Source: Isoetes taiwanensis
Taxonomy: Eukaryota; Streptophyta; Lycopodiopsida; Isoetales; Isoetaceae
DNA length: 64,000 bases
Reading direction: 5' to 3'
NCBI GenBank assembly: GCA_021234155.1
Contig: JAJEKV010000225.1
Coordinates: forward strand, 434,001-498,000
In this document: positions 1 through 64,000 of the stretch, piece after piece
How the letters are laid out: the number at the start of each line of letters is the position of its first letter
Position numbering within the stretch: the stretch's first letter is position 1
Made by a program: the position numbers and the translations under genes
Notes under the pieces: generated by a model
What the model saw: the letters and a program-made list of their open reading frames with translations, nothing else
What the model was told of the DNA's origin: nothing
Database searches by the model: none

Positions 1-50
1 GGCATCACATATGAGATCAATCACCCTGTGCAAGAAAGTGTCGTGGCAGT

Positions 51-389
51 TGAAGAAGCCGAAATCAAATACAATCCCCTAATGCATCCATTCCATGTGA
101 CATCCCTCACACGCCTGAAGTGAACAATGATGCGCACCCTGAAATTATCATAGTACCAGAGAGCCCTATACACGAAGCTCAAATTCAATTACTCCCACCA
201 CCATCAGCGCAAGTAGCACCTCCACATGGCGAAGACCCTATTGATGTGATCTCATTATGGTTAGTTGGATATATCAATGACATGCGCTCGTCTATGCAAC
301 AAATCCATAATGCATTGAAGTATATCCACGACTTCATCATTGATGCACCGACCAATTCAGGCCCCTACGAACTCAAATTAACAGGCTAA
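51..389 (+). pseudogene. C-terminal piece of an unidentified Pro-rich protein
   Basis: The frame is open from about base 51, after a stop at 48-50, to the stop at 387-389. No ATG is evident, and 5' sequence probably lies outside the window. The encoded piece has a Pro-rich stretch (LLPPPSAQ) followed by GEDPIDVISLWLVGYIN and a short helical tail. I do not recognise the family. The same segment recurs in inverted orientation at 60348-60520 at roughly 80% nucleotide similarity, and at both places it lies next to a foldback repeat copy (600-1018 and 59690-60310). It is therefore best read as part of a dispersed mobile or captured unit rather than a single host gene. Confidence 0.4.
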
Positions 390-599
390 GTGCACTATGC
401 AGACTATTCGACAGGCAGATCAATCTATGGTATCTTACATCGCTATCCTCATTGAGGCCTTAAATATGTATATCTTCTATTTCATTTGCTATTGTCAGTT
501 CTTAAATAGATATATGACTAAAATGTTTTGAACATGTGTACAACATCATTACAAACATTTTCTACTATATTTACCTGTGTATACCTATGATTCATTTTG

Positions 600-1018
600 T
601 TAGGGCCCGAAGGGCCCAAAACTTTTCTTAATATAACTATCAACATATAACATTATTAACACAAACCATTGCATCTAACGCATTTAAATTAAAATCCCTC
701 TGATATCCCCTTTGGTTTAGGTGCATATTCACACGGGTGGTTACGTAGGGCAGCGAGAGCCCCTACAAATTTACAATACATGTACAAAATTAACATCATT
801 AAGTACATTCTTTGAAACCTTATAGTATTTGGCAAACCTCAATATACGGTATACAAAAACTTGTACAGGCATACCCCATAAACGAGGATTGCTATATATG
901 GTCCAGATCAAGGAATAAAGGGCAAATATGCCCATCCGACAGCTCTCGATGCTCGGAGTATCCCCCCTGGTGAATGTTGCACCCAAATTAAAGGGGGTTT
1001 CAGGGGGTTTTTATATCA
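600..1018. repeat. Foldback (long-TIR) repeat, copy 1
   Basis: The left arm begins near a GGGCCCGAAGGGCCC palindrome (604-618) and includes CCCTTTGGTTTAGGTGCATATTCAC. The right arm (about 900-1018) is its inverted partner, ending in AAAGGGGGTTTCAGGGGG. The middle holds a short minus-strand coding-like stretch (GIFALYSLIWTIYSNPRLWG). Copies are present at 61849-62291 (complete, inverted arms clear) and 59690-60310 (longer inside, one arm seen). Confidence 0.65.
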
Positions 1019-1794
1019 TGAAATATAATGAAAATGTTATAAAGTTTGGGCAAAAGCTAAATGAACTATGACTTGGCCCTTAGGCCAGATGATCAAATTA
1101 GACTTTAAGTTTTATGTAATAATATGTGGTTCATGTTATGTAAATGTAATAAAACCAATGGTAAATGGTCAATGGTCTGGAATAATTGTTGTATATTCCA
1201 CATTTCTCTCGTTTTAGGTAACTCCTATCTATACTTGCAAAGCTGAAAAGGAGAGAGGTCTTCTTGTACTGGTTGGATGTGCATGTTCTTGTTCCATTGT
1301 ACCTTTCCCAGTGGAGAAGTTTGCACTCCCATCTCAACTACGACCCCAATTTTTGCCTTAACATTTGAATTGAGACATCCACTGTCTGTGTAAGTAAAAA
1401 CTAACTGTAAGAGATGTGTCTTTCAAACATCCTTCAGGATGAATACTCTGAATTTGATATCGTAATGCAGGAGGCAAGTATTAGATCTGAGCATCTAACA
1501 CATGAATAAGGTCATAATGTTGCCGTATATCAAGATGTGTATCTCAAAAAATCCCTAGAAGACCCACTCCCATCCAAGATATGTGCTGGGAAAGGTATCT
1601 CTGACACTAGTCATTGAGGACTTTGAATGTGATTTGCATGAAATTTCCATCCCTTCTCTTATGCAAATTGTTGCTAAAATGACGACTCATTGCTCTTGGT
1701 TCTCGATTGCAAAGTCATTTGCAATATTATGCTACTAGTAATAGTGCCCAGCGTTGCTGGGGATTAGTTTGAAACTCGTGAAGTTATAAGATAA

Positions 1795-1850
1795 ATGGAT
1801 GGATGGATGGATGGATGGATGGATGGATGGATGGATGGATAGATAGATAG
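1795..1850 (+). repeat. (ATGG)n microsatellite
   Basis: About twelve ATGG units pass into GATA units (ATAGATAGATAG). The tract lies inside the Helitron remnant, between its 3' hairpin and helicase pseudogene. Confidence 0.95.
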
Positions 1851-1855
1851 TACTT

Positions 1856-2290
1856 TTACATCACGCCACATTGGCAGCAACCATGAGAAGAATAAGAAGA
1901 GAGTGTAGTATTAACTCTATATGTGTTTTGCTTTGGTGGGTATATGATGAGTTTAAGGACATTTTCATCCCATGGGATCTCTTTATAGACTACATTTGGA
2001 GTGAACCTCCTATTATTTTTGAGAAATGCTCCTCGTCTTGAGGTGTCTTGAATATAGGCCTCCAATCTGTGTTGTCTGGTGCATCTTGAGAATGCAACAT
2101 AGAGCTGGCAGTGGGCAAAGACTGGCGTTGGTAGATAGATGCAAACAGAGGTCATGGACTGCCCCTGTGACTTATTTATGGTAATCGAGAATGCGAGTTG
2201 CACGGGGAATTGCCTTCACTTGAAGGGGAGGAGGTTGTTGTCCGACGGCTCCAAGGTTATCCCTGGTACGAAGACCCTTATATATAAATC
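1856..2290 (-). pseudogene. Helitron PIF1-like helicase, C-terminal fragment
   Basis: The open part reads MQLAFSITINKSQGQSM, then a YLPTPVFAHCQLYVAFSR block and a VVYKEI tail. These match the C-terminal helicase motifs V and VI of RepHel proteins (TINKSQGQ, QLYVAxSR). The homology continues upstream past an in-frame TGA (around 2219-2221) into a segment ending in SDNNLLPFK, so the reading frame is broken. RepHel is a rolling-circle replication initiator plus helicase acting in the nucleus; only about 140 residues remain of a protein normally well over 1000. It cannot be functional as it stands. Confidence 0.8.
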
Positions 2291-3999
2291 CTCCTATATA
2301 TATGATTATCAGGAACATACATATATTTTATATATACAAGCAATAAAATGCATCTAGTTGTATGCAGTAAAGTGAGCGCTGTAAATATTCGTCAGTTACA
2401 AACAATAACAGTTACAAACAATAATATGCAGGTCGTTGTATGCAGAAAGTGAGCCTCCGGTCGTGTTTGAACCATGTAAAACTAAAAAAAAAAAAAAAGT
2501 ATCAGAAATTTATCGCGGCGGCCTCTGTTCAACTGCATCCACTACAGTGAGCACCCAGTCGTGTTTGAACCACGTAAATCTAAAAAATTAAAAGATACCA
2601 GAAATTTATGCGGCGGCCTCTGTTCAATTGCATCCATTGTGACCTTCCTAACCTGTTCATTTAAATCCACTATAATGTCTAACGGTGAGAACTTCCTAAT
2701 GGAGACCAAACTTCAGACCATTTCTTTTTGTTTAAATACATGTAGTGGGTGGATTCACGCTATAGTGGATCAGTTTTGGTGTCCCCCATGTCCCCCCCCA
2801 AATAGCTTAAAAGTATAGCTTGTATTTGTGGTTTAAGAAATGCATTTGTGGTTTGAGAATTTGTATAACATTGATTACGTTGATGCCTTTTCCAGTAACC
2901 GATGAGTAATTCTAATAATAACCAACCACTTCATTAATCTTTGGAGGGAATTTTTTCAAATGCTCAAAGCGGTGGAAACGTAGAGGGAGTTTGTTCCTCA
3001 TTCTTTTGCTCAAGTATTATTTTGGTAAGTCTACGATTGTGAAGCACATTTTACGAAAAATGGAGGAGAAAGATGTATTCTTAGATATGGCGGATGAAGA
3101 AATCCGGAACATCGGAATGAAGATCCATTTGTTAGAGTGAGTTTGAGATCATTGTTGAAAGAAATTCAACTGGGAAGTTTTAGATTGTGGTTTAGAACAT
3201 GCAACTATTTCTAGTGTCAATCTTGAGAATCGAGATGATATATCAATCGGTCATGATCCTAGTATTGTGGACAATACTATAAAGAATATCAAGAAGAAAA
3301 AAAAGAGAGATACTGAGCAAGAACGTCACGAAGAAACAAAAGACAGAGAAAAAAGACAAAAAGAAGCTAATGAGGCATTGGTGAAGATTGGAGGTCAAGA
3401 TGGGTTGGATAAAAGTGGTGCAACAAAAAGGAGAGTAGTGTTAAACAAGTCAATTCATTCTTGAGGCAAACAAAACAATGAATCTCCGATTAAACGAGAA
3501 ATATTGATTGATGTACTAGAACATAAAGCTATGGAAGAGATAGTTGGGGATCTCTTGAAGAATCTGGAAGCAAAACAACCATAATAGATAATATCGAGAT
3601 TCAATCCATATCATGAAGCAATCAACTAGTCTAGATTGTATGGTCATCGCTAAAAAATCTTGTTTAGCAATGGCAATAGGCAATGAAACGTAAAAGCGAC
3701 TACAGAAAAATGGGAAAAGTTCTTGATGTTCATCCAAGAAATTTGATCTTTGCAAAGAGAGACAAATTTGAGATAAATTGCAATTCGGGAAAATGGGTGT
3801 ACTATAGAAGGGGAAGAAGATGTGATTCCATTTCTCGATTCGTCATTGCTCTTGTGAATGTGATTTTTGGATTTCTAATACTAGGGTCTCTCCAAACACA
3901 AAGGATGTGAAATCTAGGAGACTTGAAAGAAATATCGAGAGAAGAGCATGCTACACATTACTTAGAGCAAAGCCAAGTTAGTTACTACTCTATTATCTA

Positions 4000-4490
4000 T
4001 CTACTCTTTCAAGCTTGATTTGATCACGGTTTTCTCGAGATCCTCTATAAGCATTATAGATTGTGTATTGTAGATAGTATATTATAGTTTTAGATCCAAG
4101 ATAGATTGCATTATGGTTGGAATAGATTGTGGTTTTGGATTACATTGTGGTTAGATTAAACGTGGTTCAAGTCATATTGTGATTCGTTGCATTGTGGTTT
4201 AAACTTGGTTGTGGTTGTAGATTACATTGTGGTTCTAGATTATGGTTTTGATTAGATTGTGGTTTTGGATTGGAATGTGGTTTTGGTTTCAATTTTCTTG
4301 TGATTGTGGTTGTGGATTATATTGTGGGTCTAGATTATGGTTTGATGGATTGTGGTTTTAGGTTAGATTGTGATTTTAAGGTTTCTAATGGATATTGTTT
4401 TATTTTGTGGTTTGGAATTTCATTATTATAGTTTGAGGTTCATGTTTTGCGGTTTGGGGTTTGAGATTGATAATCAACTATTGTTTTGTT
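4000..4490 (+). repeat. TTGTGGTTT-rich array (probable intron)
   Basis: About twenty irregular copies of TTGTGGTTT or ATTGTGGTTTTGGAT occur between coding blocks of the transposase gene. The complementary motif AAACCACAA dominates 9000-9420 in the other half of the same element, giving an inverted arrangement. Confidence 0.75.
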
Positions 4491-6307
4491 CTTAGATGCA
4501 ACTCTATAAAGCTTTCAAAGCAAAACATCCAAATGTCAAAGTTGGAGCTTCACTTTTCAAAATTTGAAGCCGTGGTTTGTAGTGAAGCTAGCGTAGTATA
4601 ACACTTGTTGTTGCATACATCATGTCAAAGTTACAAATCTTTCTTTGGATGGTTTAACTAAATTAGGGAAGAAGCACTCAAAGTCATGTACTTGTGAGTG
4701 CAAGATTTTTACAGACATCAGTGATCTTTGGAAATGTATTGTTTGCCAGAAGGGTGAGATTGATGAATTCTATAGTAAGGATTGTCTTGACGGTACTTGT
4801 AGTGAGTGTGGGATAAAGAAGTTTGAAATCTGCCCCAAGGAATTAGAGAGTGAGGAGGTTGTGAAATGGGAGTACATCGACTATGAACATGGAGGTGTGG
4901 ATAAACGTGGAGAGCCTAAGAAAGTTTTGAAACACCAATACAAAGAGACCACACCAGCAGTGCTAATAAGCAAACTCAAAGACAGGTTGGAAAAATTTCC
5001 CCTCCACAATTTCAAATACAAATGGCAAGATAAACAGTTTCGTGAAATGCTCGATAATCTCCCTTCAGATGTCATAGTGTCAGTGGTAGATTTTGCGGAA
5101 AATTACACATTGAAAGAGAGAACACAGGTGCAATCTCAATACTGGACAAGCGTGCAGGTGACCATTCTTGTCCACATTACTTATCATGTGGCTAAGAATG
5201 GTGAAGTAGTAAAAGAAACACATTATTATATATCAGATGACCGCAAACATGATACCTTATTCGTGCAGCATTGCTTTAATATGCACTTCAATTATATGGA
5301 AGAGCAAGGACTGAAACCACGTAGGCACTGGGTTTTTTCTGATGGTGCTGCATCACAATTCAAAGCTGCAAGGCCATTTTATTTTATTGCTAGATACTCT
5401 TATCAGACTCTAATTCATATGATGTGGAATTACTTTGGTTCAAACCACGGAAAGGGAGAACATGATGGCAAGGTCTTTGAATTAAAGAGATGGATCAGAA
5501 TGGTCCAACTCCTATATCCCCGATACTAAGATAGAGAATGCACATGATATTGTGGAGGCTGCCAAGGAGTTATTTTCTGGTACAGTTTCTTCTAAAGAGG
5601 AACCAAAAACAAAAAAGAAAGATATTAAAAGATTTTTTTTTGGAAGTTAAAGCAGGAGAAGTCGATAGGCGTAAGGAATGGGGAGCACATACGGTGAAGG
5701 ATACTCAAAAATTCATAGTGTGCCAAGATTCGGCTTGGGATCAACAACTCAATTATGTGTTCAAGATTCTCATGCTTTTGTAGTTTTTGTTTAGATGAAC
5801 ATTGGGATAGATGCGAGAATACGGCATATGTGAATAAGTGGGAGGCGGTGGAAATTGAACCCGCTTCTTCATCTACTTGTGATGCAATTGAGGTTAGAAA
5901 GTCACAAAGGCCCTTATATTCGGTGTTAATATTATTGCCCGGGTCAGGATGTGGAGATTTTTTGCGGTGGCGGCACCAAAAACAACCCCGGAAGGGATGA
6001 CTTTTGGTTGCTTGCATGTACAAAGGGAGAAGTATGTAGTGGAAAAAGACTTCAAAGATAATGGAACGTGGTTCTTAAAAGGTGAAAGTATATTAGAAGG
6101 AACTTACTTCAAAAAAAATTCCAAGTTCAAAGAGAGGTTATGAATTATGTTCTCAAGAAGGAGCTGCAAGGTTTACTCTACACAAGTATGTGGTGTTAGA
6201 ATTCCACTAATGAAAGGAAATTATGCTATCAAAAGGACATCCCTGTATTTCACCTTCTAGATCCTAAGGATGAAGAAGCGGATCGAGCCAACTTACCACT
6301 GTGTTGT

Positions 6308-6405
6308 CGGATGATGATGATGATGATGGTGATGGTGATGGTGATGGTGATGGTGATGGTGATGGTGATGCTGATGGTGATGATGGTGATGGTGATGGTG
6401 ATAGT
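6308..6405 (+). repeat. (GATGGT)n tract coding an Asp-Gly tail
   Basis: GATGAT units pass into about ten GATGGT units. In one frame they read (Asp)5 then (Asp-Gly)n and end Asp-Ser-Glu-stop, placed where the element 2 protein has its own acidic run (EDDEYDVEEEEEDEDD). It is probably coding DNA expanded by slippage. Confidence 0.8.
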
Positions 6406-6419
6406 GAGTGAACACTTGT

Positions 6420-7630
6420 TGTTGTGAGCAGATGATGATGATGAACAGATCAAAGCCATCTGGGTTGTCGTGATGATGATTTTCATGTATTGATGTTTTA
6501 ATAGATAATGATGATGATGATGAGTTGATATATCTTGTATTCTTCTACTTGTGTTTTCACGTGCTTGTATGATAATGTTATTGTTTAGACTTTATGTTAT
6601 TAATGTTTCATTCATAACTAACATATGTTTAAAAGGTGTGTTGGTTTATTCATTTGATAGATATTGAATGAATAGGTGTTAGGTTCAAATCTAAGGATGT
6701 TAAGTTTGAATTTTGATAATTTTGGATCTATGTCTTACATGGTAGAGTAGTCCAATACAAAACCCTAAACCTAATATCCCACACCAATATCCCACATGCC
6801 AAAGAAGCAAAAGTAGCATGTGTATATAAGATGCACCTAGAAGTGATTAAGTATCATGTGATTGGGCCTTGTTGATCGAACCTTTGGAGACATCCAAGGG
6901 GATGGACCTGTGGTGTGGCGTGGGGATGCCCTACAATTAGTCGAGCCACATTGGTCGAGATCTAACGACCTCGAATCGGATATAATTCGAGGGTTCTCTT
7001 TAAACGGAAATTTCCGTACGGAGATTTACGGAAGGCAGAGGCCGAGATAGGTCCCAATAAAAGTCGGAGTGGATATCCCACTATGATGGCTCACATGATC
7101 TAACCTCTAGGGTGGCCTCCTAGAGGGTGTAACCTCGAGGGTGTATAGTATAGTGTCTTAGAGGTCTTAGAGGGTTGTTGTGAATGATATCTTTGTTGTG
7201 AATGATATGCTTTGGGGGGGGGGGGGTGTTGTGAATGATACATGTGTTGACAATTGAATTTACAGGACAATGATGGTGAATACATCCGAGACGAGACATG
7301 GAACATGGAGGCGCTTACAGGTATGTATAAAGGTATGTATAATCTACATCCAAAATGGTACCATGCATAAAATCCCAAACAACAACTAAAAAAAGAAAAA
7401 GAAAGTGAGTGAGTGAGGTAGTAGTGAGATGGGGGCTTCCCCTCGAGAGAGTGAGGTCGATGAGTGATGAGTGAGGTGGGGCGCTTCCCCTCGAGCAGGA
7501 TGAGTGAGGTGAGGTGGGGGCGCTTCCCCTCGAACGGTGAGGATGAGTGAGGTGGGGGCGCTTCCCCCATCGCCGTTGAGGGACTTTGCAGCATTAGACT
7601 AAGTCCTTAGAGAGGTCCTTAAAAAAGTGT
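6420..7630. other. Intergenic part of element 1, no gene recognised
   Basis: Short open frames only. It holds GATGAT runs near 6480-6525, a 13-base G run at 7207-7219, and a cluster of repeated GGGGGCGCTTCCCCTCGA-like units between 7430 and 7570. A GC-richer patch at 6860-7130 differs from its surroundings and may be a small unrelated insertion, but I found no ends for it. Confidence 0.4.
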
Positions 7631-7639
7631 CCTTAAGAA

Positions 7640-8215
7640 AATGAACTCCGAACTCCAACTCAAAAAAAAAAAAAACAAACTCCAGACTAACTATACTATA
7701 CAACTCAAAACGTCAAAAAGAAAAACAAACAAACCACAAACTCAAAACTCCATTTCTCAAAACTCCATTTCTCTTTGTGGCTTGTTACTACATAAACTCA
7801 AACTCCACAAACTCAAACTCCACAAACTCAAACTCAAATTCTCTCTTTTGAAAAAAAAAACAAACAAACCACAAACTCAAAACTCCATTTCTCAAAACTC
7901 CATTTCTCTTTGTGGCTTGTTACTACATAAACTCAAACTCCACAAACTCAAACTCAAATTCTCTCTTTTGTGACTTGTTACTACACAAACACAAACTCCA
8001 CAAACTAAAACTCCAATTCTCTCTTTTGTGACTTGTTACTACACAAACACAAACTCCACAAACTAAAACTCCAATTCTCTCTTTGTGGGTTGTTACTACA
8101 TAAACTCAAACTTCCAAACTCTAAACTCCACAAACTAAAACTCCAATTCTCTTTGTGGCTTGTTACTACATAAACTCAAACTCCACAAACTCAAACTCAA
8201 ATTCTCTCTTTTCTT
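7640..8215 (+). repeat. Minisatellite, ACTCCACAAACTCAAA-type units
   Basis: Tandem units of about 60 to 130 bp carry TTTGTGGCTTGTTACTACATAAACTCAAACTCC; at least five are visible (about 7720, 7850, 7970, 8030, 8090). Open frames here simply read the repeat. It lies between the convergent genes of element 1. Confidence 0.85.
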
Positions 8216-8334
8216 CAACAACACTTATCCCTATAACTGAAAACAAGAAATTATACACATCAATTTAAAGAGCTTAATGATCAAAATATAACTATTGTTA
8301 AGATCAAAATTTACTTTTGCTCATACCTTAATAA

Positions 8335-10138
8335 TGAGGCCAAACATTGAATATGGTAAAGATGGTTACACTCTGTAGTAACAAAGGCGTTGGCTTCCCA
8401 TCATATTCCAAGAATCTTCTACAATAGGGACATACACGTTCGGGTGAGTCGATAGGAAATTTGTTTCTATAGACTCGGGTAGATAAGGATCTAGTTTAAT
8501 CCCGTTCTCAAGGACATTGCGACCTTCAATAAGCCTTTCAAGACACGGTCCGAAGTTTTTGCAATCTCATCATTGTCCCCTTGCCTCCTCTTCTCAATAG
8601 CATCAAGATCTTCCTCTACAACAACCAATGATGCCACAACTTTAACTACCTCGGCTTCCTTCATATCTACCACCTGTTGCACACCTGCAGCTGCTTCCTT
8701 TGTCATTCCTTGCATCAAGCATTTGATGTCTACAATTTCTTGCATATAATGCTCCTTCTTCTCCCTCAATGATTTGAAGGTTTTCTTCAACTCTTTCCAT
8801 TTGTTATATGACTGTTGTAGCCTACAATCAACCTCTTTCACCTTCAATTCAGTGGACTCCTTCCATTTTGTCATCACCCGTAAGGAATCTGTAATGAAAC
8901 AATTCAGTAAATTAGTTACAGGGATACAAGTATATTCCACAATCTAAAGAAACTTTTATTAAAGGCTCAATCCACAATCTATATTCCACTCACTATAATT
9001 CAGGTCCAATCTATAAAATATAATCCACAAAGCACAAAGTATAAATCCTTAACCACAATTTAACCATCACAAATGCAAAACCACAAACCAGCACAAATGC
9101 AAAACCACAAACCACAAAACACAATATAAAATTCCCCCAATCCACAAACCAAAACATGCAACCACAAACCACAAACTACAGAACACAATATAAAATTCAC
9201 TCAATCCACAAACTAAGACACCCAACTCATAAACCAAATCCATTAACCCCAAACCACAAATCATAAACCACAAACAACAAATCCAAATATATAAACTACA
9301 ATCTAAATTCACAAACTCTAAATCACAATTATATACTACAAATAATATAAATTCACAACTCCAATTTAAGAACTCCAAACCACAATTCTACTAAAGAACT
9401 ACAATTTAATAGCTAGCGACAAAAACTATCACAAAAACTATGACCACAATAACCAGAAAGGTTAGGCTATGAACAAACCAATGATTATTAAGACTCTACA
9501 ATGTTTATCAAAAAGTACTTACTATCAGAATGTCCAAAGGTAAAATCTCCTTTTTGCATCTCCAACTTTGCTGAAACCACCCACATTGTGTTGCGTAAGC
9601 TCATTTGACAAAATGCAAATTAAACAAAATAAAAACTACAACTTGTATTACCATATTTACATCTCTTAGACTCCACGGTTTTAGAATATGATGAAGCCAA
9701 TCGTGGTTAAATTGATGCCTGAATCTTGTATAGGTTTGAGTGCTTTTCTAGTCCCACTATCTTCTTGGATGGGTATATTATCTTCTTCTAGCATTGAAGA
9801 CCTCTTTTTTTTTTTGAAGCATGCTTATAAAAACTCAACCAATCTATATCCTTACCTTTAACATCATGGAAAAACCATGCTACAGACCATAACTTGACTA
9901 ACCTGCCCATTTTGAACATGACTCCTTTCCTCATAGATTGCCCTATAAATGCTCGAGAAAAGCCTCTTTCTTTTTTTTTTTTTTGAGCCCTCAATCTATA
10001 GGATTGTTTATTCTCCACCTTTGGTCCCCAATACTTGCGCATCTCTAATGGATCCACAAACTTTTCCTCATGTTTTAACAAATCCCTGTATGATAATCCA
10101 CTATCATTCAAGACATTTTTTTCCATTTCTACAACCAT
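8335..10138 (-). pseudogene. Coiled-coil / RING-H2-like protein of element 1 (broken)
   Basis: Read from the ATG near 10120-10138: an N-terminal block with SGLSYRDLLKHEEKFVDP and IDWLSFYKHASKKKRG (9788-10138), an AAACCACAA-rich probable intron (9000-9420), a charged coiled coil (8491-8870), and a finger with CPYC (about 8420) and, one frame over, ECNHLYHIQC (about 8340-8370). The last gives C-x-H-x2-H-x2-C spacing as in RING-H2 fingers. The element 2 minus-strand gene has the same order: INWASYGAQVMMYKKRRP, coiled coil, CSACG, CEHEYH. RING fingers usually act in E3 ubiquitin ligases, but here they may just bind zinc and partners. A frameshift within the finger and gaps in the frame suggest a dead copy. 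Confidence 0.6.
9000..9420 (-). repeat. AAACCACAA-rich array (probable intron)
   Basis: Irregular repeats of CCACAAACCACAAA and variants. It is the reverse-complement counterpart of 4000-4490 and lies between coding blocks of the minus-strand gene. Confidence 0.75.
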
Positions 10139-10249
10139 GAAATTTAAGAGACCAAGGATTGAACCAACTCCACAAGGTCAAAAAATCAATCAAAATTGGC
10201 ACTACATACAACAAAAGCTTTGCCACAAGCTCTAGCTATGATCCGACAA

Positions 10250-10500
10250 TCTTTATGCTATGATCCACAAGCTATGATCCACAAGATCCGGTTTGTGCTT
10301 CCATAATCTCTATTTAGGTCTTTTCACAAGGTCAAAAATCAATGGAAACAAAATCGGCCTTTGCATATAGCAAAGCTTTTCCCAAAAGCTTTTCCCATGA
10401 TTTGGCAAGCTATGATCCGCCAATCTCTGTTTGGTGGCTATGATCCACAAGATCTGTTTGGCTATGATCCACAAGCTACGATCCACAAGATCGGCTATTC
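10250..10500 (+). repeat. Subterminal GCTATGATCCACAAG repeats
   Basis: At least five copies of (G)CTATGATCCACAAG(ATC) between 10257 and 10490, within 550 bp of the right end of element 1. Their position suggests subterminal transposase-binding repeats (inference). Confidence 0.7.
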
Positions 10501-10977
10501 TTGGCGGGTCTCTATTTAGGTCTTTTTGGTGTTTTTGGTTATTTTTTGGCGGTCCACGTTATTTTGGTCTCCGTGGCATTTGGCTTGTGTGGCAAATTCA
10601 AAAAGTCCTATTCTCGAGAAAGATATCATGCCAAAGAGAGGGAATTTTATTTTTGCACTATCATAAATGCTAAATGATTTGAATTTTTGTGTGTACAAAC
10701 CACAATCTTGAACTATGTTTTGGACTATTTTTGTGGTGCAAAAATGAGCAAAATTGAGACACCATACCATGAATCCACCCTAGTTAGTCTCATTATTAAC
10801 TCCTCATCCTTCTAACCTCGCTCATCTATAGGTTAGAAATGTGCAGATAACTTGAAAACATGCAAGAGTTGAACCCACACTATTGTTTGTTTTGTGCCAA
10901 TAGGATAGGTAGGTGCTATAGTCGACCACCATGGTATTCTCACTATTATTTGTTTGGCTTTTTTTGTTTTCAACACC

Positions 10978-11205
10978 CGATGACAGTCAATGGGTTTTGG
11001 GTCTGGATGGGGGATCGCCCATTACCAATGGCTTTACCACTAGGATGTCACCGCGATGCACGTTCTTTTTATTAGCCCCCGGGTTCTTTTTCTTTTATGT
11101 GTATCGGATGAGAGTCAGTGAGCTTTGAGCCTGGGTGAGGAACACCCATTTCGCTTTACCATTGGGCTATCACCGCGATGAACATTCTTTTTAAACTAGT
11201 AATGG
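10978..11205 (+). repeat. Diverged direct repeat before a Helitron end
   Basis: Two imperfect copies (about 10978-11080 and 11105-11195) share CGATGA-AGTCA, GGGT-TGG, TTTACCA, TCACCGCGATG and ACATTCTTTTT. They lie just outside element 1 and abut the Helitron-like terminus at 11196. Confidence 0.6.
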
Positions 11206-11225
11206 TGCCCAACATTACTGGGCAT
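11196..11225 (-). mobile_element. Second Helitron-like 3' terminus
   Basis: On the minus strand a hairpin (GCCCAGTAATGTTGGGC, 11207-11223) is followed by ACCATTACTAG then T. CTAG is at 11196-11199. It closely resembles the terminus at 1735-1762 (GGGCACTATTACTAG). No helicase was seen upstream, so it may be a non-autonomous Helitron end. Confidence 0.6.
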
Positions 11226-11739
11226 AAGTTGGGTATATTTAGATGATCAAAGAGAAGAAAAGAGCCAGACATAAACTAACATTTTAATCTTCAAATATGC
11301 TTTTTTGGGATACACTTCAGAGCTGCTTTGTTCTAATATGAAAATTCATGTATATTATTTGGTCAGATGCTTAGTACATTAATTTTCTAAGTCGTATTTA
11401 ATTAAAGTGGGACTCATTCCATTCCCATTTTTTTTCGGAACCCTGTTAATTTACATAAAAAGGAGCACCCCGACCCGAAAACTATCCGTAATTCGAATTT
11501 GTGTCTAAAACTCTGCATCCAAGCTTTGCTCCAGTTTTCTCTGGTTAGCGAGTCGAGAACAAGAACAATGCAACTGAAACAAAGGAAATTCATTAAAGAT
11601 TGAAACCAAAGATCTAGTTGAAAAAGAATTTTTATTAATAAATTGAATAGGTACAATGTATTTTACATCGGACGCAGAGACCATGGCGGTCTTGCTGTCA
11701 CTACAGTTACATCATCGTGGTAGGTGGTCCACCTTAGGG

Positions 11740-12199
11740 GATTAACTTGCGGCGCTTCTTCACGCCGACTGTAAGCCTTGGGGGCAACCTGAAGAGTGTG
11801 GAATGCCTCACGTGGAGGTGCCTCACGGAGCTACCGGGCCGACTGTCCACCCGACTTCTCCACTCGCCTCTCCCGCAGCCTTTCATCGAATATGCTCCTT
11901 CCCCAACCTCCGTGGATGTTATGCAATGCTTGCAAGATGCTTTGAGCTTCCTGGACTGTCTCTTTGTTCTTCGCCTGTTCTTTATCCCCAGGGTGTGCAT
12001 GGCGTCTGAATTCGCGAGTAACCTTATCCCAAAGGCCCGGCAAGAGTGTAGCGTGGGGGATGCGTGCTGTAGCGGTATTTCTTCCGCCTTGAGCGGGATT
12101 CAGGCCGCCTGGAGCGGTCTCGTGATGCCCGAGGCGGGATTTGTGCGGGTGTCGAATCTGTGCTGCGAACCCACGGAGCAAGGAGAGTATGATTAACAA
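11740..12199 (-). pseudogene. Third gene of element A, small basic protein
   Basis: The minus strand reads ATLLPGLWDKVTREFR, then a KEQAKNKETVQEAQSILQAL helix and HNIHGGWGRSI. The same protein is encoded in element B at 50262-50705. Conservation between the copies and a helical, charged composition suggest a real protein, but different frames are open in different parts, so both are frameshifted or spliced. I do not recognise the family. It lies downstream of the FCP1-like gene on the same strand, 430 bp away, and might be a 3' exon of that transcript. Confidence 0.45.
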
Positions 12200-12436
12200 T
12201 TACGGTGCCATTAGTCAAAACGAAGAAAAAAGAATGTTGAAATCAAATTACAATGGAGAACATTCATTCCATACAACCGCATCCAATGACGAGGAAGTAG
12301 TGTCTTTCTCATTTCGCGAAGTGGAGAAAGGCCCATAAAAAGTGAAAGTACAACCATTCTCATTAGAATATGGTTGCATCCAATCACACCTGGAAGCATC
12401 TGAATGGTTTTCATCAACGAGATTAACCGATTGCCT

Positions 12437-12459
12437 TTTCACTCGCGAGTCGAGAAAGG
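12437..12459. repeat. Palindrome copy (ACTCGCGAGTCGAGAAAGGCC)
   Basis: This is the one well-preserved copy in element A of the palindrome found in many copies in element B. A degraded copy is near 12306-12332 (TTTCGCGAAGTGGAGAAAGGCC) and a half copy near 12560. Confidence 0.75.
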
Positions 12460-12628
12460 CCCAGGAAACGCAATGTACAAGCATTATCATAATAGATTGT
12501 GGCTGCATCCAGTCACACAATCAAACATACAAATGGTCTCATCAACAGGACAAGCATGCCTTTCTCGACTCACATGTGTTCACGTTTGTTTACAATATTC
12601 ACACAGTTTGACTATCTGAAAGCAGAGG

Positions 12629-13283
12629 TCACTCTTCTTGTTCACCAAAATATTTGTCGTCCATAGCTTTCATGATCGCCTTGCTCTCTGGATCGGGTTC
12701 CGTGAGGCTCGGATAGTTCCTAATCACATCGGCGACAAGAATGGCAAAGAGGGATTCCGCCAAGACAGGACACAGTCCGAAGGACAACCACCTATCCGTC
12801 TCATACTCTTCAGGTCGATATGGCTTAGCAATGATTGTATTTTGCGCGTTATGATAGCACTTGTAGGCGGAGTCGTCTATGATCAGCGTGTTGTGTTTGC
12901 CATAGTCCTGGAATTGCTCATAAACCCTGTCCAGCCTTTTCACCATTATAGGCTTCCCCTTTGTGGTGGCTGGATCGAGGTCCGACACATGCTCGACCCT
13001 TTCGTTTCCCCAAACGAACTTGAACTTCAAAACTGGAAGGCCGAGAACACCAAGAACATTGACAATATTTTTCTTTGCCATACAAGACCATATGCCCACT
13101 TCGAATCCCCGTTCCAGGCACCATTCAACAATTTCCTTAGCTCTAGGCCTCGGATACACTATTTTATGCTCCGTTTTGGTCGGGATCTGCGAGGTGTTAA
13201 TCTCGGGGACGTCTTTATCGTGGTATACTGCAGCTAATACTCCATTGACGTCAAATATTACAAGCTTGGCGGGACCAGCTGGA
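12629..13283 (-). CDS. FCP1/NIF-like HAD phosphatase carried by element A
   Basis: The frame is open from about 13283 to the stop at 12629-12631, some 215 codons, with no stop or frameshift seen. Motifs in order: LVIFDVNGVL (HAD motif I; D-x-N in place of the D-x-D of FCP1), a YPRPRAKEIVEWC block, IWSCMAKKN (motif II Ser), VLKFKFVWG, KRLDRVYEQF with the motif III Lys region, and LIIDDSAYKC (motif IV Asp pair). That is the whole FCP1 homology domain. FCP1-type enzymes remove phosphate from Ser/Thr, classically of the RNA polymerase II CTD; Asn at the second Asp is common in plant FCP1-like proteins and may alter activity. No ATG is visible before the joint at 13283; in element B the frame starts with ATG at the matching place. 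This is the best preserved gene in element A. Confidence 0.75.
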
Positions 13284-13392
13284 TCCCAGTTTGTATGGTT
13301 TTATATGGTTCATATGGTTCATATGGTCATATTTGTGGTGTTTGGGGCTATATGGTTTTAATGTGAGCTTTTTCATTCAGGGAGCATGTGAG

Positions 13393-16263
13393 ATGAGTAA
13401 AATGGAGCCAAGGAAGTCCAGCAGAGACCATTGCCCTAGGCTCCAATGGAGGAAGATGGGTTGCCTTTTGTTGCACCCTTGCAACCAGACGGTATTTGCA
13501 GAGGGCATAATAACTGCAGTTGATCCATTTGATAGTGTGAATGATGAAAGGCTGGGAGATGAACATCTTGGAGTTGGCATTGTGAAGCTTCTTATCGAAG
13601 TTGATACAATCATGTCCCAGGGAAGCTCTAGTGATTGCATTGTGTGCTGGGGCTCTTTGGAGTCCCAAGCTCGAGTTGAGATGGCCAATTAGATATATTA
13701 CACACAAGAATGGAGATACTCTAGAATGCCCTACTAAACTACACACCCCAAGGCCCACCCAAGACCATGTGGAAGCTTTGGTGGTCGATGAGCATCCTTT
13801 GATCACAAGGAAGAGACGCTATGTTTTTCATAAAAGGCGTACCAAGGGTGCCCAAGAGGCCTAGAAGTGACAAATATTTAGAAAGGGTGGAAAGTATGGC
13901 ACCAACCAGAGAAAACCTAGAGGCAATTAGGGGTCAAGAGTGTTGCAACCTAGATTGCACAGTGCAGTACAATGTGGATGACCTCGTGCAGATAAGGTCC
14001 CAATACATTGGACAGCTTCAAAAAGATAGGATTAATTTCATTTACTCCTTGTGTAGGAATTCCAGCTATGATGAAAACAAAGGAAGGCTACTATATCAAT
14101 TGAGGGGCATGAAGGTATGTATGAGAGCATTGAGATGGATTCTTGGGGTGAGCAAGTCTTCATTTTACTGTGATCTTTGGGAGCAGGTTAGAAAAGGGCA
14201 CGCTTTGTTCCAACATGGTAATGCACTCACTTTGAAACCTAGAGCAAATACTCTCAAGGCCATTGCAGTCTTCGAGAGCTTTGTGAGATACATGGCTCAA
14301 TCTATGCCCCACAAGTCGAAGGTGAACGAGCACGGTGTGCGAGTGGTGCAAAGAGTGTTGCCACAACACTATATCCAAAAGGAGTGCCTTAAGGAGGTCA
14401 ACTCCATCCCGAAACCACCTTGGAGGTAGGCCTCTTTCTCAATCACATTTCAGCAAGTTATGGAGCACTCACTTCTCGGGGCGTGAGTGTCCTACAACAC
14501 ATGCCATTCTCAAAGTGCAACACTTGCATTCAACTCAAGGATACACTTGCATCAACCGCAATAGAGAAAGAAAGAATGGCAATTAGGGAGCAATTTGCAG
14601 ATCACCAAAGGGACCAAATATCATGTAGACAGTTGTATTGGCAAAGTGGATAACATTTTCCGAGATGCCGGACAAATTTTTGTGTATAATTCATGATAAG
14701 ATGGACCAACACAAGACTTTCTTGCCAAAGCTAGATCCTTTACCCAAGCGTTGTCAAAACGCTTTTCGGATGAAAGTAAGTCTCAAGGGTGTCTTAACAC
14801 ATGGTCATGGAACTGGAACATATGGTCATTTTGTGCTTGATCTATGGAGGGATGATCCAAACTTCCATGTGAGCTCTATTTTCAAGTGCTTGAGAACACT
14901 AGAGAAAGGATCGATAGAAGGGAGGAGGTATTCCCCTCAAAGACCCATTTTTGAGGCTTTGATGGATGATCAACCGCTTTGTTACCAAAGGTAGATAAAA
15001 AGCTCACATCCAAGGTGTCTAGTGAATCAAGGAGGACTTGGGATGATTTCCCTTACTTGAGAAAACCCTTCGAGGAGCTATGTGTTCAATTGGACAAACT
15101 GTTGGAAAGAAAACAAGAATAGATGGATGTTTGGGGCAATGTCATACTTGACAGCAGTGGGAGTATTCAAAGTTGTGAAAGTGGGATTCATGATGGTTGG
15201 GCATACGCATGATGATATAGATGGATTCTTTGGAACTTTCTCCACCAAGCTCAAGAGAGAAAACGTGACTAGTCTCCCTGAACTAATGGATGTGTTTGAG
15301 AGCTGCATTGACCCCAACCCAATGGCTTTCTTGATGGATGAGGTTGCAGATTGGAAATCATTTGTAGAGGGATACTTGCTAGATGGTAAGGACCAGTTGA
15401 CAGGACACACAAAGCCACTTCAATTCAAGTTTTGGGTTAGGGATGGAATACCAATCATGCAATATAAGTGGAGACCAGGTGACAAGTTGTGGATGCCTGT
15501 ACAAGGAATCGAGTTATGGCAAAGGGGTGCTGCTGGTGAAGTTCTCATTCCTAAAGGGCAGCCAAAACCACTACCTCCCTTCAAGACTGTCAAAGACTCT
15601 AGCCAACTAGTGAAGGGCATCAAGGATTACATAACGCACTGGGATGATGTTCGAAATGGAAAGCACACCTCCACTCTTAAGAAAAATCAAATGGACTCCC
15701 TAATCAAGTACTGGGAGAAAGTTGTGACATGCTTAGAAACTGAACAACCATGTGGGAGGAAGCTAAGAGACGGGTTCTTGCCAGAGTCAAGATGGGAGGG
15801 TTCTCAAGGAGCAAGCACGTCTAAGAATGTTCACTTGGGTCCTAACAAGGGTTCCAAGTGGTTTGTGGGAAGTAAGGCCTCAAAGCCGAAGTGGTTTGAT
15901 CTTCCTGAGTGGGATCCCTTTGAGGACATCAAGGAAGGATACTTTGTGCTAGTAAGGCCTGATGATGAGGACTGTCCAATATGGTTAGGGGTGGCACTCT
16001 CTGATGTAACCACCACTATGCCTCGATGGAGAGGAGTTGCGCCCCGATTCCAAATTCAATATTGGGAGCCCATTGGGAGACACAAGAAGGGCAACTTGAA
16101 GGAGCAATACACCGACTGGCCGGGAGAAGAAGTGGAGGGCAAATTATCTTTGATTCTCAAAGGAGGGAATTGGTGGAGTGTGTGGTATGGTCATATCCAG
16201 GTTCTCACACTGCAAAGGACAACACACACAAGATCCCAAAAAGGGAGATGGACAAAGCCATGA
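13393..16263 (+). pseudogene. DUF7869-type DDE-like transposase of element A (frameshifted)
   Basis: The reading begins at ATG 13393 (MSKMEPRKSS) and can be followed through frame changes near 13690, 13830, 14425, 14645 and 15090 to a stop at 16261-16263. Landmarks: CCNLDC near 13940; CEWCKECC near 14335; CNTCIQLK near 14517; HDKMDQHKT near 14692 (first catalytic Asp of the family); HGHGT near 14800; DNCxKENKNRW near 15095, thrown out of frame by one extra A; VGHTHDDIDGFF near 15199; and a C-terminal module with YFVLVRPDDEDCPIWLGVALSD (15940-16000). The MDQ-K-T, DNC-ENKNR and GHTHDDID set is that of DUF7869 proteins, which I read as a DDE-type nuclease (inference). Element B carries the same gene on minus. 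Confidence 0.7.
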
Positions 16264-16497
16264 GCAACCTCCATGCTATATCATTGTATGAGGGTAGATA
16301 ATATTGAGAAGCTTGAAAACTTTCTCAACTAGTGGTTTGTAAAATTTATGATGAAAACAAGTAACCCAATTCTTTGTGTGTGATCTGTAATTCTATTCAA
16401 GCAATCAATTCAAAAAAACATTTTATGGGATGTGAGTCCCATTTTCAGTCCGAGTCCCAAAATTCAAGATTTGTCCCACTTTAATTAAATACGACTT

Positions 16498-17276
16498 TTC
16501 TCCTTTGATTCTACTTAGGCAATTTCATTTTTTATTCTAGTTAGGCATTTTCATTGTACAAACAATAGAATAAAACTTTATTTTCCAGAGCAGCTCTTGT
16601 TTCTAGGCTTAAAGTTTCTTGTTTCTTTGAACTCCGCTCCAGCTAGATGCATTCTTTTTCTTTTAAAAACGTGGTCGATGATTCCATAAACAATTGGAGG
16701 ATGATTTACATTAAAAGAAAACTAAGCTTCCGTAAACAATTGGAGGATTATTTACATTAGAAGAAAACTAAGCTCCCGTCAACTCAAATAAAATTAAATG
16801 TTAGTAAGAGGTTCTAAAATAACATGCTTCAATGATACAATTTGGGCATATACATTCCAAAATAACTGATCTGTTACATAAAGCCTATGGCTTTAGGCAC
16901 CAAAAACGTTACACAATCTCTCTTAACAATGACAAAAGGATACATCCTTTTGGTTTTTCCGGGGTTCCGAAAACTTTTTGGATTTTTTCTTTAAGTTATT
17001 TTCCTAAGGTTTCAGAGCTTTTACCTGCCGGAAAAAAGTCTCCGTATGCCAAAAATCGGGTTGTGGCGTTTTCCTTAATTAAAAAATTGGCATTTTGGGT
17101 TATTTGTCCAGTTTTGGAGGATTTAGCGGATTCCTTATCTCCGCATCCTCGGCATGGAGGCCACAGAGATTCAAGGTTTCAGATACATCTGGTTGTCCGG
17201 GGAGCTTAAAAATTCGGTCGTCTTCTTGAGCCTTCAGCGTTTCTGCTGTTTTCAGATGTCTACATTATCTGTCAAG
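16498..17276. other. Spacer between elements A and 2
   Basis: No gene recognised. A direct repeat CCGTAAACAATTGGAGGAT-ATTTACATTA occurs at about 16685-16710 and 16730-16757. An open frame at 16832-17209 has no recognisable motif and is probably chance. Confidence 0.45.
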
Positions 17277-17551
17277 GGGTGTAAATATGATAATGCTACC
17301 CAAAAAGCACCGTCCGGACAAGTGCTTTAGGTGCTTGAGGTGCTTTTTACTCGATGAATTTTTGTTCAACGACCTCGGGGGTTGTTACTCCAGAAATAGT
17401 ATGCATGTTCCGGTTGGGGAGGGATCGATGACATGGATGTCCCCGCGCGAATTGCCAGAGCAATCCTCATGTTTGGCGGGATCTCAAGTTGGCGGGATTC
17501 TTGAGGAAAGTTTTCTTTCTTGGATTGTCATTCTTCCCAAGCTCCGTTATC

Positions 17552-20500
17552 ATGGCTGAAAATTCACTGGCAATTCTCAATTCTAATTCCAATCCCAATC
17601 CCAATCCCAATTCCAATCCCAATCCCAATCCCAATCCCAATCCCAATTCCAGTTCTCCATTGCACCTCCATTTTATGGCCAATTCTGAAAGCCTTGATGA
17701 TCAGAAGAGGAGAATTTATCTGGAATTTGAAGCCAACAGGAAAAGAGAATTGAGAAAGAGAATGAAAGAAAGGGAAAAGGAAAACATTCCACCAAACGAG
17801 AGGAAGAGAAAACAATGGCTTAGTGAAAGAAGATTGCAGGAACTCTCAAAAGAGTTAGATGATTCTTTTAATCACATTGTCAGGAACGTTTCTGAGGATT
17901 TGGATAAAGGGAAAATTCTTCAAAGACTTTTCAAGAGAAACAAACATTTGCCATTGCAAGCAGATGTACCAGATCCCAGGGATATTGCTATAATGAAAAC
18001 CATGATTGTGAATGTTAGAGAGACAATGCAGGCACAAAAAATGCAAAGAACAACTGATGTCCTCCAAGCAAGAAAGAGCACCCTTCAAATGGCAGCATCT
18101 TCAATAGGAGGGATTAATCAATATGCAATTTCAAGGGTTATATCTGTTCCAAGAAAAACTATTGCCATGGCATTTAGAAGACATATATTTGCAGAGTGTG
18201 AAGCTGGCCCTTGGTCAATATTTGGAAGGAAGAGAAGAAGTGACGCATTTTCAGCTGAAGAAATATCCACGGTGAGGAAGTTTTGGGATGAAAATACTAG
18301 AGTCTCACCTTATAAGAAACATGTGAGGAAGCATTTGGCTGAAAATGGTGATAAAATTGATCATCCTATTCATTTGCTAGAGACTACACAGGTAATAGTT
18401 TCGACCAGAAATTTGGAATGTTGTGCACTAATTCTTTCATTCACTTTATAAAATAACTAAATTTATTATTGTAATTGTGTTCAGGTACAATTGTACCTTG
18501 CTTTCAAGAAGGAACATCCTAATATAAAGATGTCCCAGCAGGCTTTTGAAAAACTAAAGCCAAGCTATGTAAGAAAACTTCAAGAAAGGGAGACTTGTTG
18601 TTGCCAATACCATTTGCACTTAGAATTTGCAAGGCAGGCCATCAACAATATGAGGACAGATCCTTATGGTGTTCATAAGGATTGTAAGTGTCAGTGCAAG
18701 GTTTGTGGACCAGGTCTAATCTGCATGGCTAAGGAGAACACCATCAGATCAAGTAGTGATTATTGGAGAATGGTGGTCTGCCAAAAGGATGAGAGTGATG
18801 AGTGGCATAAGCATGCGTGTCTGATGCAGACTTGTACAAAATGTGGTTTAAAGAAGTGAGTACAATGTTTCCTTTGTTTCAAACCTATAATTTTGCTTTC
18901 TATTTACCATGTTTGCTATAATGTATTGCAAACTGCCAACATGTCCTAAGGAGAGGAGTAAGAGCAGGACTTACAATGTGAATTGGAAAGTATTTGAGAA
19001 GGTAATGACTTTCAAATTAGATTGCAAAGTGCATTTAGTGACTTCATTAAATATGATTCAATCATATGACTTCCATATCAGGAGCTGATAAATTGGCCTT
19101 AACATGGCAGGTAGAAGTCCAAAGGAAGAAGACATCATCTAAGAAACCTCCAAAGGTTACAAAATTGGCCTACAAATTGGGTAGTCCTTTTGAATTTAAT
19201 GAGCATGCAAGAAAGACTTTGAAATCTTTTGTACCTCATAATTATAGAGCTCATTGGCAAGCCAAGGAATTCAGGAAATGCTTGGCAACACTTCAAGATG
19301 ATACCATTGTTTCTGTCATAGATTTTGCTGAAAATTATGGATTTAAGATCTAACAAGAAGCTCAATCCTGTCATTGGCATACTGACCAGGTGTCAATTCT
19401 AGTGCATATAACCTACAGGAGGATGAAAAAGGAAGAAGAAGAAGAAAGAAAAAAGAAAGAGGAAGAGAACTCATGCAAGAAGAACAAGAACTTGGCCAAA
19501 GAGAAAAGGAGACAAAGTCTCCAAGGTATTGTGAAGGAAACTCATTTCTATATTAGTGATGACAAATCACATGACACAGAATATGTCCAACATTGTCTAC
19601 AAATGCATGCTGATTGGTTGCAAAGTATTGGAGTTGAATATAAAAAACATGTGTTTTGGAGTGATGGATGTTCTTCACAATTCAAGTCTTCGAGACCATT
19701 CCATTTTCTTGGTAGATTTTATGGGAGAATGGGCAAGGATCTTCTATGGAATTTTTTTGCTAGATCACATGGGAAAGGTGAGCATGATGGTGCTGGAGCA
19801 GTTATAAAGCGGATACTAACTCAAGAGCAAATGAAGTATAATGGATGGAAACTACAGTGTGCAAAGGAGGTAGTTGCTTTTCTTAAATGGCACTTTGAAA
19901 ATCATCCATCTGATCATGACATCAAAAGGTATAATTTTGTAGTGTTTTGCAATTTTATTGCAGACATTTCAGCACTTCAAGCTAATCTTTATCCAAAGAC
20001 TTAAAGCACTTGCTTTTCATATTGTTACGGTATTTTCGGGAGGTAGAGTCTTCAAAGATAGATAGATCAGAAAGATTGGAATGCCATACTTTAAAGGGAA
20101 CTCAATTGCTCCACTGCATAAGACCATGTGACAAGGAGAACTCTTTGAAGGTAGCTTACAGACCTTTGTCATGCTTTTGCAACTACTGCATTCAATTTAA
20201 GTGGGACAAATGCATCAATATGAGTCAAAATTGGTGTTTGGGCAACCATTGAGTTGAGGTTGAAGGATCCTAAGAATACAGGTGATAGCAATGATTTGCA
20301 AGAAGATGACGAGTATGATGTTGAGGAAGAAGAAGAGGATGAAGATGATGTAATTAGTTCTATGATAGAAGTGGGTGACAATTTTGCTGTAAATGCTGAA
20401 GAAGGGAATGAAGAAGGGGTAGACTTTTATGTACTTAGATGCACTGAAGCAAAGAATACTTTGCTAGAAGATTATAAGGATGGATGGGGAAATGTATTTG

Positions 20501-20712
20501 GGATTGAAGAAGTTATTGTGTCAGGACATTATTATAAACAAATTGATGGTGGTCTAAGGTTTCAACTATTGCAGAATAAGCCAGTGGCCAGTGTATACAG
20601 CCATCTCGTTAGACTTTCTAAATTTGACATGATTGCAGATGAAGATGACTCAGACTTGTATTTCATGGCAGAAGAAACTTGCCAGCAGATCATTTCTACA
20701 GTTTCTACATAA
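17552..20712 (+). pseudogene. DDE-like transposase of element 2 (spliced, nearly intact)
   Basis: Start ATG 17552 (MAENSLAILNS), then a (Asn-Pro)n run and a long basic helix. Exon 1 ends at 18391 before GTAATA; exon 2 is 18485-18855 (donor GTGAGT) with Cys-rich CKCQCKVCG and CLMQTCTKCGLKK; exon 3 is about 18927-19001 (LPTCPKERSK). The catalytic exon runs from about 19082 with VIDFAENY (Asp 19321), SDGCSSQFK (Asp 19663) and SHGKGEHDGAG (Glu 19780, Asp 19786). A further intron probably follows 19926 (DIKR, GTATAA), then a YFREVESSKID block, a CFCNYC finger (about 20172), an acidic run (20300-20350) and DFYVLRCTEAK near 20430, ending at 20710-20712. One in-frame TAA (19351-19353) sits between two conserved motifs. 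Apart from that and the uncertain splice near 20000 the gene looks recent. Confidence 0.7.
17580..17650 (+). repeat. (CCCAAT)n hexanucleotide repeat
   Basis: About ten AATCCC/AATTCC units encode Asn-Pro and Asn-Ser pairs near the N terminus of the element 2 transposase. Confidence 0.9.
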
Positions 20713-21151
20713 GGTAATTTGTACAACATCATTTCTGTGTCAATCTGTCAAATTGAGGCATATCTGCAGTTTAAGACTGAAAACATGAATGAAAACTGAA
20801 AATGTGGCAAATTTTTTGAATGAAAATGTAACTGAATGAAAATGACAGCAGTTTAAGACTGAAAACATTTAAAAGAGAAACAATAATATACAACAATATG
20901 CATACATATCATCTGCAAGATTGAAAGTTTCTAAACAATTTCAGATATCACAAAATTGAGGCATATCTGCACTCGTATAGTATTGGCAATATAAGGTCTA
21001 TAATTTTTTTACATGCCTCTTGTCCAAAATTGAGGCAATAAGTACTTCTACTAAGAATCAGAACAAGTAAATATTCTTCAACACTTCAAATATTTCTGCA
21101 GTAAATATTCTTCAACGCCTCAAATATTTCTCTGCAATTTGCTCCAATCGA

Positions 21152-21867
21152 TCAAAACCGAAAAGCATTCCCAAAATCATCTACTAACCATTGAATTTGA
21201 CCCTTGCAGTAGAATTTGACCAATAGTTTATGCTCATCACCAATGTTCTTCTGAAATAGTGCATCGAGAACACCTAGGGATGTTCTTGTATAAGCTTCTG
21301 GCCTAGAATAGTGCTTCAATAGACCAGAAACATCATGAACCTCTGCAGCTTGTCTGAGTATTGGAGGCAAGTATGAATTTAGGATCTCATCTTGAGGATC
21401 ACTCATGAAAGTAGGCACCATGATAGAGGTAAATGGTGGGGACATAAAAGTCTTGGACACTTCATCATCTGCAAGAATAACATTATTTCCATACTGTGGG
21501 AAAGCTTCATACACTTTATGGAGTGGCTTCATGAAAACTGGGTTTGCAGATTCTAGAGGCCAATTGAAAGGCATCTCATCACAATATTTTTGGTCCCAAA
21601 AAAATACAAAATCTTTTTTGTTCATGGGACATAGAACATCAATAACTTCATGAACATTGAAGTTGTTCATGGAGGACCAAATTGCTAAGTCAAACAACCT
21701 GGAAGCTTCTTGCAAGAACCTATGCACACCTGGCCTCAACACAACCATTTTGTTAGTTGTAGATGATCTCAATAACTGAGAACTCAGTCTTCTCTTAATT
21801 GATTGGTTCTTCTATAAGTCTTTACGAGCACGCCATTCAGATCTAGTATTAATAGTTTCTTTTTCAT
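21152..21867 (-). pseudogene. FCP1/NIF-like HAD phosphatase carried by element 2
   Basis: An ATG at 21865-21867 starts MKKKLLILDLNGVLVKTYRR, giving HAD motif I in the plant D-x-N-G-V-L form. The frame breaks around 21800 and resumes at 21772 with VVLRPGVHRFLQEASRLFDL, AIWSSMNNFN (motif II), FFWDQKYC, FMKPLHKVYEAFPQ (motif III Lys), VILADDEVSK (motif IV, D-D), and a C-terminal alpha-helical tail to a stop at 21152. The overall order matches the element A protein, but sequence similarity is low, so the two genes were probably acquired separately or diverged long ago. The break may be an intron or a frameshift. It is transcribed toward the transposase gene, with about 440 bp between their 3' ends. 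Confidence 0.65.
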
Positions 21868-22189
21868 AGGTACGATTTTGCAATTCAAAGACACCTATTA
21901 AGCAAAAAGAACAATTCAATCAATGAATCAAAAGAAGAGTACAAGTGAAATGTAGAATTATTAACCTCGAAGTTACATTTGTAATTTGCAACTCGGTAGA
22001 CCTAACAGTCATAAAATTAATTAAGTGAATACAGCTTCAATGGTTCCACAAATATTGAATTCAAATTAAAAAGTCATAAATCTATGTCCTCATCACTTGG
22101 GACTACTTTCTTAAACCCTGAACATTAAAACATCATTTATGAATTAGTGCTCTCAAAGAGATGTTTGAATTTCCTCTAAGAGCATCCAT

Positions 22190-24000
22190 AATTGCTGCAA
22201 AATCAGTATTTATACCTTCATTGTGTACGCATTGTGTTAAAAAAGATAGGCTCCCTCAGACTTCACTGTTTTCACCTCAGTGGGATCTACACTTGCAATA
22301 TCATCAAGGGTTGTCATTATATTTTCCATAATTTCCTTTTCAACACCCTCTTCATTCACCTGCAAGTTTTCCTCCCCTTCTTCATTCAAATCAATGTGCA
22401 TTCTTCTTCTCAGTGGATACTTTCTTGTTTCCACAACTTTTTTCTTGTTAGTTCTCTCAACCTTTTTTCTTTTTCTTTGGTCCCTAACCCGGTGACTTCT
22501 TGCTACTTGAGTTCCCTTTCTTTTTGCATATTAACTCATCCTTCTTTGGCATTTCCTTTTTTTGTTTCTTCTTGGCTGGAGTGTCTAATATTTGACACTC
22601 AACTTCACTAGTATTCAGATCTGCCTCTGAATCCTCTCCAATTTTTTACCAGCTGCTTCTCAATTGTCTTGGGCTTGTCATCTTAGACTGATCCTGGAGA
22701 ATTTTCTGGCTCGTCCTTGCATGTCTCAACCTTCTCTTTGTGCTAGTAGAAGGGGACTTCAACCGATCAGCAAAACATCTTCAACATCGGGCCGGTAGTA
22801 TTTGATCCCAAACCGCCGAAGCTTTGAAAGCTACTTTAGGATCAAAAGAAGCAACCCTGCTCAATTCTGTTGGAGTACTCATACCAAGTTCAATATAAAG
22901 GTCTTGAGAATGTTCTGGTCCACATTTCAAACATCCGCCCTCTTTGAACAATGCAAAGCATACATTACATGATATTCATGTTCACATTCAAGAACTACGT
23001 AAATCTTGTAGTTATTATGAAAACTTAAACCACAAGCACTACAATAACTTTGCAAAAACACGGAAGCCTTCTTTTGATGGTGTTGATGCGTAAAAGGAGT
23101 CGGTGATTTGCATCAAAAGATGAAGGTTGCTTGCATGTTCTTTTTCTCGGCATTTATCTCAACATCCAATTGAATTAATTCAGCTTCCAATGCCTCCTTC
23201 TTCACAAGAAGATCGGGATCTCCAGGTTTGCAAACAGACTCCAAGGACTCACATGCATATTCTTCAAACATCAATTTCTTTTCTAAATCCCTGATTTCTA
23301 ACTCCACTTCCTTTGTAATAACCATAGCTCTCTTCTTGGCAATAGTAGACTTTAGCTTTTCCATACTGCTTCTTTTTTCAGACAAGGTTTTAAATATTTT
23401 ATCATTGGATTTCTCATCGTGACCGGACTAACAACAATATCTTGCATTTTCTTTCCCATCTCTGCCTTTTTATTCTCAAGCTTCCCTAAGTTTTCTGTTA
23501 CTAATGCAGGTTATGCTTCAAATTAGTCTGATCAAGACTAGGCTTAGGAATACCTTTGGAAGAAATAGCAGGCTTTGATTCAATTTCAGCTTTTGCTTTT
23601 GAACATTTTTTTTCGGCCTGCGTTTCTTGTACATCATAACCTGTGCCCCATATGAAGCCCAATTTATCTGATGACCTTCAGGATCTAGCAGTCCTTCAGG
23701 GCAATTTTCCCATGCGAAGGCAAGAGCCAATTGTTTTCTTACTTCATTATTAGAAACACCATCTGGGTAAAACACACTCAATAAGCTTTCCAATTTTCTC
23801 CTCAAATGTGGTTGAACAAAGGCAACCTTGATTGCAGACTTCGACTTTGAATTAAAACTTTTTACATAAACGGATTCCCATTGTTCCTTAAGTGATTTGG
23901 GTTTGCTAGCCAATTGTATTTCATATGGGGCTGCAGACCCTCATTTGACAACCCGTGCATCTCAAAAAAATCCTCCGCTGTTACTGCTTCTTCTACCATG
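22190..24000 (-). pseudogene. Coiled-coil / RING-like protein of element 2 (frameshifted)
   Basis: Start ATG 23998-24000 (MVEEAVTAEDFFEMHGL). The frame shifts near 23925 and continues with ASKPKSLKEQWESVYVKSF, ALAFAWENCPEGLLDPEG and INWASYGAQVMMYKKRRPKK (23518-23900). Then comes a charged coiled coil (23113-23385), a Cys/His finger with YCSACGLSF and CEHEYHVM and, one frame over, CLKCGPEHSQ (22915-23046), and an acidic/basic tail (22237-22434) with RKYPLRRRMH. The order and several motifs match the minus-strand gene of element 1. The final finger Cys is a Tyr in the open frame (VMYALHC). The role is unknown; a zinc-binding partner of the transposase or an E3-like factor are both possible. Confidence 0.6.
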
Positions 24001-24410
24001 TTGCTTGATTCACGACGATTAGTTCCGGATAAACAATCTATATTGTGCGCCGGAAAGGAATTCGAAACTCTACTAAAGGATTTGCAAAAGGAATGAAACA
24101 GGAAATTGAGGGGAAGTTTCGCGCGCGAGAACTGAGGTGGTTTTTTTTTTCTTTGGAATGAAGGCAACCGAGGTGCTTTAGGTGCTAAGTGCTTTCGCGT
24201 TTTTTTGGGTAGCATTACCATATTTACACCCCAAGGTATTGTGTTTGCCATATAAATTTCTTTGCTTTTGATTTCTGGAAGAGATGACCATTGATAATTA
24301 TAGCACACAGGGAGCCGATTTGGAGACTTTGCCTCTTTTCGATTTTTAGATCAGCATGCATGATTGTGGGCAAAACAATATCGGGATGTAGTTTTTCCCT
24401 ATGATTTCAG

Positions 24411-24543
24411 ATCGGATTCCAGATTATGGTGGATCTTTAGAGGTGGCGATCTTGGTGTGCAGGCTGGCTCATGGATGGATTGAAAGCTCCATGCCAGTAG
24501 CTGTCGGATCCGGACCATGTCGACCACGCCGTAGTTCGCTTCA
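24411..24543 (+). other. Possible host exon
   Basis: A 133-bp block is preceded by CCCTATGATTTCAG and followed by GTAAGG. One frame is open throughout and reads RIPDYGGSLEVAILVCR, then LAHGWIESSMPVAVGSG. The splice sites and sensible composition suggest a real exon, but I do not recognise the protein. It lies just right of element 2, in sequence that resumes after element B. Confidence 0.3.
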
Positions 24544-24544
24544 G

Positions 24545-26866
24545 TAAGGCCTTATTCATCCGTAAAAATGTACATTATGCTCTTTAAAACAAATGGTGAT
24601 TCGAGGGCAACTATGAAGAGGTCAGGTAATTTCTTGCTTTTAGGACCATAACGGGTGGTTTCCATCGATTTGCAATAAGGCCGGATAATTATCTTTGCAG
24701 ACTTAAGCGCTAATGAATAGGTAATCATGAGATATCATGCTCAATCCCTGTTTTCTTTGCTTTTTATGTGGATAAGAGCAACCGATAAATAGGTAAATGT
24801 TTTTTGGTTTGTTCTTATTGAAAACCAATGCATGCAGGTTGAAGCCCTTGCTGTAATAGTCCTGCAGGTTGTTTTTCTCAAATTAGAGCTTCAAAATTGA
24901 GTTGAGTTAGCTCATGCTTGGAGGTGCCTAATGATGTCCTCATGTACTGCAAAATTGAAATGCATTTCTGCTTACTGTAGCAATTTGACAATCTAAGATG
25001 AAGGATAAGATTGGTTCCTTTACTGTTGGTGATGCCATATCATTATTAGAAGGGGCACAGAATTAGTTTCTTCATGAAGGATTATAGACAACATGCATGT
25101 ATTGCTAGAAATTTTTGTATCCTTTAGCATATCACATATTCTATTCTGCTTATAGAAATGTTATCCATCTATGACAGAAGCTACTACCCAAATCTGTCAC
25201 CTGTCATATTGAAAGTCTAACAATAGGTACGTTTCTTCTTAGATGTTGATTTGGGGGACTTACTGAAGGTGTTCATTCTGTGACGTTCCAAGCCCTACAA
25301 GAAACTCAAGGTTAGACACGCAACTTGAGAAGTTTGTTTGCTAAATTAGAGCATTAAAGCATGCATGCCGCAGTAGTTTCTTTGAGAAATTTAAAAATGG
25401 TACTGCTTTCATAGTTTGTACCTTTCTGCGGCCTCTTCAATGAGTGGCCAGAAGTTCAAAGGACGACCATTTTGTCTATCAATTACCTTAACTCATCATC
25501 TTAGGTCAGACTTTTCTATATTAGATATAGTAGATTAATGATTGGCTACACTTATTTTGACCTGGCAGATATGCATGATGTGAGTTTTCTGAATTAAAGA
25601 TCGAATCACCAATGATATAAAGGTAATCATTTATGTTTGTAACTTTGTTAAGTGTGTAACTTTGCCCAGTCAGCATTGCTCCAGATTATTCTACCTTCAA
25701 TGACTCTTAGCCTATCATATTGTGTAAACCACGGAAGATATTATCCAACATGTCTTCAATAGAAACTCACATGCAAAGGTAATTATAAGTTAATAGATTT
25801 CTATGTTTCAACAGTCTAGGAAAGGAGAAGTATAGGATGCAGGAGGGTTTCTTTATTGTTTAATATTTGTGTCATGTGCAAGCAGTGCAATTAAGGTCGA
25901 TTCATATTCTTTAGTTAGCTATGATTTTATTGTGCTCCTATAATTGTTGTTTGTTAATACCCAAGGAAGAGCTATATTTTGTGCCTTGCATATTATATGT
26001 GTGTTCTGAGTTCAATCGACACTTCTTTGACACTTTCAGTCACACCTTTTATCAGTGCCCAACCTTAACTCCACTTGCTAAAAGTGTTAGCAAGTTATCC
26101 GTAGGATGTGAAATTTGTGAGAGGCAAGCTTTAACATTTGGAGAACAGCTCATGAACTGATATTATTGATTGATTGTGATTAATTTTGATATTATTAAGT
26201 AACATGCACACCATATTAAGCTCCTTGCACTTATTTCTGGATTCTTTTGAGGTTGATGCTGCAAGAATGATCCTATCAGAGGAAAAATTGATCCCTTTTT
26301 GCTGAAAAACATGCATGTAATAGCTATCTGTGTCCGAGATTAATGATTGGCTATACTTATTTTGATCTGGCAGATATGCGTGATGGGAGTTTTCTGCATT
26401 AAAGATCGAACCACCAATGACATAAAGGTAATCATTTATGTTTGTAAGTTTGTTAAGTGTTTGACTTTGCCCAGTTAACATTACTCTAGATTATTCTACC
26501 TCTAATGACTCTGATGCCACTTAAAAATATCATGTATGTGAAGGAAACACAATATTAGATGGTTATTTTTGCAAGCATTCATAAGTAGACTATCGCATTG
26601 TGTTAATACCTAAGGGAAAGCTATATTTTGTGCCTTCCATATTATATGTGTCTTCTGAGTTCAATCGACACGTTTTTGACACTTTCAGTCATACCTTTTA
26701 TCAATGCTGAACCTTAACTCCACTTGCTAAAAGTGTTAACAAGTTGGATGTGAAATTTTGTGAAAGGCAAGCTTTAACATTTGGAGAACAACTCATGAAC
26801 TGATATTATTGATTGATTGTGATTAATTTTGATATTATTAAGTAATATGCACACTATATTAAGCTC
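24545..26866. repeat. Host-like AT-rich DNA with a tandem duplication
   Basis: No gene recognised. A unit of about 700-800 bp is duplicated: 25538-25720 matches 26337-26512, and 25948-26240 matches 26603-26866. The second copy continues at 51071 because element B is inserted in it. The unoccupied first copy reads AAGCTCCTTGCACTTATTTC (26218-26237). Confidence 0.7.
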
Positions 26867-27070
26867 CTTTCAAGTCGTATTTAATTAAAGTGGGACAAAT
26901 CTTGAATTTTGGGACTCGGACTGAAAATGGGACTCACACACCATAAAAGAAATTTCTGAATTGATTGCTTGAATAGAATTACACATGACACACATAGAAT
27001 TGGGTTACTTGTTTTCCTCATAAATTTTACAAACCACTAGTTGAGATAGTTTTCAAACTTCTCAATATTA

Positions 27071-29990
27071 TGTGCCCTCATACAATGATATAGCATGGAG
27101 GTTGCTCATGGCCTTGTCCATCTCCCTTCTTGGGATCTTGTGTGTGTTGTCCTTTGCAACGTGAGAACTTGGATATGACCATACCACACACTCCACCAAT
27201 TCCCTCCTTTGAGGGTCAGCATAATTTGCCCTCCACTTCTTCTCCCAGCAGTCAGTGTATTGCTCCTTCAAGTTGCCCTTCTTGTGTCTCCCAATGGGCT
27301 CCCAATATTGAATTTGGAATCCAGGACGCAACTCCTCTCCATCAGGCATAGTGGTGGTTACATCAGAGAGTGCCACCCCTAACCATATTGGACAGTCCTC
27401 ATCATCGAAGGCCTTACTAGCACAAAGTATCCTTCCTTGATGTCCTCAAAGGGATCCCACTCAGGAAGATCAAACCACTTCGGCTTTGAGGCCTTACTTC
27501 CCACAAACCACTTGGAACCCTTGTTGGGACCCAAGTGAGCATTCTTAGACGTGCTTGCACCTTGAGAACCCTCCCATCTTGACTCTGGCAAGAACCCGTC
27601 TCTTAGCTCCCTCCCACATGGGCTGTTCAGTTTCCAAGCATGTCACAACTTTCTCCGAAGACTTGATTAGGAGTCCATTTGATTTTTCTTAAGAGTGGAG
27701 GTGTGCTTTCCATTTGAACATCATCCCGGTGTGTTATGTAATCCTTGATGCCCTTCACCGGTTGGCTAGAGTCTTTTTGTCTTGAAGGGAGGTAGTGGTT
27801 TTGGTTGCCCTTTAGGAATGAGAACTTCACCAAAAAGCACCCCTTTGCCACAACTCGATACCTTGTACAGGCATCCACAACTTGTCACCGGTCTCCACTT
27901 ATATTGCATGATTGGTATTCCATCCCTAACCCAAAACTTGAACTGAAGTGGCTTTGTGTGTCCTGTCAACTGGTCCTTACCATCTAGCAAGTATCCTTCT
28001 ACAAATGATTTCCAATCGCAACCTCATCCATCAAGAAAGCCATTGGGTTGGGGTCAATGCGACTCTCAAACACATCCATTAGTTCGGGGGGAGAGTGGTC
28101 GTTTTTCTCTCTTGAGCTTGGTGGAGAAAGTTCCAAAGAATCCATCTATATCATCATGCATTATGCCCAACCATCATGAATCCCACTTTCACAACTTTGA
28201 ATACTCCCACTTCTTTGTCCAAGTATGACATTGCCCCAAACATCCATCTATTCTTGTTTTTTTTCCAACAGTTGTCCAACTGAACACATAGCTCCTCGAG
28301 GCGGTGATTTCTCAAGTGGGGAAATCATCCCAAGTCCTCCTTGATTCACTAGACACCTTGGATGTGAGCTTTTTTTATCGCCTTTGGTAACAAAGCGGTT
28401 GATCATCCATCAAAGCCTCAAAATGGGTCTTTGAGGGGAATACCTCCTCCCTTCTATCGATCCTTTCTCTAGTGTTCTCGGGCACTTGAAAATAGAGCTC
28501 ACATGGAAGTTTGGATCATCTCTCCATAGATCAAGCACAAAATGACCATATGTTCCAGTTCCATGACCATGTGTTAATACACCCTTGGACTTACTTTCAT
28601 CTGAAAAGCGTTTTGACAACGCTTGGGTAAAGGATCTAGCTTTGGCAAGAAAGTCTTGTGTTGGTCCATCTTATCATGAATTATACACAAAAATTTGTCC
28701 ATTTTGCATCTCGAGAAAATGTTCTCCACTTTGCCAATACAACTGTCTACATGATATTTGGTCCCTTTGGTGATCGCAAATTGCTCCCTAATTGCCATTC
28801 TTTCTTTCTCTATTGCGGTTGATGCAAGTGTATCCTTGAGTTGAATGCAAGTGTTGCACTTTGAGAATGGCATGTGTTGTAGGACACTCACGCCCCAGAA
28901 GTGAGTGCTCCATAACTTCATGAAATGTGATTGAGAAAGAGGCCTACCTCCCAATAGTTTCTAGGATGGAGTTGACCTCCTTAAGGCACTCCTTCGGATA
29001 TAGTGTTGTGGCAACACTCTTTGCACCACTCGCACACCAGGTGCTCGTTCACCTCGACTTGTGAGGCATAGATTGAGACATGTATCTCACAAAGCTCAAG
29101 AAGACTGCAATGGCCTTTAGAGTATTTGCTCTAGTTTTTCAAAGTGAGTGCATTACCATGTTGGAACAAAGTGTGCCTTTTCTAACCTGCTCCCAAGATC
29201 ACGTAAAATGAAGACTTGCTCACCCCAAGAATCCATCTCAATGCTCTCATACATACCTTCATGCCCCTCAATTGATATAGTAGCCGTCCTATGTTTTCAT
29301 CATAGCCGGAATTCCTACACAAGAAGTAAATGAAATTAATCCTATCTTTTTGAAGTCTGTCCAATGTATTGGGACCTTATCCGCACGAGGTCATCCACAT
29401 TGTCTTGCCTTGTGCAATCTAGGTTGCAACACTCTTGTCCCCTAATTGCCTCGGGTTTTCTTTGGTTGGTGCCATACTTTCCATCCTTTCTAAATATTTG
29501 TCACTTCTAGGCCTCTTGGGCACCTTTTGGCTGCCTTTTATGAAAGACATAGCGTCTCTTCCTTGTGATCAAAGGATGCTCATCGACCACCAAATCTTCC
29601 ACATGGCCTTGGGTGGGCCTTGGGGTGTGTAGTTCAATAGGGGCAATCTAGAGTATCACCATTCTTGTGTGTAATATATCTAATTGGCCATCTCAACTGA
29701 GCTTGGGACTCGGAGACCACGAGCACACAATGCAATCACTAGAGCTTCCACGGGACATGATTGTATCAACCCGATAAGAAGCTTCACAATGCCAACTCCA
29801 AGATGTTCATCTCCCAGCCTCTCATCATTCACACTATCAAATGGATCAAACTGCGGTTATTATACCCTCTGTAAATACCGCCCAGTTTGCAAGGGTGCAA
29901 CAAAAGGCAACCCATCTTCCTCCATTGGAGCCTAGGGCAATGACCTCCTTTGGACTTCCCCTGGCTCCATTTTACTCATCTCACATGTTC
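27071..29990 (-). pseudogene. DUF7869-type DDE-like transposase of element B (frameshifted)
   Basis: Homologous along its whole length to the gene of element A, on the opposite strand. It carries CNTCIQLK, IHDKMDQHKT (28640-28680), then LDNCWKKNKNRW near 28250, where the frame around the Asp is correct, unlike in A. After that come a broken GHTHDDID region near 28160, DGIPIMQYKWRP (about 27900), ALSDVTTTMP and QIQYWEPIGRHKKGNL (27250-27370). Many one-base shifts split it into frames of 60-126 codons. A and B are damaged at different places, so a common intact ancestor can be inferred. The 5' end faces the AT-rich spacer at 30000. Confidence 0.7.
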
Positions 29991-29999
29991 TGAATGAAA

Positions 30000-30290
30000 A
30001 AGCTCACATTAAAACCATATAGCCCCAAACACCACAAATATGACCATATGAACCATATAAAACCATACAAACATATTAAATATAATCATATTATATCATA
30101 CAACCATATTAACTAAAATCATACAACCATATTAACTAAAATCATATAACCATATTAAAGCATACAACCACACTCATTCTAAACCATATGTAAACATTGT
30201 AAACATATATAACCATTGAAACTATTCAACCATTGAAACCTTATTAAATACATAAGATAACATATATAAACATATAACCTACCCTTTCAT
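30000..30290. repeat. AT-rich ACCATAT(A) repeats, divergent promoter region
   Basis: Repeats of AACCATATTA and CATACAACC fill this stretch. It lies upstream of the minus-strand transposase gene. The matching part of element A (13290-13360, TATGGTTCATATGGTT) is much shorter. It could hold promoter or binding sites (inference). Confidence 0.5.
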
Positions 30291-31470
30291 ATCTTGTCAT
30301 GTCCACGTGGCCTCTTGAGAGGTGAAACCGTGGCCATGTCAACAATCCGCTGCTTGCTTTCGTCATGGAGGGCATGGCCCTGCGTGACAATGGTTTTATT
30401 ATTGCACTTTTACGAGGTTCGGGGTGCGGCCGTAAGTCTTTGCACCCTCTTCCTCTCCCCGACCATTCTTCCTCCCTGTTTTTCTCTGATCACTCATCCT
30501 CCCCCTGTTTCCTTAGAGCCAGCTTTACCCGTCGGTGATCGATCGGTAGCGGCGATTCAAGGCCATCTTATGTGATGGCTTGGTCGACGGATCGGGGCGC
30601 TTCAGGCCCGAAGTTCTCATGATTCATTGTTCGAGCGGGCGTTGCTACTGAGAAGAAAGTGAGGCCCTTTTTAGTCTTTGCTTTTTAGTTTTACGTAAGT
30701 CCTTTAGTGCATTTTTACTTATATTACATTTGTTAGAGGCTCTTATTGATCCACGATACAATTCTGACCCAGAAATCCTTATTCACGCTTTGCCAACGAC
30801 TATACCCACATGGAAGGCGAACTTCGGGAAGCCTCCTCCTCATCAAACAAATCTTCGGGTATGTTTTTGTAATATCATACCCTTTTTAATCTCATTTTCT
30901 GCATCTTGTTCTCCTTTGTTCTCTGTACTCTTCTCTCTTGTTCTCTGTTTTTCTCATTGATCTCACTAAATCTCTTCATTTATCATTTTTCCCTTTGTAT
31001 TGTTTTCTGTTTTTGTTATCTTTTTCTTGCTTGTGGTTGAATTGAATACATTATGCGAGGCACAAGTGAGAATAGTCGTTAGAGTAGTAGCAAGCAACCA
31101 GAGATAGAAATCATCGAGAGACCGGGTGTTAGGAACTAAGATATTGCGAGCATTAAGAACATAACTAGGAATGTCTTTCTCCGGCCAAGAACTAAGAATA
31201 GGAATTGCTTCCACGGAATCTCCATTTCTAACTCACGGCAAATCCCGCTGCGGGGAGACATGCGAGAAGGGAGTGGCGAGTTGGGAATACTTCACTTGCC
31301 AGCAGTCCGGGGAAGTACAGGGGCCTTCTTCTCGACTACAGTCGAGAACTCCCGATTTCAGGCGCAGAAGAGGGAGTGTACACTCGGGTTGTTGGCGGTT
31401 GAGGGATTCTCGACTCGCGATTAGGGGATTGCACCGACTACCCAATGTCTTCACATTCTTTAGAACCACT
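30291..31470. other. Element B cargo, left part, no gene recognised
   Basis: Several short open frames on both strands, none with a motif I recognise. The stretch has no counterpart in element A. Confidence 0.35.
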
Positions 31471-31477
31471 CTTGCAG

Positions 31478-32600
31478 CCTTCTCGACTCGTGAGTCGAGA
31501 ATGTGATACCGCCAATGGCTCTTTGTGCGGTCGCGAGTGCCTCCACCGATCGAGCCACTCTCCTTGAACCATGCTCATCGAATATTGCGAAGAGGACTGG
31601 CTCGGCGGGTGGAGGCCTCGGCGACTAACCGCGAAGTTGCTGGCCGCTTTCTCGACTCGTGAGTGAAAATCCAGGCTCTAGTGCACTCTAGAGCTGGCAC
31701 AGAGCGATCTTAACCACTCTCCTTCTATCTTCCGGACATTGCGAAGGGAAGTGGTTTTCACTGCGGCAGGCCAACTCTTAGCAACCCAATTCTCTGTGTG
31801 TGGCGCGATGGCCTCTACCCAATCAAAGACCGTCTCGCCGAACCATCTTCGCCGAATATTGCGAAGGGGATGGGCTCGATTGGGTGGAGGCCTCGGCGAC
31901 TAACCTGAAGGTGCTTGCCGCTTTCTCCGACTTTCGTGAGTGAGAAACGTTTCCAGCTACGCCAACCTCTAGAGGACTGTAAGAATCTTAACAACTCTCC
32001 TTCTATCTTCCACGGACATTGCGAAGGGAAGTTGTTTTGATCTGTGAGGCCAACTCTTAGCAACCCACGTGGAAACCACAGAGCTTGTTGTATGCATTCT
32101 CGGCCAAGGAAGTGGGAATGCCTTACCCAAACCAAGCACTCCATGTGTACCATCCAGGAGTTCTCGATGGCTAAGGCATTCTCGACTTTGGCGTAGTCGA
32201 GAATATAGACAAGCCAACTCCAATGCCGTGGAAACCATAGAGCTTGTTGTGCGCATTTCGCCTCGCGAAGGTGGGGAATGCCTTAACCAACGAACGCACT
32301 TTCGGTGTACTAACCGGAGTTCGGATGGCAAAGGCATTCGACTTGCGAAGTCGAGAATGTAGACAACGGCGATAACGATCGCATTCGGACTGGGTGGAGG
32401 CCTCTACAACTAACCACGGGGAAACCACGGAGAGGAAGCCAAGGCTTGCATTCTCTACAAATCACGCACTTTGTATTCTCTTTTTTAGTCCCAAGTGCCT
32501 CTAGCCTCATCTGAGCCACTCTCCCTTGAACCATCTTCCTCGAATATTGCGAAGAGGAGTGGTTCGACTGGGTGGAGGCCCCTCAGACTAACTACAAGAG
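31478..32600 (+). repeat. GC-rich complex repeat array with palindromes
   Basis: Units spaced about 280-290 bp contain CGAATATTGCGAAG, GGGTGGAGGCCTCGGCGACTAAC and GCCAACTCTTAGCAACCC (copies at 31577/31855/32530, 31604/31888/32573, 31769/32049). Between them are palindrome copies at 31478-31501, 31649-31668, 31921-31946, about 32173-32205 and 32333-32358. Each unit also has a short hairpin, such as CCACT...AGTGG around 31714-31753. No coding potential is evident. Confidence 0.7.
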
Positions 32601-33786
32601 GATGCATTTGAACCGCTTCTCTGGGCCTTAGACCTAGCCTGATCTATGTACAACATTCCAAGAAAACACTCCATGAAAAAAGACACCTAAAAGCGGGCTG
32701 TTCATTAACCCCGATCCATTGTTTCCTTGCTTAGGAGCATCTCTCAACCCGGAGAGTAAATCATCTCGAAGCTGAAAAATCTTTGGACAAAGAAACAATG
32801 AATCCGTCGAGCTTATCGGCCGGTTCCATTATTTAAACACGAGGCGGCATGTTCAACAAAGCGAAATAACATAGGCATCTACGAAACTCACCTCTTCTTG
32901 CGGTAATTCCTTGGGCCTTTGTATCCGCGGATCCGCGACCTCACCTAGAGTCTTTGCTTCTTCTGTCGGTCTCTTCAAGAGTGTATTTCGCATCTAATAC
33001 TTGTATCAGCTGCGATTTCGCGTATCCCCGTTCCATGGCGCCCTTGATGTAGAGTTCCGTATCGGCGGCTCCTCTCGCTTCCTACCTTAGCTCCGTGCTC
33101 ATCGATCAAATCAAGCTGCTTGCAATAGGGCCAGCGGTCGGGAAAAACACATATGCAAATTATTTGTTAGCGGCTTACGCATCGGCGCCATTCCGAAGTC
33201 GCTAACGGTCGATGCTCCCCTCCGAACTTCGAGGTCCCCAATGCATGAGGGAAGATAAACTAGGCTCGCTCACTTAGTCCCTTGATGTGATTAAATTTGA
33301 AATAGTGTTTGGGCGGGCTAAAGCCTACCGTCTTTGTACCCTTAGCAGCTTCTTTTCATAAATGATTGCATGTCCTTAACTTCAAATTAAAGAACCGCGC
33401 TAGATCTTTTTACATGCAGTCCTAAAAACTCACAACGCGGAGGAGACTTAATTCTGAGAGGGGTCGAAGAGGATGAGAGGGCATAGAGACATGACTCCGT
33501 CAAGAAAGAAGCGGAGGATGCTTCTACAGCGGCAACAAGAAGAAGAAGACAAACACCCGGGTGAGCTCGAGGTTTTTCTTTTGTCGGAATACCTTATGCT
33601 GATCCATCCTTTCTTCTTGCGGCATTCACCTCGGACTCCTTTGGTGATCAGCGGCGAACTCCATTCTTAGTCATCGAGGGATTTGGAGACGAGCTTCTTG
33701 AAACAGCAAAGCAGATTCTTGGTGGTATGTCGAGGTATCGACAAGTGGGAAGGAGAAAGATCTGTTTCTACACCAAAGGGACAAGA
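32601..33786. other. Element B cargo next to the Gypsy insertion
   Basis: GC-richer than its surroundings. A short plus-strand frame (33473-33670) begins MRGHRDMTPSRKKRRML, a basic stretch, and a further frame is cut by the Gypsy element at 33791. I recognise no domain. It would be continuous with 45810 onward in the empty site. Confidence 0.35.
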
Positions 33787-33791
33787 AGAGC

Positions 33792-36223
33792 TGTTGCCCC
33801 TTTTTGGGCAACATGGACCATCATGATACCTAGAGTTTCAAGATTGGAAGATACTTGTCAAAGTTTGGAAGACTTGTGGTTTCTTTTGAGGTTTCATCTT
33901 AAGTTACTTTCTCATCACTCATATGGTAAGAGTTAGTGCTATTTTGATCCTGCTAGAGTTTGGAAGAAATTGGTTCAAGTTTGGAAGACCCTTGGGATCT
34001 TGGTTGTATAGCCTAATTCTTTCCTTTGAGGAAGTTTTCTAGTTACATTCTTATTTCTTGAAGACCCGGGCAAAAGAATATTGCAAACTATACAAGGAGT
34101 CATTACCATGTTGCTCATATTCACTCATATGAAACTAAATGGAGTTGCACCCATGATTTGGAAGTCACACATATGAAGATGCACTTAGAAGTGGAATTGC
34201 TCTTATTTTGGCCTTGAAGATTGGAAGACCTTTTTAGAAGTTTGGAAGACCCTAGGGCCTTGAGCAAAGTTATGTTCATCATAAGGTATGATTTGAGCTT
34301 TTGAGATATGATCATGTGCTGGGGGTTCCAGCCTTCATCCATTTCATCCATCCTACATCCACCTTCCTTTCATTTTTTATATACCTCATTTTCACCTGTC
34401 ATGCCTTCTTTCATTACCTCACTACCTATATTTTATTGGCCTCACCTCCACTTGTGAATTGCTCTCAAGAGATCATGAAAAACCTCAAGAGCAAAGAAGC
34501 TTGAATTTTACCTTCATTCTATCACCCTAAATCCTACCATAGCCTTTTTTTTTCCTATTTTTCCACCCTTTTCCTATGATTTTTCACCATTTCAAGGTTG
34601 AAAATTCATTGACCATAGTCAAAATGGCCAAAATTTCAAGTATCTCAATTTGACTGAAAACACTCTAGATTTGAAGCTTGGCAAAAAATAGCTAGGTTGG
34701 CCTTTTCAAAATTCAAAAAGACATGGGAAACCCTCAAATATCATTTCTTGGGATCGTGCCAAAAAATAAAAACCTATTCTAGCCTATCTACCCTATCTAA
34801 TTTTGCATAGTTCAGTCACCCCCATTTTTCCCGCGATGGCGTGTAAGGGGGGCGGAACTGTTTGGGTGTCCCCTCTGCGTGTACGCAAATTTAATATTTG
34901 CTCTGCATTATTCCTTATATACCTTAGCCGCCCGGACTTCGTTTGTGCACATGGGATATATAAGCCCTTGAGAATTTTTGATAAACCCTAAGAAATAGAG
35001 GAACTGCTAAATTCCGCCAATTAGGTGCCTAAACTGATTGAATCCGCCCGCCAATTTCCCGAAATTAGTTCCTAAACCTTTTCGAAACCCCTGGAACCCT
35101 TTGTGGCACTTGATTGATAGAAACTTGCTTTCCAGATTAGGTAGGAAATCATTGAGCCGAATTTGGTTTTGGGAAGGATGATTTTTTAATGGGAATCTGA
35201 GATCATTTTTACCCCCTAGGAGATATACCTCGTGATGCAGGCGATTTCTATATTCACGATATTCTCTTGATCTGTTCTACCTCAAATTACGCTAATCTGC
35301 TTTCGAGATTGAAGATTGGTTTGTATTTTGATTGAAGGCCAGGCTTCTGTTGTGACTTATTTGACATCAAAACTCCCTCTTGCTACTCAAATTATCTTAT
35401 TATTTTCTCTTTACGATAATTTTTGGGTTTTGAAGTTGACAATGCCTTGGGATCTGTTCTCAAGCATTATCACAGGTATTACTTGGCGAGAATTCTAAAC
35501 TCTGTGATATCTTATGATTTGAATGCATATTCATTGCTGGACAAATAGTGTTTCCATCTTCTTTTGTTTCAAGTTGTTACTTGCTGTCTAAACTAATAGA
35601 AACCAGATATTTAAAGTAGAATCAAATTAATAGTCGTGTCCCATTCTTTAAAAGGTTTGAGTATTGCTTATATGTAAAGAAAACAAAGAAAAATAGTTTT
35701 TCCATAAGCGTCATAAAGCTGTGTAAATCGAGACTTTGGCCCATCTCATTAAATATCATAGTGTTTGCTTGTCAAGAAAACCTTATGCACATGATCTAGA
35801 GTTTATTTTGAATTTGTTTATACAAATTCCAACTCAAGATTTATCACCAAACTATATTTGCAAATTTTGGCTCTCTGTTTTGGCATTGACCAATTTTTTG
35901 GTGAACTTTGACATTGATTTTCTTGGTCTTCCCTATCCAAATCGAGACAGGACTTTCACCGAGTGGTTCCCTCTACTTGTCTATAACTCATACCAAAAAC
36001 CAAAACTCAAAAATCTTAAAGGGTGTGGACTGCAAGATTGATTTTTGCTCGGCAGCTTTTTTTACGCCGGGGGATTTGTAGTGATTTTGACAAAACCAGC
36101 ATTTGAAATTGAGTTCTTTTGCTTTATATGATTAAGGATTGATCACCCTAAGTGATCTGGAGGTCTGACAGTTTGTTTACACTTCCTTTGAGGTTAGGCT
36201 AAAATTCAGGTTTTAGGCTAACA
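33792..36223 (+). repeat. 5' LTR of the Gypsy element
   Basis: 2432 bp, long for a plant LTR. A TATA-like CCTTATATACC sits at 34911-34921, and TTATTTTTC/CTTTATATG motifs lie toward the end. Open frames inside are not conserved between the LTRs. The primer-binding site probably starts at TGGAGGTCCTAGAGATC just after the LTR (36227). Confidence 0.9.
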
Positions 36224-36338
36224 TTTTGGAGGTCCTAGAGATCTTTACACGGAAATTGAACTCAATGGCACCAAGGAAGCTTTTGAGTCTGGCTGAACCA
36301 CACGGGGAGACAAATCAACCAGATTTGGTAGGGTAAGC

Positions 36339-37460
36339 ATGAGAGTGGCTACCAGATCTACCACTAATGCTACAAATACTCCCAACTTGCCTATTCCTCC
36401 ACCGGCTCCTCTCTATCGGTCTACAAATATTACAAATATTTCCTCTGTGCCCTCTTCTTCACAAATTCATAAACTTTTTTTGAACGGATCAACACCTTTC
36501 GGTCTGTTCCTCCATCAGCACCTTATCATTTTGAGTTGACTATACTGTTTCCCCCCTTGCTATGATTCTTCCATGAATGCCAACCATTTTCTAAAAACTT
36601 TGAAGACTATTATGAAGAACATGGGAGAAAAGAAGGGTTCGAGGTTTGCGAGAATTCATCAAATGCATGAAGGGTGATGAGGCCGGATCTTGGCTCGATT
36701 TTGAGCTGTCTATAGGTACCAAAGGGGATGAATTGGAACACAAGTTTCTATCAAGGTTTGGTAAGGCTACTTCACCCCGGGATCTTGTCTTTGAACTCAA
36801 CTCATTTTCCATTAGACCTGGTGAGAGTGTAAGCGGTATGTGGAGAGATTTAATTCTTATTTGCTAGTGTGTAACAGGAATCGGGTTACTCATCCAACAT
36901 TGCACCTAGTTGCTTCCTTTATCGAGGAGGTTTGATGTCTAGACCTAGGATCTATAGGAAGTTATTAAAATTACAAAAATTTGGTGAGTTGGATTCTATC
37001 CATAAAACATTTGTAAAATTTGTAGATCTGGCGAACTATTAAGCTATCTTCGATGAAGAGATCAGAGATCCATTTTATCCTCCTCATCATGGGCCTGAAC
37101 ATGATTTACATTTTGCTAATGCTGCTCCCTGTTTATGCGATAAAAAGAGAAGAAGAAGTCCAAGGCTGAAGAATTGGATCCTCATGTTTTGAGATGAAAT
37201 CTGAGATCGATAAAGTGTCGAGGCACTTTTGGAGATTACCAAACAACTTCTTGAATTAAAAAGCGGTAAAGATGCCCCACCTCTGAATGCACAAACTGTG
37301 GTAAACCTTACCATAGAGGCTGGCGGTGTTTTGCAAGGCAATGTCCTAAGTGTCATAGAAGAGGTCACTTTGGTAGAGAATGTCTGTTTGCTCTTTTTGC
37401 AAGGAAATAGGTCATGAGGAGAAGTATTGCATGTTAAAGGCTTATTTTGAAAAACAAGAT
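36339..37460 (+). pseudogene. gag with two CCHC zinc knuckles
   Basis: The capsid-like part (36646-36867) reads FIKCMKGDEAGSWLDFEL, then KFLSRFG and IRPGESVSGMWRDL, as in the retrotransposon gag domain. In the same frame, 37288-37383 encodes two adjacent zinc knuckles, CTNCGKPYHRGWRC and CPKCHRRGHFGREC, each C-x2-C-x4-H-x4-C. Stops between the two parts break the frame. Gag forms the virus-like particle in the cytoplasm and binds the element RNA. Confidence 0.75.
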
Positions 37461-37879
37461 AAAAGGTAAACAAATGTCAAATATAAGTTTTATTGAGACT
37501 TGTGCGAGGAGAACGGGGAAGAGCAAGATGTTATGGTTGTGTGGAGACCGTGCGAGCTCATCCAAATGCATCTGGGGAGTTACGTTCCACCTCATAAGGT
37601 AACATTTCAATCAGATCCTCAGAATATAGCTCCTCCTCTGCTCAAAGGTATAAGCAGAAAGATTACGAGTTGGATGAATTTGAATTACTTATGAAAAATT
37701 CTAAGGTTCTGTGGATTTATTAACTCTGAGAATTGCACCATCATCTGGGGAAAAGTTGATCAAAAGCACTCCGGATATTGAAGAGGTTCTTTGCTGAAAC
37801 CTGCAACAATATTTACGTGGCTTTACTGAGCAAGCCCGAAGATCAGTGCTTTTACTTGTAGTGCTACTATAGGAACTTC

Positions 37880-38260
37880 CCATCTAGACAAAGTTTTTCT
37901 TTGGATGGAGGTTCTTCTCTTAATGTTATGCCTTATCATGTTATGAAGGCCTTTGGATCTCAAGGTAGAAGATAATACTTCCATTGTTCTAAAATCTTTT
38001 TCAAATGCTAAAGTTGTGCCTAAGGGAATAGTAAGAAATGTATCTGTGAATACGGGGGAATCATTGTCTTTGGCCACATTTGTGGTTGTTGATTTTGAAA
38101 ATGTTAATCAAGCTAATATCTATGATCTATTATTAGGAAGGAGATGGATGAAAGCGGTGGATGCCGGACTGTATGGTGCGAAGGCACTGCACCATTTCAA
38201 TGGAGCAACTTCATCAAACTGGCAAACAAAACTGATCCATCTGCTAACATTAGGTTCATA
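37880..38260 (+). pseudogene. Retropepsin-like protease
   Basis: SLDGGSSLNVMPYHVMKAFG contains the D-G-G-S-S form of the active site (Asp at 37914). It is followed by a frame (37953-38261) with ANIYDLLLGRRWM, the usual second retropepsin landmark (LLGRxW). A frameshift separates the two. Cleaves the polyprotein in active elements. Confidence 0.65.
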
Positions 38261-38394
38261 GATGTGGACATACCTGAGGAAGAAGATTTGGGTGTTTACA
38301 ATTTAGGCACGGATGCTAGTATACATGAAGAGGTTGTCAACTTTGCTTACATGCATGTTGAATCTCGATGAAGAAGGCAAAAAAGCCTATCTCT

Positions 38395-38800
38395 GGTTTT
38401 GATGGAGGTATGTCAAAAAGCGGGGATTGCTTCTTCTTTTGCTATTTTGAAGGATCAGATTTTAAGTTGATGACTAAGATAGGGAGAATTCACCTAATAT
38501 TTCTTCTAATGCAGCAGAATACAAAGCCCTCATTCTTGGGTTTACAAGAAGCAAGGTGTATGAGTATTTCTCATATTGTTATTTATGGAGACTCACAACT
38601 TGTTTGTAGACAAATCTTGGGAGAATATCGAACTAAACATCAAGACATGGAGGATCTGAGTGCTCAAGCCAGAGAATTATTAACTTTTTTTGATCATTGG
38701 GAGATTTTACATATTCCTAGATCTAAAAATTTTGAAGCTGACTCATTGTGCAGAAAAACCCTTATGGAGTATTTGTCTGAAGGAGCTATTCAAGAGGATG
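38395..38800 (+). pseudogene. RNase H domain upstream of the reverse transcriptase
   Basis: A complete set of RNase H acidic motifs: FDGGMSKSG (Asp 38401), NAAEYKAL (Glu 38517, in a shifted frame), YGDSQLV (Asp 38590) and NFEADSL (Asp 38740), with HIPRSKNF as in the 'archaeal-like' RNase H of plant Tat elements. It precedes the reverse transcriptase by about 300 bp, while the second RNase H lies in the normal place after it (about 39900-40120). Two compensating shifts surround the Glu motif. Confidence 0.7.
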
Positions 38801-39054
38801 TCTTAGATGAAGAGGAGCTTTCCCAATTCCATCCCATCTTAACTATCAACCTAGCACAAGAGGAATCACTTAAAGAGCTTGAAGTGCATAAAGGAGGTAT
38901 ATCTAGGACCACTGCAAATGGGAGACTTATATAATGAAGGTGATCAAGGTAAAATGGTTGAGTTATTTGAGGATTGGGTGGATGTTTTTGCTTGGGAGTA
39001 TTGAACTGAAAGGGTTGATAAAAAAATTTGTGAGTTTGAAATTAAGGTTAGAAG

Positions 39055-39700
39055 ATGCCAAACCTGTTATGCGAGAAGTTGAGAAGAATTAATTCTTCAC
39101 TTTTAGATCTTATCAAGCGGGGAATTATTCAAAATCACGGGAATCGGGATTGATAGTTGACATTGTGAACCCCTCTTGGGTTTCTTGTATTGTTCCAGTT
39201 CTAAAAAAGAATGGTTCTTTAAGAATATGTGTGGATTATAGAGATCTAAATAAAGCTACTGTTAAAGATTGTTACCCTTTGCCTTTTTTGGAAGAAATCC
39301 TTTATGCAGTGGCTGGTAAGTCTATGTACTCATTTTTGGATGGTTTCTCTGGTTTTAATCAGATTAGCATCAAAAAGGAAGATCGATCAAAGACATCCTT
39401 CATTACTCCATGGGAACTTATGCAATGAAAAGGATGCCTTTTGGCTTAATGAATGCCCCTGCCACATTTCAGAGAGCCATGGATACTGTCTTTGCAAACA
39501 TGACTCCTGAGCAATTCAGAGTTTATCTGGATGATTTATGCTTAGAATGCTTGATACAAGTGATCATATTTTGAGCTAACAAGAATATTCACATTGTGCG
39601 GACAAAGCTGGAGTTAATCTAAACCCAAAAAGTGCATCTTTTGGCATCCAAAGGCCAGCTCTTAGGCCATGAGGTTTTGCTAAAGGCCTTCAAGTAGTGA
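39055..39700 (+). pseudogene. Reverse transcriptase
   Basis: WVSCIVPVLKKNGSLRICVD, then YRDLNKATVKDCYPLPFLEE and FLDGFSGFNQI (39150-39428) are RT motifs of Ty3/Gypsy type. A shift near 39415 leads to KRMPFGLMNAPATFQRAMDT, and the YLDD catalytic box is at 39524-39535. Upstream, LFEDWVDVFAWEY (about 38960-39000) is the usual connection segment. Stops after YLDD. Confidence 0.8.
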
Positions 39701-39879
39701 AGAGAAGATCATAGCTTTAAAAAGCTTCAAACACCAGGGACAATTAAAAAGTCAAAGGGATTTATGGGAATGACCTCTTTCTTAAGAGTGTATGTGCCTA
39801 ATTTCTCTCACCTTATTAGTCCTATCTCTAAGTTGACTAGAGTAGGCCAAGTTAGTAAAAGAAAGTAAATATAGGCTGT

Positions 39880-40170
39880 TGTTTGGGTGATGAGTGTGAA
39901 AAAGCTTTTTTGCAGATCATAGAGGCTATTTGTCATTCTACACTTTTAAAAACTCGGACCTTTCATTACCATTTAAAAGTTTACATAACTATCACTAAAA
40001 AGGCTGCTGGAGTTGCCATTTTTCAGGGATAGACACCCTATTGCTTTTGCAAGCAAACAATGGTCTCAAACTGAAGAGAAGTATGCTAAGATAGAAAGGA
40101 GTCTTCTTTGCTCTCATCTTTTTGATCGAGAGGCGGGGTCATCTTTTACAAAATCCCAAACCACTATCTA
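39880..40170 (+). pseudogene. Second RNase H (Ty3/Gypsy type)
   Basis: Remnant with AGVAIFQG near 40008, then, in another frame, PIAFASKQWSQTEEKYAKIE at about 40032-40092, the standard C-terminal RNase H signature (IAFxSKxLxxxExxYxxxExE). It directly follows the RT. Confidence 0.65.
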
Positions 40171-40499
40171 CATCTTGTGAGAACCCCATGCCTTTTTGTA
40201 TGGTAAGAAATTAGAAAAACCCTAAGCTTCATAGGTGGGCTTGTCGGCTTCAATCTTATGATTTAAAGGTAAAGGTTATTCATGTATTGAACAATCAGAG
40301 TTTATACACACTGCTTTGCCTACTTTGAACATGAGGAGGTGGTACAAGAAGAAGAAATGACTAACCTTGTTGTAAATGAGCGGGGGCGTGTCAACTATGC
40401 CCGACTCAAGGTTGGCAACAACCTATCGAGGAGATTCCTTGATATCAAGAGATACCTTCTGAATTTTCAAAAGCCAAGCTTACAAGTTTAAGTTAAAAT

Positions 40500-41640
40500 G
40501 TTTGACTTACTCATTGGTTGGTGACATCTTGTGCAAGGTAAATAGGGATGGTGTACTCTTAAGATGTGTTGATGAAGATGAAGCTGCCACGGTACTTCTA
40601 TTGAAAATCATAAAGGTGTTTGTGGTGGTCATTTTGCAGCCAGATACAACTGCCAAAAAAATATTAAGGTGCAGTTATTTCTGGCCTCATTTATTTAGAG
40701 ATTGCTATGATGTCATAAAAACTTGCCACCAATGCGGATTTTTGGTAAGAAAATTTTGCATCCTGCCCCTCTTCTTTGGAATTGTGTCCCAGGCCCATTT
40801 CAAGTTTGGGGGCTAGATTATGTTGGCCCTATAAATCCCTCATCTTACGCTTTCGGCATGAATACATTGTTGTGGCTCTGATTTATTTACGGATGGTTGA
40901 AGCGGCACCCTGAGAAAAGCAAATGCATATACTCTTTGCTAGGTTTTGCATGAAAACATTTGTTCTAGATTTGGGATCCCTTTCAAAATTTTGGTGATAG
41001 AGGCTCTACTTTTATTAATGAGGTTATTCAAATTCTTGTCTCAAGCCTCAAGATCGGACATGTGAAAAGCTTCGACCCTATTACCCTCAAGGAAATGGTC
41101 AATTTGAGTCCACTAACAAAGTGCTTAAGGGTATTTTCTGAGAAAGCGGTTTGCCAAAACCAAAAGATTGGCATTTGAAATTATATGATGCTCTTTGGGC
41201 TCATAGAATCTTTGCTAAAACTGCCACTAATGCTTCTCCCTTCAGTTTGGTTTATGGTGTTGAAGCGGTTATTCTGTTGAGTTGGAGATCCCCTCTTTGA
41301 GGATGGCACTCAAGTTGGATTTGGAGTTTTCTTGAGGCATTACAACACAGGTATGAGGTTTTACTAAAGTTGGATGAGGATAGATTTGGTGCGAGAAAAC
41401 TTCAATCTACTTAAGAAGGCTAGGAGTGCAGTGGCTTTTAAAGCGACTCACAAGCTCCGGGATAAATTTGCTCCATTGGAACTCGTGCTCAAATGGGATC
41501 TTTGCAAATGAAGGTAAGTTGTCTAAATTTGAAAATCCTTGGGAAGGCCCTTACAGTTGTAAGAGAATTTGGTACATTCATCTTATTGGCTTAAGGATCT
41601 CAAACAGGTTTGGAATTACCCAATCCTACAAATATTGACA
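40500..41640 (+). pseudogene. Integrase
   Basis: HHCC zinc finger: His at 40609 and 40629 in NHKGVCGGH, then CHQC at 40724-40735. Catalytic core: WGLDYVGPINP at 40807 (first Asp), a degraded middle part, and YPQGNGQFESTNK near 41080-41120 (third acidic motif), followed by WHLKLYDALWAHR and ASPFSLVYG. Several stops and shifts. Inserts the cDNA into the chromosome in active elements. Confidence 0.75.
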
Positions 41641-41899
41641 TTTGAAAGATATTGGCCTCAACATGCATGTTTAGGCCTTTTGCTCCTATATGAACATCTA
41701 TTTTAACTTAAAATAGGTTAATTCTTTGTTGGAAGTTGGAGATTTAAAATTCTTTTGATTGATTTTGTTTATTTCCTTGAGGCTTAAAATTTTGTAGATT
41801 TTGGTTGGTTGGAATTGCTAAATTGTTTAGATTAGTTGTACTCAAGTTTCTTTATACTTGTGCCATCAAGACCATTTTTCCTTTGAGGTGAACTAATTG

Positions 41900-42876
41900 T
41901 GTGTTACGTTTTGAAGCGAGAAATATTTTTTCAAGATCGGACATTTTCAAAAGAGCAAGAGAAAATTCTATTCATCAAAAAAAGGTACACAAGTTACAAA
42001 AGAGAGGATCCTCTCATAGAAAACCAATGCTATCAGCATTTCCTGAAGGGATAGTAGGAATCTTGTCTGAAGGAGATCCATCTGCAGCATCTAAGAGACT
42101 GTTATATCTGGTAAAAAAATTGTCCATGGTACCAAACACATAATGATCTTCACTCGGAGATTCTCTCTCGGGGAGTTTGAAATGCATCTCTTTTATCATG
42201 AGAAGCATCAAGTAACCATAGCTATCTGCTAGCATCACGTGGGAGTAGTATAGCGCCTATACATCAAATTGAGCATCTGTCGACTCATGATGATGCTTAC
42301 ACAAAAAGTAGTGCATATGTAGCATCTCGAATGCATTCCCTTGTAAAAATTCTGGCCCCTGAGGCCTTTGTGTTACGATACATGTTGATCTTTGCTAGTT
42401 TCTCTTGATAAGTCTTTTGCCCAAGGAAACACTCCATGGCAAGGTGATCATGGTTCATGTCTTTTTGTAGAGTTCCTTTTGGTCGGGGTAGTTTTGGTCA
42501 ACATTTTTGCCTTCCCATATACGCTTTGCCTCGAGAAATGCATGTGCTTGAGTAAATTTCCACGAGGAAGAGGTTCTTCATTAATTAAAACATTGTCCCA
42601 TTACGCATCGTATGCATTTCTTGCCTGCAGTCACGATTACACCATAAGGAATAGGTACTCCACAGCTGGATCAAGCTCGGGGAAGCACTCCTAAATTGCT
42701 TTCGGATCATTTGTTACATTGTCCCGGATAGGTGTATGGTAAGAAAAAGGAGCCATGATCGGCAAGGGAGGTCGAGTTTTCCGAGCACGGCGGAGGAGGA
42801 GGAGCAAATTAGGGTTCGAGCTTCGATGGTTTGAATTTTTTGGTGTGAAGGTTTGAATTTTTAGTTTGAAATACAT
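41900..42876 (-). pseudogene. Antisense reading frame in the 3' region of the Gypsy element
   Basis: On the minus strand an ATG at 42754-42756 starts MAPFSYHTPIRDN. After stops and shifts the reading goes on to ADSYGYLMLLMIKEMHFKLP and FGTMDNFFTRYNSLLDAADG (42014-42238). The composition is protein-like but I do not recognise a family. Extra antisense frames between integrase and the 3' LTR are known in some Tat-type plant elements, such as Grande. Capture of a host gene piece is the alternative. Confidence 0.45.
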
Positions 42877-43339
42877 TCAATGGTTGTATGAGCCAAATTT
42901 CTTGAATAGTAGAAGTTTAGTTAAATAGGGTAGAGATTTGCTATGCTTTAACAATTTTGAGTGTTGTCATTTCAGGTCCATTTGCTCATTACTCTTATTT
43001 GTCTTAAGTTGGCCTCTTTCCATCTAGCCCTTGCTTCCATATGAAATTTTTGAGTGCTAATCCTACATTGTTACTCATCCCTTTATTTGGCACTCATGCT
43101 AATTTGATTATCATTGTCATATGCGAGGTTCATCCACTTCTTCTCCATATTCACTGTCTTGAGTTGTCCTACCCTCCATTTGATCTTATTTTCTTATCAC
43201 TCTCTCCATTACCTTATACTCTGCCTCATATTTCCCACCACTGCAGAGTAATTCTATTCCCCTCCACCACTTGTTGATATTTTGAAGACCTTGGTTAGCA
43301 TTTCTTTCCTTTGAGGCTGGGGGACCAGCCTCATTCTTT

Positions 43340-43351
43340 CCTTTGAGGAGA
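43340..43351 (+). promoter_or_regulatory. Polypurine tract
   Basis: TTTGAGGAGA directly precedes the 3' LTR, where plus-strand synthesis would be primed. It is short, and a similar CTTTGAGG occurs 30 bp upstream. Confidence 0.5.
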
Positions 43352-45804
43352 TGTTGCCCCTTTTTGGGCAACATGGACCATCATGATACCTAGAGTTTCA
43401 AGATTGGAAGATACTTGTCAAAGTTTGGAAGACTTGTGGTTTCTTTTGAGGTTTCATCTTAAGTTACTTTCTCATCACTCATATGGTAAGAGTTAGTGCT
43501 ATTTTGATCCTGCTAGAGTTTGGAAGAAATTGGTTCAAGTTTGGAAGACCCTTGGGATCTTGGTTGTATAGCCTAATTCTTTCCTTTGAGGAAGTTTTCT
43601 AGTTACATTCTTATTTCTTGAAGACCAGGCAAAGAATATTGCAAACTATACAAGGAGTCATTACCATGTTGCTCATATTCACTCATATGAAACTAAATGG
43701 AGTTGCACCCATGATTTGGAAGTCACACATATGAAGATGCACTTAGAAGTGGAATTGCTCTTATTTTGGCCTTGAAGATTGGAAGACCTTTTTAGAAGTT
43801 TGGAAGACCCTAGGGCCTTGAGCAAAGTTATATGTTCATCATAAGGTATGATTTGAGCTTTTGAGATATGATCATGTGCTACTGGGGTTCCGCCTTCATC
43901 CATTTCATCCATCCTACATCCACCTTCCTTTCATTTTTTTATATACCTCATTTTCACCCTGTCATGCCTTCTTTCATTACCTCACTACCTATATTTTATT
44001 GGCCTCACCTCCACTTGTGAATTGCTCTCAAGAGATCATGAAAAACCTCAAGAGCAAAGAAGCTTGAATTTTACCTTCATTCTATCACCCTAAATCCTAC
44101 CATAGCCTTTTTTTTTTCCTATTTTTCCACCCTTTTCCTATGATTTTTTCACCATTTCCAAGGTTGAAAATTCATTGACCATAGTCAAAATGGCCAAAAT
44201 TTCAAGTATCTCAATTTGACCTGAAAACACTCTAGATTTGAAGCTTGGCAAAAATAGCTAGGTTGGCCTTTTCAAAATTCAAAAAAGACATGGGAAACCC
44301 CTCAAATATCATTTCTTGGGATGCGTGCCAAAAAATAAAAACCTATTCTAGCCTATCTACCCTATCTAATTTTGCATAGTTCAGGTCACCCCATTTTTTT
44401 CATGGCGGCAGTGGGGGGGCGGTTTCTTGGTTTGGGTGTCCCTCTGCGTGGTACGCAAATTTAATAGCTGCTCTGCATTATTCCTTATATACCTTAGCCC
44501 GCACGGACTTCGTTTGTGCACAATGGGATATATAAGCCCTTGAGAATTTTTGATAAACCCTAAGAAATAGAGGAACACGCTAAATCCGGCCAATTAGGTG
44601 CCTAAACCTGATTGAATCCGCCAATTTCGCCCGAAATTAGTTCCTAAACCTTTTCGAAACCCACGGAACCCTTTGTGGCACTTGATTGATAGAAACTTGC
44701 TTTCCAGATTAGGTAGGAAATCATTGAGCAGAAGAGCTGGTTTTGGGAAGGGCAGTTTTTAATGCGGGAATCTGGATCATTTTTACCCCCTCGGAGATAT
44801 ACCTACGTGATGCAGGCGATTTCTATATTCGATATTCTCTTGATCGTTTCTACCTCAAATTACGCTAATCCTTTCGAGATTGAAGATTATTTGTATTTTG
44901 ATTGAAGGCCAGGCTCTGTTGTGACTTATTTGACATCAAAACTCCCTTTGCTACTCAAATTATCTTATTATTTTCTCTTTTCGATAATTTTTTGGGTTTT
45001 GAAGTTGACAATGCCTTGGGATCTGTTCTCAAGCATTATCACAGGTATTACTTTTGAGAATTCTAAACTCTGTGATATCTTATGATTTGAATGCATATTC
45101 ATTGCACGGACAAATAGTGTTTCCATCTTCTTTTTGTTTCAAGTTGTTCTGCTTTGTCTAAACTAATAGAAACCCGGATATTTAAAGTAGAATCCAAATT
45201 AATAGTCGTGTCCCATTCTTTAAAAGGTTTGAGTATTGCTTATATGTAAAGAAAACAAAGAAAAAATAGTTTTTCCATAAGCTGTCATAAAGCTGTGTGG
45301 TGAAATCGAGACTTTGGCCCATCTCGGTAAATATCATAGTGTTTGCTTGTCAAGAAAACCTTATGCACATGATCTAGAGTTTATTTTGAAGCTGTTTATA
45401 CAAATTCCAACTCAAGATTTATCACCAAACTATATTTGCAAATTTTGGCTCTCTGTTTTGGCATTGACCAATTTTTTGGTGAACTTTGACATTGATTTTC
45501 TTGGTCTTCCCCTATCCAAATCGAGAGCAGGACTTTCACCGGTAGTTCCCTCTACTTGTCTATAACTCATACCAAAACCAAAACTCAAAATCTTAAAGGG
45601 TGTATTTTGCAAGATTGATTTTTGCTCGACAGTTTTTTACGCTTGAGGATTTTTGTAGTGATTTTGACAAAACCGGCATTTGAAATTGAGTTCTTTTTGC
45701 TTTATATGATTAAGGATTGATCACCCTAAGTGATCTGGAGGTCTGACCGGTTTGTTTACACTTCCTTTGAGGTTAGGCTAAAATTCGAGGTTTTAGGCTA
45801 ACAA
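43352..45804 (+). repeat. 3' LTR of the Gypsy element
   Basis: 2453 bp. It aligns with the 5' LTR end to end, with scattered differences that are mostly one- to three-base indels plus some recurrent two-base changes (ATTTG in one, AGCTG in the other). Confidence 0.9.
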
Positions 45805-46815
45805 GAGCTCCGGAGACAAGTACAAGAAAATCGGTGTTGTGCTCTCGAGTCTCTGCGTGATTCAAAGCATTTAACACTACATGTCGAGGACTGCCCGGAA
45901 GAGTAAGTTCTATCACACCAAAAATTAGCGGTTTCAAATTATTCTCACTCTTCCATGAGCAAGGCTAAAGGGCAAAAAAAAAGGCCGGCGCCTTTAAATT
46001 GTCAGAACCTTGGGTGGAAGGATCTGGAAGGGATGAAGGAGGCCGGAACCCTAACATCCAGGGAGCTTGGTATGGAGATTTCCAGAGTCAGGGAAAAACT
46101 GTTCAATACGGGGAGCTTCACTTCTCTTTGTCTTTGAAGACTCTACAACACTCTACGATGGGGAATGAAGTTGTGGTTCATACACAAAAAAGTCCACCAA
46201 AAAACAAAGATGGGGATGATGACACCACACGGGAGGAATCAGATGACGAAGGAGACGAAGATATGGTCGAGTCCCCAATAATGGATCCAGATGATCAGAT
46301 CAGGATTTCGCGAGAGGGGCCACGTAAAATGGAGCGTCTAGCTCAGTATTATCCGATTGGGAATATCACCTAAGCCGCTGGACATTAGGCGGCTGAAGGT
46401 TTGCACGGAGATGCCGCGTCTTTGTTCAACCACGTGGAATTTAATCCAAGACACATCTTTGGAGATTCAAACGATGGTGCGACATCCCCGCTGCGAGATC
46501 CAATGCTCGATGGATGTCATACCTTTTAACAGATCGACCGGTGAGCCGTTCACCGAAGTCCGAGGAAGATCCGCGAAGGAAAAGACGCCCCGGTTTCGGG
46601 TTGTAGGCGGTCAAGATTCGATGAGGGCGGCGCAAGTATTGCAGGCGGAGAAGGAGGTGCCGCGAAAGGATCAAGGATAGATATGCCAAGCGAGTGCGAG
46701 TTCTTTCGGAGACGCCAAGAACCGAATCCGCCGGATTAGCCAACGCCTTAACACAATAGCGGCGAAAGTGCCATTTCACGTAAGGTAAATAACTCTCGAG
46801 ATTTTTCCATTCACC

Positions 46816-47188
46816 GACTCGCGAGTCGAAAGCCCTACCATCCTAACATTTTCCCCGATTATCTTTGGGGTTTTCGACTCGCGAGTCGAAAGCCGAGTAA
46901 TTACTTTAAAATCAAAGGATGTAGAGCTTTTCGACTTCGCGTCAGAAACCCGAATAAGTAAAAGAAAATTAGGCGTTCAAGGGACTTTTTCGACCGCAAA
47001 GTCGAGAAAGCCCTACCATCCTAACATTTTCCCGATTATCATGGGGTTTTCGACTCGCTTGAGTCGAGAAAGCCGGTAACACGAAAAATCAAAGGATGCG
47101 AGAGCTTTCTCAACTCGCGAAGTGAAAACCCGGATAAGTAAAAGAAAATTAGGCGTTCAAGGGACTTTCGATTTCGCGAGTCGAGAAA
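46816..47188. repeat. Palindrome cluster (seven copies)
   Basis: Copies of TTTTCGACTCGCGAGTCGAAA and variants at about 46816, 46873, 46925, 46988, 47045, 47104 and 47164, spaced 52-63 bp, each next to AGCCCTACC or CCCGGATAAG flanks. The flanking sequence itself is repeated (CATCCTAACATTTTCCCGATTATC at 46838 and 47018). Confidence 0.9.
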
Positions 47189-48895
47189 ACCCGGCTACTA
47201 TTTACTTTGTTTATTGCGAGGTTTTGTAGATGCTTTAATGCTCGACATTGGTGCATTGGACCGAATGCACCTTTATCGACCAGATCATACACGCTAGGCA
47301 ACGGTGGAAAGCATTGGGTTGTCCTCGGCGTCCTAAAGGAAACGTGGGGCTCCCCGGATAAGTGGAAGACCTTTGAGAAACTATGCGGATATGTGTTCAG
47401 CGGAGGGATGAAGAAGATGATGAGGGAGAGGAAGAAGAGGAGAAGAAGAAGAGAACACCAAGGAAAGGCGGGGGGAGTCTCTCGGACCAATATGACCTCA
47501 TTCTTAGCACCGAAGGTCCGGGAGAAATGGACAGATATGGGCTCAATGGACAAGAGGCAAGGTGAAGGACAAGCAATGGAGAATTTCCATCCAGGCCGGA
47601 CCCCAAGTTGTTTGACAAGCGGTTCATGAAGAGGATACAAAGGGCCTCACGGACAAAGAAACGCTTGACACGCAAAGGCGTAATCTTGGATGGAACAATC
47701 TCGCTAAGGAAGACTAGGAGTTCTAAAATGCGGGGCGCAAAGGATTATGCCACAGTCCTAAAGCGGCGGCGTCGTTAGAAGAAGGCATCATCGGAGTTCA
47801 ACGTTGCATCTAATGAATACCATGACTTTGATTTTTACAAGGAAAAGGCTGCCCTTGATGAGGAAGACATGAAGGAATTGAATCGTCTATGTCAACCCTA
47901 CATCAACACGGCTGAAGCGTAAGCGTCAAAACCCTTCCTTTCCCCGAGCGTGCTATGGCAATTACTCAAGAGGAAGCTTGGATTCGGGTGGTCCCATTTA
48001 AGGCCCGACGATAGCTCCCCCCATTTACGGTAACTTTGGGACACAAGGGATTTGGTGGTGAAGGCGGCACTGGACCCGGTGGCACTATTTGTCATCAATA
48101 TGATCAAGACCCCACCCTTTTTATGACAAAGTGACATAGAGCGGTGGTACAAGGCGTGTTCGGACATGACCGAACTGGATACTTTCGGTTTCCTTGTCTT
48201 TTTTTTGCATCTTTGGGCAATCGGACAACTCTTTGTCTCCCAATGGGCGGTGATATTAACTTCACCAACAAGATCATGTACTCCATATCTGAACTTGATC
48301 ATGACTTGGCTTCCCAAGGCACCAAGCTTTTGCCAACATAGTTTTGGTTTTGATTTCAAGATCGGTACCGTGAGACACGGATAAGTGGTGGTCTAGCGAG
48401 CATCATTATCTCGACAGGTTCATGATCTCTCAAGAGCGAGATGGAACCCCCGGAGGGGGGGGGCAGATTTATGGAGGATGTTCCATCGATGGACAAGGTC
48501 GGCAAAGATGGTGCGACAGTCCTATACATAGAATTCCTATCCAGGCCAAGAGTTATCAAGTACTTCATAACCAGCACCTGGTCGAGGGAAGATCAAATTG
48601 TATCACGAGTGGTACATGAATGGCCTGTTTTCTCTCGGGGGCTATCTTTGTTTGGAATGAAACCTATATCCGTGGTTGGAAATAAGGACATGGTTGAAAC
48701 CATTCGGTCATACACCGGATCCGCTTCATGAGCATTTCAAGGGGAGGAAGACAAATGGAAGCGATGAAAGATGGCGAGGGGCAGGGAGACCAAGGCGGCG
48801 TAGGCGTGATTGTCGAAGGTTTAGACAAGGATCTTTGCCGAACACATTCTTGAGAATCTCGAGATTGAGGTGAGTTTACTTTGCTCTATCGGTGT

Positions 48896-48976
48896 TTCTC
48901 GACTCATGAGTCGAGAAAACTCGTTCCTTTCAATACCTTTTTCTTTTCATTCTCGACTTCATGAGTCGAGAAAAAC
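48896..48976. repeat. Palindrome pair
   Basis: TTTCTCGACTCATGAGTCGAG at 48896 and ATTCTCGACTTCATGAGTCGAG at 48951, each followed by AAAACTCG(T/C)TTCCTTTC. Confidence 0.9.
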
Positions 48977-49181
48977 TCGCTTCCTTTCGGTGAGGATGTC
49001 ATCATTTGAGGGAGTTCCATGTCAACGACTCCGGATCATTGTCATTGGATACCGGGCGGTTCACGTCGCGAGGAGGAGAGTGCACTCCACAAAGACAATC
49101 CGAGCAAGACACCGCTCCACGGCCTTTAAAGGACCGAAAAGATAATGATCCGCGTGATTTGGATCCCGATGAACCGGAAAT

Positions 49182-49855
49182 ATGGTGAGCCAAACTCCAA
49201 TCGGGATCGGTGGTCCCGCCAAGCTTGTAATATTTGACGTCAATGGAGTATTAGCTGCGGTATACCACGATAAAAGCGTCCCGAGATTAACACCTCGCAG
49301 ATCCAGGCGTAAGCGGGCATAAAATAGTGTATCCGAGGCCTAGAGCTAAGGAAATTATTGAATGGTGCATTGAGCGGGGATTCGAAGTGAGCATATGGTC
49401 TTGTATGGCAAAAGAAAAATATTGTCAATGTTCTTGGTGTTCTCGGCATTTCAGTTTTGAAGTTCAAGTTCGTTTGGGGAAGCGAAGGGTCGAGCATGTG
49501 TGGGACCTCGATCCAGCCATCACAAAGGGAAGCCTATAATGGTGAAAAGGTGGGGCGGTGTTTATGAGCAATTCCAGGACTATGGCAAACACAACACGCT
49601 GATCATAGGCGACTCAGCCTACAAGTGCTATCATAACGCGCAAAAATACAATCATTGCTAAGCCATATCGACTGAAGAATATGAGAGGCGGATAGGTGGT
49701 TGTCCTTGGTTGTGTCTGTCTTGGCGGAATCCCTCTTTGCCATTCTTGTCGCCGATGTGATTAGGAACTATCCGAGCCTCACGGAACCCGATCCAGAGAG
49801 CAAGGCGATCATGAAAGCTATGGACGACAAATATTTTGGTGAACAAGAAGAGTGA
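49182..49855 (+). pseudogene. FCP1/NIF-like phosphatase of element B (frameshifted)
   Basis: The ATG at 49182-49184 starts MVSQTPIGIGGPAKLVIFD, then VNGVL (HAD motif I), and the frame ends with DDKYFGEQEE-stop at 49853-49855. It is about 90% identical to the element A gene by eye, but has shifts near 49310, 49420, 49530 and 49640, and the motif IV region reads LIIGDSAYKC (Gly for the first Asp). The start found here suggests how the element A protein originally began. Confidence 0.7.
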
Positions 49856-49957
49856 CCTCTGCTTTCAGATAGTCAAATTGTGTGAATATTGTAAACAAAC
49901 GTGAAATGTATTGAACATTTTGTAATGAATATACTTGTATATTGAGTTTTTGATGCC

Positions 49958-50160
49958 TTTTCGACTCACGAGTCGAAAGGCATGCTTGTCCTGTTGATGA
50001 GACCATTTGTATGTTTGATTGTGTGGACCGGATGCAGCCACAATGTATTATGATGATGCTTCACGCGTTTTCACGGGCCTTTTCGACTCGCGAGTCGAGA
50101 AAGGCACTGGTTGTACTTTCACTTTTATGGGCCTTTCTCGACTCGCGAGTCGAGAAAGAC
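49958..50160. repeat. Palindrome cluster (three copies)
   Basis: CCTTTTCGACTCACGAGTCG at 49958, CCTTTTCGACTCGCGAGTCG at 50078 and CCTTTCTCGACTCGCGAGTC at 50131, downstream of the FCP1-like gene. Element A has only one good copy in the matching stretch. Confidence 0.9.
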
Positions 50161-50261
50161 ACTACTTCCCACGTCATTGGATGCAGTTGTATGGAATGAA
50201 TGTTCTCCATTGTAATTTGATTTCAACATTCTTTTCTTCGTTTTGACTAATGGCACCGTAA

Positions 50262-50705
50262 TTGTTAATCATACTCTCCTTGCTCCAGGTGGTTCAGGCA
50301 CAGATCCGACACCAGCACAGATCCCGCTCAGGCATCACAGAGACCGCTCCAAAGGGCGAGATCCAGCTCAAAGGCGGAAGAAATACCGTTCGGGCACGAG
50401 ATCCGTCCACGCTACACTCTTGCCCGGCCTTTGGGATAAGGTTGCTCGGGAATTCAGAGGTTGCTCGCTACACCCTGGGGATAAAGAACAGGCGAAGAAC
50501 AAAGAGAAAGTCCAGGAAGCTCAAAGCATCTTGCAAGCATTGCATAACATCCACGGAGGTTGGGGAAGGAGCATATTGGGATGGAAGGTCTGCGGGGCGA
50601 AAGTGGAGAAGTCGGGTGGACAGGTGGGCGGTAGCTCCAGAGGCACCTCCTCCACGTGAGGCATTCCACACCCTTCAGGTTGCCCCCAAGGCTTGGTCGG
50701 CATGA
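50262..50705 (+). pseudogene. Third gene of element B, small basic protein
   Basis: Reads ATLLPGLWDKVAREFR, KEQAKNKEKVQEAQSILQAL and HNIHGGWGRSI, matching 11740-12199 of element A. The frame changes between copies, and neither is clearly whole. It lies 400 bp after the FCP1-like gene on the same strand. Confidence 0.45.
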
Positions 50706-51294
50706 AGAAGGCCAGCTAGTTAATCCCCCAAGGTGGACCACCTCACGAAGATGATGTAATCAGTAGTGACAAACAAGACCACCATGGTCTCTGCGTCCGA
50801 TGTAAAATACATTGTACTGTTCAATTTATTAATAAAAATTCTTTTTCAACTAGATCTTTGGTTTCAAACTTTAATGAATTTCCTTTGTTTCAGTTGCATT
50901 GTTCTTGTTCTCGACTCGCTAACCAGAGAAAACTGCAGCAAAGAAAACTCGCATTGTTCGAATTAAGGATAGTTTTCGGGTCGGGGTGCTCCTTTTTGTG
51001 TAAATTAACAGGGTTCCGGAAAAAAGTGGGAATGGAATGAGTCTCACTTTAATTAAATATGACTTCTTTCACTTATTTCTGGATTCTATTGAGGTTATAG
51101 AAAGTAAGATGGAGAAAGCATGAGTTCCTTGGAATAAACATCTTTCATAGGCTACAAAGAAATCAACCTGGTGTCGCAAGAATGATCCTATCAGAGGTAA
51201 AATTGATCCCTTTTTGCTGAAAAACATGCATGTAATAGCAATCTGTGCTTGATGAATGAATATTGTTTTATGCCTGACCAGTTTTGCACTTTAG

Positions 51295-51381
51295 GTGGTC
51301 GTGCATACAAGAAAAATATTGTTTAAGCAAGCAGGGAAGCTGGCAACATATATAGATCAATATGGACATTTTCTGGATAAG
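51295..51381 (+). other. Possible host exon
   Basis: An 87-bp, 29-codon open block preceded by GCACTTTAG and followed by GTAAAA. It reads VVVHTRKILFKQAGKLATYI, then DQYGHFLDK. Phase 0 on both sides. No family recognised. It lies right of element B in sequence once continuous with 24.2-26.9 kb. Confidence 0.3.
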
Positions 51382-52690
51382 GTAAAATTGTCATATTCTG
51401 CGTATTCACTATGCAAGATGTGTGAAAAAATTATCTAATGTAAAAGGGAAACCCTCAAACGCGTGATATTATATGAGTCTTTCTATCATTCAACATGCAG
51501 TTGGTTCTACAATTGTTTTGCAAATTGAATATTTGTAGTCTTCTATTTCGAGATCTTCCAGTCAATTGTTTCCATTGAGAAGAATACAGCTGCACCGATA
51601 ATCAAACACTTACTGCACTGATAATCAAACACTTACATTTTATAGGGCCCCAAGATATTCCTTATTTATACTGCATATTTTTTTATTGGAATTGCTCCAT
51701 TAAGATGGATGTACTAATGTGTTAGAAAATGGCATTAGTATCTGTTTATAAGTGGAAAGTAAATTGTCATCATACAACTCTTATGGCTATTTAAATGGCA
51801 GTTTCACCACTTATAATAGGCCACAAAGACTGACGCTTTGAATGCGGTCTTTGTAATTACTAGGGCTAGGACAATGTTGTTCAATGCACATATGATACAA
51901 GTACAATATGCTTATTAAACACAGAGAATCAAAAGCTACCTCTAGCCTTTTAATTTGCTACAAAGAAAAGGAAAGAATGTACCAAATATAACGCTGAATT
52001 CTTAAGAAACACACACAATGTTTGATGCCATTTTCATTTGCATGTATCAAACTATACAATAGTTTCAAAAGGCATTATTGACAATATGCTTAAAATGTCA
52101 ACAAACCCCAAGGGAATGTATAGGGGGTTGCCATCACCATTGTACATGCCAAACTTAGAGAAGGCCAAAAAGCCCTCGGTTGTATCAAAGAAATGCTATT
52201 ACTGACTTTTACTTTTGACAAATGCTAAATGTGTGTAACAAGCAGACTTATGAGCTTATGGCCTCTATTGTCTCTTGACAATCAGTCTACCTAAGCTCAA
52301 CTCTAACCATTGCAACTTTACTTTAAGGTCAAGCACAGTCTAGAGCTCTTAATTTGGCCTAGGCAGATGCAGAGTAATTATGACTAAGCAAATTTAATGA
52401 TATTAACCAAAAGCAATTAATCCATAGACAATTGCCATCTCCACTGCAAATGATAAGGATATTGAAGCGCAGACAAATGATGCTCGGGGCCGAATCCCAC
52501 TGAAAGTCTACAAGTCTTAGTAACCATGGCCACAAATGCAAACTAAGAAAACTAGTCCGAAGGGGAAAACAAGGCATCATAATAACAAGCATTACATATT
52601 CATCAAGTCGGTAAATGTACACCTGGCACAAGCCACTAACGTGGTACTGCACAATAACCTGATTACACACAACAGCAGGAAGATAAAGCT
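51382..52690. other. AT-rich host-like DNA, no gene recognised
   Basis: No open frame with recognisable content and no repeat ends seen. Short direct repeat ACTGATAATCAAACACTTAC near 51590-51635. Confidence 0.4.
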
Positions 52691-52903
52691 CTAGTTCATA
52701 GGTTCCCCAAATACAGCCCGCCTGATGATGGCATCAAGCTGGCGGATCTCCTGGGTCACCAGACTCCTAGCAAGGGTCATGTGTGGTCTTAGTGCATACA
52801 ACTCTGACATTGGAACCCAAAGTTGCTCCTAAGCAGCACTAGAAATCGCCGAATCATAGCAGCATAAAAACCTGTCAACTGCCTCCTCAAGATCGTCGGT
52901 ACC
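52691..52903 (-). pseudogene. C-terminal coding fragment, unidentified
   Basis: The minus strand reads LEEAVDRFLCCYDSAISSAA, one TAG, then EQLWVPMSELYALRPHMTLA, RSLVTQEIRQLDAIIRRAVF and GEPMN-stop (52691-52693). The reading is consistently protein-like apart from the single stop. I do not recognise it. The longer minus-strand frame at 53510-54106 may belong to the same degraded unit but has a low-complexity look. Confidence 0.35.
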
Positions 52904-53509
52904 TGCACAATGTTTGATATGAACTCCTCTGCACTAAGGGCGATCCCCTCTCATGGGATGTGCCTTATTCCTGGATGAGCATTAGTAGGGTCTTTTCTTA
53001 CTAGTGATGCACACTTTAGCATATCGCGACACAGCTGCTTGTTTAGTGTTGATTGCCCTTCAAACTACCCTTCATTGTCCTTCAAAAAATATTGGGATGT
53101 TCTTTAGTTAGGTATAACATAATGAGCATATTGGCAATGTGATTGCTGATCACACATGTTATTTATGAAGGTGCCGATTTAGTGCTTGAATTTCATTTTC
53201 TTGTGCACCACTAGCAAAAAAGCACTCGGCATTGCGTTGGGATTCAATTTCCCAGGCTCATTAATGGTCTTCATGCGTTGTATTATAGGTATTGTCCTTC
53301 GCCATGGCAAGCGCTATGTATAGGGATCATCAGATGCATGCCATTGACCATTGCAACTTGGAGTGGCAGTCAGTGGCACGTGTCTGATCGTTCCTATGCA
53401 TAGGATTATTGTAACTATGAGGAAACGTAGCATGAACAAGTGAGCCGTGAGAATTGGATTCGAATTGGGGTTCGGGTCCCTAGGCTCATGTCACATTGGG
53501 ACGCTGCTG

Positions 53510-55900
53510 TTATGCTAGGGGTCTACAATTTGGTGTTGTATTTGTATGACGTCGTGTTGTATACACACCATAATCTTTGTGTACAATGCTAACCAATGGA
53601 GCCTGGTCTTTAGGCACCCCCTTTAAAAGCGGGTCAACAGGGGTTGATTTAACCCCAAATTTACTTGGGAAGAGCACACAGGATCTATGGAGAGAGAATA
53701 TCCCATGAACTATGCCACAATAGTAGGACCTACAAAAAATAATACATGCTCTAGCAATAATACACGCTCTCAAATGAAAGGGAAATGCAAAAGGCAAAAG
53801 GCACATGCTGAAAAAGGCCGCCCTAAATAGAAATCTGCATTCTGCCCTAAATAGAAAACCATGAAGATGTAAATGTTGAGCTAGAAACTGCGCAAGATGT
53901 TTATATTTGACCTTCTCAATCTTTGCACAAGGTAAGGTTATCGGTCTGGCCGAGGATGATAACCAAAAATACGTGACCAAGGCTGTACGTCCGAGGCCAG
54001 ATATTTGCATGTAAGGCTGAGACCGAGGACGTACAACCGAGGCCACGCATTTTTTGTTATCAGCCCAGGCAAAGAACGATAACCACTTTATCGGGCTAAT
54101 AACCAATTATCTCCAGTACTGATAACTAGTTATCATTCCTAGGAGTGATAATTATCAGACTCTCCCTTTACACTAGAGATTGTGATAAGGTATGTCCCCA
54201 CCCACCATAGCCACAATGCAAATTTTTGAGATGATGATGAATTTTTGAGGACACCAGTTCTCATGCACATATTAGCAAAAATGTGGATCATGATGCTTCT
54301 GGCTTTGTTTTCGGTCGATTCTATCATGATGCGATGCAGAATCATTTCTCTGAGTTACTACCATAGAAGCTAGTAAGCATGGGATGGTTAGAGTTGGAAA
54401 CATAATGGACATAAATTATTACGGTCTTTTGCCAGATGGGACTTGAAATAGGTCTTTCAATAAATTTTTAAATTCCCACGGCTCTTATGATAAGGTCCTT
54501 TATATTTTAAGATCCTCTATCTTGCTGTGTCTTCACTTCCTCTGGGTGTTGTATCTGGGTACCTTTCTCACGGAAGATTAATTCGGAAGATGAAATGACT
54601 ACAGGCAACATAAGGAGTAGGTGGTCCCGGAGTATCCTTTGTTTTCAACTCTCTTGGTACCTTAGGATGTTTTTTTGATGATCCAGATCTGAAGAATAGT
54701 CAAGTTAAGCTCCTCCTAGTCTAGTATTTGATGTTATAAATGAGAAACAGTGGTAGCTCTCGCATTACAGAGTGTGTCTATAGACTAGAGACTAGAATTG
54801 GCCATAATTGGCCGAGCATACTTAATCGGTAGTACAGCAGAGAATAAATAACTGAGCAATAACTTTTCTGCCTTGACATTGCTATAAATTCTATTATGCT
54901 GTGAAAGAAAAATCGATGTAAGTTTGCATGTCAAAACTTTTTTTAGAGGAAGAAGCTTGGACATGCTCCAGGGCTTGCATTACATTCTTAATCTGCAGGT
55001 TTGATACTTGCCTTCAAATGTTCTTAGTAACATGTGTACACTCAGAGTTTTGAAGATGTCAAATCAATTTTACTGTTTATTTGAAACACAGCAAGCATTT
55101 AAGCAATCCATAATTTGTGAGCTTTGGGCAAAACAAAGGCCAGATGTGGCCATACTTCTTCGCTGTTGTCGATGCTTCTAAATTGCTTACCATGGCCTCC
55201 AGTTTTTGCTAGGCTGCCATAGACTGGAAGCATGCATGGCAATCACAAAATAATCTAAGCCAGCAACTATGGATGTAAATTAACTGAGTTGCATAGCATT
55301 CATTTAAACTAAACTTTGGATCCTACTATCAACTATGGTCTCCAACAAGTTAATGGATTCTATTAAGGCTGCAAACTCACTGTACCATTTCCAGCCACTT
55401 ACTTACTTAGGGGAAGCAGACTTCCCCGGCTAACAAATTTACATGCTCTATAACCGTTACAAACCAAGTTCTGATAGTAAACAGACTGATTAGATGAATT
55501 ATTGTATAAACTTATGCTAATTATGCTAAGCTGGAGTATCAGCTACTAAAAGACTTTTAAAAACCATTTCAATCCCTTCTCAGTGTGTAGCTGTGGAAGC
55601 ATATGCAAAAGCCTGCACATGTTATTTCCTTTGCTCAGTCAATGTGTGTGCAATGCTTATGAATTCTAGGTCATCTTGGTGGCGAAGCATTTGACCCTGT
55701 CAATCAGCTATGGAGGGCAGGAATTACACTAGAGAATGAGAAAGAAACAACAACCCAATGGTTGAGAAAACACGAGTTTTAGCTAGCATAGTTTACATCA
55801 CAAATTGCTCTCTAAGTTACTTTGATCATAAATTATTTAGACTCAATAACATATACACCTTAGTTTATTGACTGAAGAAGATTACACAAGCTATGTAGAC
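53510..55900. other. Host-like DNA, no supported gene
   Basis: A 198-codon minus-strand frame (53510-54106) has no recognisable motif, and the 53940-54160 part has repeated CCGAGG and GATAAC words. The remainder is AT-rich with short frames only. Confidence 0.35.
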
Positions 55901-55975
55901 TAAAACTATATAATAAGATAGGTCTAACACATAAAGGGAACTTCTAGTAACTTAACCCCCAACATAAAGAAAATT

Positions 55976-56869
55976 CTAGTAACCTGACCCAGGGGGACTA
56001 CTATATCCAGGGTTGGAAGGTCCGGAGCCAGACCCGGGACTACCCCCATACACAGGATGGTTGTCGCCGGGCCCGGAGCCAGACCTAGGACTACCACCAT
56101 AGACAGGGTGGTCAGAGCCGGAGCCGGAGCCGGAACCGGAGCCCGAGCCTGAGCCAGACCCACTTCCACTACCATATCCTGGTGGAGAAACATAGGTAGG
56201 AGGACTTCCACCATATGTGGGAGGGGAATACCCACCAGCATGACCTGATCCCGAACCAGCGCCCGAACCACCCCCGGAACCGGAACCCGAGCCCGAACCC
56301 GAACCTCCATTATAGGGTGCAGGGCCTGATCCAGAGCCTCCCCCATATGGAGCGGGGCCTGATCTCGAACCTCCACAACCTTGTCCCGAACCACAATTTG
56401 ATCCAGGGGCAGATCCCGAGCCATATCCCGAACCAGACCCACTGCCCGAACCAGATCCATAACCAGAGCCCGAGCCAGATCCAGACCCTGAGCCCGAGCC
56501 CGAGCCTGACCCTGAACCCGAGCCTGATCCCAAACCTGGACCTCCCCCATGGCCTGTGCCCGAACCAGAACCTGATCCCGAACCACTACCCGAGCCATAG
56601 CCTGAACCAGAACCGGGAGTTGAAGGTGACCCGTAGGTTGGGGTTGAAGGCGATGACCCTCCATATCCGGTTGAAGGTGGAGATGATCCATACACTGGGC
56701 TGGTTCCATAACCTGGAGTTGAAGGTGTATCTCCAGAGCCTGAGCCCGAACCTGACCCCGAGCCTGATCCCGCCCCAGACCCATAGCCCAACTCCCTTGC
56801 AGCATCAACGGCCCAGATTGTGGTGATACACAACCCCAATATCAGCATCGCAGATATGTTTCTACCCAT
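55976..56869 (-). CDS. Secreted Gly-Ser-rich (GSGSGS) protein
   Basis: From ATG 56867-56869 the product is about 297 residues: a signal peptide (MGRNISAMLILGLCITTIWA, cut probably before ARELGYG), then Gly-Ser and Gly-Ser-Gly-Tyr repeats with SPPTYG/STPGYG blocks and a C-terminal PVYGGSPGSGSGP series. No stop interrupts the frame. An in-frame ATG at 56914 would lie almost at the expected transcription start, so the second one is preferred. Such proteins are typical plant cell-wall glycine-rich proteins, probably structural. There is one Cys in the repeat part (SNCGSGQGCGGS has two). A TATA box sits 78 bp upstream. The gene appears intact and single-exon, and is the most convincing host gene in the window. 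Confidence 0.8.
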   Translation of the reverse strand: MGRNISAMLILGLCITTIWAVDAARELGYGSGAGSGSGSGSGSGSGDTPSTPGYGTSPVYGSSPPSTGYGGSSPSTPTYGSPSTPGSGSGYGSGSGSGSGSGSGTGHGGGPGLGSGSGSGSGSGSGSGSGSGSGSGYGSGSGSGSGSGYGSGSAPGSNCGSGQGCGGSRSGPAPYGGGSGSGPAPYNGGSGSGSGSGSGGGSGAGSGSGHAGGYSPPTYGGSPPTYVSPPGYGSGSGSGSGSGSGSGSGSGSDHPVYGGSPRSGSGPGDNHPVYGGSPGSGSGPSNPGYSSPPGSGY

Positions 56870-56946
56870 TGCTTCAGCGCAACGCAGATCTCTTTGGAAA
56901 ATTTGAAGACCCAAAACGAAGTGCTTGCTGCTGTGGTTTTGGGTTG

Positions 56947-56954
56947 AATTTATA
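56947..56954 (-). promoter_or_regulatory. TATA box of the Gly-Ser-rich gene
   Basis: CTATAAATTC on the minus strand. Transcription would start near 56920, giving a 5' leader of about 50 bases before ATG 56869. Confidence 0.55.
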
Positions 56955-57384
56955 GGAATTGGGCTCCTTCGCCTCGAAGATTCTTTGGGTCTTCTGCAGT
57001 GTGGCAGAATTGGTAGGTGGATTGGCGTGCATGGAGTCCATAACGCCCTACGTTATCAGAGTTTGCATGGATTAAATTTAGGTTTTGTCAACCTTCGCAT
57101 GTGTCTGCATTCAAGTAGCTTTGGAGTTTTTCGTCCCTTTGCATTCATTCGCATTTAGCCGACCGTTTTCTTCACCTCTATGTGTATCTCATGACACGTA
57201 GAGTGTATTTCCCTGCCACGTTGTTGCTTTCCAACTCTGAAATAAGTCAACACAATCTCTAGATTCCACTCTCCAATCAATCAAGACTTTGTGAATCTCC
57301 AATCAAGACTTGAAGTCCAATTACAAGACTTGGATGATGTAAAAGGCACTATGGATTGGCAAAATCTATAAACATGTATAATAC

Positions 57385-57563
57385 GTAAAGTTCAGGGGGA
57401 AGATATTTCGCCATATTTCAGGCCTAGATTACAACAGATAATCGCTTCCTCTCCTCCGATGTTGGCTTCATCTCCTCCGATGCTGGCTGATAACGGAGTA
57501 ATCAACTTTTTGTGGCTACGATGGCGCCACGTGGCAAGAAATATCTTCCCCCTGAACTTTACG
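57385..57563. repeat. Small inverted-repeat unit, 179 bp
   Basis: CGTAAAGTTCAGGGGGAAGA... at 57385-57410 is perfectly inverted at 57538-57563 (26-bp arms). The inside contains a direct repeat CTCCTCCGATG(T/C)TGGCT. MITE-like, but no TSD was seen. Confidence 0.65.
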
Positions 57564-57569
57564 TGAGGA

Positions 57570-57657
57570 AATGTTCGCCCGCAGGCCCTTACGCGGGGTG
57601 CGGACCAGGCGAGCCCGGCAGGTCCTTACCCCGCGTAAGGACCTACGGGCGAACATT
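57570..57657. repeat. Strong GC hairpin
   Basis: AATGTTCGCCCGCAGGCCCT... (57570-57599) pairs with ACCCCGCGTAAGGACCTACG... (57628-57657) over 30 bp with two mismatches; the 28-base loop is GC-rich. It follows the 179-bp unit by 7 bp. Confidence 0.75.
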
Positions 57658-57867
57658 ACCTCTACCATAATATGCTTGTTTTTATTCTTCAATTCGCTTT
57701 CCAATTAGAGCCACGTCTTTATAGGATAAAAAAAGGGCAAATTTAAATTTCAGAACAGAAAAAAAAAAGAATGGGTATGTCGACAAATGTCTAAAATTCT
57801 TGCCAAGAAAAAATTCTGTGTTTCAAATCTTAGAAGGTCATATTGTTTGCTTTGGAAAAGAACTATC

Positions 57868-58110
57868 GCTACAAGAAAAGGGTACGTATAGTGTCTAAAA
57901 TAACGTCAAAATTTTTGACACGAGCCGAACCTATCAAACCCGAATTATTGTCACAACCTTGACGCTATACTTGTCGTGATCGTTTGTCACAAATACACCA
58001 CAATACGTCAGCAGTTGTGTCAAGTTTGTGGCTTCTGTCATAATATTGATGCAAAGTCAAATTCCAGCTACATGGTAATCTAGAAAATGTCAAACTTGTG
58101 ACAATATTTT
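57868..58110 (+). mobile_element. Possible CACTA-type terminus
   Basis: CGCTACAAGAAAAGGGTACG resembles the plant CACTA end (CACTACAAGAAAA). It is followed by many TGTCA(C/A) and TTGTGACA words, like subterminal repeats. The first bases differ from CACTA and no partner end or TSD was found. Confidence 0.3.
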
Positions 58111-58150
58111 AACAACAATTGTGATAAATAAACAAAATCCATAGGTATCA

Positions 58151-58174
58151 TGTGTTTTTTTTTTTTTTTTTTTT
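58151..58174 (+). repeat. Poly(T) tract
   Basis: About 24 T in a row. On the minus strand it could be the poly(A) tail of a retroposed transcript reaching to about 58740, but no source gene was recognised. Confidence 0.8.
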
Positions 58175-58179
58175 TTGAA

Positions 58180-59680
58180 TTAGGAGCTATTGTTAATAGG
58201 GCCATGCTTTCTGCAGATAGCGTCGTGTGCTGGTGCGATGAATCTCTGTATTTGAAGTGTTGTGAGCATATTGTTTTGGATATGGTGGGGATAGTCTCCC
58301 TCTCCTTCAATAAAGTGTACTTGTGAGACACATGCACGAGAGCAACCATACATAGTATGCCACCAGTTATTACATGCATTTATATGGGATGTAATACGAA
58401 ATCCATCATTTCCACCATGGTCTTCTGCGATCTACCCTTAATTTGTTGCAACTTCTCCTTATGGGGTTTATGTGCAAAGGATGCATGTGAGGTGTCGAAT
58501 TATGTTTTTCAAGTATTGATCTCTATAAACACTAGAATACCATATATCCTCTTCTCATTTATAAGGAATAGCCTATGTGGCTTATCGATCAGTTCTAATG
58601 CAGATAAGATCCATTGTGATGTCCCCAATTGTCCGTTCCTAAGCATTCAAAGCAAAATTTCACTTATTTTCTTCCACCTTAATGGTAAGATTTGGTTGTT
58701 CATGCAATTGCATTGATCAAAGGGCTCAAGGAATAATAAATTTGGTTTCTTGCGGCTCACAAAAAGATGATTGCATAACCAAAGATTTAGCTGTGTGAAG
58801 GTGCAATTTTTGGGCTATATGAGCATCAACCTATCAAAAATCCATTTGTTGTGAATAATGGAATTAAAGGAGGAATGCACAACCATAACTCATATGCCAT
58901 TGAAGCATTCATTCTGTATTTCATGTTCACCCCTTCACTGTTGCAATGCCTCAATCAGTGTTTCTAGACCTCCCATGTCTTTTGTATCTAATTTTTGCAT
59001 TGACAACATGATTACTTCGAAGCAAGGGGCCAAAAGGACATCACTTTAAACATGCACGTGGTATTGAGTGCCTCGTCATTACCTAGCGATGATGACGATG
59101 ATGGCGAAGACTCTCACTCTCTTGATACTGGAATTGAAAACCAAACTAATGAGATTGACCTCTCCTACAATGTACAATTCAGGAAATTATCCAAATTTGA
59201 GGTATGTAGTTAGTGTGCTTCTACTTAAATTTATTATTCCCTTTCCCTTTAAAAACTTGTAGATTTAAGTCTGAATACTCCTTGTATACCCAGGAGACTT
59301 TTGTTGTTTGATCTTAGAGATATTCTATTTTTTTAGGAAATGGTTCTTAAAGGGAAATTATAGACAGTTTCAGTTCCAAGGCCATTGTTTTAGTTTTTAT
59401 TCCTAATGAACAAATTTGGTCCCAAGGCCTTTGTTTAGATGACGACTATAATGAACATAGATGACCATAAATTACTTTCCAGGCATGTCAAATAATGCAT
59501 CTGATTATGCTGGTAGCAACAATGGATTTGAACCTATTAGAGAATTGCTCATATCAAGATTTGGAACCTTCTAGAGCCCGGTTGCATGTCCATTACAAAG
59601 TGATTTTTTGCTGTCACACATTTCTCTTTTAGTTCTTCCATCACTTGTTTCATTGTAGGTCTTGTTTTATAGCACTTGTT
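58180..59680. other. AT-rich DNA, no supported gene
   Basis: Short frames on both strands (for example 58357-58716 and 58858-59049) without recognisable motifs. Confidence 0.35.
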
Positions 59681-59683
59681 TCA

Positions 59684-59880
59684 TTACACTGTCTTCATTA
59701 CGCTATAAACATCACTCTTATCAGTCACTTTATAAATCTCATGGTATTTAGAATCTATGGAGCCAGGAGTACCCCTTGCTAAAATTGAAACATGTGTAGC
59801 ATTAGCAGAAATAAGACTGATAGGCCATGAAAGATTTACAATATTATTTTTGTCAGCAACCGTGAATGATTTATGCATTA
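59684..59880 (-). pseudogene. Receptor-like kinase fragment (activation segment)
   Basis: The minus strand reads ISANATHVSILARGTPGSID, then SKYHEIYKVTDKSDVYSV. This matches the activation loop and subdomains VIII-IX of plant receptor-like kinases (ATHVSTLxxGTPGYLDPEY...LTxKSDVYSFG). The DFG position has decayed to NLSWP. Only some 55 residues remain, joined upstream to an unrelated reading (60028 to 59880) that belongs to the foldback unit. A captured gene piece. Confidence 0.65.
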
Positions 59881-59883
59881 TTT

Positions 59884-60310
59884 TTGTGAACAGATACACT
59901 GGTAGAAAGGAATAGCTCCATTTCTTAGCCCATCCATAAAACGTTGTGCCAATTTGTGGTCTTATTTTATTGTTCGCATGTGTGAATATATTGTACTGAG
60001 GACTCCCAAAATAGTATAATACATGCATGAAATCAACAGAATTGAGTACATTGCCTCAAACCTTATAGTATCTCGCAACTCTCATTGTACAGTATAAAAA
60101 ATGTTGTATAAGCATACCCCACAAACGAGGATCGCTATCTACGGTTCAAATCAAAGAATAAGTCGTGAATATGCCTATCCAACAGCTCTCGCTGCCCTGA
60201 GTTACCCCCCGCGTGAATATACACCAAAACCAAAGGGGGTTTTAGGGGGAATTTAATTTAAAGTGTAGGATGTAATGGTTTGTGTTAATTAACAAATGTT
60301 TTGGCCCCTT
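59884..60310. repeat. Foldback repeat, copy 2 (longer inside, one arm seen)
   Basis: Right arm CACCAAAACCAAAGGGGGTT... through TGTAATGGTTTGTGTTAATT (60215-60300) matches the other copies. The inner part on minus reads RLWGMLIQHFLYCTMRVARY and runs without a left arm into the kinase fragment at 59880. A GGCCCCTTCGGGGCC palindrome follows at 60303-60317. Confidence 0.6.
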
Positions 60311-60347
60311 CGGGGCCTTGGGGATAGTGTAGAGACAGATGAAGAAA

Positions 60348-60520
60348 GTTGATGTATCCAACCAACCATAATGACAGCACATCAATAGGGTCTTCGCCAT
60401 GTGCAGGTGGTGGTTGCGCTGATGGTGGTGGGACTAATTGAACTTGATCTTCATTTATAGGGTTTACTGGTACAGTAATAATGTTTGGATCAACAACATG
60501 TTGACTTTCGGTGTCGGAGG
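60348..60520 (-). pseudogene. Inverted copy of the unidentified Pro-rich protein piece
   Basis: Reads NIITVPVNPINEDQVQLVPP, PSAQPPPAHGEDPIDVLSLW and LVGYIN, matching 130-290 on the plus strand. It lies beside foldback copy 2 just as the first piece lies beside copy 1. Confidence 0.6.
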
Positions 60521-61499
60521 AATGTCATGTGGAATTGATGGATTGGGAGATTCTATAGTCTGCATTAACATAAAGGAAAGAAATTGGTTAGATTGATATT
60601 AATTTAGAAAATAGAACTTTAATAGCGAAATAAAATTGAATCAAATAAAAGCTTTTGACACGATGCTCTACAATAATGTTTTATTTACAAGGCTTTAGTA
60701 GTGAAATAAAATTGAATCAAATAAAAGCTTTTGACATTGATATATGCTCTACAATAATGTTCTATTCACAAACATTGCATGAATATCAACGTCACTCTGC
60801 AGTAACAATTGGTGAGGTTCATAAAGAACCAGTGACACTTTCTCACGGGTTGCCTGGCTTTGGTTTAACAGGTGAAGAGAATCAGCCAATTTGGTGATGT
60901 GGAGTAGGTTTCCTGTAACGGTCGGTGAAGCGAGATCAAAGGTAAAGATTTTGAATTAAGCTTGCTCTGATAGCATTCCACATATTGTTACTTCAGCTAC
61001 AACTATTTCTCTTTCACAATGAAACCATTGTTTATCAATCCATATGATTTTGGATGCTCCATCTCTAGCTTAAAGGTAATGCATGAGATTAAAGTTCCAA
61101 ACTACAATATAAATGCATTCTTGTGGCCACTGTTTGACTGATCTGCGTGACTCGAAAAAGGGCATGGAATAATCCTCCTGTTGTGTGCGCAAAAATCCGT
61201 TTGTTGATTGAAGCTAAAGGCTGGCTGCTATAAACAATCCGGCAGGCCAGGAATATCCAAGAGTTGGAAGCAAACAGAGGGCCTAAACTCTAAATTCTTT
61301 TTGAATCTGCAGCAAATCTTAAGACAGATTAAGGAAAGGAAACAAAAGTGGGTTTTGCAGCACTACATTGTAGAACCAAGAAACCAATACCTTGTAAAAA
61401 AAACATTATGCTAACTGAAGAAACATTAAAAAACAAATACCTTTGTAAGCATCTCGTGGTAGCAAAACTCCACTCCGGCAACAAGAATCCAAGAGGGCA

Positions 61500-61640
61500 A
61501 GTGCACATGCACATGCACACATGCACACACATGCACACATGCACATGCACTTGCACTTGCACATGCACAGTACACACGCACATGCATGTGCACATGCACA
61601 CACATGCACGTGCACATGCACATGCATACACATGCGCAGT
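61500..61640 (+). repeat. (ACATGC)n / CA-rich simple repeat
   Basis: Imperfect GCACATGCACAC units, alternating purine-pyrimidine almost throughout. All six frames look open because of the repeat. Confidence 0.95.
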
Positions 61641-61848
61641 GTTCATGCACAAACACATGCAGAGAAAGACAACAACCCTCGGATTGTTCCAACCAACGAA
61701 AATCAACAGCCCATAAAGTGTGCACTCTAGAAATACTATTTAGTACACCTCAACGAATACGACAACGAAATCATAGAAAAACCATGTGAAAAAACGTATA
61801 AAAATCTAAAAGTAACCCCCTGTTATTGTGCTAGATATTCACAATATG

Positions 61849-62291
61849 ACAACCAATACACAATTACTATTAGCATTAATTAACGTAAACCATTGCATTC
61901 AACACATTTAAATTAAATCCCCCTTAAAACCCCCTTTGGTTTGGGTGCATATTCACATGAGGGGTTACGCAGGGCAGCGAGAGCCCCTAATACACGTACA
62001 AAATTAACACCATTAAGTATATTCCCTCAAATCTTATAGTATTTTGCAAATCTTGATATACAACATACAAAAACTTGTACAGGCATACCCCACAAACGAG
62101 GATCGTTATGTACGGTCCAGATCAAGGAACAAAGGGCAAATATGCCCATCTGACAGCTCTCGATGCCTGGAGTAACCCCTCGTGTGAATATGCACCCAAA
62201 CCAAAGGGGGTTTTAAGGGGGATTTAATTTAAATATGTTGAATGCAATGGTTTACGTTAATTAATGCTAATAGCAATTGTGTATTGGTTGT
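61849..62291. repeat. Foldback repeat, copy 3 (complete, 443 bp)
   Basis: The left arm from 61849 (ACAACCAATACACAATTACT...) is inverted at the right to 62291 with few mismatches for about 130 bp, including CCCCCTTTGGTTTGGGTGCA. The middle is a 150-bp piece homologous to copies 1 and 2. A GGGCCCTTCGGGCCC palindrome lies just outside (62311-62325), as in copies 1 and 2. Confidence 0.8.
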
Positions 62292-62574
62292 TATATTAAA
62301 AAAAAAATTTGGGCCCTTCGGGCCCTAACAACCTTAAAAAACCTTAAAGACCTTAGGGAATTGATATACCGAATCGGGGTTTAGTTTGAAGAAGAAGATG
62401 GAGTTTATTAAAATATAAGGGTAGCAAGAAATGTGCATATGCAATTTAACCTTGAGCTATATGTGTCTTTGAGGCAATCTCAGTAACACATTTTAGGGGA
62501 TTTAAACCCATTACATATCTTAATTAAAAAGTTTTGCCTTCGAATGTCCCCGGCATTGAATAACGTGAACAATG

Positions 62575-62735
62575 TTCCACTTCTATTATCCACAGAGTTG
62601 GAAAACAATGTTAAATTGGCATCTAGAATGAGCGTGAAGAATGTTCCACTTCTACTATCCACCGAGTTGGAAAACAAAGTTGGAAAACAATGGCTTGAGT
62701 TGGAAAACAAAGTTGGAAAACAATGGCTTGTAGCA
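62575..62735 (+). repeat. GTTGGAAAACAA repeats
   Basis: AATGTTCCACTTCTA-TATCCAC-GAGTTGGAAAACAA occurs twice (62571 and 62640). Four more GTTGGAAAACAA(A/T)G units follow. Confidence 0.85.
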
Positions 62736-62941
62736 GGAAGCATGACCACTACAGTTGTGTACAAGAAAACAAAATGCGCCTCTACCTGAGCATATGAGAA
62801 AAGTGCAGAGCATCTCAGATATACAAGCAATGTGTATGCAATCTCTTAGTTTCTGAATGGCAAACAAATAGAAGCAAAGCCACAAAAAACTATGAGGATA
62901 TTTGCGCAAAAGGATGTACACAACTTGTCCTATTGCAAGTG

Positions 62942-63078
62942 AACCAAAAATAATAACAAGAAACAAAGCAAAATAAAGGAGAAACTATGGAGCAGATGGA
63001 GTAGTTTTAAACCAAAAATAATAACAAGAAACAAAGCAAAATAAAGGAGAAACTATGGAGCAGATGGAGTAGTTTTAA
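62942..63078 (+). repeat. 68-bp tandem duplication
   Basis: ACCAAAAATAATAACAAGAA... at 62943 and 63011 are identical over 68 bp, so a very recent duplication. A second, 41-bp one (CATAGTTAGAGCTCAAATCA) occurs at about 63218 and 63259. Confidence 0.9.
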
Positions 63079-63304
63079 CGCCATTTTTTATATTTGGTCT
63101 GAAAACCCACACAAATATCATAATGGACAATGCATTCTGGAATAGAGGAGATGTAGATAACAATCTTAGTTTGTCAAATCTGGCTTTAGGCCAGCAATAG
63201 TTAACTAGAAGGACAAACATAGTTAGAGCTCAAATCAGAGTGGAACATGAAAACCACATAGTTAGAGCTCAAATCAGAGTGAAACATGAAAAACACAGAA
63301 TAAT

Positions 63305-63892
63305 TTGATCAACGTCTTCCTATCTTGCCCGGATGAACGTCTTCCTCTGCTGCCGATTATGGGAAACCCTGCAGTGAATATGACAGTGATCATCTACTCT
63401 TTTCCTTCCATACCTACAATGCAATGGCTGGACGTTTGCATGCCCGACCTCTACATATGCCCCTGCTTCTTTGGAGAAGGGCGGTACAAAACCCACCCGG
63501 TTGAAGATGAGAATGAAAATGAGAATGGCGACCCTTGGCCTTTGCAACCCGGTGAAACATCTCAAGGGTCTTTGTGGGAGGAGGAACCAAAGATGGATGT
63601 GCAAGTAAATGCGAGTGTAAAACAACTCGGAAAAATGAAGCGAGAACACAAGATGCATCTACGATCTTTTGAGAAAGCCGCACAAGAGGCGAGGCCAAGG
63701 AGAAAACAAGTAAATTTAAAAGCGAAAATGCATAAAGGCAAGAGAGCCATGTTTCGCGGAGAGACCCGATCCTCAAATTTGATGAAGTTCGTCGTGCTTC
63801 TCACCTTGCTCCCCTCGGTCGTGCGGCTCTTGCGAGGCAATGAAGACCTCGAAAAGGAAATATGCGAGGGCCTTATCCATGGTCTGTTTTGA
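63305..63892 (+). CDS. Hypothetical protein, possibly not real
   Basis: A 195-codon frame. The N-terminal part is nondescript, then comes an acidic run (EDENENENGD), a Lys/Arg-rich helical segment (EARPRRKQVNLKAKMHKGKR) and a hydrophobic stretch (FVVLLTLLPSVVRLL). I do not recognise it. The minus strand is also largely open over the same bases, so coding on either strand is uncertain. It might be an exon of a longer gene continuing past the window. Confidence 0.25.
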   Translation: MINVFLSCPDERLPLLPIMGNPAVNMTVIIYSFPSIPTMQWLDVCMPDLYICPCFFGEGRYKTHPVEDENENENGDPWPLQPGETSQGSLWEEEPKMDVQVNASVKQLGKMKREHKMHLRSFEKAAQEARPRRKQVNLKAKMHKGKRAMFRGETRSSNLMKFVVLLTLLPSVVRLLRGNEDLEKEICEGLIHGLF

Positions 63893-64000
63893 ACCGATTC
63901 GATCTTCACAAACCTAGCAAATAAAACCGATTCGACCTTGAAATTTCCATGCTTTCGTCCGATGATGCTTACTCTCGCCCGGATCCGCTAAAAAGTTTGT

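What the first reader, a model, noticed from the sequence alone, without database searches (positions are those of the whole stretch)
12629..21867. FCP1-like phosphatase genes inside two different DNA transposons
Seen: element A (12629-13283, open frame), element B (49182-49855) and element 2 (21152-21867) each carry an FCP1-homology HAD domain with DVNGVL or DLNGVL and a D-D motif IV. The A/B and element 2 genes are only distantly alike, and the elements have different termini and transposases. Two independent or very old associations of a phosphatase with a transposase suggest use, for example to act on RNA polymerase II CTD, on the transposase, or to counter silencing. The function is inference; the D-x-N motif could also mean a non-catalytic binder.
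Basis: partly seen in the sequence, partly recalled or inferred. Interest (0 to 1): 0.85.

Follow-up and report, generated by a model that had tools for sequence, protein, structure and literature searches.

The report
Transposons carrying an altered phosphatase gene
In what appears to be a quillwort genome, three families of jumping DNA each carry a phosphatase-like gene with one catalytic residue changed, and selection has conserved that gene, which suggests that the transposons use it, perhaps against their host.

Summary
The phosphatase-like (NIF, PF03031) genes are real and lie inside DNA transposons; the assembly size fits Isoetes taiwanensis. Elements A and B are one family: B is an end of a 24.2-kb copy that also carries the DUF7869 transposase. 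Element 2 is a second family with other ends, another transposase and the opposite gene order. A third family (X), outside the window, is built like element 2. Genome-wide, NIF and transposase are linked in fixed orientation (A 31 of 150 listed copies, element 2 75 of 141, X 68 of 150; chance predicts under 1 each). In A, dN/dS is about 0.3, and adjacent non-coding DNA diverges 3.5 times faster than non-synonymous sites. The eight DxNGVL groups form one clade apart from the sampled DxDxTL NIF genes; the nearest solved relative is UBLCP1, not FCP1/SCP. The second motif-I aspartate is asparagine in 22 of 22 A copies. I read this as an old accessory gene shared by transposons with unrelated transposases, probably acting on a host phosphoprotein as a binder or slow phosphatase. 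The target is unknown. None of the three window copies is intact. Location and selection are shown; function is inferred.

The parts
11389..16497 (.). Element A: 5.1-kb copy of the DUF7869 transposon family A, shorter than the 11-12.7 kb class of the family
   Evidence: Same TIR at both ends (11389-11413 and 16473-16497); flank TTCT on both sides; size classes
12632..13300 (-). NIF gene of element A, 5'-truncated
   Evidence: PF03031 E 1.2e-10; no ATG before motif I
15064..16263 (+). DUF7869 transposase frame of element A, divergent to the NIF gene
   Evidence: PF25273 E 9.2e-32; linkage 31 of 150 in this orientation
17277..24231 (.). Element 2
   Evidence: TIR GGGTGTAAATATGRTAATGCTACCC at both ends, CAAG on both sides
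17555..20712 (+). Transposase of element 2, in several frames (exons); no Pfam match over the cut-off
   Evidence: 150 listed genome matches of one exon; 75 of 141 NIF-2 places lie next to one
21155..21867 (-). NIF gene of element 2, broken near its start
   Evidence: PF03031 E 1e-15 for 21155-21811; second match piece with motif I at 21811-21858
26872..51065 (.). 24.2-kb copy of family A, with nested insertions
   Evidence: TIR at both ends, CTTTC on both sides; 94% and 87-88% identical to the two halves of A
26872..30071 (-). Transposase half of the 24.2-kb copy
   Evidence: 94.0% identical to 13300-16497
33785..45803 (.). LTR retrotransposon nested in the 24.2-kb copy (two long direct repeats 94.7% identical)
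49182..49855 (+). NIF gene 'B' of the 24.2-kb copy, broken
   Evidence: tblastn match with 7 stops and 23 gaps, second piece 89% identical

Best explanation
A clade of NIF-fold proteins with DxNGVL in motif I ('NIF-N') is an old accessory gene of at least three DNA-transposon families in this genome: A (DUF7869 transposase), 2 and X (a second transposase type). Elements carry a transposase and NIF-N between their TIRs and amplify both. Shown here: location, linkage, copy number, selection, one clade. Inferred: the protein works in trans. Because one clade serves elements whose transposases share no detectable similarity, its partner is more likely a common host phosphoprotein (in silencing, transcription or protein turnover) than the transposase. 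With the usual general acid/base Asp replaced by Asn and the other catalytic residues kept, it most likely binds, or turns over slowly, a phosphorylated target and so lowers host control of the element.
For: Linkage in fixed orientation: A 31 of 150, element 2 75 of 141, X 68 of 150, under 1 expected each. 18 of 20 fetched A copies run from the NIF stop into the TIR and then into different flanks. dN/dS 0.30 in A and 0.34 in element 2, higher in the closest pairs; non-coding K 0.10 against dN 0.029; 188 amino-acid differences against 815 expected from non-coding divergence. One clade apart from sampled DxDxTL genes. No detectable similarity of the two transposase types. A precedent of one accessory gene in 11 transposon lineages: PMC12730594 (passages and Introduction read).
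Against: No expression, biochemistry or interaction data. Copies for dN/dS were the best protein matches, which lowers dN (bounded, roughly). The transposase comparison used thin profiles, so distant kinship is possible and would weaken the host-partner argument. Other plants could not be searched. Groups V, W and Y have the motif but no transposase was found beside them; only W was looked at, 3 kb downstream. About half or more of the listed NIF places have no listed transposase nearby (118 of 150, 66 of 141, 79 of 150), though the lists are truncated.
Confidence: 0.55

Rival explanations
1. NIF-N is a cofactor of transposition itself: it binds or dephosphorylates the element's own transposase or transposition complex.
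For: Tight, fixed gene pairing in each family, with transposase and NIF of a family matched and few cross pairs (3 of 150, 3 of 141, 0 of 150).
Against: One NIF clade serves two transposase types without detectable similarity. Fixed pairing follows from sharing an element, whatever the target.
Confidence: 0.3
2. NIF-N is an active FCP1/SCP-type phosphatase that acts on the RNA polymerase II CTD to favour transcription of the element.
For: NIF/FCP1 superfamily by Pfam; nucleophile Asp, motif II Ser, motif III Lys and motif IV Asp pair kept in at least 21 of 22 A copies.
Against: The second motif-I Asp is Asn in 22 of 22 A copies and in the other DxNGVL groups read. Best solved relative UBLCP1, E 3.4e-15, against 1.9e-5 for SCP1 and 2.3e-3 for FCP1. 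A UBLCP1 segment finds NIF-N copies in this genome but 0 of the 33 best NIF places.
Confidence: 0.07
3. NIF-N is a passenger: a host gene caught by chance and multiplied with the element, without use to it.
For: None of the three window copies is intact. DNA transposons do catch host genes (recalled).
Against: Purifying selection in A and element 2; the gene is kept in three families at 25-31% protein identity to one another with many open frames; the sampled host-type genes are not its close source.
Confidence: 0.05

Closest known systems
[quoted passage not shown] passages and the Introduction read)
   Same: One accessory-gene family inside several lineages of DNA transposons, with transfer between lineages inferred in that paper and possible here; presumed action against host control
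   Different: Different protein (NIF phosphatase fold with altered motif I), plant host, other transposases (DUF7869 and one without a Pfam model)
VANDAL family MuDR elements of plants with an anti-silencing protein (as cited in PMC12730594)
   Same: Plant DNA transposon with a second protein that counters silencing
   Different: Unrelated protein and transposase; no silencing role tested here
UBLCP1 (3shq), the NIF-fold phosphatase with a ubiquitin-like domain
   Same: Nearest solved relative of the NIF-N profile, E 3.4e-15; sister in a domain tree
   Different: Separate UBLCP1-like exons exist in the genome at up to 60% identity; NIF-N has Asn in motif I and no ubiquitin-like domain was found in one A frame

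Membership tests
NIF/FCP1-homology family PF03031 | Score over Pfam's curated cut-off | tested here: met
   Window frames 41.8 and 58.2 bits, other groups 40.3-79.9, cut-off 21.8
Active FCP1/SCP/UBLCP1 phosphatases | DxDx(T/V) motif I with two Asp (recalled definition) | tested here: not met
   DxNGVL in all DxNGVL groups read; N in 22 of 22 A copies
Active FCP1/SCP/UBLCP1 phosphatases | Phosphatase activity | not testable with these tools
   needs purified protein
UBLCP1 | Ubiquitin-like domain before the NIF domain (recalled) | tested here: not met
   Only NIF found by Pfam in the 327-aa frame L025:7278-8258 at E up to 0.1; upstream exons were not excluded
[quoted passage not shown]
   TSDs read by eye: TTCT (A), CTTTC (24.2-kb copy), CAAG (element 2); the length in family A is unsettled
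DUF7869 proteins (PF25273) for the family-A transposase | Score over the curated cut-off | tested here: met
   110.6 bits, cut-off 26
Accessory-gene DNA transposons of the TET/JBP kind | Accessory gene inside complete elements of more than one transposase lineage | tested here: met
   Families A and 2 between TIRs, X by linkage only; two transposase types without detectable similarity
Accessory-gene DNA transposons of the TET/JBP kind | Effect on host silencing of the element | not testable with these tools
   needs expression and methylation experiments

The most novel reading that the evidence does not exclude
A transposon-borne clade of phosphatase-fold proteins, altered at the general acid, has moved between unrelated DNA-transposon systems as a host-antagonist module: it traps a phosphorylated host regulator (for example one normally handled by UBLCP1), so that the element escapes silencing or its proteins escape turnover. 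It would be the phosphatase counterpart of transposon TET/JBP genes.
Probability: 0.25. Interest if true: 0.9.

Novelty: new variant of a known kind. Interest (0 to 1): 0.72.

Why it matters
Transposons that carry non-transposase genes show which host pathways limit them. A phosphatase-fold gene kept by selection in families with two kinds of transposase points to a phosphorylation-based step in the control of plant DNA transposons, which can be tested directly. It also warns that hundreds of NIF-phosphatase-like frames in such a genome are transposon genes, not cellular ones.

Tried and rejected
Recent capture of a sampled host-type NIF gene: rejected, since the DxDxTL genes fall in another clade and the UBLCP1-like exons of the genome are much nearer to animal UBLCP1 than NIF-N is.

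A second coding gene between NIF and the TIR in family A: rejected, since its frames differ from copy to copy. This let me use that stretch as the non-coding control.

DUF7869 partners for the NIF groups outside A and 2: 1 of 74 remaining weak-NIF places lies within 40 kb of a listed DUF7869 hit, on the same strand, taken as chance. Against the first A and element-2 transposase lists the same 74 gave 1 place, 17 kb away. X was then tied to its own transposase. W: no such transposase in 3 kb downstream, where a frame with the reverse-transcriptase-like YADD motif lies (recalled motif). V and Y: not looked at.

Structure of NIF-A from one sequence: useless (mean pLDDT 33.6); no fold search was run. 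Viral relatives: 29 stretches matched the patterns, none encodes a relative. Literature: seven searches for transposons with such a gene, for DUF7869 or for related transposon papers found no report of it; others returned nothing, the others were seen as listings only; the library is open-access PMC. Two more searches found the Isoetes genome paper and the TET/JBP paper.

Rows dropped: one search uses 17 copies (16 fetched plus the window's) and one search compares the window copy with the same 16 of 20 fetched (L028, L033, L036 without a usable end by the exact string, L040 with a codon gap). Tree: 27 rows, with 3 of the family-A copies plus the window's and one diverged copy; 22 rows. Linkage used listed places only, not all candidates: NIF-A 150, TPase-A 104, NIF-2 141, TPase-2 150, NIF-X 150, TPase-X 150; second pieces of one match were merged for TPase-A and NIF-2.
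Full report
WHERE. The window is C124:434001-498000 of a 1,658,258,908-base assembly in 1110 contigs. The Isoetes taiwanensis assembly is 1658.30 Mb in 204 scaffolds and 909 unplaced contigs (PMC8566536, passages read). I take the host to be that species; this is inference from size, and the contig counts differ by three.

OBSERVATION. Two open frames match PF03031 (NIF): 12632-13300(-), E 1.2e-10, and 21155-21811(-), E 1e-15. They are 25% identical. A and B are one family. Element A (11389-16497) has the TIR AAGTCGTATTTAATTAAAGTGGGAC at both ends. B is the left part of A seen again at the end of a 24.2-kb copy (26872-51065) that begins with the same TIR and the transposase half, 94% identical to A, and is interrupted by an LTR retrotransposon. 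Element 2 (17277-24231) has the TIR GGGTGTAAATATGRTAATGCTACCC and CAAG on both sides. None of the three window genes is intact: A lacks its 5' part, element 2 is broken near its start, and B has many breaks and G-D in place of D-D in motif IV.

COPY NUMBER. The A end occurs 1661 times forward and 1709 reverse with up to 2 mismatches; the reversed control gives 0. From the first 100 listed places 30 elements pair up: 12 of 3.5-5.8 kb, 12 of 11-12.7 kb, 6 longer. The element-2 end occurs 317 and 305 times, control 0. From 100 listed places 31 pair up: 5 of 271-282 bases, 16 of 1.6-1.7 kb, 10 longer. None of the 21 short ones holds a listed NIF or transposase hit; of the 10 long ones 6 hold a NIF, 5 a transposase, 4 both and 3 neither. 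NIF queries gave 150 (A), 154 (element 2) and 150 (X) scored matches out of 6860, 4526 and 4586 first-look candidates; these are truncated.

THE GENE IS PART OF THE ELEMENT. Of 20 A copies fetched with long flanks, 18 run from the NIF stop into the TIR after 1.1-1.3 kb and then into different flanking DNA; one of the 18 (L032) has a one-base gap in the TIR; in L028 and L033 no end was found. Linkage by coordinates: NIF-A with TPase-A 32 of 150 within 40 kb, 31 upstream on the opposite strand (0.75 expected for uniform placement); NIF-2 with TPase-2 75 of 141 within 15 kb, all downstream on the opposite strand (0.38 expected); cross pairs 3 of 150 and 3 of 141 against 0.41 and 0.71 expected. 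A third family, X, came from the Pfam search. Its transposase is 53% identical to that of element 2 in the best-matching exon, in the same convergent order. NIF-X with TPase-X: 71 of 150 within 15 kb, 68 downstream and opposite (0.41 expected), and 0 of 150 with either other transposase. The ends of X were not determined.

SELECTION. NG86 dN/dS: A 0.30 (22 copies, 231 pairs), 0.51 in the closest class (38 pairs) and 0.27-0.29 in the two most distant (92 and 21 pairs). Element 2: 0.34 (8 copies, 28 pairs), 0.79 in the closest class (15 pairs) and 0.29 at dS over 0.4 (7 pairs, each with the copy L052). For 17 A copies (136 pairs) with the neighbouring 3' non-coding stretch: K 0.10, dS 0.086, dN 0.029. 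That stretch shows no shared frame. The copies were the best protein matches, which lowers dN. Against this: the window copy differs from 16 others at 188 codons by amino acid where non-coding divergence predicts 815 changes; each of the 16 is below expectation, and the largest single p-value times 6860 candidates is 5e-4 (Poisson, rough). Relaxed in young pairs and constrained in old ones is the pattern of a gene needed by the lineages that keep moving.

WHAT THE PROTEIN IS. Ten sequences from eight groups share, beyond general NIF features, DxNGVL, an IW motif II (IWS/T, M in nine of ten), a motif III K and a DD followed in most by K (the row L052 starts after motif I). In A, D17, N19, G20, S72, K121 and D143 are kept in 22 of 22, D142 and K147 in 21. 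They fall apart at 100/100 from nine DxDxTL sequences of the same genome (that these nine are cellular genes is assumed); the program flags long branches. By profile the best solved chain is UBLCP1 (3.4e-15), then CTDNEP1 (7e-6), SCP1 (2e-5), TIM50 (7e-4) and FCP1 (2e-3). In a tree of the shared domain part UBLCP1 is sister to the clade (100/98) and the clade excludes it (99/97). Searching the genome with the UBLCP1 segment gives 94 matches: 12 in split UBLCP1-like exons at up to 60% identity, and 82 others, 33 of them in my NIF lists and 49 new; none is among the 33 best NIF places, of which I read the motif in 8, all DxDxTL. So these are not recent copies of the sampled host-type genes.

MECHANISM. 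Asn for the second motif-I Asp removes the usual general acid/base of NIF phosphatases (recalled enzymology). The other catalytic residues are kept, so a slow enzyme or a phosphopeptide binder is likelier than a relic. One clade serves two transposase types without detectable similarity (thin profiles), so a common host partner is likelier than the transposase. That step is inference.

KNOWN OR NEW. Kojima 2025 (PMC12730594, passages and Introduction read) describes TET/JBP genes in 11 lineages of fungal DNA transposons with transfers between them, and cites VANDAL and SET-bearing transposons. The present case works like that class with a different gene and host. Seven literature searches found no earlier report.

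LIMITS. No expression or biochemistry; no other plant genomes; groups V, W and Y not placed in elements (W has none of the tested transposases in 3 kb downstream; V and Y not looked at); TSD length of family A unsettled (TTCT in A, CTTTC in the 24.2-kb copy); the structure job gave no usable model.

Noticed in passing
window 31333-31497 and 46815-50152: Eight palindromes of the type CGACTCGCGAGTCG lie inside the 24.2-kb copy of family A; possible protein-binding sites or hairpins.
   Followed up: no
window 25532-26872 and 51176-51247: The 24.2-kb copy sits in a stretch of host DNA that is itself duplicated (25532-26229 against 26337-26872, 91%), so an unfilled relative of the insertion site lies beside it.
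   Followed up: partly
L046, L048, L049, L055: NIF groups Y, W and V also have DxNGVL but no transposase was found next to W in 3 kb, where a YADD-bearing frame lies; V and Y were not looked at.
   Followed up: partly
G000:C911:1459120 and 48 other places: Forty-nine UBLCP1-like NIF places that are in none of my NIF lists: probably further NIF-N groups.
   Followed up: no
G000:C1064:1995820-2001708: Four UBLCP1-like exon pairs about 1.8 kb apart, each with a TGA in the second exon match: a tandem array of apparently broken copies.
   Followed up: no
G000:C1018:22.9-26.8 Mb: A cluster of well-scoring NIF places on one contig; those read are DxDxTL (L019, L021, L023): a local expansion of host-type NIF genes.
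   Followed up: no
G000: DUF7869 gives 9902 first-look candidates and 150 scored matches; the top ones are mostly not near NIF-A places (2 of 150), so other large DUF7869 families exist without this gene nearby.
   Followed up: partly
window 7716-8212: Tandem repeat with a unit of about 58 bases.
   Followed up: no
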